This document shows, piece by piece, positions 1-64,000 of a stretch of 64,000 nt of DNA; within the stretch, counting starts at the first letter, position 1; every line of letters starts with the position of its first letter. Where the stretch lies: the NCBI RefSeq assembly GCF_001010285.1, contig NZ_CP011104.1, positions 1,178,001 to 1,242,000 of the forward strand, in the 5' to 3' direction. The DNA comes from Photorhabdus thracensis (lineage in GTDB: Bacteria > Pseudomonadota > Gammaproteobacteria > Enterobacterales > Enterobacteriaceae). The translations under genes were made by a program, and so were the position numbers. The notes below the pieces were generated by a model that saw nothing but the letters and a program-made list of their open reading frames with translations, was not told where the DNA came from and ran no database searches.

Positions 1-1274
1 AAGATAAATACATCCTGAAAGACAAAACTAACCAGCGACATTAATTGATCCAAAGGCATTGCGGTAATATCGCTTCCCCCAATCGAAATACAGCCTTGCT
101 GATACTCATATAACCGGGGAATAAGTTGAGCGGCGGTTGTTTTCCCTGCCCCAGAAGGGCCGACAATCGCGGTAATTTCCCCTTGCCGCGCGATAAAAGA
201 GAGAGCATCTACCGTAGGAATAACCGCATTATTATGGCGGAATGTGACATCTTCAAAACAGATATCACTCCCCTTAATTGGCTGTGGAACAGCCCCTTCA
301 CACTGCCGGGGCTGCTCAGAAAAATCACGGATATTTTCCACACCTTTTAACATTTCGCTGAACATACCCGCAAATTGCAGCAGGTTGTAGAGTGGCTCCA
401 TCAAGCCAATTCCCAACAGCATGAAGATAAATAATGTCGCCAGCGCCACATCCCCTTGGGCATACAGCCAGATACCAACGGGCATAATACATAACAATCC
501 CAAATCCAACGCCAGCTTAAACAATGCCGCGGGCGTTCGGGTATCGACAAGCCACCCTGTGACTAACCGATGATGTTGTTCCACGGCATTGGCATACCGC
601 TGATGGGAATCTACTGTCATATTGAAAGCTTTGACCAGTGGCATACTTTTCACAAAATCCACTACGCTGGTATGCAAATCTGCGACAACCTGATGATAAG
701 CTCTGATACGCGAATCAAACCCCTTGAAAATCCAGCACTGCATGGCAATGGCTACCGGTAAAGGGATCAACGCCAATAACGCCAGCCTCCAGTCAAAGAA
801 AAACAGCAATGTAGCCGCTGCCAGCGGTGAGACAATAGCAGCAGCGATATCCGGTAAATGGTGAGCAATGAATGTTTCAATTCTACCAATATCATCTGAG
901 ATGATTTTCTTCATTGTTGCAGAGGTATGACGATTAGACGCCCCCAACGGCAAATCACCCACTCGCGCAATCACTTTACGGCGTAATTCAAACAGAAGCT
1001 GGAAAGCCGCTTTATGCGATAGCAAACCGGAAAATAGTTGCAATATAATCTTGCCAGCCAACGCCATGACTGCCAGGCCGACCAGCCACCATACCTGTGA
1101 TGCAGCCGCATCAGGCTGATGCAGAAAAGTATCTATCAGGCGATAGATCAACACATAAGGCACCAACGCCAATAAAGAGTAGATAACGGCTAAGGTCATG
1201 GAAGCGATCACTCTTTTCTTTTGAGTCCCGATCAGTTTCATCAACCAAGAAAAAGCGCTGTCATCTGATTTCAT
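1..1274 (-). CDS. ABC transporter, fused membrane and ATPase domains (YbtP/YbtQ-like), 3' end outside window
   Basis: I translated the minus strand from an ATG at 1274; the frame stays open to the window edge, so the C-terminus is missing. The first ~330 codons encode a six-helix ABC type-1 membrane domain. An ATPase domain follows with Walker A GPSGAGKTT (about nt 140-170) and a Q-loop region VFQD near nt 10. Signature and Walker B motifs would lie beyond the edge. The ATG overlaps the stop of the upstream MFS gene as ATGA, so it is translationally coupled to the metallophore operon. In Yersinia, the paired half-transporters YbtP/YbtQ take up ferric yersiniabactin, and this is the closest family I recognise. 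Export of the product is the alternative. Direction of transport cannot be read from the sequence. Confidence 0.85.
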   Translation of the reverse strand, partial: MKSDDSAFSWLMKLIGTQKKRVIASMTLAVIYSLLALVPYVLIYRLIDTFLHQPDAAASQVWWLVGLAVMALAGKIILQLFSGLLSHKAAFQLLFELRRKVIARVGDLPLGASNRHTSATMKKIISDDIGRIETFIAHHLPDIAAAIVSPLAAATLLFFFDWRLALLALIPLPVAIAMQCWIFKGFDSRIRAYHQVVADLHTSVVDFVKSMPLVKAFNMTVDSHQRYANAVEQHHRLVTGWLVDTRTPAALFKLALDLGLLCIMPVGIWLYAQGDVALATLFIFMLLGIGLMEPLYNLLQFAGMFSEMLKGVENIRDFSEQPRQCEGAVPQPIKGSDICFEDVTFRHNNAVIPTVDALSFIARQGEITAIVGPSGAGKTTAAQLIPRLYEYQQGCISIGGSDITAMPLDQLMSLVSFVFQDVFI

Positions 1275-2542
1275 TGTTGTACCTCAACTCGCTGAAGCTG
1301 AACAGACGGACGGTTAATCATAGACGAAGACAGACGGAAACAAACGGTCACAATAATAATTGTGGTCACACTTCCTGCAACCGCCGCATAGAAAGCATGG
1401 GTGAATCCCCAATAGTGTGCCAGCGTTCCGGCAATGACCATTGCCGCACTGCTGCCGAGCACTTCACAACATTGCAGCAAGGTAAAATTGGTTCCTGGCT
1501 GAATAGCATCCTGTTTGCTATCACCTTCGCTCCAGCACATGAAACAAGAGAAGAAAGAGACGCAGCTCAGATTGAAGAAGAAACCTTCCAACATAAAGAA
1601 GATAAAGACCATGGTGGGATCTGTTGATGATACCGTGAGTGAAATCGCCAGTCCTAACCAACATAACGCACTGGCAATCAGCCCACTTAATGCCAAAGTC
1701 GGGCTGGAAAACCAGCGATGAAGAAAACCCGCAGCCAGCGCTCCGGTAATATAACTGATAATTAACACACTACCGGAAATCAGAGCAATAAGTTCCAGAT
1801 TAACGCCCATGTCTACGAGCAGAGGCGATATCAATCCAGCGCCAAGTGTGCTGGCAAACTTAAACAACAATGCCATCAGAATAACCGGCAAACTTCCCTG
1901 ACGACGGAATATTTTCCAGATGGAAGCACTGCCCGGTTTAACGGGAAGCTGCTGATCGATATTGAATTTATCCTTATTAAGCATAAATGGAATATGGCAA
2001 ACTATCTGAACCAGTAAAAAGAACAGCACCATGTTGTGCCAACCCACAGAGCTGAAAATATAAAGGCTGAGAATACCACCAACCAGCATCCCCAAACTAA
2101 ACCCAGCAACTTGACCGACATTCACTTTGACATGACGACTGCCGGCAAAAGTGCGCACTGCCAGAGCATCAACCGCAACATCCTGGCTGGCATAAAGAAG
2201 ATTGATGAATGTGAGTATGATCAGCAAACCGATGACATCAGTTTGTGGACTAAAAAACCACAGAGAAGCGATAGCAAGCAATGAAAGTATTTTAAACAGT
2301 TGAATCCAGGCTAATCCGGCAGAAAGTTTGCCAAATCCCCACGGTTTATGGTTTTCAATGAAAGAAGCCCAGATAAATTTGAATGCCCAGGGTAACATGC
2401 ATAAACCAATAAGGCCGATAAACTGCATATCAGCCCCTTGTTGCCGTAAGATCCCCGGCAAAGCAAAAATTGCCAACCCCAAAGGGGCACCTTGCGCGCA
2501 ATAAAGGCCAAATAAACCAACAAGGTTATGATTATATTTCAT
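1271..2542 (-). CDS. ybtX: MFS transporter of the RhtX/FptX/YbtX siderophore family
   Basis: This is an MFS protein of about 423 residues with roughly 12 hydrophobic segments. The N-terminal stretch with AQGAPLGLAIFALPG and LPWAFKFIWA matches the RhtX/FptX pattern of inner-membrane siderophore permeases. A longer reading frame starts at 2581, but it would overlap the thioesterase gene. The ATG at 2542 has an AGGA ribosome site 7 bases upstream and lies 14 bases after the thioesterase stop, so I chose it. FptX and RhtX import pyochelin- and rhizobactin-type siderophores across the inner membrane; YbtX in the yersiniabactin locus has a less clear role. The stop overlaps the next ABC gene (ATGA). 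Family assignment is good; substrate is inferred from context. Confidence 0.82.
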   Translation of the reverse strand: MKYNHNLVGLFGLYCAQGAPLGLAIFALPGILRQQGADMQFIGLIGLCMLPWAFKFIWASFIENHKPWGFGKLSAGLAWIQLFKILSLLAIASLWFFSPQTDVIGLLIILTFINLLYASQDVAVDALAVRTFAGSRHVKVNVGQVAGFSLGMLVGGILSLYIFSSVGWHNMVLFFLLVQIVCHIPFMLNKDKFNIDQQLPVKPGSASIWKIFRRQGSLPVILMALLFKFASTLGAGLISPLLVDMGVNLELIALISGSVLIISYITGALAAGFLHRWFSSPTLALSGLIASALCWLGLAISLTVSSTDPTMVFIFFMLEGFFFNLSCVSFFSCFMCWSEGDSKQDAIQPGTNFTLLQCCEVLGSSAAMVIAGTLAHYWGFTHAFYAAVAGSVTTIIIVTVCFRLSSSMINRPSVQLQRVEVQQ

Positions 2543-2556
2543 GATATTTCCTAAAT

Positions 2557-3321
2557 TTATTGATTGCGCGAATGATGCCATAACGCATCAATATGACTAT
2601 TGATATAGTCAAATAAAGCTGAAGATTGATCATTGAGGTAAAAATGCCCGCCATCAAACACCTTCAGTTCAAATTTCCCTTTAGTTATCCACTGCCACTG
2701 CGCCATCTCTTCCGGAGAAACTTCCGTATCGCGTTCGCCGGCACAAGCAAATACCGGGCAATCAAGTTGTTGCTGGCAACGGCGTTGATACGTTTCGATA
2801 GCCTGAAAATCCGCACGGAAAATGGGCATTAACAACGCCTTCAATTCAGGCATTGTCTGATAATCAATCGCAGAACCGCCCAGAGAAGTAATTTTATTCA
2901 GCAATTGCTGCTCATCCCGACGGTGATAATCATTACCACTATTTTTGTGTGGCGGCAGACGGGCAGAAACAAATAATGCACAGATTTTTCTACCCTGTTG
3001 TTGCATACGCAATGCCACCTCAAATGCCAGCGCAGCGCCCATGCTATGCCCGAAAAAATAAGTCGGACGTAAAGGTAAAATATTCAAGGCCCCGACCAAG
3101 CTGTCTGCCAACTGATGAATACAAGTTTGCAACGGCTCGCTAATCCGCGAGCCATGTCCTGGTAATTGAACGGCATAAACCGCAGTATCTTTTGAAATTC
3201 CGTCACGCCAGGGGATAAAATATTCTGCTCTGCCCCCGGCATAATGAAAACAGATCAGTTGGCTACCGGTTCCCGGCTTTATCAGTCGCATTGCCCTGTC
3301 AAACGATACGTTATCAAACAT
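2557..3321 (-). CDS. ybtT: type II thioesterase (YbtT-like), editing enzyme for the NRPS
   Basis: An alpha/beta-hydrolase of about 254 residues of the stand-alone type II thioesterase family. It has the nucleophile elbow GHSMG, an aspartate region GERDTEV and the catalytic His in GGHFYL. Such enzymes remove misprimed or stalled acyl groups from carrier proteins; YbtT does this in yersiniabactin synthesis. The frame opens at an ATG at 3330, but AGGAGG directly abuts that codon. The ATG three codons later (3321) has the same AGGAGG at a normal 9-base spacing, so I take 3321 as the start. It overlaps the end of the imide reductase gene by 8 bases, which suggests coupling. It is in the middle of the NRPS operon. 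Confidence 0.88.
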   Translation of the reverse strand: MFDNVSFDRAMRLIKPGTGSQLICFHYAGGRAEYFIPWRDGISKDTAVYAVQLPGHGSRISEPLQTCIHQLADSLVGALNILPLRPTYFFGHSMGAALAFEVALRMQQQGRKICALFVSARLPPHKNSGNDYHRRDEQQLLNKITSLGGSAIDYQTMPELKALLMPIFRADFQAIETYQRRCQQQLDCPVFACAGERDTEVSPEEMAQWQWITKGKFELKVFDGGHFYLNDQSSALFDYINSHIDALWHHSRNQ

Positions 3322-4441
3322 AGTGAACATCCTCCTGTTGTTTCAGAAATTCACTGATCTCCGGTTGAGGTGGAACAGGATCAGGCACATGCAAACTTTC
3401 GGGATTACCAACCTTACTCATTAAGGTTTTCCAAACAGAAGCCATTGTCAGTAAATATTGCGCCATGCGGGGATCAGGCCGTTCCATCTGTATGGCAAAT
3501 TGCCGCAAAGCATGACGAATAGCCTCAGGCCAGTGCTGATTAGTGATCTGTTCCAGACTTGGGCAACAGTCATACAACGAAACGGCCGTTGGCGGTTTAA
3601 AGTAATGAGCCGCCTGTTGTGGTAATAGAGGCTCCCTTACCCCACTGGTTGTACGTTGGCGTGGTATATGGAAACGTGAATTCCACAACACCGGACCATG
3701 TGTATTCACCAACAACAAATTACCACTGGGCAGACCGACACATATACGTTGCATAATGTGGAAATGGTTATCCGGATCGCCGGGATCAAGCTGATTCTGC
3801 AAATTCAGGGTTAAAGGAATTCCCATAATAACCCCTTGAATCGTGGTATAAGGCGGATAACTGGTGGCCTGCATCAGTAATTGTTTATCCCAGTGATGCG
3901 CATCGCCAAAAGCAAAAGGCGTGAATTTTCCTAATGCGCGTCCCAGAATATCCAGTAAACCGCAAATCACTTGAACGCCACAGGTGGCTTCAATAAATAA
4001 AGGTTGCTGATGTTGCATAGCCTGTTGCAAATAATCAGTAAATTGCCGTACTGCCGGAACATTCGGATAGTGCGTATTGACTGAGTAACAGCAATTATTC
4101 TGGCGAGCCAGTTTCAAACATTCCGCCACATCACGCTGATAAACCGGATGTTCCTGTAAAACATGAATGCCTCTGCTCAACAATTGTTTTGTCAGTTCAC
4201 TGCCCGCGCCACCGACAATGGCAGAACGTACCACGACACAAGCAATGTCAATATCATCCGGCAACTGGGAAACTTGTTCATACAAAGGTACCTGATATTC
4301 AGCCGCCAGCCGCTGCGAGCGCTCACTGCCACGGGCAATAATGCCCGCCAATTCAAAACCGGGAAAATGTGTTTTAAATGCTGACAAATAAACCTGACCG
4401 AACAGCGTACCACAGACGACAACACGTAATGGACGACTCAT
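3314..4441 (-). CDS. ybtU: thiazolinyl imide reductase (YbtU/Irp3-like)
   Basis: A 375-residue NAD(P)-dependent oxidoreductase of the Irp3/YbtU/PchG family. The N-terminal Rossmann segment VVVCGTLFGQVYLSAF, the DIACVVVRS strand and the VLQEHPVY segment align with Irp3 of Yersinia. In yersiniabactin and pyochelin assembly this enzyme reduces a carrier-bound thiazoline ring to thiazolidine. The same reaction on one of the three predicted thiazolines is the likely role here. Its length agrees with Irp3 (about 366 residues). The start overlaps the stop of the upstream saccharopine-dehydrogenase-like gene by ATGA, and its 3' end overlaps the thioesterase gene. Which ring is reduced is not predictable from the sequence. 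Confidence 0.9.
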   Translation of the reverse strand: MSRPLRVVVCGTLFGQVYLSAFKTHFPGFELAGIIARGSERSQRLAAEYQVPLYEQVSQLPDDIDIACVVVRSAIVGGAGSELTKQLLSRGIHVLQEHPVYQRDVAECLKLARQNNCCYSVNTHYPNVPAVRQFTDYLQQAMQHQQPLFIEATCGVQVICGLLDILGRALGKFTPFAFGDAHHWDKQLLMQATSYPPYTTIQGVIMGIPLTLNLQNQLDPGDPDNHFHIMQRICVGLPSGNLLLVNTHGPVLWNSRFHIPRQRTTSGVREPLLPQQAAHYFKPPTAVSLYDCCPSLEQITNQHWPEAIRHALRQFAIQMERPDPRMAQYLLTMASVWKTLMSKVGNPESLHVPDPVPPQPEISEFLKQQEDVHYV

Positions 4442-5511
4442 AGTTCCCCCTCAACATAATCTGCACTTTGACGCTGTTTCATCTCTATCTGCCAGTATTC
4501 AAAGGCCCCCATGTGCTCAAGCCCTGACAATAACTGCTCTGCATCAGCTAAATCAGATAGCCATTTCAACCCTGATTGTGGTGTTTTGAGCATCATATCC
4601 GCCGCCAATGCAGCAACGACTCCGGTAAAACGGTAACTATCAGTAAAACGCCCTCTGGCAATGAGAGTAACGGGTTGCCCCACCAGTACGCCTTCTGCTT
4701 CCAGCAAGATATGTTGCTGTTGACCATAATGATGCGTTAGTTCTTCACTCTGGCTGATCAGCTGTTTAATTCCCTGCTCACCATTAAATTGATCTGTCAG
4801 CAATAGCTGACGATCTGCCAGTAAATTAAATGCAGCGAAATCAACCAGATTGAGTTGACGGGCAACTCTTTCCAACTCAAAACTGAGATATGGCAGGGCA
4901 TCAAATGCCCTGTTAGCGGTTTCAGGCTGAACATTTTTTTCTATTGCTGCCCGTTGTAGCGTTCCTCCAGATAAGATATGACCTGCTTTACCATTCTGTT
5001 CATTCAGGCTATCAATAAAATCAATGGCGGAAGTCACCGTAAAAGGTTCTATTCCGCCAATATATGACCGCACTTTACCCATTGTTTTCAGCCGGTTCGC
5101 GGCTAAAAAAGGTAAAATCGAGGCAAATCCCGGAACATATCCCGCGCCCAAGACACAAGCTGATTTCTGTAATAAAGGCGCTAATTTCTCATCTGAGGCT
5201 AATTGCCGCCAGACAACCGGTTCTCCCGCAACATCCAGATAGTGCGTTGCCGAAGCCAATGCTGCTCTGGCAATTCTGTCCTGAATTTGCGAAGCAGGAC
5301 CTGCGGCATTAATGATCAAAGAAAATGGCTGACAAAGTTCAGTCAGTGCTTTTTCATCAAATAAATCTATCTGATGATAATCAGTTAATTCAGCACAGGG
5401 ACGACGCCCGGCACCCGACACCTGATAACCCAATTGGTTTAATGCGGCAACGACAGAACGGCCTACTGCGCCCGTAGCGCCTATTACCAGAATTTTCCTA
5501 TCCCAATTCAT
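4438..5511 (-). CDS. saccharopine-dehydrogenase-like NAD(P) oxidoreductase in the NRPS operon
   Basis: A 357-residue protein with an N-terminal Rossmann motif VIGATGAVGRSVV (residues ~8-20) and the segment LIINAAGP typical of the saccharopine dehydrogenase/trans-acting enoyl reductase superfamily. It starts directly after the stop of the second NRPS gene and overlaps the imide reductase by ATGA, so it belongs to the biosynthetic operon. I know of no such enzyme in the Yersinia yersiniabactin locus. Possible roles are reduction of a second thiazoline, reduction of the acyl/beta-keto starter made by the KS module, or release chemistry. These are inferences. The fold call is solid; the substrate is unknown. 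Confidence 0.72.
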   Translation of the reverse strand: MNWDRKILVIGATGAVGRSVVAALNQLGYQVSGAGRRPCAELTDYHQIDLFDEKALTELCQPFSLIINAAGPASQIQDRIARAALASATHYLDVAGEPVVWRQLASDEKLAPLLQKSACVLGAGYVPGFASILPFLAANRLKTMGKVRSYIGGIEPFTVTSAIDFIDSLNEQNGKAGHILSGGTLQRAAIEKNVQPETANRAFDALPYLSFELERVARQLNLVDFAAFNLLADRQLLLTDQFNGEQGIKQLISQSEELTHHYGQQQHILLEAEGVLVGQPVTLIARGRFTDSYRFTGVVAALAADMMLKTPQSGLKWLSDLADAEQLLSGLEHMGAFEYWQIEMKQRQSADYVEGEL

Positions 5512-8500
5512 TTAGCTTACCTGCGCTTTGCTCTGCTCAAGATGGTTTACCAATGGCATCACATTATCTGATTTAATACAGTCAAAATGGTCACCATTCA
5601 GTGAAAGATAATTCACGTTCCCAAGACAATATTGCTGCCAGAATTCTTTCATGTCCTGCTGGAGCGCAGGCAGCAAATAAGTATCACTATTTTGGCAGGC
5701 AAACGTCAGATCACCGGCAAAATAGTCTGGCTGATAACGGCAAACACCCCGAATGCTGTGACGGAAAACAGAACACATCCGGATCAACTCTTTCTCAGCA
5801 ATCTCATTTTTACGAATAGCGCTGACTAATTGCTGTAAACGCTGATCTTCCGGGATATCTACCACCGCCATATAAGCATCGGCAAAGGCATCCATTCCGC
5901 GAGCACGGGCATATTCAGCGACGGAATGACGATCAATTACCTCTGGTTTTTCCGCCAGCAAAGCTTCATAGACGGTTTCCAGTTGTTCCTGAGGCAACGG
6001 CCACGGACACTCCACTGACAATCCCCAGATAATCGCCATATCTATCATCAATGGATCATCAATCAGGTAAGGGATCTGATAACTGCTGGCAATCGTGACT
6101 GAAGCAACAGGTGTCTGATTTTCCATCGCCTGACGCGCCATTTCAAAAGCCAATAACCCCCCCATGCAGTAACCAAATAAATGGCAATTGCCAGGCAAAG
6201 ATTGAATATCACGCAGATAATGCCGTGCCAGTTGAGAGATTAACTGCTCAGATGGAATTTGCAGGAAAGCTTCTGTATCTACCACACTCAAGGCATAAAC
6301 CGGCCCGGAAAGTTTTTCAGTCAAAGGCAGGCAAGGCAATACCGTACCACTGCCTTCATGCAGAATAACGACCGGATCACCATGACCTTCCTTCAACAAC
6401 GTCAGACAAGCATGGTTATCTGATGCTCTCTTATCCTGCACTGACTGTGTACGCAAAAATGCCGCCAATGCACGAACGGTTGGCTGCTGTAGCACCTGAC
6501 GCAAACTGCCTTCCCACGGAACGTTATTTTCCCCAAGCTCCTGACGAATCCGGCTCACCCACTGCGTTATTAATAATGAGTCACCGCCGCTGGCGAAGAA
6601 ATCATCATCAAGACCAATATTATTATGCCCAAGCAGTTCCCGGCACAACGTCAGTAAGGTCTGTTCCAGTTCGTCACTGCTGTTGCTTTCTGCTACTGGT
6701 TCATTCCTGCTATGCTCCGGTAAATCCGGCATACCTTTACGATCAACTTTGCCATTAGCTGTCACCGGCAGGCGATCAAGTACGGTAAGGCGAGCAGGTA
6801 CCATATAAGCAGGCAGTTGTTGTTTTAATGACGCCAACAATTCTGTGCTGCTGCATGGTCTACGGTTGAGATTAAATTGCGCCAAAATAAAACTCTGCCC
6901 CAGCTGATAAAGCGCATCTTCTGCGGGCGGATAAGCCCATAACGTCTCCGCCCCCACATCGTTCATGGCATTAAGCCAGTTTTTCTGCGGCATAAACGGC
7001 GAATCCAGCTCCAGCCGTTCATCGGCAAAATCACTCAGACCATGCTTAAATTCCATAGAAGTCATTAACTGGTAATTATCCCGGGTCGCTTCAATAACCA
7101 ACAGCCATCCATCCGGTGCCAGTAACTGGCGCAGATGCTCTAATCCCTGACGGGCAATAACCGCATTGTGCAGAACATTAGAAGAGACAATCATGTCAAA
7201 CTGACCACAATCCAACCCTTGTTCTACCGGTGTACGATTAAAATCAAACAACCGGTAACGAACAAAATCAAACTGCTGATAACGTAATCTGGCCTCATTC
7301 AGGAAGAATGGCGAAACATCGGTAAAGGTATATTCGACTTTCCAGTCTGCCAGTTTCGGGATCAACACGTTACTGGTGCCGCCCACACCAGCCCCAATTT
7401 CCAATACCCGCAGGCAACGCCCTTCTTCATAGTTAATCTGAGCCGCTTTTTGTTCAGCCGCAGCCAGCAACAAGCGATTCATCATTTTACTGATCAGATT
7501 GTTTTGGTAAGTTTTGGTCGCCACATCCAGCTTGCCATCAGGGAACAACAAATTCAGCGGATCTTCTTTGCCCTGCAACAATTCTGGCAGACACTGGCTA
7601 CTGCGTTCCAGATAGGTAAGCAAGCCCTGGTCATCATCCAATGCTGACATCAAGTCATAACATTGTTGCCAACACTGCTTGATTTCATACTCTGAAACAT
7701 CAGCATTGAGCTGGTAATACTCACCTTGTTGCTGAATTAGCTGATGCTGAACCAACGCTCTCAGCCACCGGCGTGTTAATTGCCGGTTTTCTGCCGCAAT
7801 ACTGCCGTTTTCCATCACAGAGTCGAGGGTAGCGGGCTTTCCTGCCTGTAAAGCACCGACATCTACCAACGCACCCGCCATATGCAACAGAGCCACACGA
7901 TCAAGGAACCAAACCAGCTTTTCTACCTTTTGCTTATCTATCGTTGCTTCAATATCGCTGGCAACTGAGCGTACTTTTTGTAATGCAATCTCATAGCGCT
8001 GATACAGCTTTTCTGCCCGTTCCAAAGAATTTTCTGTCGCCGCTTCCACAAAAGCGTGTAATTCCTGATTATGTTTATCCCCTTTTACGACAACCGCAGC
8101 CTGAGCCACACTATTATGTCGTTCCAACACGGCTTCTATCTCACCCGTTTCCACCCGATAACCACGAATTTTTACCTGATTATCACAGCGTCCAAGAAAC
8201 TCAATAACGCCATTGATGGTATAACGCCCTCGGTCTCCTGTGCGATACCAGCGTTGTCCCTGGCTGTCAGTGATAAAGTGATGGCGGGTTTTTTCTTCAT
8301 CCTGCCAATAGCCCTGAGCAACACCACGGCCACCAATCCAAAGTTCTCCCGCAACCCAATCAGGACAAGGTTCCCCACGGAGATCCAAAATACGGAACTG
8401 CTGATTAGCCAATGGCGTGCCATAAGGAATGCTGTTGTGATAGGTTTTTGCGGGTTCTATCGGCCAGATATTTGACCAAATAGCCGCTTCAGTCGCCCCA

Positions 8501-10971
8501 CCCAGGCTGAACTGATAAGCATCTGGCGCATGCTGATAAATAGCGGTTGGCAAATTAAGCGGGATCCAGTCACCAGACATCATCACACAACGCAAGCTAC
8601 CAATGGATTCCTTCCCACCTTCAGACAGATAGCGGGTCAGCATCGTCATTTGCGCCGGGACAGAGTTCCACAACGTAACCTGATGCTTATCAATTAGCCG
8701 TGCCCATTGTGCAGGGTTTTGTAAATCCTGTTCCTGCGGCAATATCAGCGCGCCACCTGCGCTAAGTACACCAAAAATATCGTAGACAGAAAGGTCAAAA
8801 CTCAGCCTCGCCAGTGCCAACATGCGGTCAGTCGATGTGACATTCATACGGCGATTGATATCGCTGATGGTATTCAGCGCCGCATCATGGCTTATCATCA
8901 CGCCTTTCGGCTGCCCGGTACTCCCAGAGGTATAAATAATATAAGCCAGATTATGCGGATCATTTTGCTTCACTGACACAGCAGAAAGGGTTGCCAGTTC
9001 TGACACATTCCCGATGCTGGCAGCATTAAATCCCTGTTCCCGTAACTGTTGAGCTAAAACTTCATTATCGGTCAATACTGCACTAACCTGTGCATCAGTC
9101 AGAATTTGCAATATCCGTGGCAACGGCTGTGAAATATCAAGTGGCAGATAAGCACCATCAGCGATTAGAATCGCCAAGGCCGCAATAACCTGCTCCGCAC
9201 TTTTTTCCATCAATACCGCGCTATGTCCACCTTGAGGCAAAAAGGCAGCCAATTTTGTGGCGCGTGTTACCATCTGTTGATAGGTCATCGGCCCACACGC
9301 ATCAATCAATGCCAATGTATCAGGCGTTTTACCGGCCTGTTCCAAGATACCCTGATGTAATAGCGCCGATTTAATCACTGCCTCAGTTGCATTAACCTGT
9401 TGCCGTGTTTTTTGCTGGTACTCCGGCAGATTAATGACGAGTGCCTGACCCCACACATCAACCTGTTCCAATACCTGATATATCGCGCCAGTAAAGCAAC
9501 TGAACATATCGCGGATCAGATCTACCGGGAATACTCCCTCCATGATATCCCAGTTGATCAATAACCCTCCGTTACGAGCCATCACTTGGCAATCAATCCA
9601 TACTTGTGGGGTCTGACTGATACCATAGCCAATCTCAATATCCATCGGTAATTGGCTGATAATGTCCTGCGCCTGCTCTTTACCCTCGCCAACTAATGCA
9701 CTGGTAAATACTATCGGCATTCTCGCAGCTTCTGCTCCCCTCTGTCGCGCCAGCTCACGCATCACCTCAATACCGCTGAATGCGTTATGTTCCAAATCCT
9801 GCCACAGTTGCGTCTGTAGATTTTTCACCCGTTCCAGCAATGAGAGGGGCTGACTGATATCCGCGTGCAATAGGCTAACGCTGGTAAAATCCCCAACCAT
9901 CCGGTGAATATCTTCATGAAGATCACGGCGGTTCATTACTGTCAGATTGAGGCAAAAAGATTTCGTTTCTGACCAGCGAACAAGTGTTTCACTAAATAGC
10001 GCCAAAAGCAGTGCAGAAGGAGAGACGCCCTGCAAACGACAATGTTGTTGCAATTGCTCCCACTGCTTAGTAGTGAGTTGCAAATCGTAACGACTGAAAC
10101 GAGGAACAACGCCACTTTGTACTGGAAGGTGAGGTAATTGTGGGCTGGCCGGCAACTCAGGCAGACGTTTCAACCAATATTCACGCGCGCTGGCATAACT
10201 GCGCTGATGGTGGTGGCGGCGCTCAAACTCCATCACATCACGGAAACTGGCCTGCAATGGAGCAAGTTCTGTCTGAGGCTCTTGATAACCTTTTAACAGT
10301 TCTGCCAGCAAAATTTGTACACTGAGAAAATCCGCAATCAGCAAATCAATACTGAAATGAAGGCAGGATTTCCCTGCCGCCTGACTGACTTTCAGATCAA
10401 ATAGAGGCCAACAATCTGTCTGATAAACCCGGTGAGACATGGTTTGCCGAAGTTCTTCCTGCGAAGAGGAATCGCAATCAATAGTAAAACGATCCACTTC
10501 CGGCAAAATCTGTTGCTGCCCCTGAACAGTGAATACTGCCCGCAACATATCGTGGCGTTGGATCAGCTGATTCCATACCTGTTCAAGACGTTTAACGTCC
10601 CAATGTTCAGTCAGAATCTCAAAATAGCCGTGACAACCCACACCACCATAATCGAACATTGCATGACGCCCGACAAAATAAGCTGACTGCACATCACTTA
10701 AAGCAAAAGGCAAATGCTTCTGCGCCGGGTTTACCACAAAATTCTGTGGTTCCTGCCACTCCTGTATTAACGCAATAATTTGTGGTTTCAAATTCTTCAA
10801 CTGAGCAATAACGTGATGACTCATCACTCCCTCAGGTGCGCGAAACTTCAACGCATCACCTTCCAGCCAGAATTTAGCCTGTTGTTGTTCAAGTTGCAGT
10901 AAAAGCTGAACAGCTTGTTGTGAAGCTGATAGCTGTACTGTTTTTTTCTGTATAGTTTCCTGGCTATTCAT
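5512..10971 (-). CDS. NRPS, terminal module: docking-Cy-A(MT)-PCP-TE
   Basis: An 1819-residue one-module NRPS. Order of domains: TubC-type docking segment (~15-65); heterocyclisation domain (~90-520) with DLLIADFLS matching the Cy motif DxxxxDxxS; adenylation domain (SGSTG near 684) whose FDLSVYDIF and LGGATEAAIWS motifs fit cysteine-activating domains; a methyltransferase inserted in the A domain with an intact SAM loop EIGAGVGGTS (~1190); the end of the A domain (NGKVDRK ~1404); PCP with GGDSL (~1464); thioesterase (~1520-1815). The layout resembles PchF of pyochelin but with a C-methyltransferase as for 2-methylthiazoline formation. The TE elbow reads GYCMGG, with Cys (~1602) where Ser is usual. 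Its ATG overlaps the stop of the upstream synthetase (ATGA). It probably adds, cyclises and methylates the last cysteine and releases the product. Confidence 0.9.
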   Translation of the reverse strand: MNSQETIQKKTVQLSASQQAVQLLLQLEQQQAKFWLEGDALKFRAPEGVMSHHVIAQLKNLKPQIIALIQEWQEPQNFVVNPAQKHLPFALSDVQSAYFVGRHAMFDYGGVGCHGYFEILTEHWDVKRLEQVWNQLIQRHDMLRAVFTVQGQQQILPEVDRFTIDCDSSSQEELRQTMSHRVYQTDCWPLFDLKVSQAAGKSCLHFSIDLLIADFLSVQILLAELLKGYQEPQTELAPLQASFRDVMEFERRHHHQRSYASAREYWLKRLPELPASPQLPHLPVQSGVVPRFSRYDLQLTTKQWEQLQQHCRLQGVSPSALLLALFSETLVRWSETKSFCLNLTVMNRRDLHEDIHRMVGDFTSVSLLHADISQPLSLLERVKNLQTQLWQDLEHNAFSGIEVMRELARQRGAEAARMPIVFTSALVGEGKEQAQDIISQLPMDIEIGYGISQTPQVWIDCQVMARNGGLLINWDIMEGVFPVDLIRDMFSCFTGAIYQVLEQVDVWGQALVINLPEYQQKTRQQVNATEAVIKSALLHQGILEQAGKTPDTLALIDACGPMTYQQMVTRATKLAAFLPQGGHSAVLMEKSAEQVIAALAILIADGAYLPLDISQPLPRILQILTDAQVSAVLTDNEVLAQQLREQGFNAASIGNVSELATLSAVSVKQNDPHNLAYIIYTSGSTGQPKGVMISHDAALNTISDINRRMNVTSTDRMLALARLSFDLSVYDIFGVLSAGGALILPQEQDLQNPAQWARLIDKHQVTLWNSVPAQMTMLTRYLSEGGKESIGSLRCVMMSGDWIPLNLPTAIYQHAPDAYQFSLGGATEAAIWSNIWPIEPAKTYHNSIPYGTPLANQQFRILDLRGEPCPDWVAGELWIGGRGVAQGYWQDEEKTRHHFITDSQGQRWYRTGDRGRYTINGVIEFLGRCDNQVKIRGYRVETGEIEAVLERHNSVAQAAVVVKGDKHNQELHAFVEAATENSLERAEKLYQRYEIALQKVRSVASDIEATIDKQKVEKLVWFLDRVALLHMAGALVDVGALQAGKPATLDSVMENGSIAAENRQLTRRWLRALVQHQLIQQQGEYYQLNADVSEYEIKQCWQQCYDLMSALDDDQGLLTYLERSSQCLPELLQGKEDPLNLLFPDGKLDVATKTYQNNLISKMMNRLLLAAAEQKAAQINYEEGRCLRVLEIGAGVGGTSNVLIPKLADWKVEYTFTDVSPFFLNEARLRYQQFDFVRYRLFDFNRTPVEQGLDCGQFDMIVSSNVLHNAVIARQGLEHLRQLLAPDGWLLVIEATRDNYQLMTSMEFKHGLSDFADERLELDSPFMPQKNWLNAMNDVGAETLWAYPPAEDALYQLGQSFILAQFNLNRRPCSSTELLASLKQQLPAYMVPARLTVLDRLPVTANGKVDRKGMPDLPEHSRNEPVAESNSSDELEQTLLTLCRELLGHNNIGLDDDFFASGGDSLLITQWVSRIRQELGENNVPWEGSLRQVLQQPTVRALAAFLRTQSVQDKRASDNHACLTLLKEGHGDPVVILHEGSGTVLPCLPLTEKLSGPVYALSVVDTEAFLQIPSEQLISQLARHYLRDIQSLPGNCHLFGYCMGGLLAFEMARQAMENQTPVASVTIASSYQIPYLIDDPLMIDMAIIWGLSVECPWPLPQEQLETVYEALLAEKPEVIDRHSVAEYARARGMDAFADAYMAVVDIPEDQRLQQLVSAIRKNEIAEKELIRMCSVFRHSIRGVCRYQPDYFAGDLTFACQNSDTYLLPALQQDMKEFWQQYCLGNVNYLSLNGDHFDCIKSDNVMPLVNHLEQSKAQVS

Positions 10972-13900
10972 AAAGAACCTTCCTCAAAAATCATTTCCGC
11001 TTCCTCTGCGGGAGTGGATTGTAGTTGTTGTGCCATACGTGCAATGGTTTGCAGGTTAAAAACCTGCCAGAGTGGTAAATCAATGTTATGACGCCGCCTC
11101 AGTTCAGAAGTGAAACGGGTTGCAATAAAGGAGTCGCCGCCAAGGGCAAAGAAATTGTCATGAACGCTGAGTTGCGTCAGATTGAGCAATGGCAACAGCA
11201 CATCTGCCAGTTGTTTTTCCAATGGGCTTTCCGGCAACGTGTCCATAACCTGACTGACAACATTCCGTGGTTGTTGCTCAATCATTTTACGATCCAGCTT
11301 ACCGTTGTCTGTCAACGGCCAGCAAGACAGCCAACCAAACTCAACCGGAACCGCATATTCTGGTAATTGTGCCGACAGTTGTTGCCGCAACAGCGACCAA
11401 TCCGGCTCTTGCGATGCCAAGACGCAAGCTGAGAGGGACGGACGCTTGCCGCGTTGATTAACAAATACCAACGCATCTTCAATACCGTCACAATTTTTCA
11501 GAGCCTGTACGATCTCACCCAGCTCAATACGGTAGCCGGAAATTTTAACCTGCTGATCACGCCGTCCCAGGAATTCCAGTACGCCTGTTGGGTGATAGCG
11601 CCCCATATCACCGGTACGATACCAACGCTCGCCTTGCCAGGAAATAAACTGATTGGCAGTGCGCTCATCATCACCGAAGTAACCCAGCGCCACACCATGA
11701 CCACCAATCCACAGTTCACCAGCAACCCAATCAGGACAATCCTCTGTTAGTTCATTGACTACCCGGAAACGCTGATTCGGCAGCGGTAATCCATAAGGAA
11801 TAGAATTCCATTCAGGATCAAGCTCGTCCACTAACCAGTAATTCGACCAAATGGCCGCTTCGGTCGCCCCTCCCATAGAAACCAATCGCACCTGTGGTAC
11901 CCAACGCTTCAAACGCTCAGGCAATGCAAGGTTAATCCAGTCACCGGAGAGCATGACCAAACGCAAACTGGTAAGGGCATCGGTCTGTTCACCGTTTTCA
12001 CTCAGTAACAGCGCCATTTCCAGTAGGGCTGGCACACTGTTCCATAGCGTTATCTGGTGCTGTTTTATCAAAGTCAACCAATGTGCAGCATCCTTAGAAT
12101 AGGTTTCAGGTACCGTGACCAAAGTCCCGCCCGCTGACAGCACACCAAAAATATCCCACACAGAAAGATCGAAATGCAGTGCAGACAGCGCCAGAACTTT
12201 GTCCTGTTTACCAACACAATGCTGCCGATTGATTGCTTCAATAGTATTGACCGCAGCCCCATGACTTATCGCTACGCCTTTTGGTACGCCAGTGCTGCCA
12301 GAAGTGAAAATAATGTAAGCCAAATCCTGAGATTGTGAATGCCAGGGTTGAATCGCCGTTGTTGTCAGCGGTGACTGGTTAATATCAACAATTGCGACAG
12401 ATTCCGTCCATTGCAAGTGGCTATCCGCTACAACACGAATCAACCCCGCCTGCTGGGCAACCTGTTCCCGGCGCAGCACAGGCCACTCGACAGAGATTGG
12501 AACATAAGCCGCACCCAACCACTGAACAGCCAGTACTGCGACGACTTGTTGATAACCCCTTGGTAACGCAACACCAACACAATCACCCGCACAAACGCCT
12601 TGTTCAACCAAAACCTGAGCCAATCGTTGCACATGTTGTTCTAACTGTTGATAACTGACCTGCTGCTCACCATCAATAATCGCTGTTCGATCCGCAAACT
12701 GTGTCATCGCCTGCCCAACACGCTGATGCATTGGTGCAAAACTCAATTCCTGATGCGTATCATTAACCCGTTGACGACATTGCTGCTGTTGTCTCGGCAG
12801 CGCTACATTCACCTGAGTACGCCAGTCCGGGGTCACACTTAACTGCGTCAGCAAATCACAATATGCGCTGAACATCGTATCAATCATACCTTGCGGGAAC
12901 AGACCATCAACCACATCCCAGTTGAAACGTAATTCTCCATCCTGCTCATATACCTGATGATCGATCCAAACCTGAGGAGTCTGAGAAATTCCCCAGATAG
13001 CCGGCGGGAACGGTTGTGCACTCTCTTGATAAGGCATGACTGCTGCCCCTAACGCACTGGTAAACACGACGGGCATAGCCAAATCGGTAACTTGCCGTTG
13101 TTTATTCAATTCACGGATAACCCATACAGCCGAAACATCAGTATGAGCCAGATCTTGCCAAAGCTGTTGCTGTAACCGCTGTGCTCTGTTAAGCCAGTTT
13201 TCATCGGCTAAATGGTGACATTCCAGTAACAGAAGCGAAGTGAAATCCCCCAGAATATGGTTGATATCAGGATGTAATGGCTGACGATCAAACAACGTCA
13301 CATTGATACTCAATGAAGCCGATTCTGACCATTTCGCCAGCACCTGTGCATAACAAGTCAGCAACAAACAAGAAGGCGTCACTTGATAATGCCGGGCTTT
13401 TTCTGTCAGAGTTTGCCACTGCTGCCGTGGCAAAACAGATTGCCAACGTTTAAACCGGGGAGTCCCCAATGACTGCGGATCACAAATCAGTGGCAGCTTT
13501 GGCGCTTCAGGTAATTCTGCCAGCCGCTCTTGCCAGTAATTTGCCGATTTACGGCTCTTCTCTTCATCAGAAATCACCGTGGTGAGATAATCACGGAAAC
13601 CAATCCCAACGGATGGCAATACCCCTTCCGGTTGCTGATAAAGCTGCTCAAGTTCGGTGAAGAAAATACGCATACTCAAGCCGTCAAGGATCAAGTTATC
13701 CAACCCGATATACAGGCGATTACGCCCATTATCTGACTGAATCAGCGTCACATGGAACAGCGGCCATTGTGTCGGATCAAGTACCCGGTGAGATAAACTT
13801 TCCCGCAATTTACTGGTTTCTTCTGACCATTGCTGATCAGAACAGTGGATCACGTCTAGTGCAGGTTTTGGCTGCTGTGGCAACACCCGTTGCATTCCTT

Positions 13901-16900
13901 GCTCGTCAAAGACAATTCTCAATGCATCATGACGGGCAATCAATGCGGATAAAGCCTGTTCTAACCGCATTGCATCAAAAGGCTGACCTTCGTATTCGTT
14001 ATAATAATGAGTGGCAACACCACCGAGACGGAAACCAGCCTGACGCCCCATCAGATAGGCACGTTGTACATCTGTAGGCGGGAATGGCTGATAACGTTCA
14101 CTTTCCTGATGTTGCAGCTGCATCACTTTTGTTTTTGGCAGTTCAGCAAAAGTCATCAATCGAGCAAAATCACGCAACACCGGGGAGGAGAACACCTGAG
14201 CCAGTGTGACATCTACAGCCCCTGCTGATTCCAACGCCACAACAATACGGGTAGCATGTAAACTATCACCACCAAGCAGGAAGAAATTACTGTCAGCCAT
14301 TGGCTCTGTGCCCAATACCTGTTGCCAGATCTTAGCCACCAAATATTCGGCTTTTCCTGACAATTCGACGCCTTGTGCAGATTGCGGAATTTCCTGCTCT
14401 GCCCCGTCTACAGTTAATTGCTCAAGTGCTTTGCGATCTATTTTTCCATTAGCGCTCAATGGTAATTTATCTAAAACATGCAAATACTGCGGCAACATAT
14501 AAGCTGGAAGATAATCTGTCAGATGCTGCGTCAGTTCGTGGCGATTAACTATAACGTTGCCACTACAGTTTTTGCACATCAATAGCATGGAGTTTTCACC
14601 CATTACCGTCACAGACTGCACGGGTAAATCACCTTGCAACAACTGCTGTTGCCAACGTTTCTTATCCAGTAGCGGATCTTGCTGGCCTTGTCGCAGATCA
14701 GTAAAACCGTTTTCATCTTGCAGCAGTAACACCGTTAATTGTGCCAGTGGGCTGAGATATTGGCTTTCAAACACCAATACGCCACTGCCAGAAGATGCCA
14801 ATACTTGCAGATCAGAGATTCCCTGACGGATATCGGCATAACGATGCAGTGCATTATTACTGATGACCAAATCGGCACTATAATGTGCCGCTTCTTGCAC
14901 TGTACAAACCTGGCTCTGATGCGGATAACCTGACAGACGATATTTCGCCAGTTCACGCAGTGAACCGGCCTGTTCAACCAAGCAATATTCAATCTCTAAA
15001 TCTGATAATAGACCGAGTAACTTGCCTGCAAACAGACCACTACGGCCATTCAGCTCTGCAACCCTGACAGGCCGCTGCAATATTGAGGATAACTGATGGA
15101 TTTGATCCGCAATAAGGGTAATGACCGCTTCAGTTTCCGGTGAACCAACAACCAGAACTTCCGGTGACAATACAGGATCGTCGATAAGCATCAGTGGGTT
15201 CTGTTTCCCCTGAATAACCTGAGCAATCCAGTCACAACCCCCATTAAGCGCCTGATAAATTCCGTCCATTCGTGATGCCAGAACCGGCTTGCTATCTGGT
15301 TGCCACCCTTGATTCAACTGCCAGCCTTTTTCACTTTCAGATAACCATCCCTGATGCGTCAACCACTTCAACCACTGAATAAATAGTGGTTGATAACGAG
15401 GTATCACCCCTGCCTGTTGATATAGTATTTCTGCACTCTGTGGTTGAGTGAGTGTCAATTGCAAAGAATCAATCAATATCTTTTGCAACAGCGACAAAGC
15501 GATATGCTGTTCATCATCCTGACGGCTTTCCGCCTGAACAAATGATGGCATTTCAGGCAATATATCATCAGCTAATGTTGAAGAATCACCCGTGATAACC
15601 TGACCTTCAACGAATAATCTCAGATGTTTTTGTGGTTCAGATAAACACAATGCAACGGCTTTACTGATTGCAGGGTGACGTAAAGCCACAGTCTCAATTT
15701 CACCCAGTTCAATCCTGTAACCATTCAGTTTAATCTGGCTATCTTTGCGGCCAAGAAACTCAAGGCATCCACCCTGCCAGAAGCGCCCATAATCTCCCGT
15801 CCGGTAATAACGCTGCCCTTGATGCAGAACAAACTGAGTATCTGTTTTTTCCCGGTCGCCATAATAGCCCAGCGCTACGCCTTCCCCGCCAATCCACAAC
15901 TCTCCGGCGACCCAATCAGGGCAATCCCGCTGTTGTGAATCCATGACTCGGTAATGCTGATTAGAGAGCGGATAACCGTAAGGAATTGAGCGCCATTCTG
16001 ACGGGATAACATCGACATCAATCGCGTTAGACCAAATTGCTGCTTCCGTTGCTCCCCCCATTGCCGTTAATTGAGCCTGGCTTCCGACTTCACGCAAACG
16101 GGGAAGCAGATCCAGGCCAACCCAGTCACCGGATAACAACACCTGTTGCAATGACTCAGGCAAACCACGGGGATCACTTTCAGCCGCCACCAGCAACATA
16201 TCAAACAGCGCCGGGACACTGTTCCAGACTGTTACCTGTTCCTGATGCAGCTGTTCCAGCCACTGTTTTGCTTCCCGCTCATGGCCTACCTCAGGCATAA
16301 CCAAGGAACCTCCTGACGCAAGAGGGCCAAAAATGTCATATACCGACAAATCAAAATTCAGTGCCGACAGGGCATATACCCGTGTTTTTTTCCGCTGACC
16401 ATAACGGCGATTAATATCATCAATTGTATTAGCGGCAGCCTGATGAGATACCACCACACCTTTAGGTGTACCGGTAGAACCAGAAGTGAAGATGATATAA
16501 GCAGAAAGTTCCGGTTCCCCATAAACCACCTGTGATAATGGCAGTCGCGAGTCACCTGTCTGCTCAATATTCAGAACCGCATCAAACCAACCACTAATAG
16601 GCTCCTGATATTCGTTGTTTGTAATAATCAACGAAATATCCGCCTGACTGATGATGGTCTGTAAACGGGCTGATTGCTGCGCGACATCCAACGGAACATA
16701 TACCGCCCCAACACTCAAGCAAGCCAAAACAGCAACAACTTGCTCTGTACCTTTTGGCAACAGTAATGCCAGATTATCTCCGGCTTTTACTTTTTGCTCT
16801 TTCAGCCTGTAAGCCAGTTCCAGTACACCCTGTTCAAGTTCGCCATAACTTAGTCGCTGATGAGGCGTGATAACTGCTGGTGAATCTGCCCACAATGCGG

Positions 16901-19900
16901 CAATCTCATAAAAACGACGATGCAGCAAACGTGGCGTAAAAAGCATACCATCACGATCTTTAGGCTCTGTACGCTGTTCAATAATTTCCGGCGTGACATA
17001 ATGCGAAACCGGCTTTGAGAGGAGTTGAGGGTCATCTGTAATTGCGCTGATCAGATGAGTCATAAAACTAAACATTTGATCAAGCATGCCTTGAGGGAAT
17101 AACCCATCGACACAATCCCAGCTGACTAATAACTCGCCTTGATGTTCCATCACCTGGCAGTCAATCCAGACTTGTGGCGTCTGGGATACCAGATAATTCA
17201 GCTCTCCCAGCTCATTACCGTTAAGCAAATCACGGCCAAGATTACTGGTGAATACCACCGGCATAAGAACTTGATGCCCGCACATCTGCGACCAGTCCCG
17301 CATAACCTGTATCGCGCTGTAATCCACATGATCCAGATCTGACATAAACTGGCGATTAAGAGCCCGGCTGTTCTCTAAGATGCTGTTCCCCGCCTGCGTA
17401 TGACAAGCCAGCAACAGTAATGTTGTGAAATCCGCAACTAAATCAGGCAGTTGAGGATGCTCTCCGCGACGGTTGAAAATCGTCAGATTCAGTGTGAAAT
17501 CCGGCGATTCAGCCCAACCACGCAATGTTTCAGCAAAGCAATTCGCCAGCAACATTGAAGGAGTTATACCATTGCTGCGGGCAAGTTCCTTCAATGATAA
17601 CCAACGCTGTTGTTCCAGACTCCACTGACGATGATGGAAATCAGGCTTATCAATATGTTCCGGTTTAACTGCCAGTGGTAACTGAGGCGCAAAAGGGAAC
17701 TGCTCAACCAATCTTTTTTGCCAGTATTGACGATTGTCGATTAACTGACTATCAGCGGCCTGTTCACACAGATATTGCGGGAAGCTGTAATTTAATTGAG
17801 GAAGAAGCACACCCGGCATCAAAATAAGCTGACTGAGCTCTCTCAACAAAATCTGAAGGCTCATAGCATCCGCCATCACCATATCAATATTAATATGTAA
17901 GCGACTGCTATTTACGGTATGGCTTACCATCACGCCAAATCCGCTATCAATTGTCAGATCTGCAACTTTAGTTTCCAGACGTTTCCTGAGCGTGAATCTT
18001 TTCTCTTCCAATAAACTCGGTGAAAGTTGTTGCCAGTCATAAGATTCAATGGATACCGGCTGGTAAGCCGTAATTTCCCCTTTACCATCACCGGTAATAC
18101 GCATCCGCAACATATCATGGCGCTGATGTAATTGATTCACTGCCCATTCAATATCACTGTTCTTCAGTAGCGGACAATCCAGTTCCAGATAGACCTGACA
18201 AGCGATTCCGCCCAACGTCTGCTCTTTTTGCCGCCCCGTCCAGTAGGCTTGCTGAACCGAAGTGAGTTCAAAAGGCTCGCCATTCCATTTTATAACCGGC
18301 TGTTCTGACTCTTTTGAGACATTTTCAGGTTGAGCAGCAGAAAACCAACACTGTTGCCATGCGGCTAATGTTGGCTGTTCGAATAAGGAAGATAATGACA
18401 GAATGACATGCTGTTTTTTGCATTCATCCACCAGATCCAACATCTGCAATGAATCAATGCCCAAATTAAGCAAATTATCATCCATTGCTAATGCGTTAGG
18501 CTCAGTTCCCAGCACGTCCGCTACCCAATTGATAACGAAATCAAAGCCAGTATGACCTGAACAAGACTCGGATTGCTCCTGTGTTTCCTGTTCAACTAAA
18601 CGCAGTTCTTCCGGCCAGTAACTCTCACGATTAAATGGATAGAGAGGAAGTTGTGCTAGTGCAAATCGGCTAACCGGCATGTTTCCAGCATATTTAACCC
18701 AGTTATAGGATTGCCCTTGTAACCAATCACAAGGATCACTCCCCTTCTCTAACATTTTTATACGATCAACTTGAATTGGCTCAACATGGCGTAAAGACGC
18801 AATCAGCGTGGCTAAATTCTGATAGCTGATTAGCACCCGCCAGCCAAAATGATGATGACGTTTCTTCAACCAACCGTTGAGCAGTTCGCCAGCTTGTTCC
18901 TGATGATTTTCTAGCAAATCCGCCAGTTGATTAGCCATCTGTTGCAATGCTGATGCACTACAGGCTGAAAGCGGCAATAAACCATTTTCAACAAATGGCA
19001 CAGGAATAGTGGGGTCAGATAAGTTTGCTTTACTCAGCACTAAACCCGCCATTGTGCCGGTAAAACTGAATGAGCTGATTGCAACTCGTTCTATTTGATG
19101 AGATTCAGTCTGTTTACTGTAGCGATAACGTGGCATTAACGCTGACAATTTAGCGCTGAACGAGGCCAGCGTTGGATGACCAAACAGTTGTTGCTGTTGT
19201 ATCTGCGCCACAGCCCGAACCACAGAGGCCACACCCGCGGCGGCTTCCAAATGACCAATCTGTGCTTTACAGGCGGCCAACGGCAACGGCTGGTGTCGTT
19301 TGCCATAAACACTGTCAATAGCCTGTAATTCAATCGGATCACCTAAGGCTGTACCCGTGCCATGCATCTCCAGCAAATCAATATCATCAGGCGCAATATC
19401 AGCCTGTTCCAACAACCGCTTAAGCATTGCTGACTGGGCTTGTGGATTCGGAGCAGTCAAGCTGCTACTTTCACCATCCTGAGCGACACAACTGGATTCA
19501 ATCACGGCCAACACCGGATCACCATCATCCAGAGCCTGTTGATAAGGTTTTAGTAATAGTAATGCCGCACCTTCACCTCTGACATAGCCATCCGCGTCTT
19601 CACTCAGCGTAGCGCATCGGCCCTTAGGCGATAACATGCCGGCGTTTATCAATGTCTGTTCAATCTGCGGTGACAGTAAAATGTTAACGCCACCGGCAAC
19701 AGCAGCGTGGCATTGCCCTTGCTGTAAGCTGCGAATCGCCGTATCCAATGCCACCAGAGAAGAAGAGCAAGCCGTATCAATAGTGAGTGCAGGACCGGTT
19801 GTTCCATAGAACTTCGCTAATCGGCCAGAACTTGCACTTGTATTAATCCCAGTAGCCAAATAACTTTTGGCATATTCAGGATTATTCAGTTTCAGTAATT

Positions 19901-22256
19901 GCTGACCAAACTCACTGCCGCTCTGACCGATAAAGAAACCCGTGTCCGATTGTTTCAGTTGCTCCGGCAACCATCCTGCCTGTTCGAACAGATGCCAACT
20001 TAATTCAAGCAATAGCCTCTGCTGAGGATCAAGTAATACGGCTTCCCGGCCTGAAATGTTGAAGAAACGGGCATCAAATTGATCAATACCTTCCAGAGCG
20101 CCAATAGGAAGCGCAAACTGACGAAGCGCTGAATTGCCGGGCCTGACAGCTAACTCGCTTTTAGCCAACCATTGCCCATATTGTTGCCATTTGTTACTTG
20201 TTTGCCCCGGTAAGCGACAACTTATCGCAATAATTGCAATCTGTTCATTTCTGGTTGATTCAGATTTTGTGGCAGATACCGTGATTTTTTCATCTGATAA
20301 TTTATCAATATATTTAGCCAACTGAGTAATAGTTGGGTAAGCAAATAAATCAGCTGGGGTTAGATTACAACACCAGATTTTATTTATTTGCTGGCAATAG
20401 CGAACTGCTAACAGGCTGGTTAATCCCAATTCAGCAAAACCACAGGCAGGATCTGGGTTATCTAAATGAAGCAAACTGCAAAGAAGCTGATAAAGCCAAC
20501 CAGGTAAGGAAGAAGCTTCTTTTTTGTCAATATCACACGGCAAAGCAAAGAGCACTTTTAGTTGGCTATTCTCAAAATCAGCCAACATTTGTTTGCGCCG
20601 GATTTTTCCACTGGAAGTTTTCTTTAATGCTCCATGAGGCAATAACACCACATTCGCCAGTGAAAGCTGAAAATCCGATGCGACTCTGGCTGCAATCTGC
20701 TGGGCAATGACCTGTAATTTAGTCCCTTCAAGGTGGCGATAAACTTCGGCAAAGACAAACAACTCACCGCTTTCTACCTGCTGGCAAGCACAAGCTCCAC
20801 CAATTTTTACGTCTTCACATCCCATCTCGATACTGGCTTCAATATCATTTGGCATGTAATTTTCGCCGGCGACAATAATAAGATCTTTATGTCGACCACA
20901 GATATAAAGCTCCCCCTGCCAGATAAAGGCTAAATCACCCGTCCGCAAATAATGGCTTTTATCTATAGACTGATTAAGACAAGCCATAAAAGTCTGTTGG
21001 CTAAGTTCGGGTTTCTGCCAATAACCAGGCGCTTTGGAATCACCATCAACCCAAATTTCACCCACCCGCCCTTCCGGTAATATTTCACCGGTTTCAGGAT
21101 CAACAATCCGCAGTTTCCATCCACTGACAACCTGCCCTGAACTCACCAGTTCACGGCCATTTTCCGCAGGAACAGCGTAACCGGAAGCAAGTCTATCCGC
21201 ATCAAAACACTGGCTAATGAATGGCATCCCGGCGGGTTTGCGGCTGATGACAAGTGTTGCTTCCGCCATACCATAAGCGGGCACAAAGCTCAAAGGGTTA
21301 AAACCTGATACGGAAAAGTGGCGGGCAAACCGCGGCATAGTTTCAGCCCGGATAGGTTCTGCGGCATTCAATACCATTTTAAGCGAAGAGAGATCGAATT
21401 CTGTCGCCTGCTCTTGAGTGATACTATCAATGCACAGTTGCCAAGCGAAATCTGGTGCGGCTGTGGAATTTGCTGAATAATCAGTAATCAGCTTTAGCCA
21501 GCGGGCAGGATCAGCCGTGAAATGGCTGGGAGAAATAAAGTTGCAACAACCGCCAGATAATAGTGGCGTCAATAGTCCGCAAAACATGCCCATATCATGA
21601 TAAAACGGTATCCAATTGGCCGTAATAATTCGTGGCTGGCAATCACGATGTAATTCAAGCAATATCTCATGTTGGGCCTGCATATTTGCATCAAAATTGC
21701 AGACAGCTTTCGGCTTACCGGTAGAACCAGAAGAATATTGAAGAAATACCGGGCCATCATTCGGACACATTAGCTCTTTATATTCATTAGCTGATGGTAT
21801 TTCTAATATATCATTCTCCGTAAGAATATCATCTAGTACAATAACCTGACGACCTATATGCCATTGCCGCTTCTCAATTTCATCAACCGAGCTTTTTAAA
21901 GTAATAATATATTCTGGCTGACAATCTGCAAAGATATAATTAATTGTATCCGCTACTCGTCCAAGACGATGACTGGCAGGTAAGTTAACCGGAACAGCCG
22001 TAACACCACGGATGATACAAGCTAAAAACCCCAAAATAAACTGAGCATTACCCGGTATCAGAATAATCGCTTTAGCATTTTCGCGGTAACTTATATGGCG
22101 TGCAATATAGCTACTGAGACAGATAATATCTTTATAGTTAAATTCTTGTGTATTATCCTTAAGGCAATATCTTAAAACCGTTTCGTTAGGTTGTTTATTT
22201 GCATATAAATAAAGAGTATCTCTTACCCATCCTGATAAATTATTCTTATCATTCAT
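10968..22256 (-). CDS. hybrid synthetase: FAAL-ACP-KS-ACP-Cy-A(E)-PCP-Cy-A-PCP
   Basis: A 3762-residue protein. Visible domains: fatty-acyl-AMP ligase (1-~570; SSGSTGKPKAV, NAAEPI, YGMAEATL); ACP (Ser ~614, GLTSLL); ketosynthase (~670-1070; DTACSSS with Cys ~829, HGTGT ~966, GHLE ~1002); a short linker ending LPLYPFNRESYW (~1205); ACP (GIDSL ~1268); Cy (DMVMADAMS ~1459); cysteine-type A domain (SGSTG ~1925) holding a degenerate methyltransferase-like insert (~2215-2560); PCP (~2664); Cy (DNLILDGLS ~2855); cysteine-type A domain (~3319); PCP (~3709). No acyltransferase, ketoreductase or dehydratase is present. The FAAL-ACP-KS start recalls MicC of micacocidin, but without AT and KR. Expected product on the final PCP: an acyl or beta-ketoacyl chain joined to two thiazolines. 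AAGGA lies 8 bases before the ATG. A dyad and a terminator precede it. Confidence 0.9.
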   Translation of the reverse strand: MNDKNNLSGWVRDTLYLYANKQPNETVLRYCLKDNTQEFNYKDIICLSSYIARHISYRENAKAIILIPGNAQFILGFLACIIRGVTAVPVNLPASHRLGRVADTINYIFADCQPEYIITLKSSVDEIEKRQWHIGRQVIVLDDILTENDILEIPSANEYKELMCPNDGPVFLQYSSGSTGKPKAVCNFDANMQAQHEILLELHRDCQPRIITANWIPFYHDMGMFCGLLTPLLSGGCCNFISPSHFTADPARWLKLITDYSANSTAAPDFAWQLCIDSITQEQATEFDLSSLKMVLNAAEPIRAETMPRFARHFSVSGFNPLSFVPAYGMAEATLVISRKPAGMPFISQCFDADRLASGYAVPAENGRELVSSGQVVSGWKLRIVDPETGEILPEGRVGEIWVDGDSKAPGYWQKPELSQQTFMACLNQSIDKSHYLRTGDLAFIWQGELYICGRHKDLIIVAGENYMPNDIEASIEMGCEDVKIGGACACQQVESGELFVFAEVYRHLEGTKLQVIAQQIAARVASDFQLSLANVVLLPHGALKKTSSGKIRRKQMLADFENSQLKVLFALPCDIDKKEASSLPGWLYQLLCSLLHLDNPDPACGFAELGLTSLLAVRYCQQINKIWCCNLTPADLFAYPTITQLAKYIDKLSDEKITVSATKSESTRNEQIAIIAISCRLPGQTSNKWQQYGQWLAKSELAVRPGNSALRQFALPIGALEGIDQFDARFFNISGREAVLLDPQQRLLLELSWHLFEQAGWLPEQLKQSDTGFFIGQSGSEFGQQLLKLNNPEYAKSYLATGINTSASSGRLAKFYGTTGPALTIDTACSSSLVALDTAIRSLQQGQCHAAVAGGVNILLSPQIEQTLINAGMLSPKGRCATLSEDADGYVRGEGAALLLLKPYQQALDDGDPVLAVIESSCVAQDGESSSLTAPNPQAQSAMLKRLLEQADIAPDDIDLLEMHGTGTALGDPIELQAIDSVYGKRHQPLPLAACKAQIGHLEAAAGVASVVRAVAQIQQQQLFGHPTLASFSAKLSALMPRYRYSKQTESHQIERVAISSFSFTGTMAGLVLSKANLSDPTIPVPFVENGLLPLSACSASALQQMANQLADLLENHQEQAGELLNGWLKKRHHHFGWRVLISYQNLATLIASLRHVEPIQVDRIKMLEKGSDPCDWLQGQSYNWVKYAGNMPVSRFALAQLPLYPFNRESYWPEELRLVEQETQEQSESCSGHTGFDFVINWVADVLGTEPNALAMDDNLLNLGIDSLQMLDLVDECKKQHVILSLSSLFEQPTLAAWQQCWFSAAQPENVSKESEQPVIKWNGEPFELTSVQQAYWTGRQKEQTLGGIACQVYLELDCPLLKNSDIEWAVNQLHQRHDMLRMRITGDGKGEITAYQPVSIESYDWQQLSPSLLEEKRFTLRKRLETKVADLTIDSGFGVMVSHTVNSSRLHINIDMVMADAMSLQILLRELSQLILMPGVLLPQLNYSFPQYLCEQAADSQLIDNRQYWQKRLVEQFPFAPQLPLAVKPEHIDKPDFHHRQWSLEQQRWLSLKELARSNGITPSMLLANCFAETLRGWAESPDFTLNLTIFNRRGEHPQLPDLVADFTTLLLLACHTQAGNSILENSRALNRQFMSDLDHVDYSAIQVMRDWSQMCGHQVLMPVVFTSNLGRDLLNGNELGELNYLVSQTPQVWIDCQVMEHQGELLVSWDCVDGLFPQGMLDQMFSFMTHLISAITDDPQLLSKPVSHYVTPEIIEQRTEPKDRDGMLFTPRLLHRRFYEIAALWADSPAVITPHQRLSYGELEQGVLELAYRLKEQKVKAGDNLALLLPKGTEQVVAVLACLSVGAVYVPLDVAQQSARLQTIISQADISLIITNNEYQEPISGWFDAVLNIEQTGDSRLPLSQVVYGEPELSAYIIFTSGSTGTPKGVVVSHQAAANTIDDINRRYGQRKKTRVYALSALNFDLSVYDIFGPLASGGSLVMPEVGHEREAKQWLEQLHQEQVTVWNSVPALFDMLLVAAESDPRGLPESLQQVLLSGDWVGLDLLPRLREVGSQAQLTAMGGATEAAIWSNAIDVDVIPSEWRSIPYGYPLSNQHYRVMDSQQRDCPDWVAGELWIGGEGVALGYYGDREKTDTQFVLHQGQRYYRTGDYGRFWQGGCLEFLGRKDSQIKLNGYRIELGEIETVALRHPAISKAVALCLSEPQKHLRLFVEGQVITGDSSTLADDILPEMPSFVQAESRQDDEQHIALSLLQKILIDSLQLTLTQPQSAEILYQQAGVIPRYQPLFIQWLKWLTHQGWLSESEKGWQLNQGWQPDSKPVLASRMDGIYQALNGGCDWIAQVIQGKQNPLMLIDDPVLSPEVLVVGSPETEAVITLIADQIHQLSSILQRPVRVAELNGRSGLFAGKLLGLLSDLEIEYCLVEQAGSLRELAKYRLSGYPHQSQVCTVQEAAHYSADLVISNNALHRYADIRQGISDLQVLASSGSGVLVFESQYLSPLAQLTVLLLQDENGFTDLRQGQQDPLLDKKRWQQQLLQGDLPVQSVTVMGENSMLLMCKNCSGNVIVNRHELTQHLTDYLPAYMLPQYLHVLDKLPLSANGKIDRKALEQLTVDGAEQEIPQSAQGVELSGKAEYLVAKIWQQVLGTEPMADSNFFLLGGDSLHATRIVVALESAGAVDVTLAQVFSSPVLRDFARLMTFAELPKTKVMQLQHQESERYQPFPPTDVQRAYLMGRQAGFRLGGVATHYYNEYEGQPFDAMRLEQALSALIARHDALRIVFDEQGMQRVLPQQPKPALDVIHCSDQQWSEETSKLRESLSHRVLDPTQWPLFHVTLIQSDNGRNRLYIGLDNLILDGLSMRIFFTELEQLYQQPEGVLPSVGIGFRDYLTTVISDEEKSRKSANYWQERLAELPEAPKLPLICDPQSLGTPRFKRWQSVLPRQQWQTLTEKARHYQVTPSCLLLTCYAQVLAKWSESASLSINVTLFDRQPLHPDINHILGDFTSLLLLECHHLADENWLNRAQRLQQQLWQDLAHTDVSAVWVIRELNKQRQVTDLAMPVVFTSALGAAVMPYQESAQPFPPAIWGISQTPQVWIDHQVYEQDGELRFNWDVVDGLFPQGMIDTMFSAYCDLLTQLSVTPDWRTQVNVALPRQQQQCRQRVNDTHQELSFAPMHQRVGQAMTQFADRTAIIDGEQQVSYQQLEQHVQRLAQVLVEQGVCAGDCVGVALPRGYQQVVAVLAVQWLGAAYVPISVEWPVLRREQVAQQAGLIRVVADSHLQWTESVAIVDINQSPLTTTAIQPWHSQSQDLAYIIFTSGSTGVPKGVAISHGAAVNTIEAINRQHCVGKQDKVLALSALHFDLSVWDIFGVLSAGGTLVTVPETYSKDAAHWLTLIKQHQITLWNSVPALLEMALLLSENGEQTDALTSLRLVMLSGDWINLALPERLKRWVPQVRLVSMGGATEAAIWSNYWLVDELDPEWNSIPYGLPLPNQRFRVVNELTEDCPDWVAGELWIGGHGVALGYFGDDERTANQFISWQGERWYRTGDMGRYHPTGVLEFLGRRDQQVKISGYRIELGEIVQALKNCDGIEDALVFVNQRGKRPSLSACVLASQEPDWSLLRQQLSAQLPEYAVPVEFGWLSCWPLTDNGKLDRKMIEQQPRNVVSQVMDTLPESPLEKQLADVLLPLLNLTQLSVHDNFFALGGDSFIATRFTSELRRRHNIDLPLWQVFNLQTIARMAQQLQSTPAEEAEMIFEEGSL

Positions 22257-22275
22257 ACCTTAATTCCTTATAATT

Positions 22276-22302
22276 ATTACTATCATTTAAAATGGTAGTA
22301 AT
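22276..22302. promoter_or_regulatory. operator-like dyad upstream of the hybrid synthetase
   Basis: A 12-base inverted repeat, ATTACTATCATT and AATGGTAGTAAT (one mismatch) around a 3-base centre, lies 20 bases before the synthetase start codon. It contains ATCATT but scores only moderately against the Fur consensus, so it could be a Fur box or the site of a locus-specific regulator. Its location fits a repressor operator or activator site controlling the biosynthetic operon. Confidence 0.5.
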
Positions 22303-22374
22303 AGCAGGCAGTGAAAAATTTATAAATAATGCATAGCATATAAGAGTAGTTAATGAATTTAACTGCTCTTATAA

Positions 22375-22403
22375 ACCACCACAACAGGGATTGTTGTGGT
22401 GGT
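22375..22403 (-). terminator. hairpin terminator between receptor gene and synthetase gene
   Basis: ACCACCACAAC and GTTGTGGTGGT form a perfect 11-bp stem with a 7-base loop, 28 bases after the stop of the TonB receptor on the minus strand. The following minus-strand bases are only moderately T-rich (TTTATAAG). It probably separates the receptor transcript from the biosynthetic operon, or lowers read-through between them. Confidence 0.6.
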
Positions 22404-22430
22404 CTGTATAATCATTCAGTTTACTATTTA

Positions 22431-24512
22431 TCAGAACTTAATATTGACTGTCGCACCATAAGTTAAAGGCTCTCCTGCACGACCATACCAACCGTTCTCT
22501 CCGGTCATTGGGTCACGCATTGGGAATGCACGAGTAACATAAGTCTCATTTAACAAATTCTTCGCCCAGAATGTAATATCGTAATCTGGTGTTTCATATC
22601 CAGCCCGAAGATTCAACAAGCCATAATTAGATTGCTTCTGAGAATTAGCATTATCAAAATAAACTTTACCAGCAATATTATAATCCGCACGGATAAAATA
22701 TCCGTTCAGGAAACTATAATCTACACCAACGCCATAGGTGTAGTTTGGTGTATTTGCCGGGCGTTTATCTTTATAATCGGTAACACCTACAACTTTTCCA
22801 CTTTTGTCATAAATACTGTCTTTAAACTCAGTAAAATGAGCATCATTGAAACCTGCATTAGCAGATAATGTCAGCCCCTTAATCACTCTCCAGGAGATTT
22901 CCGATTCAAGCCCTCTACTGATTGATTTCCCTGCATTCTGGGTAACGGATTCTGGATAAAATTGCTTTTCAACCTGCTGATCCGTAAAGTCAATCCAAAA
23001 TAATGCGGTATTCCAGCGCACGGTCTTATCCAACCATTCTGATTTCAGACCAATCTCATAGTTGGTTGTGTATTCAGCATCAAAACGGCGCTGCTCCTTA
23101 GGCGCCAAACTGTTAAACCCTCCACTTTTATAACCACGGGCAATACTGGCATATAACATAGCATTATCCGTAGCATAATAATTGACCCCAGCTTTTGGTA
23201 ACCAGGCATCAAAAGAGAGGTTATCAGTCAGATTTTCTCTGGTTATTCCTGAGAAATTTTCTGTTTTTCCGAATTTCAGATTCTTTTTCTCATAGTCATA
23301 ACGCAGCCCAGCAACCAGCTCTACATTATCCGTCAGATAATAACTGGTATTACCAAACAGAGCATAATTATTGGTCTTAACGTTGGTATTCTTAACCTGA
23401 TAACCAAACTGTAACATCCTGTAATCAATATCTAATTTATCATCCTGATTAAAGTAATACATACCAACCAGCCAGTTAAATGGCCCGGTATTTTTGGAGT
23501 TAAGACGTAATTCCTGCGAGAAATAATTTTGTTTGCGGTCAATGAATAATTTTGAATGTGATTTACGAGTAAAATCGAGATCCTGATAATCTTTTTTATC
23601 TTCTGAAGTATATGCACTAATTGAAGTCAGATCCATACGATCCCATTGATAGACCGCTTTAATAGATCCTTTATAAATATTAGCGTCTGATTTACCTGCA
23701 TAATCAGAATCTATCGATTTTGTCCCTCTCTTGATTTTATCGAGCGGTGCAAATGAGGCGTTTCCGTTTCTGCGGTTTTGTGCATCAAATGTAGTAATAA
23801 TATCCCACGGCCCATCTGATGGCTGCCAGCGGATCTTAAATCTGCCGTTAAAATCATTAACATCATTTATATTCTTTTTATTATCATAATCTCGTTTAAA
23901 ATAGCCATCGCTATTCAAATAACGTAATGCTGTACGGTAAGACCAATCGCCATATTCATCAATACCACCACCTAAAATAGCAGTAGTCTGCAAACGATTA
24001 TAATTACCATATGAGAAACCAAGTTTCCGTTCCGTTACCGGATCGGGATCTTTGGTAATGATATTAATAACCCCCGCTTCAGTATTTCGGCCATATAATG
24101 TTGCCTGTGGGCCACGTAATACTTCAACGCGTTCAATATCCAGTAATTCGGTATCAAATGAACTGCTATACACACCATCAGTAAAGAAACCGACCGCTTG
24201 TTCTCCTTCCATTCCAGGCGTCACACCCCGCAATGAAATAAACCCAGCATCAGATGGGTTACCTGCTTTTATCATATATAAATTGGGAACTTCTGAAACA
24301 ACTTCATAAAAGTTTTCAATCCCTTTCCGCTCAATATCAAAGTCAGATAATGCCGTCATACTTATTGCTGTTTTTTGCTGATCCGCAGAAACTTTCTCCG
24401 CAGTTACAACAACAGTATCCAACGAATCAGTTTTGCTATTTTTATTTGCCAAACTCTGATGAGAATAAAAAACAGATAACACAGCAATAGTGGTTACGCT
24501 ATGCTTTAACAT
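22431..24512 (-). CDS. TonB-dependent outer-membrane receptor for the metallophore
   Basis: A 693-residue receptor. It has a signal peptide (~1-22, ending SLANK), a TonB-box-like DTVVVTA (~32-38), a plug domain with RVEVLRGPQATLYGRN and GVINIITKDP, and a beta-barrel ending in an aromatic-rich strand and terminal Phe (NIKF). The plug motifs match FyuA/pesticin-receptor-type and related siderophore receptors. It is the first gene of the metallophore locus in transcription order. A Fur-like site lies about 120 bases upstream and a hairpin follows it. Uptake of the iron- or other metal-loaded product of the neighbouring synthetases is the natural role; the exact ligand is inferred from position. 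Confidence 0.88.
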   Translation of the reverse strand: MLKHSVTTIAVLSVFYSHQSLANKNSKTDSLDTVVVTAEKVSADQQKTAISMTALSDFDIERKGIENFYEVVSEVPNLYMIKAGNPSDAGFISLRGVTPGMEGEQAVGFFTDGVYSSSFDTELLDIERVEVLRGPQATLYGRNTEAGVINIITKDPDPVTERKLGFSYGNYNRLQTTAILGGGIDEYGDWSYRTALRYLNSDGYFKRDYDNKKNINDVNDFNGRFKIRWQPSDGPWDIITTFDAQNRRNGNASFAPLDKIKRGTKSIDSDYAGKSDANIYKGSIKAVYQWDRMDLTSISAYTSEDKKDYQDLDFTRKSHSKLFIDRKQNYFSQELRLNSKNTGPFNWLVGMYYFNQDDKLDIDYRMLQFGYQVKNTNVKTNNYALFGNTSYYLTDNVELVAGLRYDYEKKNLKFGKTENFSGITRENLTDNLSFDAWLPKAGVNYYATDNAMLYASIARGYKSGGFNSLAPKEQRRFDAEYTTNYEIGLKSEWLDKTVRWNTALFWIDFTDQQVEKQFYPESVTQNAGKSISRGLESEISWRVIKGLTLSANAGFNDAHFTEFKDSIYDKSGKVVGVTDYKDKRPANTPNYTYGVGVDYSFLNGYFIRADYNIAGKVYFDNANSQKQSNYGLLNLRAGYETPDYDITFWAKNLLNETYVTRAFPMRDPMTGENGWYGRAGEPLTYGATVNIKF

Positions 24513-25146
24513 AGATAGCTAATCTCCAAGAAGAAGCTGGTATAGGCATTCAGTAATACCGGCAAAAACGCTTTTACCATCCATTAGTAAAAAACTTGAG
24601 GAATTATATAAACAACTAAAAAAAAATGCAAATGCAAATGATAACCACTTGCATTATTGTCATTGTGAAGAAAATAACACACCTCAATTTTTAATTCAAC
24701 TTATTGTTTTAATTAAGATTAACTATTATCCAAATTTGTTAAGGCGGTTAAATTATTCAGCTCTAAGACACAAACTGAGCCCTTGCCAAAACACAGAACA
24801 TGCTCAAATACTTAAATCCCTATTGATATTAGGCTATTTTATTTACTGTTTTTTATAGTAAAGAGTAAATCTAGGCAATATAAAATAATTATTTGCCCAC
24901 TCAATATATTTCAAGCATTTCATTATTATCCAGTATAAATACACAATAATGATGAAAATAGAGAAATATATAGATACGGCGTATTGTTAATATCATCAGC
25001 CTGACGCTATTATATCCAATAAATCAAACTCAAATTTACTGATAATAAACGTGCAGCCATCACTTCGACTCATTTTTTCTAACAATAGAAACAGTGGCTA
25101 CTCCCCGCTCCACTCTAAAACTGTCACAAAAAACCGATGTTTCTCG
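24513..25146. other. AT-rich intergenic region between recD and the metallophore locus
   Basis: About 630 bases without a convincing gene. It contains the receptor promoter region and the Fur-like dyad at 24631-24655. A 69-codon plus-strand frame at 24649 lacks a family or clear ribosome site and is not supported. In E. coli the neighbour of recD is argA; no trace of argA is visible here. Nothing else is recognised. Confidence 0.6.
24631..24655. promoter_or_regulatory. Fur-box-like operator upstream of the TonB receptor
   Basis: The repeat AATGCAAATG-ATAAC-CACTTGCATT is a near-perfect dyad (10-5-10, one mismatch). The stretch GCAAATGATAACCACTTGC matches 13 of 19 positions of the Fur consensus by my alignment. 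It lies about 120 bases before the receptor start, consistent with iron-repressed transcription of the locus. Confidence 0.6.
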
Positions 25147-27003
25147 CTAATCCACTTGCTGACTAAGCCGTTCAGCCAGCCCGCTTCGCCTTTGAGTCGG
25201 CGTCTGGATAGCCTGACGCAATACCGCCTCATATGCATAAAGGGTCAGCTTTTCTCTGGCGCGGGTTATCGCCGTATAAACCAGTTCACGGCTGACAACC
25301 GGTACAAACTGCGTTGGCAATACCAGAGCCGTATGCTCAAATTCCGAGCCCTGGGATTTATGTACTGTCATCACATACGCGGTTTCATGCTGTGGCAAAC
25401 GACTCGGCTGAATCCCTTTAATCTGCCCATCAGGCAGTTGAAAATACGCACGCAACTCATTATTTTCATCCCTGAGCATAATGCCGATATCGCCATTAAA
25501 CAGTCCCAGTGTGCTGTCATTACGGGCAATCATGATTGGCCTGCCTGCATAACCACGGCTGAAAACCCCGGCAGGGCGACGGATCAGTCCCTGACGATGC
25601 AATAGCTGTTCTATTCGCTCGTTAAGCCCACTGACACCGAATGGCCCTTCTCTGAGTGCACACAGCAGACGATAGCGGTTAAATTCAGCCAGAATCTCTT
25701 TTGCAGGTGCCTGCTTTGCCACCAGTTGCAAATAAGAGTGGTAACCCGATACCGTTTCTGTCAGCAACCGCTGATAATCTTCATCCCCAGACAATGGGTA
25801 GAAACAGATATCATCCAATGGCTGTTGCAGAATAGACAGCGCTTCCCGACTCTTTCCCTGATTAACTGCCGCGGCAAGTTGCCCAATTCCCGAATTTGCA
25901 TCAAAGCGGTAGCTTTTACGCAACAGGCACAGACGATCGCGAACCTCTGGCGCATTTTCCTGATCGCCTGCAACCAAATGGCATCCCGTCAACCGACTTA
26001 GCTGTTTTGCTCTTACAGCGCTGTATCCCAATTCAGCAAAACGGCAAATATCGCCCAATACAGCTCCAGCTTCCACTGACGCCAATTGATCACGGTCACC
26101 CAGCAGAACGATTTTCGCCTTGGGTGGCAATGCATCAATCAACCTGGCTATCATGGGTAAATCCACCATTGAAGCTTCATCCACCACCAGCACATCCAGA
26201 TTCAATGGGTTATCCCGGTCATAACGCAATCGCTGGCTATCAGGTTGAGCTCCCAACAACCGATGAATCGTCTGCGCCTGATCTGGCATAGATTCAAACT
26301 GTTTCTCTGTCAGAGGCAATTTTCTAACAGCACTGTTAAGAGATTCAGTCAATCTGGCAGCCGCTTTTCCCGTCGGAGCCGCCAGTTGGATAACCTGCTT
26401 TTTATCCGGATTAAGTTTAATTAAGGCAGCCAATAACTTAGCAACCGTTGTCGTTTTTCCGGTTCCCGGCCCACCAGAGATAACCGAAACTCTGCTAGTC
26501 ACCGCTACAGCGGCAACCACCCGTTGCCAATCCACTGTTTCATCAGACAGTATGAATAATTCATCCAGAATGGTTCTCAGCTGCTCTTCCTGAATACCAT
26601 CGGTTGATTGATTAGCGGAGAAAAAAGCGGCCACTTGGCACTCACTTTGCCACATCCTCTGCAAATAGAGTCGATCATGAGAAAGCACAACAGGCGTTGG
26701 TTGAAAACCACTACTGACGGCAGCACAATTTTCCAGTGCCGCCAGTAAACTCTGCTTATCAGGTCTTCCCGCAATCTGCCATAACTGCTCCGCAAATTCA
26801 CGATGTCGCCCATCAAAAAAATGTTCAGGTGTTATTCGGTTAACAGGCAAGCAAACGTGGCCGGTACCTGTTTCAACACTCAACAACGCCATTACCAACA
26901 ACAGAACAGGATCTTCATCCTCAATCAATGTATGAGCAAACTGTAAATCCAATGAGCGCAGGAGCCGGAGATCTACTGCCTGTCGTAATAACGAAATCAT
27001 CAA
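25147..27003 (-). CDS. recD: exonuclease V (RecBCD) alpha subunit
   Basis: A 618-residue RecD, close to the E. coli length (608). It has Walker A GGPGTGKTTTVAKLL, the DEAS region VLVVDEASMVDLPM, LLGDRDQLASVEAGAVLGD, and the C-terminal helicase motif MTVHKSQGSEFEH followed by AITRAR. It is the 5'-3' helicase subunit of the RecBCD complex acting on double-strand breaks at Chi. The start ATG overlaps the recB stop (ATGA), keeping subunit translation coupled. It is the last gene of the ppdA-ppdB-ygdB-ppdC-recC-ptrA-recB-recD series, in the E. coli order. Confidence 0.97.
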   Translation of the reverse strand: MMISLLRQAVDLRLLRSLDLQFAHTLIEDEDPVLLLVMALLSVETGTGHVCLPVNRITPEHFFDGRHREFAEQLWQIAGRPDKQSLLAALENCAAVSSGFQPTPVVLSHDRLYLQRMWQSECQVAAFFSANQSTDGIQEEQLRTILDELFILSDETVDWQRVVAAVAVTSRVSVISGGPGTGKTTTVAKLLAALIKLNPDKKQVIQLAAPTGKAAARLTESLNSAVRKLPLTEKQFESMPDQAQTIHRLLGAQPDSQRLRYDRDNPLNLDVLVVDEASMVDLPMIARLIDALPPKAKIVLLGDRDQLASVEAGAVLGDICRFAELGYSAVRAKQLSRLTGCHLVAGDQENAPEVRDRLCLLRKSYRFDANSGIGQLAAAVNQGKSREALSILQQPLDDICFYPLSGDEDYQRLLTETVSGYHSYLQLVAKQAPAKEILAEFNRYRLLCALREGPFGVSGLNERIEQLLHRQGLIRRPAGVFSRGYAGRPIMIARNDSTLGLFNGDIGIMLRDENNELRAYFQLPDGQIKGIQPSRLPQHETAYVMTVHKSQGSEFEHTALVLPTQFVPVVSRELVYTAITRAREKLTLYAYEAVLRQAIQTPTQRRSGLAERLSQQVD

Positions 27004-30000
27004 TTTTTCTCTTTCTCAGGCTGTTCATGACCACGGAAAAGCAGATCCAAAGCATCCACAAACTCAGCCGCAGGGCAACAACTGAAAATACCATTCCCCG
27101 GTTGTTGTTTATCTATTCCCCTCAGGAACAGATAAATCACACCGCCAAAATGTTGCTGGTAATCATAATTAGCCAACCTGTGACGCAGGTAACGATGCAG
27201 TGCCAGTGTATAAATCTGATATTGCAGATCATAACGATGCTCAATCATGGCTGTTTCCATCGTTTCACGGGTATAAGCCTGACTCCCCTCGCCCAACCAG
27301 TTTGATTTGTAATCCAGTACATAAAACCGGCCTTGCCAACAGAAGACCAAATCAATAAACCCTTTCAGCATCCCTTTCACCTGCTGAAATTCCAGTTGAG
27401 AACAGCGGGCAGAAACAGGGTCGTAACGACGCATCACCGCATCCAGTTCCTGAGATTGCAAAAGCTGTTCAACCGGCAGATAAAACTGCATTTCATCCTG
27501 TTGGTGATGAAGCGGAATTTCTGCAAGCTGTATACCTTCATCATTCAATGGAGTGGTAAAAATATCTGCCATCCACTGTTGTAATACCCCACTCCAGTGT
27601 TCATCAAACCCGGCTGATTTCAGTTGTTCTGCCAACCATTTCTCATCAGGCAATTGGCTGAAATCAAGCGCTTCCAGAATAGAGTGCAAAAAAGTCCCCG
27701 CAGAGGCTCCCCGTGGAAACGTATGTGGTGTCATTTCAGGTTGTTCTGCTATTTGTTTTTCACCACTGGCATCAACATCCAACTTTGGCGCGATAGACTG
27801 AACAATGACCTCAATAGTCTCTTCCCCAACAATACGGGGAGAAGTATTGCCATAATGAACAGCAGAGTTTTGTAGACCAGAATAACTGGTGATCCGCCAA
27901 TCATCCTGAATCCTGCGATTAAACTGCCTTGCCAACAGCAATAAATCATTTTGGCTTTGTGATTTCCATGGACTATCATCAGTATCACTGATTGAGGAGA
28001 CAATAATCCCATCTCCATTTAATTCTTTAAGACATTTCGCCAAAAAATCAGCATCACCTTTAACTCCCTTTTGGAGCAGGTAACCCAGAGCACACTGATG
28101 CAGATCAGTATCCCCGGCCTTTTTCTTATTGCCTTTTATCAGTGGAGCCACACCGACACTGCAATGGTAAACAGAGCGTGTCAATGCGACATAAAGCAAA
28201 CGCAAATCTTCTGCCAGCCTTTCTTCTTCCGCCAATTTGATCGTTTCCTCATCAGGGAAAATATCAAGGCAAGCATCAAAATTTGTACGATCATGATATA
28301 TCGCCTGTTTCTGCGCCCTGAAATTACAGACAAATGGCAACCATACCAGCGGATATTCCAATCCTTTAGATTTATGAATAGTACAGATTTGTACCAAATG
28401 GCGATCACTTTCCAGCCGCATCTGCTGATTTTCCGACTGTGGATCAGGATGAGATATTTGTTGAGCCAGCCAACGAGTAACCGCATGTTCACTGTCGAGT
28501 TGTAGAGATATCTCCTGTAATAACTCACTAATATGCATCACATCCATCAAACGCCGTTCACCCTCATAACTGACAAGCAAATTTTCAGCAATATGATGGT
28601 TTGCTATTACCGCCCGTAACATCGGTAACACACCACGGCGTTGCCACAGGCGGAAATAACCATCAAATTCATCAACTAACTGATCCCACGCCTTTTCATC
28701 ATGATTCAGCTTGTCTATCTGACGAGCAGTCAAACCAAACAGACCACTGGCAAGCGCACTTCTCAGAACGCGTTCTTTCTCTGGCGACAACACGGCTTGC
28801 AGTAGCCAAAGAATATCCTTTGCTTCTGCGGTATCAAATACACTTTCCCGGTTAGAAAGAAATACAGAAGGAATAGATAACAAGTTAAGCGCATTACGGA
28901 TCAGTATGGCTTCCTTTCTGCTACGCACCAAAACAGTAATGTCGGCAGCAGCCACAGGCCGGGAATCATCGCCCTTATGCAACAGAGCACGTCCTTCACT
29001 ACCAGCCTGCAACCAATCACGAATTTGCGCAGCGCAAAGCCGTGACATCGTTTGTTCATAATCTCCGGTAGAAATACCCTCTCCTGGCTGTAACCAGAAA
29101 TTTAACGCTGCCTGCTCTTGACCGTCATAACTAAAAGAAAGCCCTCGGTTTTTCTCTGCCGCGGAAACCTCAATAAAAGGGATTTGTTCAAACAAAAATG
29201 GATTTTCTGAACACATAAACAGCTTGTTTACTGCCTGTACCATTGAGTAGGCCGAGCGCCAGTTTGTCTCCAAAGTATAGTGAGCACTTACTTGAGAGCG
29301 GGCACGAATATAAGTGAAAATATCTGCACCACGAAATGCATAAATAGCCTGCTTAGGGTCGCCGATAAATAGCAACCCATTTTCAGGCTGATCGCCATAG
29401 ATGGTATGGAAAATCCAGTATTGCTGTGGATCGGTATCCTGAAACTCATCAATCAACGCAACCGGATAGCGCTGGCGGATAGTTTGAGCAAGCAAATCAC
29501 TGCCTGGGCCTTTCAAAGCATCATCAAGACGGGTTAGTAAATCATCAAATCCCATCTGACCGCGCATTGACTTTTCCTGCTGGATTGACTGACGAATCTC
29601 AATAATCGCTCTGGAGATAATCAAATCACGTAAAGTTAGTGGTTGCTGATATAAATCGTCAATAACCACAAAAAGTGAGTGTTCAGGGACGTCTCCTTTT
29701 TTTGTCTTTTCTACTAATACCGACTGCCGAAATTTCTCCAACTCTTTTGGCAACTGGTAATCCTCTGTAGGCTCCTGAGCCCAATCAGTGACTCTGTTCA
29801 GCCAATTAGGTAAGTGCTTACTACTATAACTCCTTTTATCTACACCGGAACCCGCGATCAAATCATGTAATTCTCCAGCAATTTCATTCCATTGGCATTT
29901 AACACCACTGATCAGCTGGATAATTTTCTCATGACGGCTTAACAGCGTTTCATCACTGTCTGGCGCATCAACAATATGTGGCATATCCCCTTGTAAATAA

Positions 30001-30608
30001 GGGTGTAATTCAGCTAACAGCGCTTCCGGCCCACTCCATTCCTGGCTGATGACCATTGCCATTGACAACGGCAATGGATAGCAGTAACGCCGCCAGAAAT
30101 CAGCACACCCTTGTTTTTCCAATGGATGTTGATCCTGAATTAATGTCTGTTCAAACAAAATCCCAGATTCAAAAGCATTATGCGCCAACATTCTCTGACA
30201 GAAACCATGAATGGTATAAATCGCGGCTTCGTCCATCTGCCGTTCTGCGGCCAGCAACCAAATAGCCGCTTGCTCTTTATCCGGAATTTCATCCAATAGC
30301 TGTTGATAGTCAGGTTCTGCGCCTTCTACTTCGCTTCGAATACAAGCCAGGCGAAGTTTATGAATATTTTCACGGATTCGGCCACGCAGCTCATCTGTTG
30401 CTGCTTCAGTAAACGTCACCACCAGAACTTCCTCCACGCTTAAAGGCCGTGGAAAAGCAGCATTTTTCCCCAATCCAAGTAGCAAACGGAGATATAAAAT
30501 GCCAATGGTGTAGGTTTTACCCGTCCCGGCAGAAGCTTCGATCAGCCGCTGACCATTCAGCGGCAGAGTTAATGCATTAAGCCGATGGACAGATATCTCT
30601 GTACTCAC
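27000..30608 (-). CDS. recB: exonuclease V (RecBCD) beta subunit
   Basis: A 1202-residue RecB with a UvrD-type helicase N-terminal half and a nuclease C-terminal domain. Seen motifs: Walker A EASAGTGKTYTIG, Walker B region ALIDEFQDTDPQQYWIF, GDPKQAIYAFRGAD, HKSKGLEYPLVW, and the nuclease motif VLDYKSNWLG with the catalytic Asp-Tyr-Lys. It drives 3'-5' unwinding, DNA degradation and RecA loading. Its start overlaps the ptrA stop (ATGA) and its end overlaps recD (ATGA). Confidence 0.97.
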   Translation of the reverse strand: MSTEISVHRLNALTLPLNGQRLIEASAGTGKTYTIGILYLRLLLGLGKNAAFPRPLSVEEVLVVTFTEAATDELRGRIRENIHKLRLACIRSEVEGAEPDYQQLLDEIPDKEQAAIWLLAAERQMDEAAIYTIHGFCQRMLAHNAFESGILFEQTLIQDQHPLEKQGCADFWRRYCYPLPLSMAMVISQEWSGPEALLAELHPYLQGDMPHIVDAPDSDETLLSRHEKIIQLISGVKCQWNEIAGELHDLIAGSGVDKRSYSSKHLPNWLNRVTDWAQEPTEDYQLPKELEKFRQSVLVEKTKKGDVPEHSLFVVIDDLYQQPLTLRDLIISRAIIEIRQSIQQEKSMRGQMGFDDLLTRLDDALKGPGSDLLAQTIRQRYPVALIDEFQDTDPQQYWIFHTIYGDQPENGLLFIGDPKQAIYAFRGADIFTYIRARSQVSAHYTLETNWRSAYSMVQAVNKLFMCSENPFLFEQIPFIEVSAAEKNRGLSFSYDGQEQAALNFWLQPGEGISTGDYEQTMSRLCAAQIRDWLQAGSEGRALLHKGDDSRPVAAADITVLVRSRKEAILIRNALNLLSIPSVFLSNRESVFDTAEAKDILWLLQAVLSPEKERVLRSALASGLFGLTARQIDKLNHDEKAWDQLVDEFDGYFRLWQRRGVLPMLRAVIANHHIAENLLVSYEGERRLMDVMHISELLQEISLQLDSEHAVTRWLAQQISHPDPQSENQQMRLESDRHLVQICTIHKSKGLEYPLVWLPFVCNFRAQKQAIYHDRTNFDACLDIFPDEETIKLAEEERLAEDLRLLYVALTRSVYHCSVGVAPLIKGNKKKAGDTDLHQCALGYLLQKGVKGDADFLAKCLKELNGDGIIVSSISDTDDSPWKSQSQNDLLLLARQFNRRIQDDWRITSYSGLQNSAVHYGNTSPRIVGEETIEVIVQSIAPKLDVDASGEKQIAEQPEMTPHTFPRGASAGTFLHSILEALDFSQLPDEKWLAEQLKSAGFDEHWSGVLQQWMADIFTTPLNDEGIQLAEIPLHHQQDEMQFYLPVEQLLQSQELDAVMRRYDPVSARCSQLEFQQVKGMLKGFIDLVFCWQGRFYVLDYKSNWLGEGSQAYTRETMETAMIEHRYDLQYQIYTLALHRYLRHRLANYDYQQHFGGVIYLFLRGIDKQQPGNGIFSCCPAAEFVDALDLLFRGHEQPEKEKN

Positions 30609-33493
30609 TGAGTTCTTACCTCAACAGGTAACTGTTTCTGAAGTTCAGTGACATTATGATAAGTTTTCCAACCTTTCAATTTCGCATACCCATCCGGGTT
30701 TGCTAATTTGCCAATCACTTGGGAAATAAATGACAGTCCGCGATGTTTGATTACCGCATCCCGATAGAAATTAATCAGTTGCTTCTGTGTGGTTTTCTTT
30801 AGTGCCTCAAGCATTTTATCTCGGCTATCAAAACTAACGTTATTGCGGCTAAAATCACCGGAGAAACGGGCAACTTCAGCATAGAAAGTTTGTGGCGGCT
30901 GCTGCCGTTCATTAATCAGCGCATTTTTATACTGCTCAAAATCAGTTTGAGACATCGTTTTCAGTTTATCCGCTGCTTTCTGATAGAAATCCAGATAACG
31001 CTGATTCAAGTATTTTGGTTGTTTACTGTTACTTTGCAGCAGGAAACCCAACCCCCACTGTTCCCCAACACTGGTATTGAAGGCAAACACCGCATACCCC
31101 AATTGTTCCTTTGTTCTTAGCTGCTCATAGAACCAAGGCTGAAGCATATTGCTTAACAAGCTGGAATAAACATAACCTTCTATACGGTCATACCCAGTCG
31201 GAATATAAACTTCGGCTAAAGCACCGTCGGTGCTGCTGCCAGCACGCTGGAAATTAACCGGGTAATTTTTATCAATCACCACCTTATTCCCACTCCACCA
31301 GTGACTTCCTTGATTCGCCAGTTGATGATGGGCAGATTCAGCAATCACTTTGCTCTGCTGTTCGGTCAGGTTTCCAATGATCATCATCTGCAAAGCAGCG
31401 TTTTTGATCATCTCATAACGATACTCAACAATCTCCTGAACAGTGATGGTTTCCAGCTCTTTCAATCGAACAGATTGTTCAGTGTAAGGCACCCCAGAAA
31501 GGCGCTTCAATGGCTGCATAGCCATTTCATAAGCTTTACCGTTATTAGAAACCTCGATCTGTTCACGATACCAGGATTTAGCTTGTTCCAGTTGACTCTC
31601 GGTTGGCGTAAACGCCGTGTAATTACTGATTAAAGAGGTTAAGAGTTGCGGCAGATTCTGAGTGTAGCCACTGACGCCTAATTGCAATCCTTGCGATGCG
31701 CCACTGGAGATACTCATTCCTGCAACGGAAGCCTGATAACCAAGCTGGTCAAGGGAAAGCCCTGCCAAATAATCAAGCAAAGAGCTAGTTACCTGCTTGC
31801 GGGCACTATTCAGACTTTCTGCATGGCGCAAATCAAGAAGGATGCTGGCTTTAGGCTCATCAGCAAAATATTGGCTCGGCATATAGAATAAACGGAGATT
31901 CTGCTGTTCAAGAATCATCTCAGGATGCTTCTGACTTTTATCTGCTTTTATCAGTTTCAAATCGTTAGGAATATAGGGATTTGGCTCCGGCAGAGAAAAG
32001 TTCATCTGTTCCTCTAACTGCTGCCATTTTGACTGCTGCTGTGATGTAATTCGATCAACCTGATAAGGTGCCTGGACAAAATAAGCCTGTTTATTGTGCG
32101 GCTCTTTTGGGCTGATATACCAGATACGGGCGTTTTCAGGCGTCAACTCAGCAAGCCGGCTGGCAATTGCTTTCGGATTATAATCATCAGCCACATAGCC
32201 GGAATTCAGTACATTGGCAACAGGAACTCGCAACATAGCATCCGATAACCATTCGATATAATGCATATCACGAACGATAGAGCCATATTGGAAAGAGAGC
32301 TTCAAAACCTTAGCGATCTCATCAAAATAGCTTTTCTGAATGCCTTTTTGTTTTAACAAATTAATATAAGCAAAAATAGCCGCAACAACCTGATCACGCT
32401 GCTCAAGTCCTTTGTCTGTCAACGTCACATAGATAAAAAAGATGCCTTTGTTGCGGTCAATCATCGGTGCCGCCCCTGCGTTGATACTTTCAGCCAACCC
32501 CTGGGATTGCAGCCAGTCTGATAATGTATTCAAACTGCGGTTACCTATCATATAACCGAGATATTCATCCGTTTTACTGCGAAAATCAGCACTGTTATTG
32601 TCAATACTGAACTCCAGTTGTAACGCTTTTTGCGGTTGAGCAGGAACATAATGGATAATAATTCCTTTCTCTTTTTCCGTTACTGCCGGGACGGTAATCG
32701 CCGGCACACTCGCTTTTCTGTCCGGTATCCGGCCAAAAGTATTAACTGCAATTTGAGCCAGTTTATCAATAGGCTGATTACCGTAAATGACACCTTTCAT
32801 CAGATTGGCTGAATAATAGTGCTGATAGAAATCCACCAGTTCTGTCTGTAATTTACTGCCCGGTTTATCTTTCAGCGTTTCCAGATTACCACCAGAAAAA
32901 CGGGCATTTGGATGCTTAGGATTCAGGGTTTCTGATCGTATTTGAGCACCCCGCATCCCATCGCGAGAACGCGCCATTGTCAGTTCCGCATTGACCGCGT
33001 TTCGCTCCCGATCTGCGTTTACCGGGTCAAGCAGCGGTTCAGCCAGTGCATCAGCCAGACGATCTGTTGCATCAGCTAACGCTTCATTTTCTACCTCAAG
33101 GTAGAAAGCCGTACGGTAAGAGGCGGTGCTGGCATTATAGCTACCGCCGTGCTTTTGCAAAAACTCAGATAAACTCCCCGACTGTGGGTAGCGCGCAGAT
33201 CCCATCAGAACCATATGTTCCAGATAATGTGCAAGCCCAAGCTGGCTGTCAGGGTTTTCCATACTCCCAACCGGAATCGATACCGCTGCCAGAGATTTTG
33301 TCGCCTTCTCATCAGACACCAGCAAAACCGTCATATTGTTTGCCAATTTGATTCCCTGATACTGACGGTGATCATTTTCGCTTTTATAAACTGTCTCTTG
33401 CAGTGGCTGCCACTGTTGTGTTTGCGCATAACCTGCCGTTCCCCAAAAAAGCAGGAACATCACAGCAAGCATACGGACAAGATGTTTATACAT
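30605..33493 (-). CDS. ptrA: protease III (pitrilysin), periplasmic M16 metalloprotease
   Basis: A 962-residue insulinase-family protease. It starts with a signal peptide (cleavage probably after GYAQ, ~24). The inverted zinc motif HYLEH (His89, Glu92, His93) is intact, with the downstream zinc ligand region AVNAELTMARSRDG. It degrades small peptides in the periplasm. It lies between recC (15-base gap) and recB (ATGA overlap), the usual enterobacterial arrangement. Length equals that of E. coli PtrA. Confidence 0.96.
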   Translation of the reverse strand: MYKHLVRMLAVMFLLFWGTAGYAQTQQWQPLQETVYKSENDHRQYQGIKLANNMTVLLVSDEKATKSLAAVSIPVGSMENPDSQLGLAHYLEHMVLMGSARYPQSGSLSEFLQKHGGSYNASTASYRTAFYLEVENEALADATDRLADALAEPLLDPVNADRERNAVNAELTMARSRDGMRGAQIRSETLNPKHPNARFSGGNLETLKDKPGSKLQTELVDFYQHYYSANLMKGVIYGNQPIDKLAQIAVNTFGRIPDRKASVPAITVPAVTEKEKGIIIHYVPAQPQKALQLEFSIDNNSADFRSKTDEYLGYMIGNRSLNTLSDWLQSQGLAESINAGAAPMIDRNKGIFFIYVTLTDKGLEQRDQVVAAIFAYINLLKQKGIQKSYFDEIAKVLKLSFQYGSIVRDMHYIEWLSDAMLRVPVANVLNSGYVADDYNPKAIASRLAELTPENARIWYISPKEPHNKQAYFVQAPYQVDRITSQQQSKWQQLEEQMNFSLPEPNPYIPNDLKLIKADKSQKHPEMILEQQNLRLFYMPSQYFADEPKASILLDLRHAESLNSARKQVTSSLLDYLAGLSLDQLGYQASVAGMSISSGASQGLQLGVSGYTQNLPQLLTSLISNYTAFTPTESQLEQAKSWYREQIEVSNNGKAYEMAMQPLKRLSGVPYTEQSVRLKELETITVQEIVEYRYEMIKNAALQMMIIGNLTEQQSKVIAESAHHQLANQGSHWWSGNKVVIDKNYPVNFQRAGSSTDGALAEVYIPTGYDRIEGYVYSSLLSNMLQPWFYEQLRTKEQLGYAVFAFNTSVGEQWGLGFLLQSNSKQPKYLNQRYLDFYQKAADKLKTMSQTDFEQYKNALINERQQPPQTFYAEVARFSGDFSRNNVSFDSRDKMLEALKKTTQKQLINFYRDAVIKHRGLSFISQVIGKLANPDGYAKLKGWKTYHNVTELQKQLPVEVRTQ

Positions 33494-33508
33494 TATCGGA
33501 TATTCTCC

Positions 33509-36500
33509 CTATGTGTTCTGATATCGCGCTATCGGTAACAAATAACTGAGCGCTTCCTGTTTAAGTTTTGCTAAAAATGATTTATCAGCTTGCCTGAAAG
33601 CCCGCTGAACATAAGGATCATCACCTTCCCCTCTGCGTCCTTGATCCCCAATCCATACTTTCAGTAACTGGCTTTCGGCTTTTGATTGAATTTCATCACT
33701 GCAATCAATCTCACCCGTTTCTTTATTCATACATGTTGAAAGCCACACCCAACCACTTTTACAAAACAAGGGCAAAGGCGTTGATCTTCCGCGCTGATAA
33801 CCTTCAACCAATTGCTTCAGGTAATCTTCCGCTTGTTCTGACGGTACCGGGGCAAAACACCATTCGCAGTTATCGCGTCCATAACTGCGGCTTTCTCCCT
33901 TACCACCCGCAAGACAGTAAGCCAGATGTTCAATCCACAACTGCATACCATCATTTGCTGTCAGACCAGCTGGCCGCCAACGCAGCAAACCATCCGGCTG
34001 CACCTTATTAATTCGCCCTGTCAGAATGACTTGCCCTAAATCATGATGTAAATCGACAGAGAAAGTCTCCATTTGCTGTTCGCGAATTTTATCCGCCAGC
34101 GGTTGCATCTCTTTTTGCTGCTTCAACCAATAAACTTCACCAAAAGCACCAAAAGGCAGCCCTCCAGCAGCACGAAGTCGGTTGAATAGCGGCTCAGGAG
34201 ATTGTTGTTCAATGAGGGTATTCAACAATAGCTGATTAAATTGATAACGCTGAAGGTTATCCAAAACAAAAGGTTCTTCCTCAGGTAACTCTGTTTCTTC
34301 AATAACAAAATTTATTTTCAGACAACGCTGGAAAAAAAACCGAACGGGATGACGGTAAAAGCGGATTAAATCATCAAGTGTAATGTCCTGAATGTGTTCC
34401 GTTTCGACAGGCTGACAAAATTCAGAATATGCAGCACCTTGCTCAGTCGCTGCCGGTAGCCACTCTTCTGCATAACTTTGTTGGTAACTGCCCGGTATAA
34501 AGTTCTCCGGCGCAAATGGAACCCGGGTATGAAGAGACAACAGATGTTTTCTGATATTAGCGGCACTTTCATCAACGTTCAGTTTTTCATTGCCTGGCAA
34601 GCAGAAACTCTGGCAAACATAATCCAGCAATTCATTGACCAGCACTGAAGGATTGCATTCCGTATCATCACGAATGGATTTACCAATGTAACTGATATAA
34701 AGAAACTGTTCAGCGGATATCAGCGCTTCAAGGAATAAATAGCGATCATCATCCCGCCGTTTTCTGTCTCCCCTTTGGCTTTTTTCTGCCATCAGGTCAA
34801 ACCCAAGCGGTGGAATTGAACGGGGATAAATACCGTCATTCATTCCTAATAAACAGACAACTTTAAAGGGGATAGAACGCATCGGCATCAAGGTACAAAA
34901 ATTGACAGACCCAGCGAGAAAACGCTGACTTATTTTTTCATCATCAAACCGGAGAGCCAATTCATCCCGTAACAAAACCAGTGGCACGATTTCCTGATAG
35001 TGGGCATTCAAACCATTGCCTATCACTTTCTGCCACTGCTGTTCTATCATTGCCAGTACTAATTCAGTTTCACTGTCTGCGATAAAAAATGCCTCTAGCA
35101 ATTGCTGACAGACAGGTAACCACCCCATTAACGTCTGGCTCTCACCCAGAATTTTGCGCCAGTAGCTCAATTGCATTAAAAACTCAGCTAATTGACCGGC
35201 AAGCTCCGCCGCTAAGCCGCTGGATTCATCATAAGGCAATACCTCTTTCCAAGGACCTGACCGACTATCCATGGCATAACCCAACAACATTCTGGTCAGT
35301 CCAAAACGCCATGTATGCTGGCCTGTCACCGGCAAGGACAACTCTTCCACATTGTCGTCATCCAGCCCCCAGCGAACACCGGATTCTTCAACCCAACGCC
35401 TTAATAAACGTAAACCATCTTCATGAATCTCAAATTTATTCGCCAGTGCTGGAACTTCCAGCAATGCTAAAACCTGCTCAGTTGTAAAACGGCTTTGAGG
35501 TAAATCAAGCAGTGTAATAAATACCTGTAAAATTGAATGTGCTTGACGGGCTTTGCGATCAGAAATTGCGAATGGAATATAACGTTCAGCAGAGACATTA
35601 CCAAATACCGCCTGAACATAAGGAGTATAACTGTCGATATCTGCGACCATCACAATAATATCCCTTGGCGTCAGTGATGGATTATCTTCCAATAACCTTA
35701 AAAGCTGATCCTGTAAAACTTCCACTTCCCGTTGAGGGCTATGGCAAACATGGAAAGACAAAGAACGATCCGAAGGATTAACCAACCGTTTTTGCAGGCT
35801 ATTTTCAAATGTTTCTTTTGTTGAGCCAATTTGAGCATGATCCTCCAGATAGAGAATATCCCTTTGCAACTGATGTAACATGTTGTCTTGTTCTAATTCG
35901 ACAAAAGCATGAACATCCGAACTTTGCTCAAGCTGCGACAATAAATAAAGGTTATCACGCCCCAATCGCCCCCATGACGCCAGCAAGGGATTACTAATAT
36001 CCTGTTCACCTTCATCGTTAAACAGTGATTGAGCATTGCCAGGATCTTTGAAATATTCCAATTCCTGCTTATTTTTATAGTGACGCGGTTTACGACTACT
36101 CAGTTTTGCCAGAAAAGCATAATTCTGAATATCTCCCCAGTAATATTTACATGGATTGGTAAACATCAGGTGAATATCAATATGCTGTCCCAGTGCCTGT
36201 AAGGCTTGTAAATAAACAGGCGGCAAAGCAGAAATACCACAGATAAATACCCGTTTCGGTAAACAAGCTGAAAGTTCAGCACTGTTTTCCAATATTGAAA
36301 TAAAACGGCGATACAAGTTAGCCCGATGCCATTGAGGTTGTTGTAGCTGGTGGGTATATTCCGTTAATTCCAGCCACAATCTCTTCTGCCACAACTGATT
36401 ATCACTCAAACCATCAATAAGCTGCCCTTGCTGCCAGTTTTCCAGCCATTGCGGACGATAAACAAGATATTGGTCAAACAGGTCAGCAACCCGCCCGGCC

Positions 36501-36880
36501 AATTGATGAATTTTCCGTTTATCAAAATCCTGATCAAGATAGTGCCTGAGTGCGACAAATTCCGCTTCTGGCAATAATTGAGGCAATAACGCCATCAGTT
36601 TCCATGTCATGGCATCTTTACTAAAAGCGCTTTCTTTAGGGATATCAGGCAATACTTTGGTAAACATATCCCAGATAAAAGTAGCCGGAAGCGGAAACGA
36701 AATATTGGCTGATATGCCAATGCTTTCAGCCAGTTGGATTTGCAGCCACTGTGACATTCCTGGGCTTTGTACCAGAATGACTTCCTGCTCAAACGGATCA
36801 GTCAGTGGATTATCTCCGATAAGTATTGTTATCAGCTCTTTAAGAAGATCCAACTGATTAGAATGATAAACCTTGAACAT
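33509..36880 (-). CDS. recC: exonuclease V (RecBCD) gamma subunit
   Basis: A 1123-residue RecC, essentially the E. coli length (1122). The N-terminal MFKVYHSNQLDLLKELI and PFEQEVILVQSPGMSQWLQ segments and the CLLGMNDGIYPRS motif are characteristic. RecC is an inactive helicase-like scaffold that recognises Chi in the RecBCD machine. The start at 36880 lies 23 bases inside the end of ppdC, so the prepilin-like genes and recC are probably co-transcribed. Confidence 0.97.
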   Translation of the reverse strand: MFKVYHSNQLDLLKELITILIGDNPLTDPFEQEVILVQSPGMSQWLQIQLAESIGISANISFPLPATFIWDMFTKVLPDIPKESAFSKDAMTWKLMALLPQLLPEAEFVALRHYLDQDFDKRKIHQLAGRVADLFDQYLVYRPQWLENWQQGQLIDGLSDNQLWQKRLWLELTEYTHQLQQPQWHRANLYRRFISILENSAELSACLPKRVFICGISALPPVYLQALQALGQHIDIHLMFTNPCKYYWGDIQNYAFLAKLSSRKPRHYKNKQELEYFKDPGNAQSLFNDEGEQDISNPLLASWGRLGRDNLYLLSQLEQSSDVHAFVELEQDNMLHQLQRDILYLEDHAQIGSTKETFENSLQKRLVNPSDRSLSFHVCHSPQREVEVLQDQLLRLLEDNPSLTPRDIIVMVADIDSYTPYVQAVFGNVSAERYIPFAISDRKARQAHSILQVFITLLDLPQSRFTTEQVLALLEVPALANKFEIHEDGLRLLRRWVEESGVRWGLDDDNVEELSLPVTGQHTWRFGLTRMLLGYAMDSRSGPWKEVLPYDESSGLAAELAGQLAEFLMQLSYWRKILGESQTLMGWLPVCQQLLEAFFIADSETELVLAMIEQQWQKVIGNGLNAHYQEIVPLVLLRDELALRFDDEKISQRFLAGSVNFCTLMPMRSIPFKVVCLLGMNDGIYPRSIPPLGFDLMAEKSQRGDRKRRDDDRYLFLEALISAEQFLYISYIGKSIRDDTECNPSVLVNELLDYVCQSFCLPGNEKLNVDESAANIRKHLLSLHTRVPFAPENFIPGSYQQSYAEEWLPAATEQGAAYSEFCQPVETEHIQDITLDDLIRFYRHPVRFFFQRCLKINFVIEETELPEEEPFVLDNLQRYQFNQLLLNTLIEQQSPEPLFNRLRAAGGLPFGAFGEVYWLKQQKEMQPLADKIREQQMETFSVDLHHDLGQVILTGRINKVQPDGLLRWRPAGLTANDGMQLWIEHLAYCLAGGKGESRSYGRDNCEWCFAPVPSEQAEDYLKQLVEGYQRGRSTPLPLFCKSGWVWLSTCMNKETGEIDCSDEIQSKAESQLLKVWIGDQGRRGEGDDPYVQRAFRQADKSFLAKLKQEALSYLLPIARYQNT

Positions 36881-37244
36881 CAGGACTCCCGTTTGAACAA
36901 ATCCACCGGCTTGCTTTACTTTGCTGATTATAAGGCGTTGTCACTATAACTGTAAGCTGATAACAATCAGGTAGCTGATATGTCGTCTGAAATTCAGCGT
37001 GCCATCCCGGTGGCGGTGTTAATTCTGCTAAAGCACTTTGACCTGCAATTAACTCATATTGTTCCAGGTATCCATAAGATAATTTGTCCGCCTTTGCTTG
37101 TTGCCAATGTTGCTGGAATCCAAATAATAGCGCCTGATGATAACGCATTAATCCCAGTAAAGAGACAGAAAAGACCATAACGGCAACCATAACTTCGGGC
37201 AAACTCATCCCTGATTGATTAGCATGAAAAATATCTGGCTTCAT
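36858..37244 (-). CDS. ppdC: prepilin-like protein, PpdC family
   Basis: A type IV pilin-like protein with a short leader and the cleavage/methylation motif G-MSLPEVMVAVMVF followed by a single hydrophobic helix. The open frame extends upstream to 37286, but the ATG at 37244 overlaps the ygdB stop as ATGA and gives a normal short leader (MKPDIFHANQSG), so it is preferred. That gives about 128 residues. It matches PpdC by position (directly before recC) and motif. Its role as a minor pseudopilin is inferred. E. coli homologues have no firmly established function. Confidence 0.82.
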   Translation of the reverse strand: MKPDIFHANQSGMSLPEVMVAVMVFSVSLLGLMRYHQALLFGFQQHWQQAKADKLSYGYLEQYELIAGQSALAELTPPPGWHAEFQTTYQLPDCYQLTVIVTTPYNQQSKASRWICSNGSPDVQGLSF

Positions 37245-37708
37245 AAACAAAACCCCGTATCTGCCTCGGGACAGAAATCCAACCAACCGCTTTCTACCGG
37301 AATAAGAGAATCACTTCCACCAGAAGAGATTAATTTCATCCATTGATACAGTCCGACAGATTGCCCAGATGCCATTTCTGCCACACCTTTCAGCAGAAAA
37401 AAATTACTTGAATACCTTTTTAAACAACTTGTTAGATGGAACTCCTGCTGTTGCAGGCAATACCACTCTTCTGTTTTATCACTATAAAGTAGCCATGACT
37501 GAGCCATTCCCCATGCCAATGCAGATTCTGCTTGCTGAAAAGCTTTTAAATATCTGCGTTCATCAACCATCATGATTAATGCGTTATCCAGATGATGATG
37601 TAAAGCTTTCAGCATCATAAGGCTCACAGCCAGCAACATCAGCACTGAAATCAACAATACATTTCCTTGCTGAAATTGCAGGCAGACATTTGGAGAATGC
37701 TCAGTCAC
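37241..37708 (-). CDS. ygdB: YgdB family prepilin-operon protein
   Basis: A 155-residue protein with one N-terminal hydrophobic segment after a short charged leader (GNVLLISVLMLLAVSL). The segments ESALAWGMAQSW and GWLDFCPEADTGFC correspond to ESALAWG-type and DFCP motifs of E. coli YgdB. It resembles a PilX/GspK-like minor pseudopilin. It lies 5 bases after ppdB and overlaps ppdC by ATGA. Function is not established; co-transcription with the other prepilin-like genes is inferred from spacing. Confidence 0.8.
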   Translation of the reverse strand: MTEHSPNVCLQFQQGNVLLISVLMLLAVSLMMLKALHHHLDNALIMMVDERRYLKAFQQAESALAWGMAQSWLLYSDKTEEWYCLQQQEFHLTSCLKRYSSNFFLLKGVAEMASGQSVGLYQWMKLISSGGSDSLIPVESGWLDFCPEADTGFCL

Positions 37709-37713
37709 GGTAC

Positions 37714-38301
37714 TTATCCCCTGATATTGCGCAAACGTATTACTGCCTGATATTGGTAGTTTATTGATGGATATTTAAACCAATGTGCAATAAGCGTCAA
37801 TTTGATAAAAACTAAACCATCTTTTGTTGGTAATTTTTCTGCTTTAAATGAATCTACCACTATCTCATTTGGGTCAAATAGCCTTTCCCAGCCATTTCCC
37901 TGACAGCTATCCGCACCTCTTTTCCATTCCACTGACTTATTGCTAAGACGATAACCAAAGAATTCTGATTCACTGTGTTCTGGTGGCTCCCATTGGTTAT
38001 TTACATTAAGATCGTATGCAATAATCAGGCATGAATCCTCACTTTCATCACTTCTATTACTAATTAATATTGGCTTTCCATCGCAATAATGCTGGCAATA
38101 TCCTGCACGGCGAATATCTTTTTCCATAATATGCAATGTTTGTTTAGCGAAATACCCTAAACGATATCGCTGATATAACTCCATTATTTGTCTGGTTAGA
38201 ACCGGGTAACTTTTAGCAATCGCCAGTAAGATAATAGTGCCAATAGCCATTGCCGCAATCACTTCTAACAATGTCATTCCAGATTGGTTTTTATGTTCCA
38301 T
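37714..38301 (-). CDS. ppdB: prepilin-like protein, PpdB family
   Basis: A 195-residue GspJ-like pseudopilin. The leader ends in QSG and continues MTLLEVIAAMAIGTIILL, a canonical prepilin peptidase site with the conserved Glu at +5. The RRAGYCQHYC and NGWERLFDPNEIVVDSF segments align with PpdB of E. coli. It follows ppdA by 42 bases and precedes ygdB by 5 bases. Likely an inner-membrane minor pseudopilin needing PilD-type processing; assembly function is not proven for this family. Confidence 0.83.
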   Translation of the reverse strand: MEHKNQSGMTLLEVIAAMAIGTIILLAIAKSYPVLTRQIMELYQRYRLGYFAKQTLHIMEKDIRRAGYCQHYCDGKPILISNRSDESEDSCLIIAYDLNVNNQWEPPEHSESEFFGYRLSNKSVEWKRGADSCQGNGWERLFDPNEIVVDSFKAEKLPTKDGLVFIKLTLIAHWFKYPSINYQYQAVIRLRNIRG

Positions 38302-38343
38302 TATTACAATAGAGTATCACTTATTTTATAAAAAAAAGCATAA

Positions 38344-38859
38344 TTAACCACACGCTGGGATACTATTAAACTTATTATTACTACATGATCTTACTCTTCC
38401 TCGTGAAGAAAAAATAACTGATATTTCACCTGCGGAATTAGCCAAGATAAAACTCGCTGGCATCATCGTGTTTCTTATTCCATGAAACTCTATCTGTTCC
38501 TTAGTTGCTGAACTTATAACAACATCCTGATAGGATGATTTTATACCCTCAACATTCTCTAAATCACAATCAGCAAGTGCAGATCTAGAAAGCGCCATAC
38601 ACCACTCTTTTCCCGTTTTCAACCACAACACCACCTCTTTATTCAGATAATTTGCCATAGATTGTTGCCTGGCGATAAATGTCAATACCTTCTGTACTGA
38701 CTCCTGTAACCTGGCTCTTTCCTGATGATCACCCCATTCCTGTATCCCCCATAAAGAAAATATTGAAATTAAAACAATAACAATCATCAATTCCAATAAG
38801 GAAAAACCTAATTGATTATCAATATTATAACTGCCAATTATATTAATGTTATCTTCCAT
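38344..38859 (-). CDS. ppdA: prepilin-like protein, PpdA family
   Basis: A 171-residue GspH/FimT-type pseudopilin. A longer than usual leader (~18 residues) ends in LG, followed by FSLLELMIVIVLISIFSLWG. The C-terminal half has GIRNTMMPASF and SSRGRVRSC, matching the E. coli PpdA pattern including a paired cysteine near the end. It is the first gene of the prepilin-recC cluster. In E. coli, thyA is directly upstream; here about 1.2 kb of toxin-antitoxin remains separate them. The long leader could mean a later start, but no internal ATG gives a shorter leader. Confidence 0.8.
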   Translation of the reverse strand: MEDNINIIGSYNIDNQLGFSLLELMIVIVLISIFSLWGIQEWGDHQERARLQESVQKVLTFIARQQSMANYLNKEVVLWLKTGKEWCMALSRSALADCDLENVEGIKSSYQDVVISSATKEQIEFHGIRNTMMPASFILANSAGEISVIFSSRGRVRSCSNNKFNSIPACG

Positions 38860-39069
38860 TAAAAATTCCTTACATCCTTTCGTAAGACATTCTATTTATT
38901 TTAAAAACAGAATAAACACATAATTGAATTTTATGTGAGAGTGCATCAATAAAAAAATAACAATATATTATTGTTACATTTAAATTGCGTAGAGCCTCGC
39001 AAAAATCAATAAGGATAGACGTTTTTGTTTATTATTATTGTCATGCATTGTAAGCTTATATGGCTATAA
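38860..39069. promoter_or_regulatory. AT-rich upstream region of ppdA with an 8-3-8 palindrome
   Basis: The gap holds the ppdA promoter region. The perfect inverted repeat TAACAATA-TAT-TATTGTTA at 38958-38976 is the only ordered element I see. It could be an operator for ppdA or for the decayed toxin-antitoxin module beside it. No regulator can be named. Confidence 0.35.
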
Positions 39070-39153
39070 GGAAGAAGTTTCATCAATATAATCAAAAAAA
39101 ACTCTTCACATATCGTATCCCACGCAGAATACGATAAACGAACCGACTACTAA
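39070..39153 (+). pseudogene. higB: 3' remnant of a HigB-type toxin gene
   Basis: Reading in the frame that ends at the TAA at 39151-39153 gives about 27 codons ending SSHIVSHAEYDKRTDY. The HAEYDK segment is typical of the C-terminus of HigB/RelE-superfamily toxins (…THxEYDK…). The stop is 15 bases before the higA start, the normal toxin-first higBA spacing. The rest of the toxin gene is absent upstream. The match is short, so confidence is limited, but position and motif agree. Confidence 0.5.
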
Positions 39154-39168
39154 TGGAGAAACCAGAGA

Positions 39169-39589
39169 ATGATCAATTTTGCAGTCGTTCAAGAACGGGC
39201 TAGCGCTCTGTTTTCAGAGATCCCTTGGCTGGCCTACATCGATACCGTAGAACAATATAAAGAAGCGCTGGATTTAACTGATGAGCTTTTCAAAGATTAC
39301 GACAACAACAAAGGGCTAATTGAGATTCTAGCTACAGTAATTGAACGTTATGAAGATACCGCCCCTGAATTTGCAGAATTTAATCAGGCTATTAAAAATA
39401 TCCCTACGGGGTTGCAACCTTGCGGGTTCTGATGGATCAACACGGCTTTAAACAAGCCGACCCTAAAAACGAAATCGGGAAAACCTCCCTCGTATCACAA
39501 TCCTGGGTGGAACTAGGTCGCTGATAGTAACCCATATAAAAGCCTTAAATACACGTTTTAAGGTTTCTAGTGCAGTTTTTATCGATTAG
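39169..39589 (+). pseudogene. higA: HigA-type antitoxin gene broken by two single-base frameshifts
   Basis: The first 80 codons read as a HigA N-terminus (EQYKEALDLTDEL, ERYEDTAPEFAEFNQAI). After a G run at about 39408-39411 the match moves to another frame (GVATLRVLMDQHGFKQAD, NEIGKTSLVSQ), as in HigA GGIAVIRTLMDQYG. Near 39500 it moves again (ILGGTRSLIVTHIKALNTRF, KVSSAVFID) and ends at TAG 39587-39589. One added base at each point restores a full HTH antitoxin of about 139 residues ending in the usual FID. As written, translation stops at 39430. No complete toxin gene is present. Sequencing error at the G run is possible, but two independent shifts plus a lost toxin favour real decay. Confidence 0.8.
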
Positions 39590-39646
39590 CTTTATCTGTT
39601 CCCTCAATTAATTGAGTAACAAAAGGATTTTTTTAAACTTTATATG

Positions 39647-39925
39647 TTACACCCGACGTTCCCTGCGTCTGCAAAGTGCTTCTTCAGGGGTTATTTTTCT
39701 ACCTTCTATAATGTCTTTCTTAGACAACATTGTGATTTTGAGCAACGCTATCGCCTGTTGTTCCGTGTTTCTATCGGCCAGTTCTCTCTCACTTTCCGCT
39801 ACTGGTTGAATAATCAATTTAGATACCTCGTTATTAGTGACAAACAGACTACTCTCGAAATATTCAGGGTTGTTGGGCAGATCTCTGACTTTTTTCTGAG
39901 AAATAGTATTTATGGTCTTTTTTCT
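39647..39925 (-). pseudogene. Phd/YefM-like antitoxin remnant without a usable start
   Basis: The minus strand is open for 92 codons, bounded upstream by TAG at 39926-39928, and contains no ATG or GTG near its beginning. The translation includes SLFVTNNEVSKLIIQPVAE, then EQQAIALLKITML and IIEGRKITPEEALCRRRE. This order (VTNNxxxxxxIxP, then an acidic helix with ITPEEAxxxxRxR) recalls Phd/YefM-type antitoxins. The two overlapping plus-strand frames here have no family resemblance. It is probably the 3' part of a decayed antitoxin gene, but the family call is from pattern memory only. Confidence 0.42.
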
Positions 39926-39951
39926 CTACTTCTGCGTGTCTGTATTTATAT

Positions 39952-39994
39952 CATCAAAATCAAAAGGGAGACAATTTATAATAAATTGTCTCCC
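39952..39994 (-). terminator. thyA rho-independent terminator
   Basis: GGGAGACAATTTAT and ATAAATTGTCTCCC form a perfect 14-bp stem with a single-base centre (39966-39994). On the minus strand the stem is followed by TTTTGATTTTGAT. It begins 33 bases after the thyA stop. An 11-C run (39992-40002 on the plus strand) immediately adjoins and partly overlaps the stem. Confidence 0.8.
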
Positions 39995-40027
39995 CCCCCC
40001 CCAGATTTGTTGCTAATAACCGAATAA

Positions 40028-40822
40028 CTAAATAGCAACCGGTGCCTTTATTCCTGGATACGGGTCATAATCGACAATTTCAAAATCATCAAATTTATAA
40101 TCAAAAAGTGATTCCGGTTTACGCTTTATGATCAATTTTGGCAGTGGACGCGGTTCGCGACTAAGCTGTAACTGTGTCTGTTCCATATGGTTGTTATAAA
40201 GATGCGTGTCACCACCAGTCCAGACAAAATCGCCCACTGCCAGATCACACTGCTGTGCCAGCATATGAACCAACAATGCATAGCTGGCAATATTGAACGG
40301 CAAACCAAGGAATACATCACAGGAACGCTGGTAAAGCTGGCAGGAAAGTTTGCCATCCGCAACATAAAACTGGAAGAAAGCATGGCATGGCGCTAATGCC
40401 ATTTTATCCAGTTCACCAACGTTCCAGGCCGATACAATGATCCTGCGTGAATCCTGATCGCTTTTAAGCTGTTCCAGCACTGTTTTCAGTTGGTCGATCT
40501 GGCGGCCATCCGCTGTTCCCCATGCACGCCATTGTTTACCATACACAGGCCCCAAATCGCCGTTTTCATCCGCCCATTCATCCCAAATAGTGACACTATT
40601 TTCATGCAGGTATTTGATATTCGTATCACCATTCAGGAACCAAAGAAGCTCATGAATAATTGAGCGGATATGACAACGTTTAGTTGTCACCAGTGGGAAA
40701 CCATCCTGCAAATTGAAACGCATCTGATGCCCGAAAATGGAGACAGTCCCCGTCCCGGTGCGGTCTGCTTTCGGAGTGCCTTCTTCAAGCACTCTTTTCA
40801 TTAAGTCCAGATACTGTTTCAT
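40028..40822 (-). CDS. thyA: thymidylate synthase
   Basis: A 264-residue ThyA, identical in length to E. coli. Active-site region [14 protein letters not shown] holds the catalytic Cys; the DxxRR-type [13 protein letters not shown] phosphate-binding arginines and [18 protein letters not shown] are intact. It makes dTMP from dUMP with methylene-tetrahydrofolate. The start overlaps the lgt stop as ATGA, the same coupled lgt-thyA arrangement as in E. coli. Confidence 0.98.
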
Positions 40823-41694
40823 TTTACCTCTTGTACCTTATTACCTTGGTGTTTGTATGCCCATATCATCATTAAAACTCCCGCCAGGATCATTGGAACA
40901 GAAAGAATCTGTCCCATGCTGATTCCATCGAATAAACCCAGTTGTGCATCCGGTTGACGGAAGAATTCCACTATTATCCTGAAAACACCGTAGCCAATTA
41001 AGAACAGGCCGGAAACACTGCCCATTGGACGAGGTTTACGGATATATAAATTTAAAATAATAAACAGGACGATCCCCTCTAACGCCATTTCGTAGAGTTG
41101 TGAAGGGTGACGGGGAAGAACGCCATATTGTTCAAGTATTGATAACAGTGAAGGATCAGTTGCTGCCAGTGCAATATCTTCACTACGGGAGCTTGGAAAC
41201 AACATAGCCCACGGTGTATCCAATGTGACACGCCCCCACAATTCACCGTTAATAAAGTTACCGATTCTCCCCATTCCTAAGCCAAAAGGGACTAACGGTG
41301 CAATGAAGTCAGCAACTTTTAAGAAGTGGCGTTTAGTTCTGCGGCCAAATAACCACATTGCGCAGATAACACCCATCAAACCACCGTGGAAAGACATTCC
41401 TCCATCCCAAACTTTAAACAAATAAAGCGGGTTATCGAGAAAGGCAGGGAGATTATAAAACAGTACGTAGCCAAGACGGCCACCAACAAAGACGCCAACA
41501 AATCCCGCATAGAGCAAGTTCTCTACTTCATTTTTTGCCCAACCACTATTGGGTTTCGCAGCCCTGCGTGTCGCCAGCCACATGGCGAATACAAACCCCA
41601 CCAGGTACATAAAACCATACCAATGAAGGGATATGGGGCCTATTGAAAAAATAACCGGGTCAATATTAGGAAATGCCAGGTAACTGTTACTCAT
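40819..41694 (-). CDS. lgt: prolipoprotein diacylglyceryl transferase
   Basis: A 291-residue integral membrane protein with about seven hydrophobic segments and the Lgt signature [14 protein letters not shown]. The HGG motif ([14 protein letters not shown]) and the periplasmic HPSQLYE segment are present. It transfers diacylglycerol to the lipobox Cys of prolipoproteins in the inner membrane. It is coupled to thyA (ATGA) and preceded by ptsP with a 75-base gap. Confidence 0.97.
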
Positions 41695-41769
41695 CGTTCC
41701 CCACTTAATATTTAAAATGAATACCCTAAGGCAAATGATTGCGGATCATAGCACAGGCCGTTAAGCGGA

Positions 41770-44016
41770 TTAAATTCCGCCTCTGACCAAACCGCCAATC
41801 CCATGCCGCTCCATAAACGTTGCTGACAGCTCCTTTACTCTTAGGCTGGTTTCAGCCTGTAGTACTTCGGTCATTAACTGCTCAACCTGAACCATCTCCA
41901 GATGACGTAATAAATATTTAATCCTTGGCACACTACAACCACTCATACTCAGGCTGCGATAGCCAAGGCCAATTAATAGCAGAGCACCCATAGGAGAACC
42001 CGCCATTTCACCACAAATACTGATAGCAAGACCTGCTTGCCGGCTATTTTCAAATACCAGTTTTAATGCCCGAATCACAGCCGGATGTAGACAATCATAA
42101 AGGGAAGCGACATGGGTGTTGTTCCGATCCACAGCCAACAGATACTGTGTCAGGTCATTGGTTCCAATAGAAACAAAATCGACTCTGCTCTTCAGTTGTG
42201 GCAAGAGAAAAATAACCGAAGGAACTTCTATCATCACGCCAAGCTGCGGCATAGGTATCTGATGCGCCAGAATTTGCTCAACTTCCTCTTTCGCTCTGTC
42301 TATCAACCTCTTAGCTTCATCAATCTCTTCCATGCTGGTGACCATTGGCAGCAGAATTTTCAAATTACCGCTATTAACATTCGCTCTGAGCATAGCCCTA
42401 AGCTGAATAAGAAAAATTTCCGGTTGGTCCAATGTCACCCGTATACCACGCCACCCCAAACAAGGGTTCTCTTCGCTGATAGGCATGTAAGGCAGTTGTT
42501 TATCCGCACCAATATCAAGTGTACGTAATACCACCGGTTTATCAGGAAATAATTGCAGCATCTCCTGATAACGGGCTTTTTGTTCATCTTCTGAAGGGAA
42601 ACCACAGTGCAGCATAAAGGGTATTTCGGTTCGATAGAGGCCAACACCATCAATATTATTGCCTATATGTAACTCATATTTCAGGCTCAGACCCGCATTA
42701 AGTTGAACAAGAATACGCTCACCACTTTTGAGCCGCGCTTCCTGATCAACATCCCCTTCAGCCAGTTTGCTAAGTGCTTTTTCTTCTTCGATGATCTGTT
42801 TATATTCCTGAGAAATTAACGGTTCAGGTTCAATAAAAACTTCTCCGCGGAAACCATCAAGAATCAGCATACGATTGTGCAGAAGTTCCGGCTGGATATC
42901 AGCCCCCATAATAGCCGGGATACCCATCGCACGAACCAATATGGCAGAGTGTGAATGCGTCGCGCCATCACGAACAATAACCCCTGCTAATCTTTCCTGC
43001 GGCATTTCTGCCAATAGGTTAGCACTCAGTTCATCAGCAACCAGAATAAACCATTCAGGCCACTGATGGCTAACTGTCGGTGAATCATCCAGATGAAACA
43101 GTAATCGTTGCCCAAGTGCCCGCAGATCCGATGCCCTTTCCCGCATATAGGCGTCCTGTAAGCTGGCGAATTGCTCTGCGTATTTCTCAATAACTTGTTT
43201 AACCGCCCATTGCGCGACAAATCCCTGCTCAATACAAGAAAACAGATCTTGTTTCAGTTGAGGGTCATTCAAAAGGTAGGAATAGAGATCAAAAATCGCG
43301 GCACTCTCTTTTTGAGAGCCGGTAGTAAAACGCTTACTGAGCCGCCGGCATTCCGCCATCGTATCTTCAAGTGCCTGAATCAGACGAGAGCGTTCCGCAG
43401 CATGATCAAGGGTTGATGCTTCAAAAATTTGTTCAAGTGAAGGCTGGGAACAATCCTGCCAACCCTGGGCCATGACGATGCCACTGGAAATTGCCAACGC
43501 TTTAATTCGAGTCTGCCGGTAGTGACCAAACAACCCCTTGGTCTGAGCCTGAGCAAGAATCACAGCCAGTTGTGTCGCAAGCGTCACCATAAAGGATTCT
43601 TCGGTCTCATTAAACAAGCGTTGTTCCTGCTGTTGAACGACCAGAACGCCTTGCAACTGACGGCGATAAATAACGGGAACTCCCAAAAAAGCGCGGAAGT
43701 TATCTTCCTTAACCTGAGGCAGATATTTGAAACTTGGATGACTGCGTACATCCGCCAAATTAATCAGTTCAGATAATTGACCAACTTGTCCAACCACTCC
43801 CTCACCAAATGCCAGGCTGATAATTCCTCCCCGGGGTTTCCTCAATCCTCGGGTTGCCATCAGGTAATAACACTGCCGTTGATGATCAGCAAGATAGATA
43901 GAGCACACATCGGTGCTCATCGCCAAGCAGGTCTCATTCACCAATAGCTCAAGCGCTTCGGCCAGATTGGTTGCCATAGCAACTTTTTCAACAATTTCCC
44001 GTAAGCGCATAAGCAT
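41770..44016 (-). CDS. ptsP: phosphoenolpyruvate-protein phosphotransferase PtsP (enzyme I-Ntr)
   Basis: A 748-residue enzyme I-Ntr. An N-terminal GAF domain (~1-160) precedes the enzyme I core. The phosphorylated His lies in GATHSHSAILVRAMGIP; the PEP-binding barrel carries GIRVTLDQPEIF and the signature VDFVSIGTNDLTQY, with Cys in SICGEMAG. It starts the nitrogen-PTS phosphorelay to NPr and EIIA-Ntr. It follows rppH by 9 bases, as in E. coli (rppH-ptsP-lgt-thyA order), so the four genes probably share transcripts. Confidence 0.97.
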   Translation of the reverse strand: MLMRLREIVEKVAMATNLAEALELLVNETCLAMSTDVCSIYLADHQRQCYYLMATRGLRKPRGGIISLAFGEGVVGQVGQLSELINLADVRSHPSFKYLPQVKEDNFRAFLGVPVIYRRQLQGVLVVQQQEQRLFNETEESFMVTLATQLAVILAQAQTKGLFGHYRQTRIKALAISSGIVMAQGWQDCSQPSLEQIFEASTLDHAAERSRLIQALEDTMAECRRLSKRFTTGSQKESAAIFDLYSYLLNDPQLKQDLFSCIEQGFVAQWAVKQVIEKYAEQFASLQDAYMRERASDLRALGQRLLFHLDDSPTVSHQWPEWFILVADELSANLLAEMPQERLAGVIVRDGATHSHSAILVRAMGIPAIMGADIQPELLHNRMLILDGFRGEVFIEPEPLISQEYKQIIEEEKALSKLAEGDVDQEARLKSGERILVQLNAGLSLKYELHIGNNIDGVGLYRTEIPFMLHCGFPSEDEQKARYQEMLQLFPDKPVVLRTLDIGADKQLPYMPISEENPCLGWRGIRVTLDQPEIFLIQLRAMLRANVNSGNLKILLPMVTSMEEIDEAKRLIDRAKEEVEQILAHQIPMPQLGVMIEVPSVIFLLPQLKSRVDFVSIGTNDLTQYLLAVDRNNTHVASLYDCLHPAVIRALKLVFENSRQAGLAISICGEMAGSPMGALLLIGLGYRSLSMSGCSVPRIKYLLRHLEMVQVEQLMTEVLQAETSLRVKELSATFMERHGIGGLVRGGI

Positions 44017-44025
44017 GGAGCTAAC

Positions 44026-44556
44026 CTAACTTCTTTTGCGACGATAAGAATATGAAGAACGCGACAACGATATGCTTTCTTGCATTGGCATCACAACCGA
44101 AGCAAATTCCTTCATCACACGCCGGTAAACATCGCGCTTAAAAGAGACAACCTGCCGGACAGGATACCAATAGCTGACCCAGCGCCAGCCATCAAACTCC
44201 GGGGTATTACTGTGCTGCACATTAATATCTTCTTCATTACAAAGCAGTTGTAATAAAAACCACCGCTGCTTTTGGCCAATACAGACAGGTCTTGTATCCC
44301 AACGCACCAAACGCTTGGGTAATTTGTAACGTAACCAATTACGAGTAGAGGCCAGAACGCGTACATCTTTCCGACCTAAACCAACTTCTTCATACAGTTC
44401 CCGGTACATAGCCTGCTCTGGTGATTCCCCCGGATTAATCCCCCCCTGAGGGAATTGCCAGGAATGTTGCCCATAACGCCGGGCCCACAAAACCTGGCCT
44501 TGTCGATTACAAATTACAATTCCTACATTCGGGCGGTAGCCATCATCATCGATCAC
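44026..44556 (-). CDS. rppH: RNA pyrophosphohydrolase
   Basis: A 176-residue Nudix hydrolase of the RppH/NudH type. The Nudix box [22 protein letters not shown] is complete, preceded by the typical start [17 protein letters not shown]. It removes pyrophosphate from 5'-triphosphorylated mRNA and so opens mRNA to RNase E decay. It is the first gene of the rppH-ptsP-lgt-thyA set. In E. coli the upstream neighbour is mutH; here a divergent TPP-controlled thi operon is found instead. Confidence 0.97.
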
Positions 44557-44638
44557 CAGACTACCTCAATAAACTAAATTTGAAAGATGACTAATTGTTT
44601 CACACTACCCTCAAGTGGTAAACCTCTATCATTGGACT

Positions 44639-44666
44639 TTGCAGTCGCTAGCTAAATCTCTACAAT
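44639..44666 (+). promoter_or_regulatory. sigma-70 promoter of the thi operon
   Basis: TTGCAG (44639-44644) and TACAAT (44661-44666) are 16 bases apart and end about ten bases before the TPP aptamer, the expected position for the promoter of riboswitch-controlled thiBPQ. Confidence 0.65.
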
Positions 44667-44675
44667 AGCGCCATC

Positions 44676-44757
44676 TCAACGGGGTGCTGGCTGTTTAAAA
44701 CAGTCTTGCTGAGAGTAACCCGCCGAACCTGATCCGGCTAATACCGGCGTAGGGATT
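44676..44757 (+). ncRNA. TPP (THI-box) riboswitch
   Basis: The leader has the conserved THI elements in order: ACGGGGTGC (P1/J), a P3 hairpin around CTGTTTAAAACAG, CTGAGAGTAACCC, then CCGAACCTGATCCGG, CTAATACCGGCG and TAGGGA closing P1. It lies about 90 bases upstream of thiB. Thiamine pyrophosphate binding would reduce expression of the thiamine transporter. No clear intrinsic terminator follows, and the ribosome site is close to the start codon, so translational control is the simpler guess. Confidence 0.95.
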
Positions 44758-44845
44758 TGAGCTGCTAATTGTTTCACAGAAATTATCTTTCCGTTTAGCG
44801 CACCCTCAGATCCTTTGCCAATCCTCTTAAATTAAGGAGAGCAAA

Positions 44846-45859
44846 GTGTTTAAGACGTTATTTTCCAAATTAATCGTACTGACGATACTGTCAGCCTCTG
44901 CTTTGTTATTGAGTCAAGTTGCACAGGCAAAGCCGATATTAACTGTCTACACCTATGATTCTTTTGCCACCGAATGGGGACCAGGGCCTGCGATTAAGAA
45001 AGCATTTGAAGCTGAATGTGACTGTGAACTGAAATTTGTTGCTCTGGAAGATGGTGTGTCTCTGCTCAACCGCCTCAGAATGGAGGGAAAGCGCACGACT
45101 GCCGATATTATCCTTGGTCTGGATAACAACTTGATTCAAGCGGCCCAACAAACCGGTCTGTTCACTGAAAGCCAAGTGGATACTCACAAACTGAAACTGC
45201 CTGTGCCATGGAATAACAACGTATTTATTCCTTATGACTATGGTTACTTTGCCTTCATTTACAACAAAAATACGTTGCCAAATCCGCCAAAGAGCATGGA
45301 TGAACTGATCAACAGTCACAATAACTGGAAAGTGATCTATCAAGATCCCCGTACCAGCACACCAGGACAAGGTTTGCTGTTGTGGATGCAGAAAATTTAT
45401 GGTGATGATGCCCCACAAGCCTGGCAAAAACTGGCAAAGAAAACACTGACAGTCACCAAAGGCTGGAGTGAAGCTTATGGTCTGTTCCTAAAAGGCGAAG
45501 GCGATTTGGTCCTGAGCTATACCTCTTCACCGGGCTATCACATTTTGTCTGAGAAGAAAGACTATTATGCTGCGGCAACGTTTAGTGAAGGTCATTACCT
45601 GCAAGTCGAAGTTGCCGCCCAACTGGCCTCCAGCAAGCAACCGGAACTTGCCCAGAAATTTATGCAGTTTATATTAACTCCGGCTTTCCAACAGGAAATT
45701 CCAACCACTAACTGGATGTATCCGGTGATTGATATCCAACTACCAGAAGTTTATTCACAGCTTTCAATACCAGAAAAATCGTTACAGTACCGCGCGGAAG
45801 ACGTCGCAAAACACCGTAATAAATGGATTCGTGCATGGCAAAGCGCTGTCAGCCGCTGA
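44846..45859 (+). CDS. thiB: thiamine/TPP-binding periplasmic protein
   Basis: A 337-residue periplasmic binding protein beginning with GTG; AAGGAGA lies a few bases upstream. The signal peptide ends near AQAKP (~29). KPILTVYTYDSFATEWGPGPAIKKAFE and the TSPGYH segment match ThiB (TbpA). It captures thiamine, thiamine phosphate and TPP for ThiPQ. It is the first gene after the TPP riboswitch and overlaps thiP by 25 bases. Confidence 0.96.
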   Translation: MFKTLFSKLIVLTILSASALLLSQVAQAKPILTVYTYDSFATEWGPGPAIKKAFEAECDCELKFVALEDGVSLLNRLRMEGKRTTADIILGLDNNLIQAAQQTGLFTESQVDTHKLKLPVPWNNNVFIPYDYGYFAFIYNKNTLPNPPKSMDELINSHNNWKVIYQDPRTSTPGQGLLLWMQKIYGDDAPQAWQKLAKKTLTVTKGWSEAYGLFLKGEGDLVLSYTSSPGYHILSEKKDYYAAATFSEGHYLQVEVAAQLASSKQPELAQKFMQFILTPAFQQEIPTTNWMYPVIDIQLPEVYSQLSIPEKSLQYRAEDVAKHRNKWIRAWQSAVSR

Positions 45860-47439
45860 TAGCCGGATGGCTGTTGCCGGGGGCGATTGCCTCCGGTCTT
45901 TTGCTATTGGTCGCTTTACTGGCATTCGGTACACTTTGGTTTAACGCGCCTGAAGGCGACTGGTATTTGCTGACAGAAGATCGCTATTTGTGGCATGTGG
46001 TGCGTTTTACATTCTGGCAAGCTTTTTTATCGGCTCTGTTTTCTGTTACACCCGCTATTTTTCTTTCCCGAGCACTCTACCGCCGTCATTTTCCGGGCCG
46101 AACCTTGTTTCTGCGCCTGTGTGCTATGACGCTGGTTTTGCCTGTACTGGTCGCTCTGTTTGGCATTCTGACTGTCTATGGCAGAGTCGGCTGGCTGGCG
46201 CAGTTCTGTGAATGGGCCGGTATTAATTACCATTTCACACCTTACGGTTTACAGGGAATTTTGCTGGCGCATATCTTCTTTAATATGCCACTGGCAACAC
46301 GGCTGTTACTGCAATCACTGGAAAACATTGCGGTGGAACAACGGCAGTTAGCCGCACAGTTAGGCATGAATGAATGGCAACATTTTCGTTTTGTTGAATG
46401 GCCTTACCTGCGCCGCCAAATCCTGCCAACCGGCGCGCTGATTTTTATGCTCTGCTTCGCCAGTTTTGCCACAGTGCTGGCTTTAGGTGGCGGGCCTGCG
46501 GCAACGACTGTCGAGCTGGCAATCTATCAGGCGTTAAGCTATGACTACGATCTCAGCCGTGCCGCGTTACTGGCTTTGATTCAGCTGACTTGCTGTCTTG
46601 GTCTTGTTCTTCTTAGTCAGAAACTTAACAGTGCTCTATCCATCGGCTATAGCAATCAACAGCAGTGGCGTAATCCACAGGATACTTTGCTGAGAAAAAT
46701 CTGTGACAGCATGTTAATTATCGCAGCATTGTTACTGCTGGTTCCCCCATTGTTGGCTGTTGTTGTGGATGGTCTGAACAGCGGGTTATTTAACGTATTG
46801 TGCCAGCCTGTATTGTGGCAGGCATTTATCACATCCGTTGTGATTGCTTTAGGTGCCGGATTACTGTGCGTTTTGTTCACGATGCTGCTGCTGTGGAGCA
46901 GCCGCGAGCTGTACCTGTGTTATTCACCCCGCTGGGGACAAGCGATGGAAATAAGCGGTTTGTTGATCCTGGCTATGCCCGGCATCGTGCTGGCAACCGG
47001 TTTCTTTCTACTCCTTAACGACACCATCGGCTTGCCCCGCTCACCCTATGGTCTGGTGATTTTAACCAACGCACTGATGGCAATTCCTTATGCATTGAAA
47101 GTTCTGGATAATCCAATGAAAGATCTAGCAGCCCGCTATAATCCGCTGTGCAGATCCCTAAATATTCAAGGTATTAACCGACTGTGTTGGATTGAATTAA
47201 AAGCACTGAAAATCCCGCTGGCGCAAGCTCTGGCTTTTGCTTGTGTCCTTTCGATTGGGGATTTTGGTGTTGTCGCGCTGTTTGGTAATGAAGATTTCCG
47301 TACACTTCCTTTCTATCTGTACCAGCAAATAGGGGCTTACCGTAGTCAAGATGGCGCAGTCACCGCCTTATTGCTGTTATTGTTGTGCTTTATGCTGTTT
47401 AGTTTACTTGAACGCTTACCGGGACGACGTCATGCTTAA
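45835..47439 (+). CDS. thiP: thiamine ABC transporter permease
   Basis: A 534-residue two-lobed permease with about 12 membrane segments and two EAA-type loops ([17 protein letters not shown] and the [15 protein letters not shown] region). The open frame begins at 45823, but E. coli ThiP starts at the equivalent of [16 protein letters not shown], so the ATG at 45835 is chosen. Either start lies within the end of thiB, so translation is coupled. It forms the thiamine channel with ThiQ. Confidence 0.95.
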
Positions 47440-48169
47440 ACTTGAGAATCTGACTTACACCTATGAACATCTGGTGATGCTTTTTGACTTACAGATTCAG
47501 GCTGGGGAGCGTATCGCCGTTCTTGGCCCCAGTGGAGCAGGTAAAAGTACATTATTGAATTTGATCGCCGGTTTTCAAACAGCAGAAAAAGGCTCTATAT
47601 GGCTGAACGGGGAAAATCATACCAATACGCCGCCTTCTCAACGCCCGGTATCCATGTTATTTCAAGAAAATAACCTTTTCTCTCATCTGACGATTGAACA
47701 GAATATTGGGTTGGGATTACATCCCGGCTTACGCCTTAATAGCAAACAGCAACAGACGTTACAGCAAATAGTTTCCCAGGTTTCTTTGGAAGATTGCCTT
47801 ACTCGTTTGCCTGCTCAACTTTCTGGTGGACAACGACAACGGGCAGCATTAGCGCGTTGTTTAGTACGCCAGCAGCCAATTCTGTTACTTGATGAGCCCT
47901 TTTCTGCTCTTGATCCAGCACTGCGTAATGAAATGCTGGTATTGCTGGAACAAATTTGCAATGAACGCCAGCTTACCTTGCTGATGGTTTCACATAATCT
48001 GGATGATGCCGCCCATATAGCTAACCGCTCTTTATTAGTTGTTGATGGCAATATTCATTATGACGGATCAACAAATGCATTGGTTGCCGGTACTGTTTCT
48101 GAGGCCGCTATTTTGGGGAGGAAAAAAGACGATTTTGTTAAAGCAATTTACAAATCAAAAGAAAACTAG
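47432..48169 (+). CDS. thiQ: thiamine ABC transporter ATP-binding protein
   Basis: A 245-residue ABC ATPase. Walker [11 protein letters not shown]-loop FQENNLF, signature LSGGQRQR, Walker B LLLDEPF and the switch His in VSHNLDD are all present. The open frame reaches back to 47351, but the family start [11 protein letters not shown] is at 47432, where the ATG overlaps the end of thiP by 8 bases. It energises thiamine uptake. It has a C-terminal tail of about 10 lysine-rich residues beyond the usual end. Confidence 0.95.
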
Positions 48170-48248
48170 CTGAAGATTAATGGGTTTCATACGGAGAAGT
48201 TATATCTAATCGATTAGATCATATAGATAATTTATTAAAGAGATAAAA

Positions 48249-48584
48249 ATGAAAATAAAGTTTACAGACATCATAACATTTGTAGTATTGTCATTATTAT
48301 CTTTTCTTATTATTAACGGATTTGCCTTTGATATTCAGGAGCCTTATTTCGATTTTGGTTATGTTGATTGTGAACTTTGGCAATATAAAGAGGGCGGTAT
48401 TGATATAATAAATTCTTTATTTATTTTAACTCCACTTATTCCTTTTTATATTGCATGTTTTTACAAATCATTCGTTTTATTTAAAAAAAACAAAATCAGA
48501 TCTGTGATTTACTTCGTTTTTGCCGCTGTTTTTGTTCTTTATTGGTTCTATACTTACTACGCTAGATTTATGCTTTATTGCTAG
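48249..48584 (+). CDS. small inner-membrane protein, function unknown (possibly DUF2645/YjeO-like)
   Basis: A 111-residue protein with three predicted membrane segments (~8-26, ~56-74, ~86-106) and a soluble loop of about 30 residues rich in acidic and aromatic residues with a Cys (DFGYVDCELW). The ribosome site AAAGAGA sits 5 bases before the ATG. Size and layout recall the YjeO/DUF2645 family, but I cannot confirm this. It starts 79 bases after thiQ and lies at the left edge of the AT-rich accessory insert. It could be read from the thi promoter. Coding status is likely from the ribosome site and clean helix pattern. Confidence 0.65.
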   Translation: MKIKFTDIITFVVLSLLSFLIINGFAFDIQEPYFDFGYVDCELWQYKEGGIDIINSLFILTPLIPFYIACFYKSFVLFKKNKIRSVIYFVFAAVFVLYWFYTYYARFMLYC

Positions 48585-48972
48585 ACGGGATAAGCGTAAT
48601 GGTGTCTAACCTGGCGGTTTTATAAGTTTAATCCGCATTTTAATTTTATTAAAAATTCCCTATAAATGACTTAAATTTACCACATTTAACAGAATAATTA
48701 ATCTATAATCGTAAATTAATCTATTACTTTATTAATGTACATTAATGTATTTAACTTAAATCTTAGACGTTCAAGTTACCAGAATCATTATCTATTATAA
48801 ATATAATGCTATCGCATCTTAATAGTTACAAAAAAACCAAATTTAATCATTTGATTTAAGGTGATTCACATCACACTATCTATTAATTTTGGTTTTAAAA
48901 CTGAATAATATATGTAACATATTCCTGCTTTTGAGGTTATTTAACATTATTATTTTTCAAAGAGAATGATAA
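48585..48972. promoter_or_regulatory. AT-rich control region of the oxygenase-permease operon with long dyad and CRP-like site
   Basis: No gene is visible in these 388 bases. AAAACCAAATTTAAT (48833-48847) and ATTAATTTTGGTTTT (48882-48896) form a 15-base inverted repeat with one mismatch. Inside it lies GTGA-TTCACA-TCAC (48861-48874), which fits the CRP half-site spacing except for the first T of TGTGA. Position about 100 bases before the oxygenase start suits an activator or a dedicated regulator. The nature of the binding protein is inference. Confidence 0.45.
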
Positions 48973-49977
48973 ATGGATTATCAGAATTTATTTCAATTAA
49001 CCACACAAGAAAAACATGACCTCTTTTTAGCATTAAATAAAATTGGTTATGACCCCACCGGGGGTGATTTATATATTCACGCAGTAAGATCTGCAATGAT
49101 GTCTTTTTTACCTGTAAGGATAATATCAGCCCTGAATAAACAGCGGGCATCTATAAATCCCAGGCCATATATAATTTTAAAGAATACGCCAATAGACTGT
49201 GAAATATTCTTCTCTCCATCACCAAACCAATATACTCCCTCAGCAAAATCAGGAAATATTAGTGAAAATCTTTTAACAGGTATAGCGTCACTCATTGGTG
49301 AACCCTATTCGATGTTTTTTGAAGGTAAAGAATTAATTAATAACCTGATTCCAACTCATGAATCGAAAAATGAATATACGGGCTTAGGGTTTGATGTTGA
49401 ACTTGACTTTCATATTGAAAATGCAGCTTTAAAACATTTAGAACAATATAATGTTTCGCCCCTAGGTTTACTGCTTACAGGAATCAGGAATGATCCCAAT
49501 GGCCCTCTGACACGGATATCCGATTCACGTTTATCCATTGCTCAATTAAAGAAAGAAGATATAGAAACATTAGCACCCCCCTTGTACAGCATTAAATTAC
49601 CTTACCGCTGGAAACAATCCACATTAATTGAGAAAGAAGAGACCCATCTTGTCCCGCTGATATCAGAAAATCATATATTACCCGACATCAGCGCTGTATT
49701 TTATCCCGGTATGATAACAGCAAGTACAACTAAAGCTGAAATTGCTCTGGAAAAATTCTACAGCTTAATTAAAGAAAATTCAGTAGGAATACATATTAAC
49801 CCTGGAGATTTAGTATATATAGACAACAGATTCACTTTGCATTCAAGAGATAAATTCATGCCAACATTCGATAATATAGGAACACCATTACGTTGGTTGC
49901 AACGTGTATTTATATCACCAAATCTTTGGAATCACAGATATTTAAACCAAATAGAAAATAGAGTTTTTTCTATTTAG
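48973..49977 (+). CDS. Fe(II)/2-oxoglutarate oxygenase of the clavaminate synthase-like/TauD family, probable free amino-acid hydroxylase
   Basis: A 334-residue protein. The facial triad is visible: His147-x-Glu149 (DFHIEN) and His290 in VYIDNRFTLHSRDKF, with Arg307 of RWLQR placed to hold 2-oxoglutarate. The HxE form and the DNRxxLHxRxxF...RWLQR pattern are typical of the VioC/AsnO/lysine-hydroxylase group, which hydroxylates free amino acids at beta or gamma carbons. The substrate is not predictable by eye. AGAGA precedes the ATG. The gene is distinctly AT-rich compared with polB and thi genes, suggesting acquisition. The permease gene follows after 12 bases with its own AAGGA, so both form an operon. 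Confidence 0.8.
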   Translation: MDYQNLFQLTTQEKHDLFLALNKIGYDPTGGDLYIHAVRSAMMSFLPVRIISALNKQRASINPRPYIILKNTPIDCEIFFSPSPNQYTPSAKSGNISENLLTGIASLIGEPYSMFFEGKELINNLIPTHESKNEYTGLGFDVELDFHIENAALKHLEQYNVSPLGLLLTGIRNDPNGPLTRISDSRLSIAQLKKEDIETLAPPLYSIKLPYRWKQSTLIEKEETHLVPLISENHILPDISAVFYPGMITASTTKAEIALEKFYSLIKENSVGIHINPGDLVYIDNRFTLHSRDKFMPTFDNIGTPLRWLQRVFISPNLWNHRYLNQIENRVFSI

Positions 49978-49989
49978 AAGGATCTTCAG

Positions 49990-50907
49990 ATGCTAAATGT
50001 TTTCTTTTCAATTCTGCCTATATTCCTGCTAATTATTCTTGGTTTCTTATCTAAAAAATATATAAAAGATGTTTCTAATTTCTGGCACTTTTCAGATAAA
50101 TTTGTTTACTATCTATTTTTTCCTTGTTTATTAATTTTAGATATTAGTGAAGCTAATTTTTCTGGTTCTGATAACTTCTATCCAATAGTATCAACGATAA
50201 GTTCCACAATAATAATCGCTATTATTATTTTCTCCGGTCGATTTTTCTTTAATACTACACCAGCTCTATTTACTTCTATATTTCAAGGTGGGGTTAGATA
50301 TAATTCCTATGTTTTTATAGCACTTTCACAATCACTATTCGGCAGTGAGGGCGTTGCATTATCTGGTTTTTTTGTAGCCTATATGATAATTATCACGAAT
50401 ATTATGAGCGTACTGGTAATGAATCATTATGGTAGTGGAAGTAAAAAAAACCTCAGTAGTGCTATTTTTGCGTTAGCTAAAAATCCACTTATCATTGGCG
50501 CAATCATTGGTGTGTTACTAAACTTCTTTAACATTCATATTACTGGTTCAATTAAGCAACTTTTTATCTATCTATCCAATGCAGCCACACCATTAAGCTT
50601 AATGTCTGTAGGTGCCGGATTGATCATCAGTATGCATATAAAAAAGCTACTTTCGATCTCCTATGCAACAATACTCAAGCTGGTTGTCATGCCACTTATC
50701 ACTATCTTGATAATTAAATATTTAGGTTCGTCAGGCGTGCCTGCGAATATTGCTATTCTATATTCCGCCGTGCCTTGTGCCGGCAATGCCTATATATTAG
50801 CCAGACAAATGGGCGGCGACCATGAGGCAATGGCATCTATTATCACATGGACTACATTATTATCCATCATTACTGTAACTTTAATTCTTGGTAGTATGGA
50901 ATTATAG
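49990..50907 (+). CDS. AEC-family (auxin efflux carrier-like) permease
   Basis: A 305-residue membrane protein with about ten hydrophobic segments. The pattern of an N-terminal LPIFLLIILGFLSKK, the central RYNSYVFIAL and the C-terminal SAVPCAGNAYILARQMGGD is that of AEC transporters (COG0679), which in bacteria move small organic acids and amino-acid derivatives such as malate. It is AT-rich like its partner oxygenase, 12 bases upstream. A strong terminator follows at 50941. Export of the hydroxylated product or import of its substrate is the simplest context-based guess. Confidence 0.85.
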   Translation: MLNVFFSILPIFLLIILGFLSKKYIKDVSNFWHFSDKFVYYLFFPCLLILDISEANFSGSDNFYPIVSTISSTIIIAIIIFSGRFFFNTTPALFTSIFQGGVRYNSYVFIALSQSLFGSEGVALSGFFVAYMIIITNIMSVLVMNHYGSGSKKNLSSAIFALAKNPLIIGAIIGVLLNFFNIHITGSIKQLFIYLSNAATPLSLMSVGAGLIISMHIKKLLSISYATILKLVVMPLITILIIKYLGSSGVPANIAILYSAVPCAGNAYILARQMGGDHEAMASIITWTTLLSIITVTLILGSMEL

Positions 50908-50940
50908 AAATACACTTAAGAATAAAGCTATATAATATTA

Positions 50941-50978
50941 AAAACGTATTGCTAAGAACGAATACAATACGTTTTATA
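50941..50978 (+). terminator. terminator of the oxygenase-permease operon
   Basis: AAAACGTATTG and CAATACGTTTT form a perfect 11-bp stem around a 13-base loop, followed by a T-rich tail (TTTTATATT). It lies 34 bases after the permease stop. Confidence 0.75.
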
Positions 50979-51125
50979 TTACTATACTCTTACAGATATA
51001 TTCAATAATACCTGTCTATCTCATTAGGGATATTTTATTTTCCGTTCTTTGCAATAAAGAGATAATTTCGGCAAGGCCTCGATTATCATTTATACACCAC
51101 ATCACGATATAGTGAGATTAGACAA

Positions 51126-51141
51126 CTGTATAAATAACCAT
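51126..51141 (+). promoter_or_regulatory. LexA-box-like site and promoter of polB
   Basis: CTGTATAAATAACCAT resembles the SOS box that controls E. coli polB (dinA): CTGT and the AT-rich core are kept, while the right half CAG is weakened to CAT. A TATAAT at 51152-51157 fits a -10 element just downstream. This suggests that SOS control of polB is kept, perhaps weaker. Confidence 0.45.
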
Positions 51142-51195
51142 TATCCAATGCTATAATTGTAGTTATTTTCAACAAATATAAGTGCCAGTCTCTAT

Positions 51196-53544
51196 ATGCA
51201 ACAGAATCATGCTGAACAAGGTTTTATACTGACACGCCACTGGCGGGATACTCCCTCGGGTATTGAGGTGGAATACTGGCTGGTGACAGATCAAGGGCCA
51301 CGTCATATAAAAATTCTTCACCAACAAGCTGTTGCTTTTATCCCGCAAGCCAATATGCCGCAGGTGGAAAAAATTCTGGCGCAAGAGCGCAACTACCATC
51401 TCCGCCCACTTTCATTAAAAGATTTCAATCGCCAGCCTGTTGCCGCGCTTTATTGCCAGCAATATCGCCAATTACAACGGATTGAGAAAGTGCTACAGCA
51501 ACAGGGAATTCAGGTTTATGAAGCAGATATCCGTCCACCAGACAGGTTTATGATGGAACGTTTTATCACTGCTCCCATCTGGTTCAGTCAGGCACCTAAT
51601 GGCGGCTATCAGATGAAACCCAACCCAGCTTATCGCCCAACATTGAAATGGGTATCCCTGGATATTGAAACCAGCCAGCATGGAGAACTGTATTCCATTG
51701 GATTAGCAGGATGTGATCAGCAAAAAGTATTTATGCTTGGCCCTGCTAACGGTAATAAGCACCCGGTAAATTTCGATTTGGAATATGTAGCAAGTCGTCC
51801 GCAAATGGTGGAAAGACTTAACGAGTGGCTGGAAAAATATGACCCTGACGCCATTATTGGCTGGAACCTGATTCAGTTCGATCTGCGGATTTTACAAAAA
51901 CATGCTGAACGCTACGGCGTTCCACTGAAATTTGGACGGGCCGGAGGGTTACTGGAGTGGCGGGAGCACGGCTTTAAACCGGGGCACTTTTTCGCTTCCA
52001 CCGCCGGTCGATTGATTATTGATGGTATTGAAGCACTGAAAACCGCTACCTGGAATTTTCCTTCTTTCAGTCTGGAATATGTCTCGCAAGAACTATTGGG
52101 CGAAGGCAAAGCCATTGATACACCCTATCAGCGTATGGATGAGATTGACCGTCGATTCCAGCAAGATAAGCCCGCACTGGCACAATATAATTTGCAAGAC
52201 TGTATTCTGGTAAACCGGATTTTCGATAAAACCCACTTGATGGGGTTTCTGTTGGAAAGGGCAACAGTTACCGGTCTCGCCGTAGATCGCAGTGGCGGTT
52301 CAGTCACCGCTTTCACCCATCTTTACATGCCAAAAATGCACCGCATCGGTTATGTTGCCCCAAATCCAGGCGGGAAGCCCGAAGATAACAGCCCCGGCGG
52401 TTTCGTGATGGATTCTCGCCCCGGCTTGTATGATTCAGTACTGGTGCTGGATTATAAAAGTCTGTATCCCTCAATTATCCGCACTTTTCTTATCGATCCT
52501 GTCGGTATGGTGGAAGGTCTGGCACAGCCGGACAGCAAGCATGCAGTTCCCGGTTTTCGCAATGCCTTCTTTTCCCGTACTCAGCACTGTTTGCCTGATA
52601 TCGTGACGCAAATCTGGTATGAACGTGACGCAGCAAAAAAACAGCATAACGCCCCATTGTCACAAGCATTGAAGATCATCATGAACGCTTTCTACGGTGT
52701 TCTTGGGGCAGAGGGCTGTCGTTTCTTCGACCCGCGCCTGACGTCTTCCATTACTATGCGCGGCCACGAAATTATGCTCCAGACCAGAAAGCTGATTGAA
52801 TCTCAAAACTATCAAGTTATCTACGGTGATACAGATTCCATCTTTATATGGCTGAAACAGGCACATGAAGAAGAACTGGCTCTCAGCATCGGTAAAGAAC
52901 TTGCACGATTTGTTAACCAATGGTGGCAAAAGCACCTGCAAGAACACTTTGGGCTTAAAAGCACCCTTGAGTTGGAATTTGAAACTCACTATCGCCGCTT
53001 TCTGATGCCAACCATCCGTGGAGCTGAACAAGGCAGTAAAAAGCGTTATGCCGGTCTGAGTGGTGACCGCATGGTCTATAAAGGTCTGGAAACGGTACGC
53101 ACTGACTGGACACCTCTGGCGCAAGATTTCCAGAAGCAACTGTATTCACTGATTTTTCATAAGCAGCCTTATCAGGAGTTTATCCGTGGTTATGTTACCA
53201 GTACCCTAAAAGGAAAATTTGATGATAAACTCACCTACCGTAAAAGGTTGGGCCGTAAGTTGTCTGACTATCAGCGCAATGTACCACCCCATGTGAGGGC
53301 AGCAAGGCTGGCAGATGAATACAATCTGCAACATAACCGGCCCTTGCAATACCAAAATGGCGGTTGGATAAGCTATGTCATGACACAATCCGGGCCGGAA
53401 CCACTGGAAAATCTGCATTCACCACTGGACTATGATCACTATATCAACAAGCAACTTCAGCCTATCGCTGATGCTATTCTGCCATTTTTACAGGATGATT
53501 TTATAACTTTGCTCACCGGGCAAATAGTAATGCCTTTTGGCTGA
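51196..53544 (+). CDS. polB: DNA polymerase II
   Basis: A 782-residue family B polymerase (E. coli 783). The exonuclease motif [10 protein letters not shown], polymerase motif [18 protein letters not shown], motif [14 protein letters not shown] and motif C YGDTDSIF are complete. It acts in SOS-induced repair and replication restart. A LexA-like box lies upstream. In E. coli it follows araBAD; here the neighbour is the oxygenase-permease operon, and the polB-rapA-rluA-djlA-lptD order downstream is kept. Confidence 0.97.
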
Positions 53545-53739
53545 TTACTATTTGGCTGGTTACTATTTTTTGCAGGTGACGACCGGCTTTGCTTCCATTA
53601 ACATATCGCCCCTTTAACGAATGATTAGGGGATTTATGGAGCATCTTGCTATCTGCCCATTATCTTCGTTAGATCAAATAAAAGCTGTCGTCCTTCACCT
53701 ATAAATAACATTTATCTAACAGAAACTGAGTCAAAATTT

Positions 53740-56646
53740 ATGCCATTTACCCTCGGTCAACGCTGGATCAGCGATACAGAAAGCGAACTTGGATTAGGAA
53801 CCGTTGTTGCATTGGACGCACGAATGGTCACTTTGCTTTTTCCTGCCAGCGGTGAAAACCGCCTTTACGCACGCAATGATTCTCCTATTACCCGCGTTAT
53901 GTTTAACTCGGGGGATGTTGTCACCAGCCATGAAGGCTGGCAACTCAAAGTGGATGAAGTCCAGCAAGAGAATGGCCTGATTATTTATACAGGTACACGT
54001 CTTGATACTCTGCAAGAAAATGTCAGTCTGCGCGAAGTGTTCCTCGACAGCAAACTCACCTTCAACAAGCCACAGGATCGCTTGTTTGCCGGTCAGATTG
54101 ACCGCATGGATCGTTTTGCCTTGCGCTTTCGCGCCCGTAAATATCAAAGCGAACAATTTAAACTGGCTGAAAGTGGTCTGCGGGGTATCCGCGCAAGCCT
54201 GATCCCCCATCAGCTTCATATCGCTAATGAAGTAGGCAAACGCCACGCGCCAAGGGTATTGTTGGCTGATGAAGTCGGCTTGGGTAAAACCATCGAAGCT
54301 GGGATGATCATCCACCAGCAACTGTTAGCAGGCCGTGCTGAACGTGTTCTGATTATTGTGCCGGAAAGCCTTCAACATCAATGGCTGGTAGAGATGCTGC
54401 GCCGTTTCAATCTGCGTTTTGCCCTGTTTGATGACAGTCGCTATACCGAAGCCCGGCATGACAGCGATAATCCATTTGAAACAGAACAACTGATACTTTG
54501 TTCACTGGATTTTGTCCGCCGTAATAAACAACGTTTTGAGCATATGCTTGAAGCCAATTGGGATCTGATGGTGGTGGATGAAGCTCACCACCTGGCCTGG
54601 AGTGAAGATGCACCAAGTCGAGAATACCAGGTTATTGAAGAATTGGCTGAACAGATCCCGGGTGTATTGCTGCTGACTGCAACACCGGAGCAGTTAGGAC
54701 AGGAAAGTCATTTTGCCCGCCTGCGCCTGCTTGATCCAAACCGTTTTCATGATTATCAGGCTTTTATTGACGAACAACAAAACTACCGCCCGGTTGCCGA
54801 TGCCGTAACTCTGCTGTTATCTGGCGAACAACTTAACAATAATCAATTAAATCTGATGAGTGAGCTGATTAGTGAACAGGATATTGAGCCTCTGCTGAAA
54901 GCAGCCAACAGTAATAGTGATGAAAGTGAAACCGCACGCCGTGAACTGATTTCCATGCTGATGGATCGCCACGGCACCAGCCGTATTCTGTTCCGTAATA
55001 CCCGTAATGGCGTGAAAGGCTTTCCTCATCGGGAACTGCATCAGATTAAGTTACCTCTACCAACCCAATATCAGACAGCCATTAAAGTCTCCGATATTAT
55101 GGGCGCTAAAAAATCGCTGGAATCACGCGCAAGGGATATGCTTTACCCAGAGCAGATTTATCAGGAATTTGAAGGCGAAAACGCCACATGGTGGAATTTT
55201 GATCCCCGCGTAGAATGGTTACTTGGTTTCCTGACCGCAAACCGCGATGAAAAAGTGCTGGTAATTTGTGCTAAAGCAACCACAGCTCTGCACCTGGAAC
55301 AGGTACTGCGTGAACGCGAAGGCATTCGCGGCGCCGTTTTCCATGAAGGATTATCACTGGTTGAACGTGACCGCGCCGCAGCCTACTTTGCTTCTGAAGA
55401 AGAGGGGGCACAAGTGTTGCTGTGCTCCGAAATTGGCTCAGAAGGCCGTAACTTCCAGTTTGCCAACCAGTTAGTCATGTTCGATTTGCCATTCAACCCG
55501 GATTTACTGGAGCAACGTATCGGACGTCTGGATCGTATCGGCCAAAGCCGTGATATCCAAATCAGTGTGCCCTATCTGGAAAATACCGCACAGGCCGTCC
55601 TGATCCGGTGGTATCACGAAGGTCTGGATGCATTCGAACACACCTGCCCAACAGGCCGTACTATCTACGATAACTATTATGAAACTCTGCTGAACTATCT
55701 GGCCAAACCGAACGAACAGGATAAATTTGGTGAGTTTATTGAGCAATGCCGCCAACAACATGAGCAGCTCAAATCACAACTGGAGCAAGGCCGCGACCGG
55801 CTGCTGGAAATGAACTCCAATGGCGGAGAACATGGCTTACAGTTAGCAGAAAAAATTGCAAAGTATGATGATGATATTGAACTGGTGAATTTCTCTCTCA
55901 ACTTGTTTGATATCGTTGGTATCAATCAGGAAGATCGCAGCGATAACATGATAGTGCTGACACCCTCCGATCATATGCTGGTTCCGGATTTCCCAGGACT
56001 GCCACAAGATGGCTGTACTATCACATTCGATCGTGAACAAGCGCTATCCCGTGAGGATGCCCAGTTTATCAGTTGGGAACACCCGATTATCCGTAATGGG
56101 TTGGACCTGATCCTTTCCGGTGATACCGGCAGCTGTGCCGTCTCTCTTTTGAAAAATAAAGCATTACCCGTTGGAACCCTGCTGGTAGAGCTGATTTATG
56201 TGGTTGAAGCACAAGCGCCAAAACATCTGCAATTGACCCGTTTCCTGCCGCCAACACCATTGCGGATACTGATGGATTTGAAAGGCAACAATCTGGCTGG
56301 TCAGGTGGAATTTGAAAGCTTTAACCGCCAGCTTAACGCAGTCAATCGTCATACTGCGAGTAAACTGGTTAATGCGGTACAAAAAGAAGTTCACGCTATT
56401 TTACAACAGGCAGAAGGTTTGATAGAAACACAGGCTCAATCATTGATTGAACAAGCTAAACAGGAAGCTGATGAAAAACTCACGGCTGAACTTTCCCGTC
56501 TGGAAGCACTGAAGGCAGTCAATCCGAATATTCGTGATGATGAGTTGGAAGCGATTGAATCCAATCGCCAACAGTTACTGCTTAACCTGAATCAAGCAAG
56601 CTGGCGTCTGGATGCTATCCGCCTTGTTGTTGTTACACATCAGTAA
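53740..56646 (+). CDS. rapA: RNA polymerase-associated helicase RapA (HepA)
   Basis: A 968-residue SWI2/SNF2 ATPase, the E. coli length. It has an N-terminal Tudor-like part, Walker [15 protein letters not shown], the DEAH box [10 protein letters not shown], and helicase motif [15 protein letters not shown]. It binds core RNA polymerase and recycles it during transcription. It follows polB after ~195 bases in which no gene is seen. Confidence 0.97.
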
Positions 56647-56742
56647 GTATTAGAAATACCCGGAGGCTGGACCGGGATGGGGTGTTCCTCACCAAACCCC
56701 CCATTCCTGCTCCTCCCTTGATATTCTGCTACCGGAGCCTCA

Positions 56743-57393
56743 ATGGAAGCTTATAACCCTCCCACCGACCCCTGGTTACATGTGCTCTATCAGGATCAAC
56801 ACATCATAGTGGTCAATAAACCCAGTGGGCTACTCTCTGTTCCTGGCCGGGCAGAAGAACATAAAGACAGCATTATGACGCGGATACAGCAGCAGTTTCC
56901 GACAGCGGAATCTGTTCACCGGCTGGATATGGCAACCAGCGGCGTAATGGTGGTTGCATTGCTCAAAGATGCGGAACGTGAATTGAAACGCCAGTTCCGT
57001 GAACGGGAACCGAAAAAAACCTATATTGCACGGATTTGGGGACGTCTGGAACCAGAAACCGGCATTGTCGATCTACCATTGATTTGTGACTGGCCGAACA
57101 GACCAAAGCAGAAAGTTTGTTTTGAAACCGGAAAATCAGCTCAAACTGAATACGAAGTACTCGCTTACGAAGATGAAGCAACCCGGGTAAAACTTTCACC
57201 GATAACAGGTCGTTCACATCAGCTCAGGGTACACATGCTGGCACTTGAGCACCCTATTCTGGGAGATCGGTTTTACGCTCATCAGCAGGCAAGAGCAATG
57301 GCACCTCGCCTGCAATTACATGCACAGGAGCTCTATATCACCCATCCAGCCTATGGGACCCCAATGCATTTTCAGTGTAAAGCCGATTTTTAA
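56743..57393 (+). CDS. rluA: dual-specificity 23S rRNA/tRNA pseudouridine synthase
   Basis: A 216-residue RluA-family synthase. The catalytic Asp is in HRLDMATSGVM; the ITGRSHQLRVHM motif and HPILGDRFY are present. It makes pseudouridine 746 in 23S rRNA and 32 in certain tRNAs. Its stop codon directly abuts the stop codon of a small minus-strand ORF. Downstream order djlA-lptD is as in E. coli. Confidence 0.96.
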   Translation: MEAYNPPTDPWLHVLYQDQHIIVVNKPSGLLSVPGRAEEHKDSIMTRIQQQFPTAESVHRLDMATSGVMVVALLKDAERELKRQFREREPKKTYIARIWGRLEPETGIVDLPLICDWPNRPKQKVCFETGKSAQTEYEVLAYEDEATRVKLSPITGRSHQLRVHMLALEHPILGDRFYAHQQARAMAPRLQLHAQELYITHPAYGTPMHFQCKADF

Positions 57394-57486
57394 TTAATAG
57401 ACAAATACGGTAACCGAATTCAATGAAGCCAATATCAGGCACAAGGCCAAGCCAAAATAACCCGAAAGAATACGGATACTTGCCAT
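57394..57486 (-). CDS. 30-residue small membrane protein, undescribed to my knowledge
   Basis: The minus-strand frame encodes MASIRILSGYFGLALCLILA, then SLNSVTVFVY and TAA. It has a positively charged start, one hydrophobic segment (~4-21) and an aromatic C-terminus, the layout of single-span small proteins. An AGGA ribosome site lies exactly 8 bases before the ATG. The gene is too short for usual ORF callers. The stop (57394-57396) directly follows the rluA stop (57391-57393), so the two genes converge with no gap. A hairpin at 57571 separates it from djlA upstream, so it should have its own promoter. I do not recognise a named family. Confidence 0.55.
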   Translation of the reverse strand: MASIRILSGYFGLALCLILASLNSVTVFVY

Positions 57487-57570
57487 TTTTTCATTCCTCA
57501 TGTATTTAAAGTAAAAAATATATAAAATTCTCTAATATTTTAAAGGAATAAAAGATAAACTCAATAACAG

Positions 57571-57590
57571 TAGGGGATTTTATTCCCCTA
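57571..57590. terminator. hairpin downstream of djlA
   Basis: TAGGGGA and TCCCCTA form a perfect 7-bp stem with a 6-base loop, 37 bases after the djlA stop on the minus strand. The T-rich tail is on the plus-strand side, so it may act in both directions, although the tail on the djlA side is weak. Confidence 0.5.
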
Positions 57591-57626
57591 TATGTTAATA
57601 AATTGTTTTTAAAAAGAAAAAATAGT

Positions 57627-58445
57627 TCACTTAAAGCTTTTCTCTTTTTTTATCAAATCATAAGCAGCCTGAATTGACTGGGCTTTTTGTTTAGCAATCT
57701 CCATCATTTCTGGTGGTAAACCTTTTGCCACCAACTTATCAGGATGATGTTCACTCATTAGTTTACGATAGGCACGTTTAATTGTTGTCACGTCATCATT
57801 TTCACACACACCCAGCACCTTGCAAGCGTCCGCCAGTGTTGGCCCCTGAGGCGCTCTCTGGTAGCTACCATACTGCCGCTGCCATTCTCCACCACCACCG
57901 AAATTGCGGCCACCTTCCATCATGGCAAGGAATTGTTCAAACTGGCTACGGGAGATCCTAAGTTCATCAGCAATGATAAACAGCACGTTCCTCTCATTTG
58001 GGTGCAGTTGGCCATCAGAAAATGCAGCCTGTAACTGAATCTCCAAAAACATCCGAATTAAGTCAGATCGGCCAAAGCAAGCACGACGCAATTGTCTCAA
58101 TGTCTCACGCAAAGGAAAATTCAGCTCTTTACCCTCACGAAAAGCGTGCTGGGCCGCAGTCCTGGCTTGCCCGTGAAGTTGCATTCGGTCCATTAACTGA
58201 CTGGCAAGTTGGATATCTGTTTCAGTCACCCGTCCTTTTGATTTAGTAATATGCCCCATCACCTGAAAGGTACTACTGAAAAACAGCATCTGGCGGGACT
58301 GATTATTCGCAAAAAAACCTTGGTTTCTCCGCACACTGGCCCTATCAAACATATGACCAATAAACAGGCCAATGACAATACCCCAGAAGCCTGCTCCAGA
58401 CATGACACCAAAGATCAGCCCAAGCAATTTTCCCCAATAATGCAT
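57627..58445 (-). CDS. djlA: membrane-anchored DnaJ-like co-chaperone DjlA
   Basis: A 272-residue type III J-protein. An N-terminal single membrane span with Gly-rich face ([20 protein letters not shown]) is followed by a TerB-like domain (~60-170) and a C-terminal J domain with the HPD motif in [12 protein letters not shown]. It stimulates DnaK at the inner membrane and links to envelope stress signalling in E. coli. It is divergent from lptD, as in E. coli. Confidence 0.95.
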
Positions 58446-58628
58446 ATACTCCTCAATTCATCAATGCTCTGAGTGTAGTTTTGCATTATCATACTATTCA
58501 TTCAGCTCCGTGCCTAACGGCAAGATAAGTAAAGGTATGACTTTACGCTGGCGCATATTCATTGAGTGCGCTAGTCTCTTGAGGTTTGCCGGCATAATGC
58601 CACTGATGACGGAACCGCATAAATATCT

Positions 58629-60953
58629 ATGAAGAAATGTTATCCAACTTTGCTGGCCACAACGGTATGGGCCGCACTTTATAGTCAGCATGTACATGCT
58701 GATCTCGCAGCACAATGTATGCTAGGTATACCTGTTTACGATCAGCCAATAATTAACGGCGATCAAAATCAACTCCCTATCAATATCCTGGCAGATGACT
58801 CACGCGCAGATTATCCGCGCTCTGCTAAGTTCAGCGGTAATGTCCATATTAAACAGGGTAATAAAACGCTGACCGCCGATAAGGTACAACTTGATCAAAC
58901 AGAAGATGAAGTCCCGCTAAGGACTGTTACTGCAACGGGCAATGTTCATTATGACGATCCCCAAATTATTCTGAAAGGTCCACGCGCTTGGTCTAATTTA
59001 AATAATAAAGATACAGATATGGATCAAAGCGATTATCAGATGGTCGGGCGTCAAGGACGCGGCATCGCAGATAAAATGAAACTGCGTGGTGAAAACCGTT
59101 ATGCCATTCTGGATAACGGTACTTTTACTTCCTGCCTGCCGGGTAATGATAGCTGGAGCGTTGTTGGCTCCGAAGTCATTCTCGACCGTGAAGAAGAAGT
59201 GGCTGAAATATGGAATGCCCGTTTCAGAGTGGCGAATGTTCCGGTATTTTACAGTCCGTATCTTCAATTACCGATCGGCACTAAACGCCGCTCCGGTTTC
59301 CTTATTCCTAACGCCAGCTATTCCAAAAATGACGGCTTTGAATTTCTTTTGCCCTATTACTGGAATATCGCACCGAATTATGATGCCACGATTACGCCGC
59401 ATTATATCAGTAGACGCGGTTTAAAACTGGATAATGAATTCCGTTATTTAACGAAAGCAGGTACAGGTACACTTGTGTTCGACTGGCTGAATAATGACGA
59501 TCAGTATGTCCAAGATAAAAATGCAAGAACACGTACCGCCAGAGAGAGTGATAATCGTTGGTTATTTTACTGGGGACACAGTGGTGTGATGAATCAGGTA
59601 TGGCGCTTTAATATCGACTATACCAAAGTCAGTGATCCTGAATATTTTTCTGACTTCAGTTCTCAATATGGTTCCACCACCGACGGCTATGCCACACAGA
59701 AATTCAGCCTGGGATATGCTCAACAAAACTGGAATGCCACCTTATCTACTAAACAATTCCAGATTTTTTCTCAAGATACCAATAGAAAAGCCTACAGAGC
59801 TGAACCCCAGTTAGATCTGAACTATTACAAAAATGACCTGGGCCCATTTGATCTTAAGGTCTATGGTCAGGCGGTAAAATTTACCAGTGTAGGTAAAGAG
59901 AACCCGGAAGCAACCCGCTGGCATCTGGAACCCTCCATTAACCTGCCACTTTCCAATGGCTGGGCCAGTATAAATAATGAAGTTAAGCTGATGGCGACTC
60001 ACTATCAGCAAGATATTCCCAAAGCTCTTGAAAATTCTGAATATAAAGAATCGGTTAACCGGGTTCTGCCGCAGTTCAAAAGTGAAGCCAAAATGGTGTT
60101 TGAGCGATCAACGTACCTGAACAGCGATTACACCCAAACATTGGAACCACAGATTCAGTATCTGTATGTGCCATACAAAAACCAGGATAATATCAATAAC
60201 TTCGATTCATCTTTACTGCAAACTGACTATACCGGCCTATTCCGTGAGCGCTTTTATGGTGGTCTGGACCGTATTTCATCCGCTAATCAAGTGACTACCG
60301 GCCTCACTACCCGCATTTATGATGAGGGTTTGGTTGAACGTTTTAACCTGTCGTTAGGTCAAATCTATTACTTTGAACGTCCACGCACCGGTGAGGAAAA
60401 TATCATTAACAGTAAAGACAGAACAGGTATGATGACCTGGGCTGGTGATACTTACTGGAAAATTAATGATTCCTGGGGCTTGAAAGGCGGTATGCAGTAC
60501 GATACCCGTCTGGGCAGCGTAACGATGGGGAATGCCGTACTGGAATACCGCCGTGATGAAGACCGGCTCGTGCAGTTGAACTATCGTTTTGTTGACAGGG
60601 ATTATATCCAGGCCACAGCTAAAAGTGCCCCGGCTTTCCAGCAAGGGATTTCTCAACTTGGTCTGGTTGCAAGCTGGCCGTTAAGTGATCGCTGGGCTTT
60701 GGTTGGCGCTTATTACTATGATACCAAAGAGCAGCAACCTGCGAGTCAGTTAGTGGGCTTGCAATACAACACTTGCTGCTGGGCGGTTAACGTCGGTTAT
60801 GAGCGTAAAATCGTTGGCTGGAAAGACGACAATAGTGAATATGACAACAAATGGTCATTTAACTTTGAACTCCGAGGCTTAAGTAACAATCATAGTCTGG
60901 GTAGCAAGAAAATGTTGCAGTCTGGCATCATGCCATACCAGCGTGCATTCTGA
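58629..60953 (+). CDS. lptD: LPS-assembly protein LptD (Imp/OstA)
   Basis: A 774-residue outer-membrane beta-barrel with signal peptide (~1-24), an N-terminal OstA/jellyroll domain and a barrel of about 26 strands. The cysteines for the two inter-domain disulfides are seen: QCMLG near the start, FTSCLPG, and the pair NTCCWAV near the end. With LptE it inserts lipopolysaccharide into the outer leaflet. It heads the lptD-surA-pdxA-rsmA series. The DNA between djlA and lptD holds both divergent promoters. Confidence 0.97.
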
Positions 60954-61022
60954 TGCTAATAACGCTTTGATATTAAACAATATAAGTCCGCTATTGCGGA
61001 ACCTACATATGATGGGAAAAGT

Positions 61023-62324
61023 ATGAAGAACTGGAGAACTCTCATTCTCGGATTGATGTTTTCAGTGAGTACCGCCTTCGCTGCACCTCAGCAAATGGAT
61101 AAAATCGCTGCGGTTGTCAATAACGGGGTAGTACTGGAAAGTGACATCAGCAACCTCTTACACTCCGTTAAACTGGATGCACAACGTGCAGGCCAGCAAA
61201 TACCGGACGAGAAAAGGTTGCGTAATCAGATCGTTGAGCGTCTGATTATGGATAATATCCTGCTACAAATGGCAAAGCAGATGGGGATCACCATTCCTGA
61301 TCAGGCTCTGGATTCCACAATTGCAAATATTGCAGCCCAGAACCACATAACCGTGGATCAAATGAAACTCCGTATCGCTGCTGACGGGATGAATTTCGAT
61401 ACTTATCGTAATCAGATCCGTAAGGAGATGATCATTGCAGAAGTGCGCAACAATGAAGTTCGCCGTCGTGTCACCATTTTGCCTCAGGAAATTGACGCCT
61501 TAGCGAAACAAATTGGTAACCAGAATGCCTATGATACTGAACTGAATATCAGCCACATTCTGATCCCACTACCAGAAAACCCTGACCAGGCACAAATGGA
61601 AAAAGCCACGGCTGTAGTACAGAAAATTATGGCTGAACTTAAGCATGGCGTTGACTTCGGTAAACTGGCTATCGCCTATTCCGCTGATCCACAAGCCCTG
61701 AAAGGCGGTAATATGGGTTGGAGTAAGCTTCAGGAACTGCCAACCCTGTTTGCCGAGCAACTGCAATCAGCCCCGAAAGGCGCGGTCGTTGGCCCAATCC
61801 GTTCTGGTGTTGGGTTCCATATTCTCAAAGTCAATGATATCCGTGGCGGTAACGCAACAATCGCAGTCACTGAAGTTCATGCCCGTCATATTCTACTGAA
61901 AACTTCGCCCGTTATGACCGATGATCAGGCACGCACCAAGTTGCAGCAAATCGCCGGTGATATTCGCAGCGGAAAAACGGATTTCGCTGATGCCGCGAAA
62001 GAGTTTTCAGAAGATCCCGGTTCAGCCCTGCGTGGTGGTGATCTCGGCTGGACAACACCTGATATCTATGATCCCGCCTTCCGTGATGCGTTAATGCGAC
62101 TGAATAAAGGTGAGGTAAGCCAACCGGTTCATTCCTCTTTTGGCTGGCATCTGATTCAATTGCTGGACACCCGTAAGGTCGATAGAACAGATGTTGCTCA
62201 GAAAGATCGTGCTTACCGTATGTTATTCAACCGTAAATTCACCGAAGAAGCACAAAGCTGGATGCAGGAACAACGCGCCTCAGCTTATGTGAAAATTTTA
62301 GATGGCAGCGATGCACAACAATAA
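61023..62324 (+). CDS. surA: periplasmic chaperone and peptidyl-prolyl isomerase SurA
   Basis: A 433-residue protein (E. coli 428) with signal peptide ending AFAAP, an N-terminal chaperone domain, two parvulin domains (beginning near [11 protein letters not shown] and [11 protein letters not shown]) and the C-terminal helix. It helps outer-membrane proteins, LptD included, to fold. It follows lptD by about 70 bases and overlaps pdxA. Confidence 0.97.
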
Positions 62325-63303
62325 ACCTATTGTTATTACCCCCGGCGAACCGGCCGGGGTTGGGCCTGATTTGACTGTCGCTCTTGCCCAACAAAGCTGG
62401 CCAATACCGCTGGTCGCCTGCGCAGACCCCAATTTGCTTCTGGACAGGGCCAAACAACTCAATTTACCTTTGCAATTATTGGAATATTCTCCGGATAAAA
62501 CACCCAAACCTCAAGCAGCCGGAACATTGACCATACTGCCAGTTCCTCTTCATGTACCGGCAATCGCCGGTGAGTTGAAGCAGGAAAACGGCAAATATGT
62601 GACTGAAACTCTGGCAAGAGCCTGTGACGGTTGCCTGAACGGGGAATTTTCAGCGTTAGTCACAGGACCGGTTCATAAAGGGAATATCAATGACGCCGGC
62701 GTGCCTTTTATTGGCCATACCGAATTCTTTGCTGATCGCAGTGGATGTCAGCGGGTTGTTATGATGCTTGCGACAGAGGAACTTCGGGTTGCTCTGGCAA
62801 CAACTCATCTGCCCATTGTTGATGTGCCAAAATCCATCACTTCCGATAACCTGCGGGAAGTTATCACGATCCTTAACCATGACTTAAAAACAAAGTTTGG
62901 CCTGGCAAAACCCTGTATTTATGTTTGTGGTCTGAATCCCCATGCCGGAGAAGGCGGCCATATGGGGCGGGAAGAGATTGATGTCATTATTCCCGTGTTA
63001 GAAAGTCTGAGAGCAGAAGGCTTAGTATTAGAGGGGCCTTTGCCGGCAGATACCCTGTTCCAGCCTAAATATCTTCAACATGCCGACGCCGTTCTCTCAA
63101 TGTATCACGATCAGGGATTACCCGTGTTAAAATACCAAGGTTTTGGCAGAGCAGTGAATATTACGTTGGGCCTGCCGTTTATCCGTACTTCTGTCGATCA
63201 TGGCACAGCATTGGAACTGGCTGGCACAGGTCAAGCTGATGTGGGAAGCTTTATCACCGCATTGAATTTAGCAATTAAAATGATACAAAACAGTAATGAA
63301 TAA
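62302..63303 (+). CDS. pdxA: 4-hydroxythreonine-4-phosphate dehydrogenase
   Basis: A 333-residue PdxA. Recognised segments are [19 protein letters not shown], the metal-binding His in [18 protein letters not shown] and [16 protein letters not shown]. It oxidises 4-phosphohydroxy-L-threonine in the DXP-dependent vitamin B6 pathway, a Zn/Mg- and NAD-dependent cytosolic step. The ATG at 62302 overlaps the end of surA; the ATG three codons on (62311) is an equally possible start. Its stop overlaps rsmA. Confidence 0.96.
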
Positions 63304-64000
63304 TAGAGTCCACCAAGGGCACTTTGCCCGTAAACGCTTCGGGCAAAACTTTTTAACCGATCAATTTGTCATTGATAGTATTGTTACCGCTATCAACCCA
63401 AAACCAGGTCAAGCAGTGCTGGAAATTGGCCCCGGTCTTGGCGCATTGACAGAACCGGTTGGTGAGCGCATGGATAAAATGACCGTGGTTGAACTCGACC
63501 GCGATTTAGCTGCACGTCTGCAAGTTCATCCGCAACTAAAAGATAAGCTGACCATTATCCAGCAAGATGCAATGACCGTTAATTTTAGCGAATTATCTCA
63601 GCAAAGAGAGCTACCGCTGCGGGTCTTTGGTAATTTACCTTATAATATTTCCACACCGTTAATGTTTCACCTTTTCAACTATACTGATGCTATTGCTGAT
63701 ATGCATTTTATGTTGCAAAAAGAGGTAGTAAACCGCTTGGCAGCAGGCCCCGGCAGCAAAGCTTTCGGACGTTTGAGTGTCATGGCCCAATATTATTGTC
63801 AGGTTATCCCCGTGCTGGAAGTACCGCCAACCGCGTTTACTCCCGCACCTAAAGTCGATTCAGCAATTGTACGCCTGATACCGCACAAAAGCATACCTCA
63901 TCCGGTCAAAAATATTCGTATGCTAAGCCGGATCACTACTCAGGCTTTCAACCAACGGCGTAAAACTATCCGTAACAGCCTCGGTGATCTTTTCACTGTA
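63296..64000 (+). CDS. rsmA: 16S rRNA dimethyladenosine transferase, 3' end outside window
   Basis: The frame from ATG 63296 reads [20 protein letters not shown] and stays open to the window end (235 codons of about 272). The SAM motif [16 protein letters not shown], the acidic [12 protein letters not shown] and the catalytic NLPYNIS motif are present. RsmA (KsgA) dimethylates A1518 and A1519 of 16S rRNA. The start overlaps the pdxA stop by 8 bases, the same coupling as in E. coli. Confidence 0.97.

Follow-up and report, generated by a model that had tools for sequence, protein, structure and literature searches.

An apparent acyltransferase-less lipid-initiation module ahead of a thiazoline-type assembly line in Photorhabdus thracensis

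In the current study, we analyzed a 3762-residue synthetase encoded in a 64,000-nucleotide stretch of Photorhabdus thracensis DNA (the window, to whose numbering all coordinates refer unless another locus is named). Residues 1-1342 are best explained as an acyltransferase (AT)-less lipid-initiation module ahead of a thiazoline line of the pyochelin/yersiniabactin type, and the likely product of the assembly line is the usual ring-headed iron scavenger in a fatty-chain form. As for the starting step, the reading that we favor, at somewhat short of an even chance, is one extension with malonate from FabD and no reduction, which would give a β-ketoacyl-thiazoline whose enol mimics the phenolate of the salicyl-thiazoline siderophores. 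The novelty lies in how two parts, each already known, are combined: a lipid start without an AT and a line for thiazoline siderophores. Should the head prove to be a β-keto enol, it would represent a different route by which siderophores of this class build their head chelate. The combination was not found in open-access papers, and an AT-less FAAL thiazoline line is not described in the accessible portions of PMC9177418, PMC9396620, PMC11837247, and PMC5563371, nor in those of PMC11751314, PMC3039948, PMC10291242, PMC12997852, and PMC6604713. Literature phrase searches for a β-ketoacyl-thiazoline likewise found nothing.

The synthetase and its gene cluster

Translation of positions 10968-22256 (minus strand, as for all features below) yielded a single open frame of 3762 amino acids, with the domain order FAAL-ACP1-KS-linker-ACP2-Cy-A(MT-like insert)-PCP-Cy-A-PCP. 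Pfam recognized AMP-binding, both KS halves, and four PP-binding stretches in this protein, and found neither Acyl_transf_1 nor a ketoreductase (KR) at an E value of ≤0.01. An earlier sequence-only reading of the same DNA had proposed a FAAL-ACP-KS-ACP start lacking both AT and KR, and this was borne out by Pfam and by the linker search described below; the region, which that reading placed at 18230-22256, is in exact frame from 18231 to 22256. The FAAL (residues 1-570, 20547-22256) was assigned by PF00501, PF23024, and PDB matches, the best of which include the fatty-acid--AMP ligases FadD23, FadD28, and FadD32. It is followed by ACP1 (20307-20534; serine S614; Pfam, alignment, and PDB matches), the KS (19017-20267; Pfam, motif positions, and column comparison), a KS-AT linker domain without an AT (residues 1093-1155, 18792-18980), a post-AT-type peptide, LPLYPFNRESYW (residues 1203-1214, 18615-18650; translation and motif positions), and ACP2 (18342-18554; serine S1269; alignment and PDB matches).

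Downstream of this start, Cy1 (16977-18284; Pfam and motif scan) has DMVMAD at the DxxxxD motif, which the Cy domains carry, and A1 (14427-16919; translation and motif scan) contains a degenerate methyltransferase (MT)-like insert that scored 17.4 bits against PF08242, below the cut-off of 30. PCP1, Cy2, A2, and PCP2 occupy 11022-14354 (Pfam and motif scan). The A-domain pockets have the frame D-L-Y/W-N ... I-W, which we take to be a cysteine-type code; the middle residues (DLYNLSMIW in A1) were read by eye, a script pattern having miscaught most rows, so that the cysteine-type assignment is partly by eye. The same D-L-Y-N ... I-W frame is found at two loci of the micacocidin (MicC) type, L123 and L124. 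MT-like inserts in A domains of the thiazoline class are described as epimerizing in the available parts of PMC12997852 and PMC6604713.

A TubC docking-Cy-A-MT-PCP-TE synthetase of 1819 amino acids (5512-10971; translation, Pfam, and motif scan) has an intact-looking MT, and its order is the same as the Cy-A-MT-PCP-TE end of the pyochelin line. Beyond it lie a NAD(P)-binding, saccharopine-dehydrogenase-like protein (4438-5511; Pfam and other profile matches), a thiazolinyl imide reductase of the Irp3/PchG type (3314-4441; TIGR01761, 436.6 bits against a cut-off of 188.8), a stand-alone thioesterase (2557-3330; PF00975), and an MFS transporter (1271-2581; Pfam and NCBIfam, RhtX/FptX being the nearest NCBIfam model, below its cut-off). 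Upstream of the 3762-residue synthetase is a TonB-dependent receptor (22431-24512; PF00593 and PF07715 above cut-off, TIGR01783 below). Two ABC-transporter genes (ABC_membrane plus ABC_tran, seen at 13767-17283 of locus L038) complete the cluster past the left edge, the first of them reaching into positions 1-1283, and an amidase comes next. Taken together, the TonB receptor and the reductase suggest a siderophore role for the cluster, and such a role would call for a head donor. The three Cy-A units support a tris-thiazol(id)ine line, in agreement with the tris-thiazoline line proposed earlier. No salicylate starter genes were found among the seven cluster proteins and three profiled L038 proteins, and the best scores of a Fur-box scan equaled those of shuffles.

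Two further features of the cluster deserve mention. The saccharopine-dehydrogenase-like reductase (4438-5511) is present in addition to the Irp3-type enzyme, with a like-size frame in relatives; its target could be a second imine or the β-keto group. In the window and in one other genome (G009), the cluster (1271-25147) adjoins frames read as recD/recB (L031 to L036), and in G005 and G007 it adjoins other genes; the cluster seems to have moved between chromosomal sites.

The KS, its linker, and the two carriers

The catalytic residues of the KS are C830 (in DTACSSS), H965 (in HGTGT), and H1002 (in GHLE), which together with K997 are invariant in five aligned copies (our own, three of its genus, and that of G784, from another genus); in the second copy from that other genus, G818, the Cys and the two His motifs are likewise present. 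The sequence-only reading had called the KS motifs intact, and this holds for the motifs and catalytic residues but not for the rest of the domain: when the 76 columns with a conservation of 90% or more across 165 other KSs are compared, all four genus copies depart at 16 of them, the highest number among 169 KSs (median, 2). The changed columns include the GFGGTN loop, which gates the pocket in FabF-type enzymes and here reads SFTGTM; a paper search on this loop gave nothing. The MicC-like KSs L123 and L066 read GFAGTI at this position.

The KS was among the most conserved parts of the protein. In three same-genus pairs (nonindependent, since the window's gene is in every pair), dN/dS was 0.076, 0.065, and 0.056 for the KS, versus 0.120, 0.104, and 0.105 for the whole protein. 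This was the lowest value of any large domain in two of the three pairs, with Cy2 lower by 0.002 in the third; some short carrier domains fell below the KS. Between G784 and G818, identity was 92.3% for the KS, compared with 79.8% for the FAAL, 81.9% for Cy1, 83.7% for A1, and 87.2% for Cy2 (the 56-residue PCP2 was 92.9% identical). As judged by these comparisons, the KS has kept its catalytic residues and is under strong constraint.

KS trees were built from 169 (with SH-aLRT support only), 50, and 45 sequences. In the two larger ones, the window's KS lies inside a large, mostly AT-bearing group; the AT and AT-less labels of the 169-KS tree derive from an HMM of the four own-genome ATs, which can miss ATs. 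It falls outside the main AT-less clade of the 169-KS tree (14 of the 39 AT-less KSs; no named trans-AT reference) and likewise outside the counterpart of that clade in the 50-KS tree. The other 25 AT-less KSs, the four genus copies included, also lie outside that clade, so that tree position alone cannot separate this KS from a trans-AT module. Its sister was unstable (L093 at 97/85 in the 50-KS tree; L133 at 90/87 in the 45-KS tree, whose deepest splits are weak), on a stem of 1.65 to 1.78. The phylogeny that had been suggested as a check gave a divided answer: each of the three best trees placed the KS apart from the MicC-like clade, but an AU test on the 50 KSs did not reject a joint clade (P = 0.453). 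As to its placement, we claim only that in two trees its companions are mostly AT-bearing KSs. The nearest KS of the 45-KS tree belongs to a FAAL-ACP-KS-AT-KR-ACP protein, which fits a loss of AT and KR.

Residues 1070-1230 matched the PF22621 KS-AT linker (28.7 bits, cut-off 27, positions 2 to 64 of 64), with four further matches below cut-off, among them the PF22336 RhiE-like linker (13.0 bits). LPLSACS is at residue 1094 and YPFNRESYW at 1206, and these positions, with PF22621, agree with the earlier description of a linker that begins like a KS-AT linker and ends like a post-AT linker, peptides as quoted. The profile check proposed for this segment gave no AT or KR fragment in Pfam at a limit of E ≤ 10 (program filters discard most matches above about 0.1), and a remnant of either domain in the linker was rejected within those filters. 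In an AlphaFold model of the KS region (35 sequences in the alignment; mean pLDDT, 77.7), the KS and linker domain were folded with fair to high confidence and other parts were not, pLDDT being below 50 across most of model residues 504-656, ACP2 included. The top 10 Foldseek matches to this model were cis-AT KS-AT structures (GfsA, CurL, and mycocerosic acid synthase, etc.), and the first trans-AT KS, from bacillaene, was at rank 11.

The two carriers differ in kind. The best PDB matches of ACP1 were polyketide ACPs (mupirocin and CurA), and those of ACP2 were the aryl carriers of HMWP2 (29.6 bits) and PchE (26.4 bits) and then EntB (21.3 bits). An ACP2 profile gave the MicC-like ACP2s 11 to 18 bits and other polyketide ACPs of the set up to 23.9, a one-sided comparison because the set holds no known aryl carrier. 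By its PDB matches, ACP2 resembles an aryl carrier, and a bare excision of AT and KR from a MicC-like line is insufficient by itself as an explanation. This qualifies the earlier suggestion that an AT and a KR had been cut out: neither is found, but the carrier is left unexplained by plain excision from a MicC-like protein. The simplest history would be that a FAAL-ACP-KS unit minus AT and KR was fused to an aryl-carrier-Cy line of the HMWP2/PchE kind.

Copies in relatives and the supply of malonate

Four of 12 genomes of the genus, our own included, carry the gene, with 91 to 96% identity over residues 1-1342 and, in the three other copies, an identical frame length of 11289 bp. A scan of 392 genomes of the family (E ≤ 1e-120) gave nine matches, of which four are the AT-less line (our own, G009, G005, and G784) and five are FAAL-KS proteins with 35 to 37% identity. 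The line is also present in two members (G784 and G818) of the 30 genomes from the genus of G784, in copies that are about 60% identical to ours. An assembly error or recent deletion was rejected, given the same frame length in four genomes and AT-less copies in two more. Cluster frames of matching size occur in the same order in G005, G007, G784, and G818, followed in all four by frames that match the ABC-transporter genes in size. Besides the window's genome, a single distant genome was matched in the scan of the class (369 genomes, E ≤ 1e-25), and the scan of the phylum (398 genomes, E ≤ 1e-95) gave the same picture. A contig profile scan gave no match above 42% identity among the best 80 of 580 relatives, a selection that may leave out near genomes and so does not establish absence of the line elsewhere.

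The G784 and G818 copies have lost the KS-AT linker domain and retained the post-AT peptide. In the pairwise alignment with G784, 116 of the 136 residues at 1085-1220 are deleted, and in both copies the KS is joined via roughly 10 to 20 residues to the peptide LYSFNRQSYWPE and ACP2; AT, KR, and linker models were all absent (Pfam, E ≤ 0.1). In these two relatives, at least, the sequences show that the linker domain can be lost while the KS stays. The linker had been described as if an AT and a KR had been cut out, a picture that is modified by these relatives, in which the linker domain is missing altogether.

The window's genome has four AT matches, none of them at the cluster. We found no dedicated malonyl transacylase gene in the cluster, and the stand-alone AT that might have lain past the left edge is not there, its place being taken by the two ABC-transporter genes and the amidase. 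The only short stand-alone AT of this genome is FabD (TIGR00128, 420.9 bits against a cut-off of 260.9), located between KAS III and SDR genes. Each of the six carriers of the line has an AT frame of this size (315 to 318 amino acids), and no other stand-alone frame of AT size is shared by the six, which bears out the naming of FabD as a candidate trans AT. A further AT frame of 416 to 420 amino acids is present in three of the six (G009, G784, and G818) and absent from the window's genome.

Readings of the initiation step

If the line starts with a single FabD-dependent extension, as we favor, the FAAL would put a fatty acid on ACP1, housekeeping FabD would load malonate onto ACP2 in trans, and the KS would perform one decarboxylative condensation. 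Without a KR, the β-ketoacyl group would pass to Cy1 and be condensed there with cysteine. From chemical reasoning, the resulting 2-(2-oxoalkyl)-thiazoline could enolize to an O-C=C-C=N unit and so form the six-membered chelate that pyochelin and yersiniabactin form through their 2-hydroxyphenyl-thiazoline, with the aliphatic enol replacing the phenol as head donor; two further cysteines would complete a tris-thiazol(id)ine acid. The lack of AT and KR here and in two relatives favors this reading, as do the FabD-sized frame shared by the six carriers, the low dN/dS of the KS, and retention of the KS in G784 and G818 in spite of the lost linker domain. Against it, there is no transacylase in the cluster, unlike in the iturin system, FabD would have to act on an aryl-carrier-like ACP2, and the changed GFGGTN loop and 16 of 76 columns may alter condensation. 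The additional AT frame of three carriers and the Fur-box result also count against it. The wider proposition, that there are siderophores in which an aliphatic β-keto enol stands in for the phenolate, made by a remodelled KS with FabD malonate on an aryl-carrier-type ACP and with no need of AT, KR, or linker domain, is put forward tentatively. The KS offers a small system in which to learn what a module without an AT requires.

The sequence-only reading compared the start with that of MicC, but the ItuA and MycA synthetases of iturin and mycosubtilin are nearer precedents. As in the present protein, their order is acyl ligase-ACP-KS-ACP with no AT listed in the portions of PMC11751314 and PMC3039948 that were available. 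According to the same portions, ItuA receives malonate on its second ACP from the transacylase ItuD (an MCT), and its KS produces a β-ketoacyl thioester (PMC11751314), and FenF loads malonyl onto ACP2 of MycA (PMC3039948). Malonate in trans and a β-ketoacyl product are therefore published precedents for the start that we infer. The systems differ in that an aminotransferase domain follows ACP2 in ItuA/MycA whereas Cy follows it here, in that their transacylase gene is in the operon whereas none is in this cluster, and in the aryl-carrier-like nature of ACP2.

The main rival is that the KS only transfers the acyl chain (from ACP1 to Cys830 to ACP2, without malonate), which would make this an acyl-thiazoline line. 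We consider this unlikely, although it would account for the absence of an AT from the cluster, for an ACP2 that resembles carriers taking ready-made aryl groups, for the dispensable linker domain of G784 and G818, and for the remodelled active-site loop. Against it, H965, H1002, and K997 are kept in five copies (and the Cys and both His in G818), and no other large domain is as well conserved as the KS in two of the three same-genus pairs or in the G784-G818 comparison. Moreover, FAAL-ACP could supply Cy directly, so that a KS that performed no chemistry ought not to be needed. A further possibility is an inert KS, the vestige of a deleted module that FAAL-ACP1 bypasses in supplying Cy1. The loss of AT and KR, and of the linker domain in two relatives, would suit such decay, but the low dN/dS and the catalytic residues kept across two genera make it very improbable.

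An iterative KS, of the kind proposed for MicC but working without a KR, could instead perform three trans-malonate extensions and form an alkylresorcylyl (2,4-dihydroxy-6-alkylbenzoyl) head, so that the phenolate would be kept. The MicC-like KSs L123 and L066, which also lack the GFGGTN asparagine, the nearest KS of the 45-KS tree, and the AU test all leave room for this. We nonetheless regard it as rather improbable, because no aromatizing domain was found, none of the three best trees puts the KS in the MicC-like clade (although its position is unstable, with a stem of about 1.7), and MicC-like ACP2s score low against the ACP2 profile. A usual trans-AT polyketide module, with a dedicated AT encoded elsewhere and docking on the linker, seems to us scarcely probable. 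A linker and post-AT peptide without an AT, both present here, are the typical look of such modules. However, the linker scores above cut-off for PF22621 but not for PF22336, the best structural matches are cis-AT KS-AT proteins, the only AT common to the six carriers is FabD-sized, with no dedicated stand-alone AT, and the supposed docking domain is missing from two copies.

With the MicC-type lines (micacocidin, massiliachelin, and agrochelin; L123 and L124), the present one shares a FAAL-ACP-KS start before Cy-A-MT-like-PCP and a thiazolinyl reductase. It differs in having neither the AT nor the KR that follow their KS, and no MicG-like PKS in the cluster. The MicC-type KS is proposed, in the accessible parts of PMC10291242 and PMC6604713, to make 6-pentylsalicylate in three rounds; with AT and KR not found, the product here lies outside that prediction rule, as had been argued. 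With pyochelin, yersiniabactin, and piscibactin-photoxenobactin, the common ground is Cy-A-PCP chemistry, an MT-like insert in A1, the Irp3/PchG-type reductase, and the TonB receptor, to which the likeness of ACP2 to the HMWP2 and PchE aryl carriers may be added. In place of the salicylate starter and ligase of the pyochelin/yersiniabactin kind there is FAAL-ACP-KS, and a further difference is that no PKS extension separates rings 2 and 3. A protein from a Campylobacteraceae MAG (L053) shares the FAAL-KS-linker-carrier order without an AT, but aminotransferase and C domains follow, and PF22621 and PF22336 both match its linker above their cut-offs.

Several related loci showed features of their own. 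The MicG-like second PKSs of L123 (32207-38938) and L124 (13029-19343) gave no Acyl_transf_1 match at E ≤ 0.001, although KS, MT, and KR were found. In L124, on Undibacterium plasmid pUKW01, the MicC-like frame (235-3672 and 3627-12977) breaks near the KS C terminus, with the end motif of the KS lying in a different frame. A micacocidin-type FAAL-KS cluster in G528 (L137/L138) is apparently broken into many short frames. L037 (3095-10990) and L139 (3894-11735) encode a compact FAAL-ACP-KS-AT-ACP-aminotransferase-C protein of about 2600 amino acids, which frames of similar size in G485 and G652 match (domains were checked in L037 and L139 only). Finally, the window's own genome has a second PKS-NRPS line (L040/L041) at about 4.96 to 4.99 Mb of the same contig, with a 4189-amino-acid frame whose KS groups with the MicG-like KSs and a separate KS-linker protein of 620 amino acids nearby.
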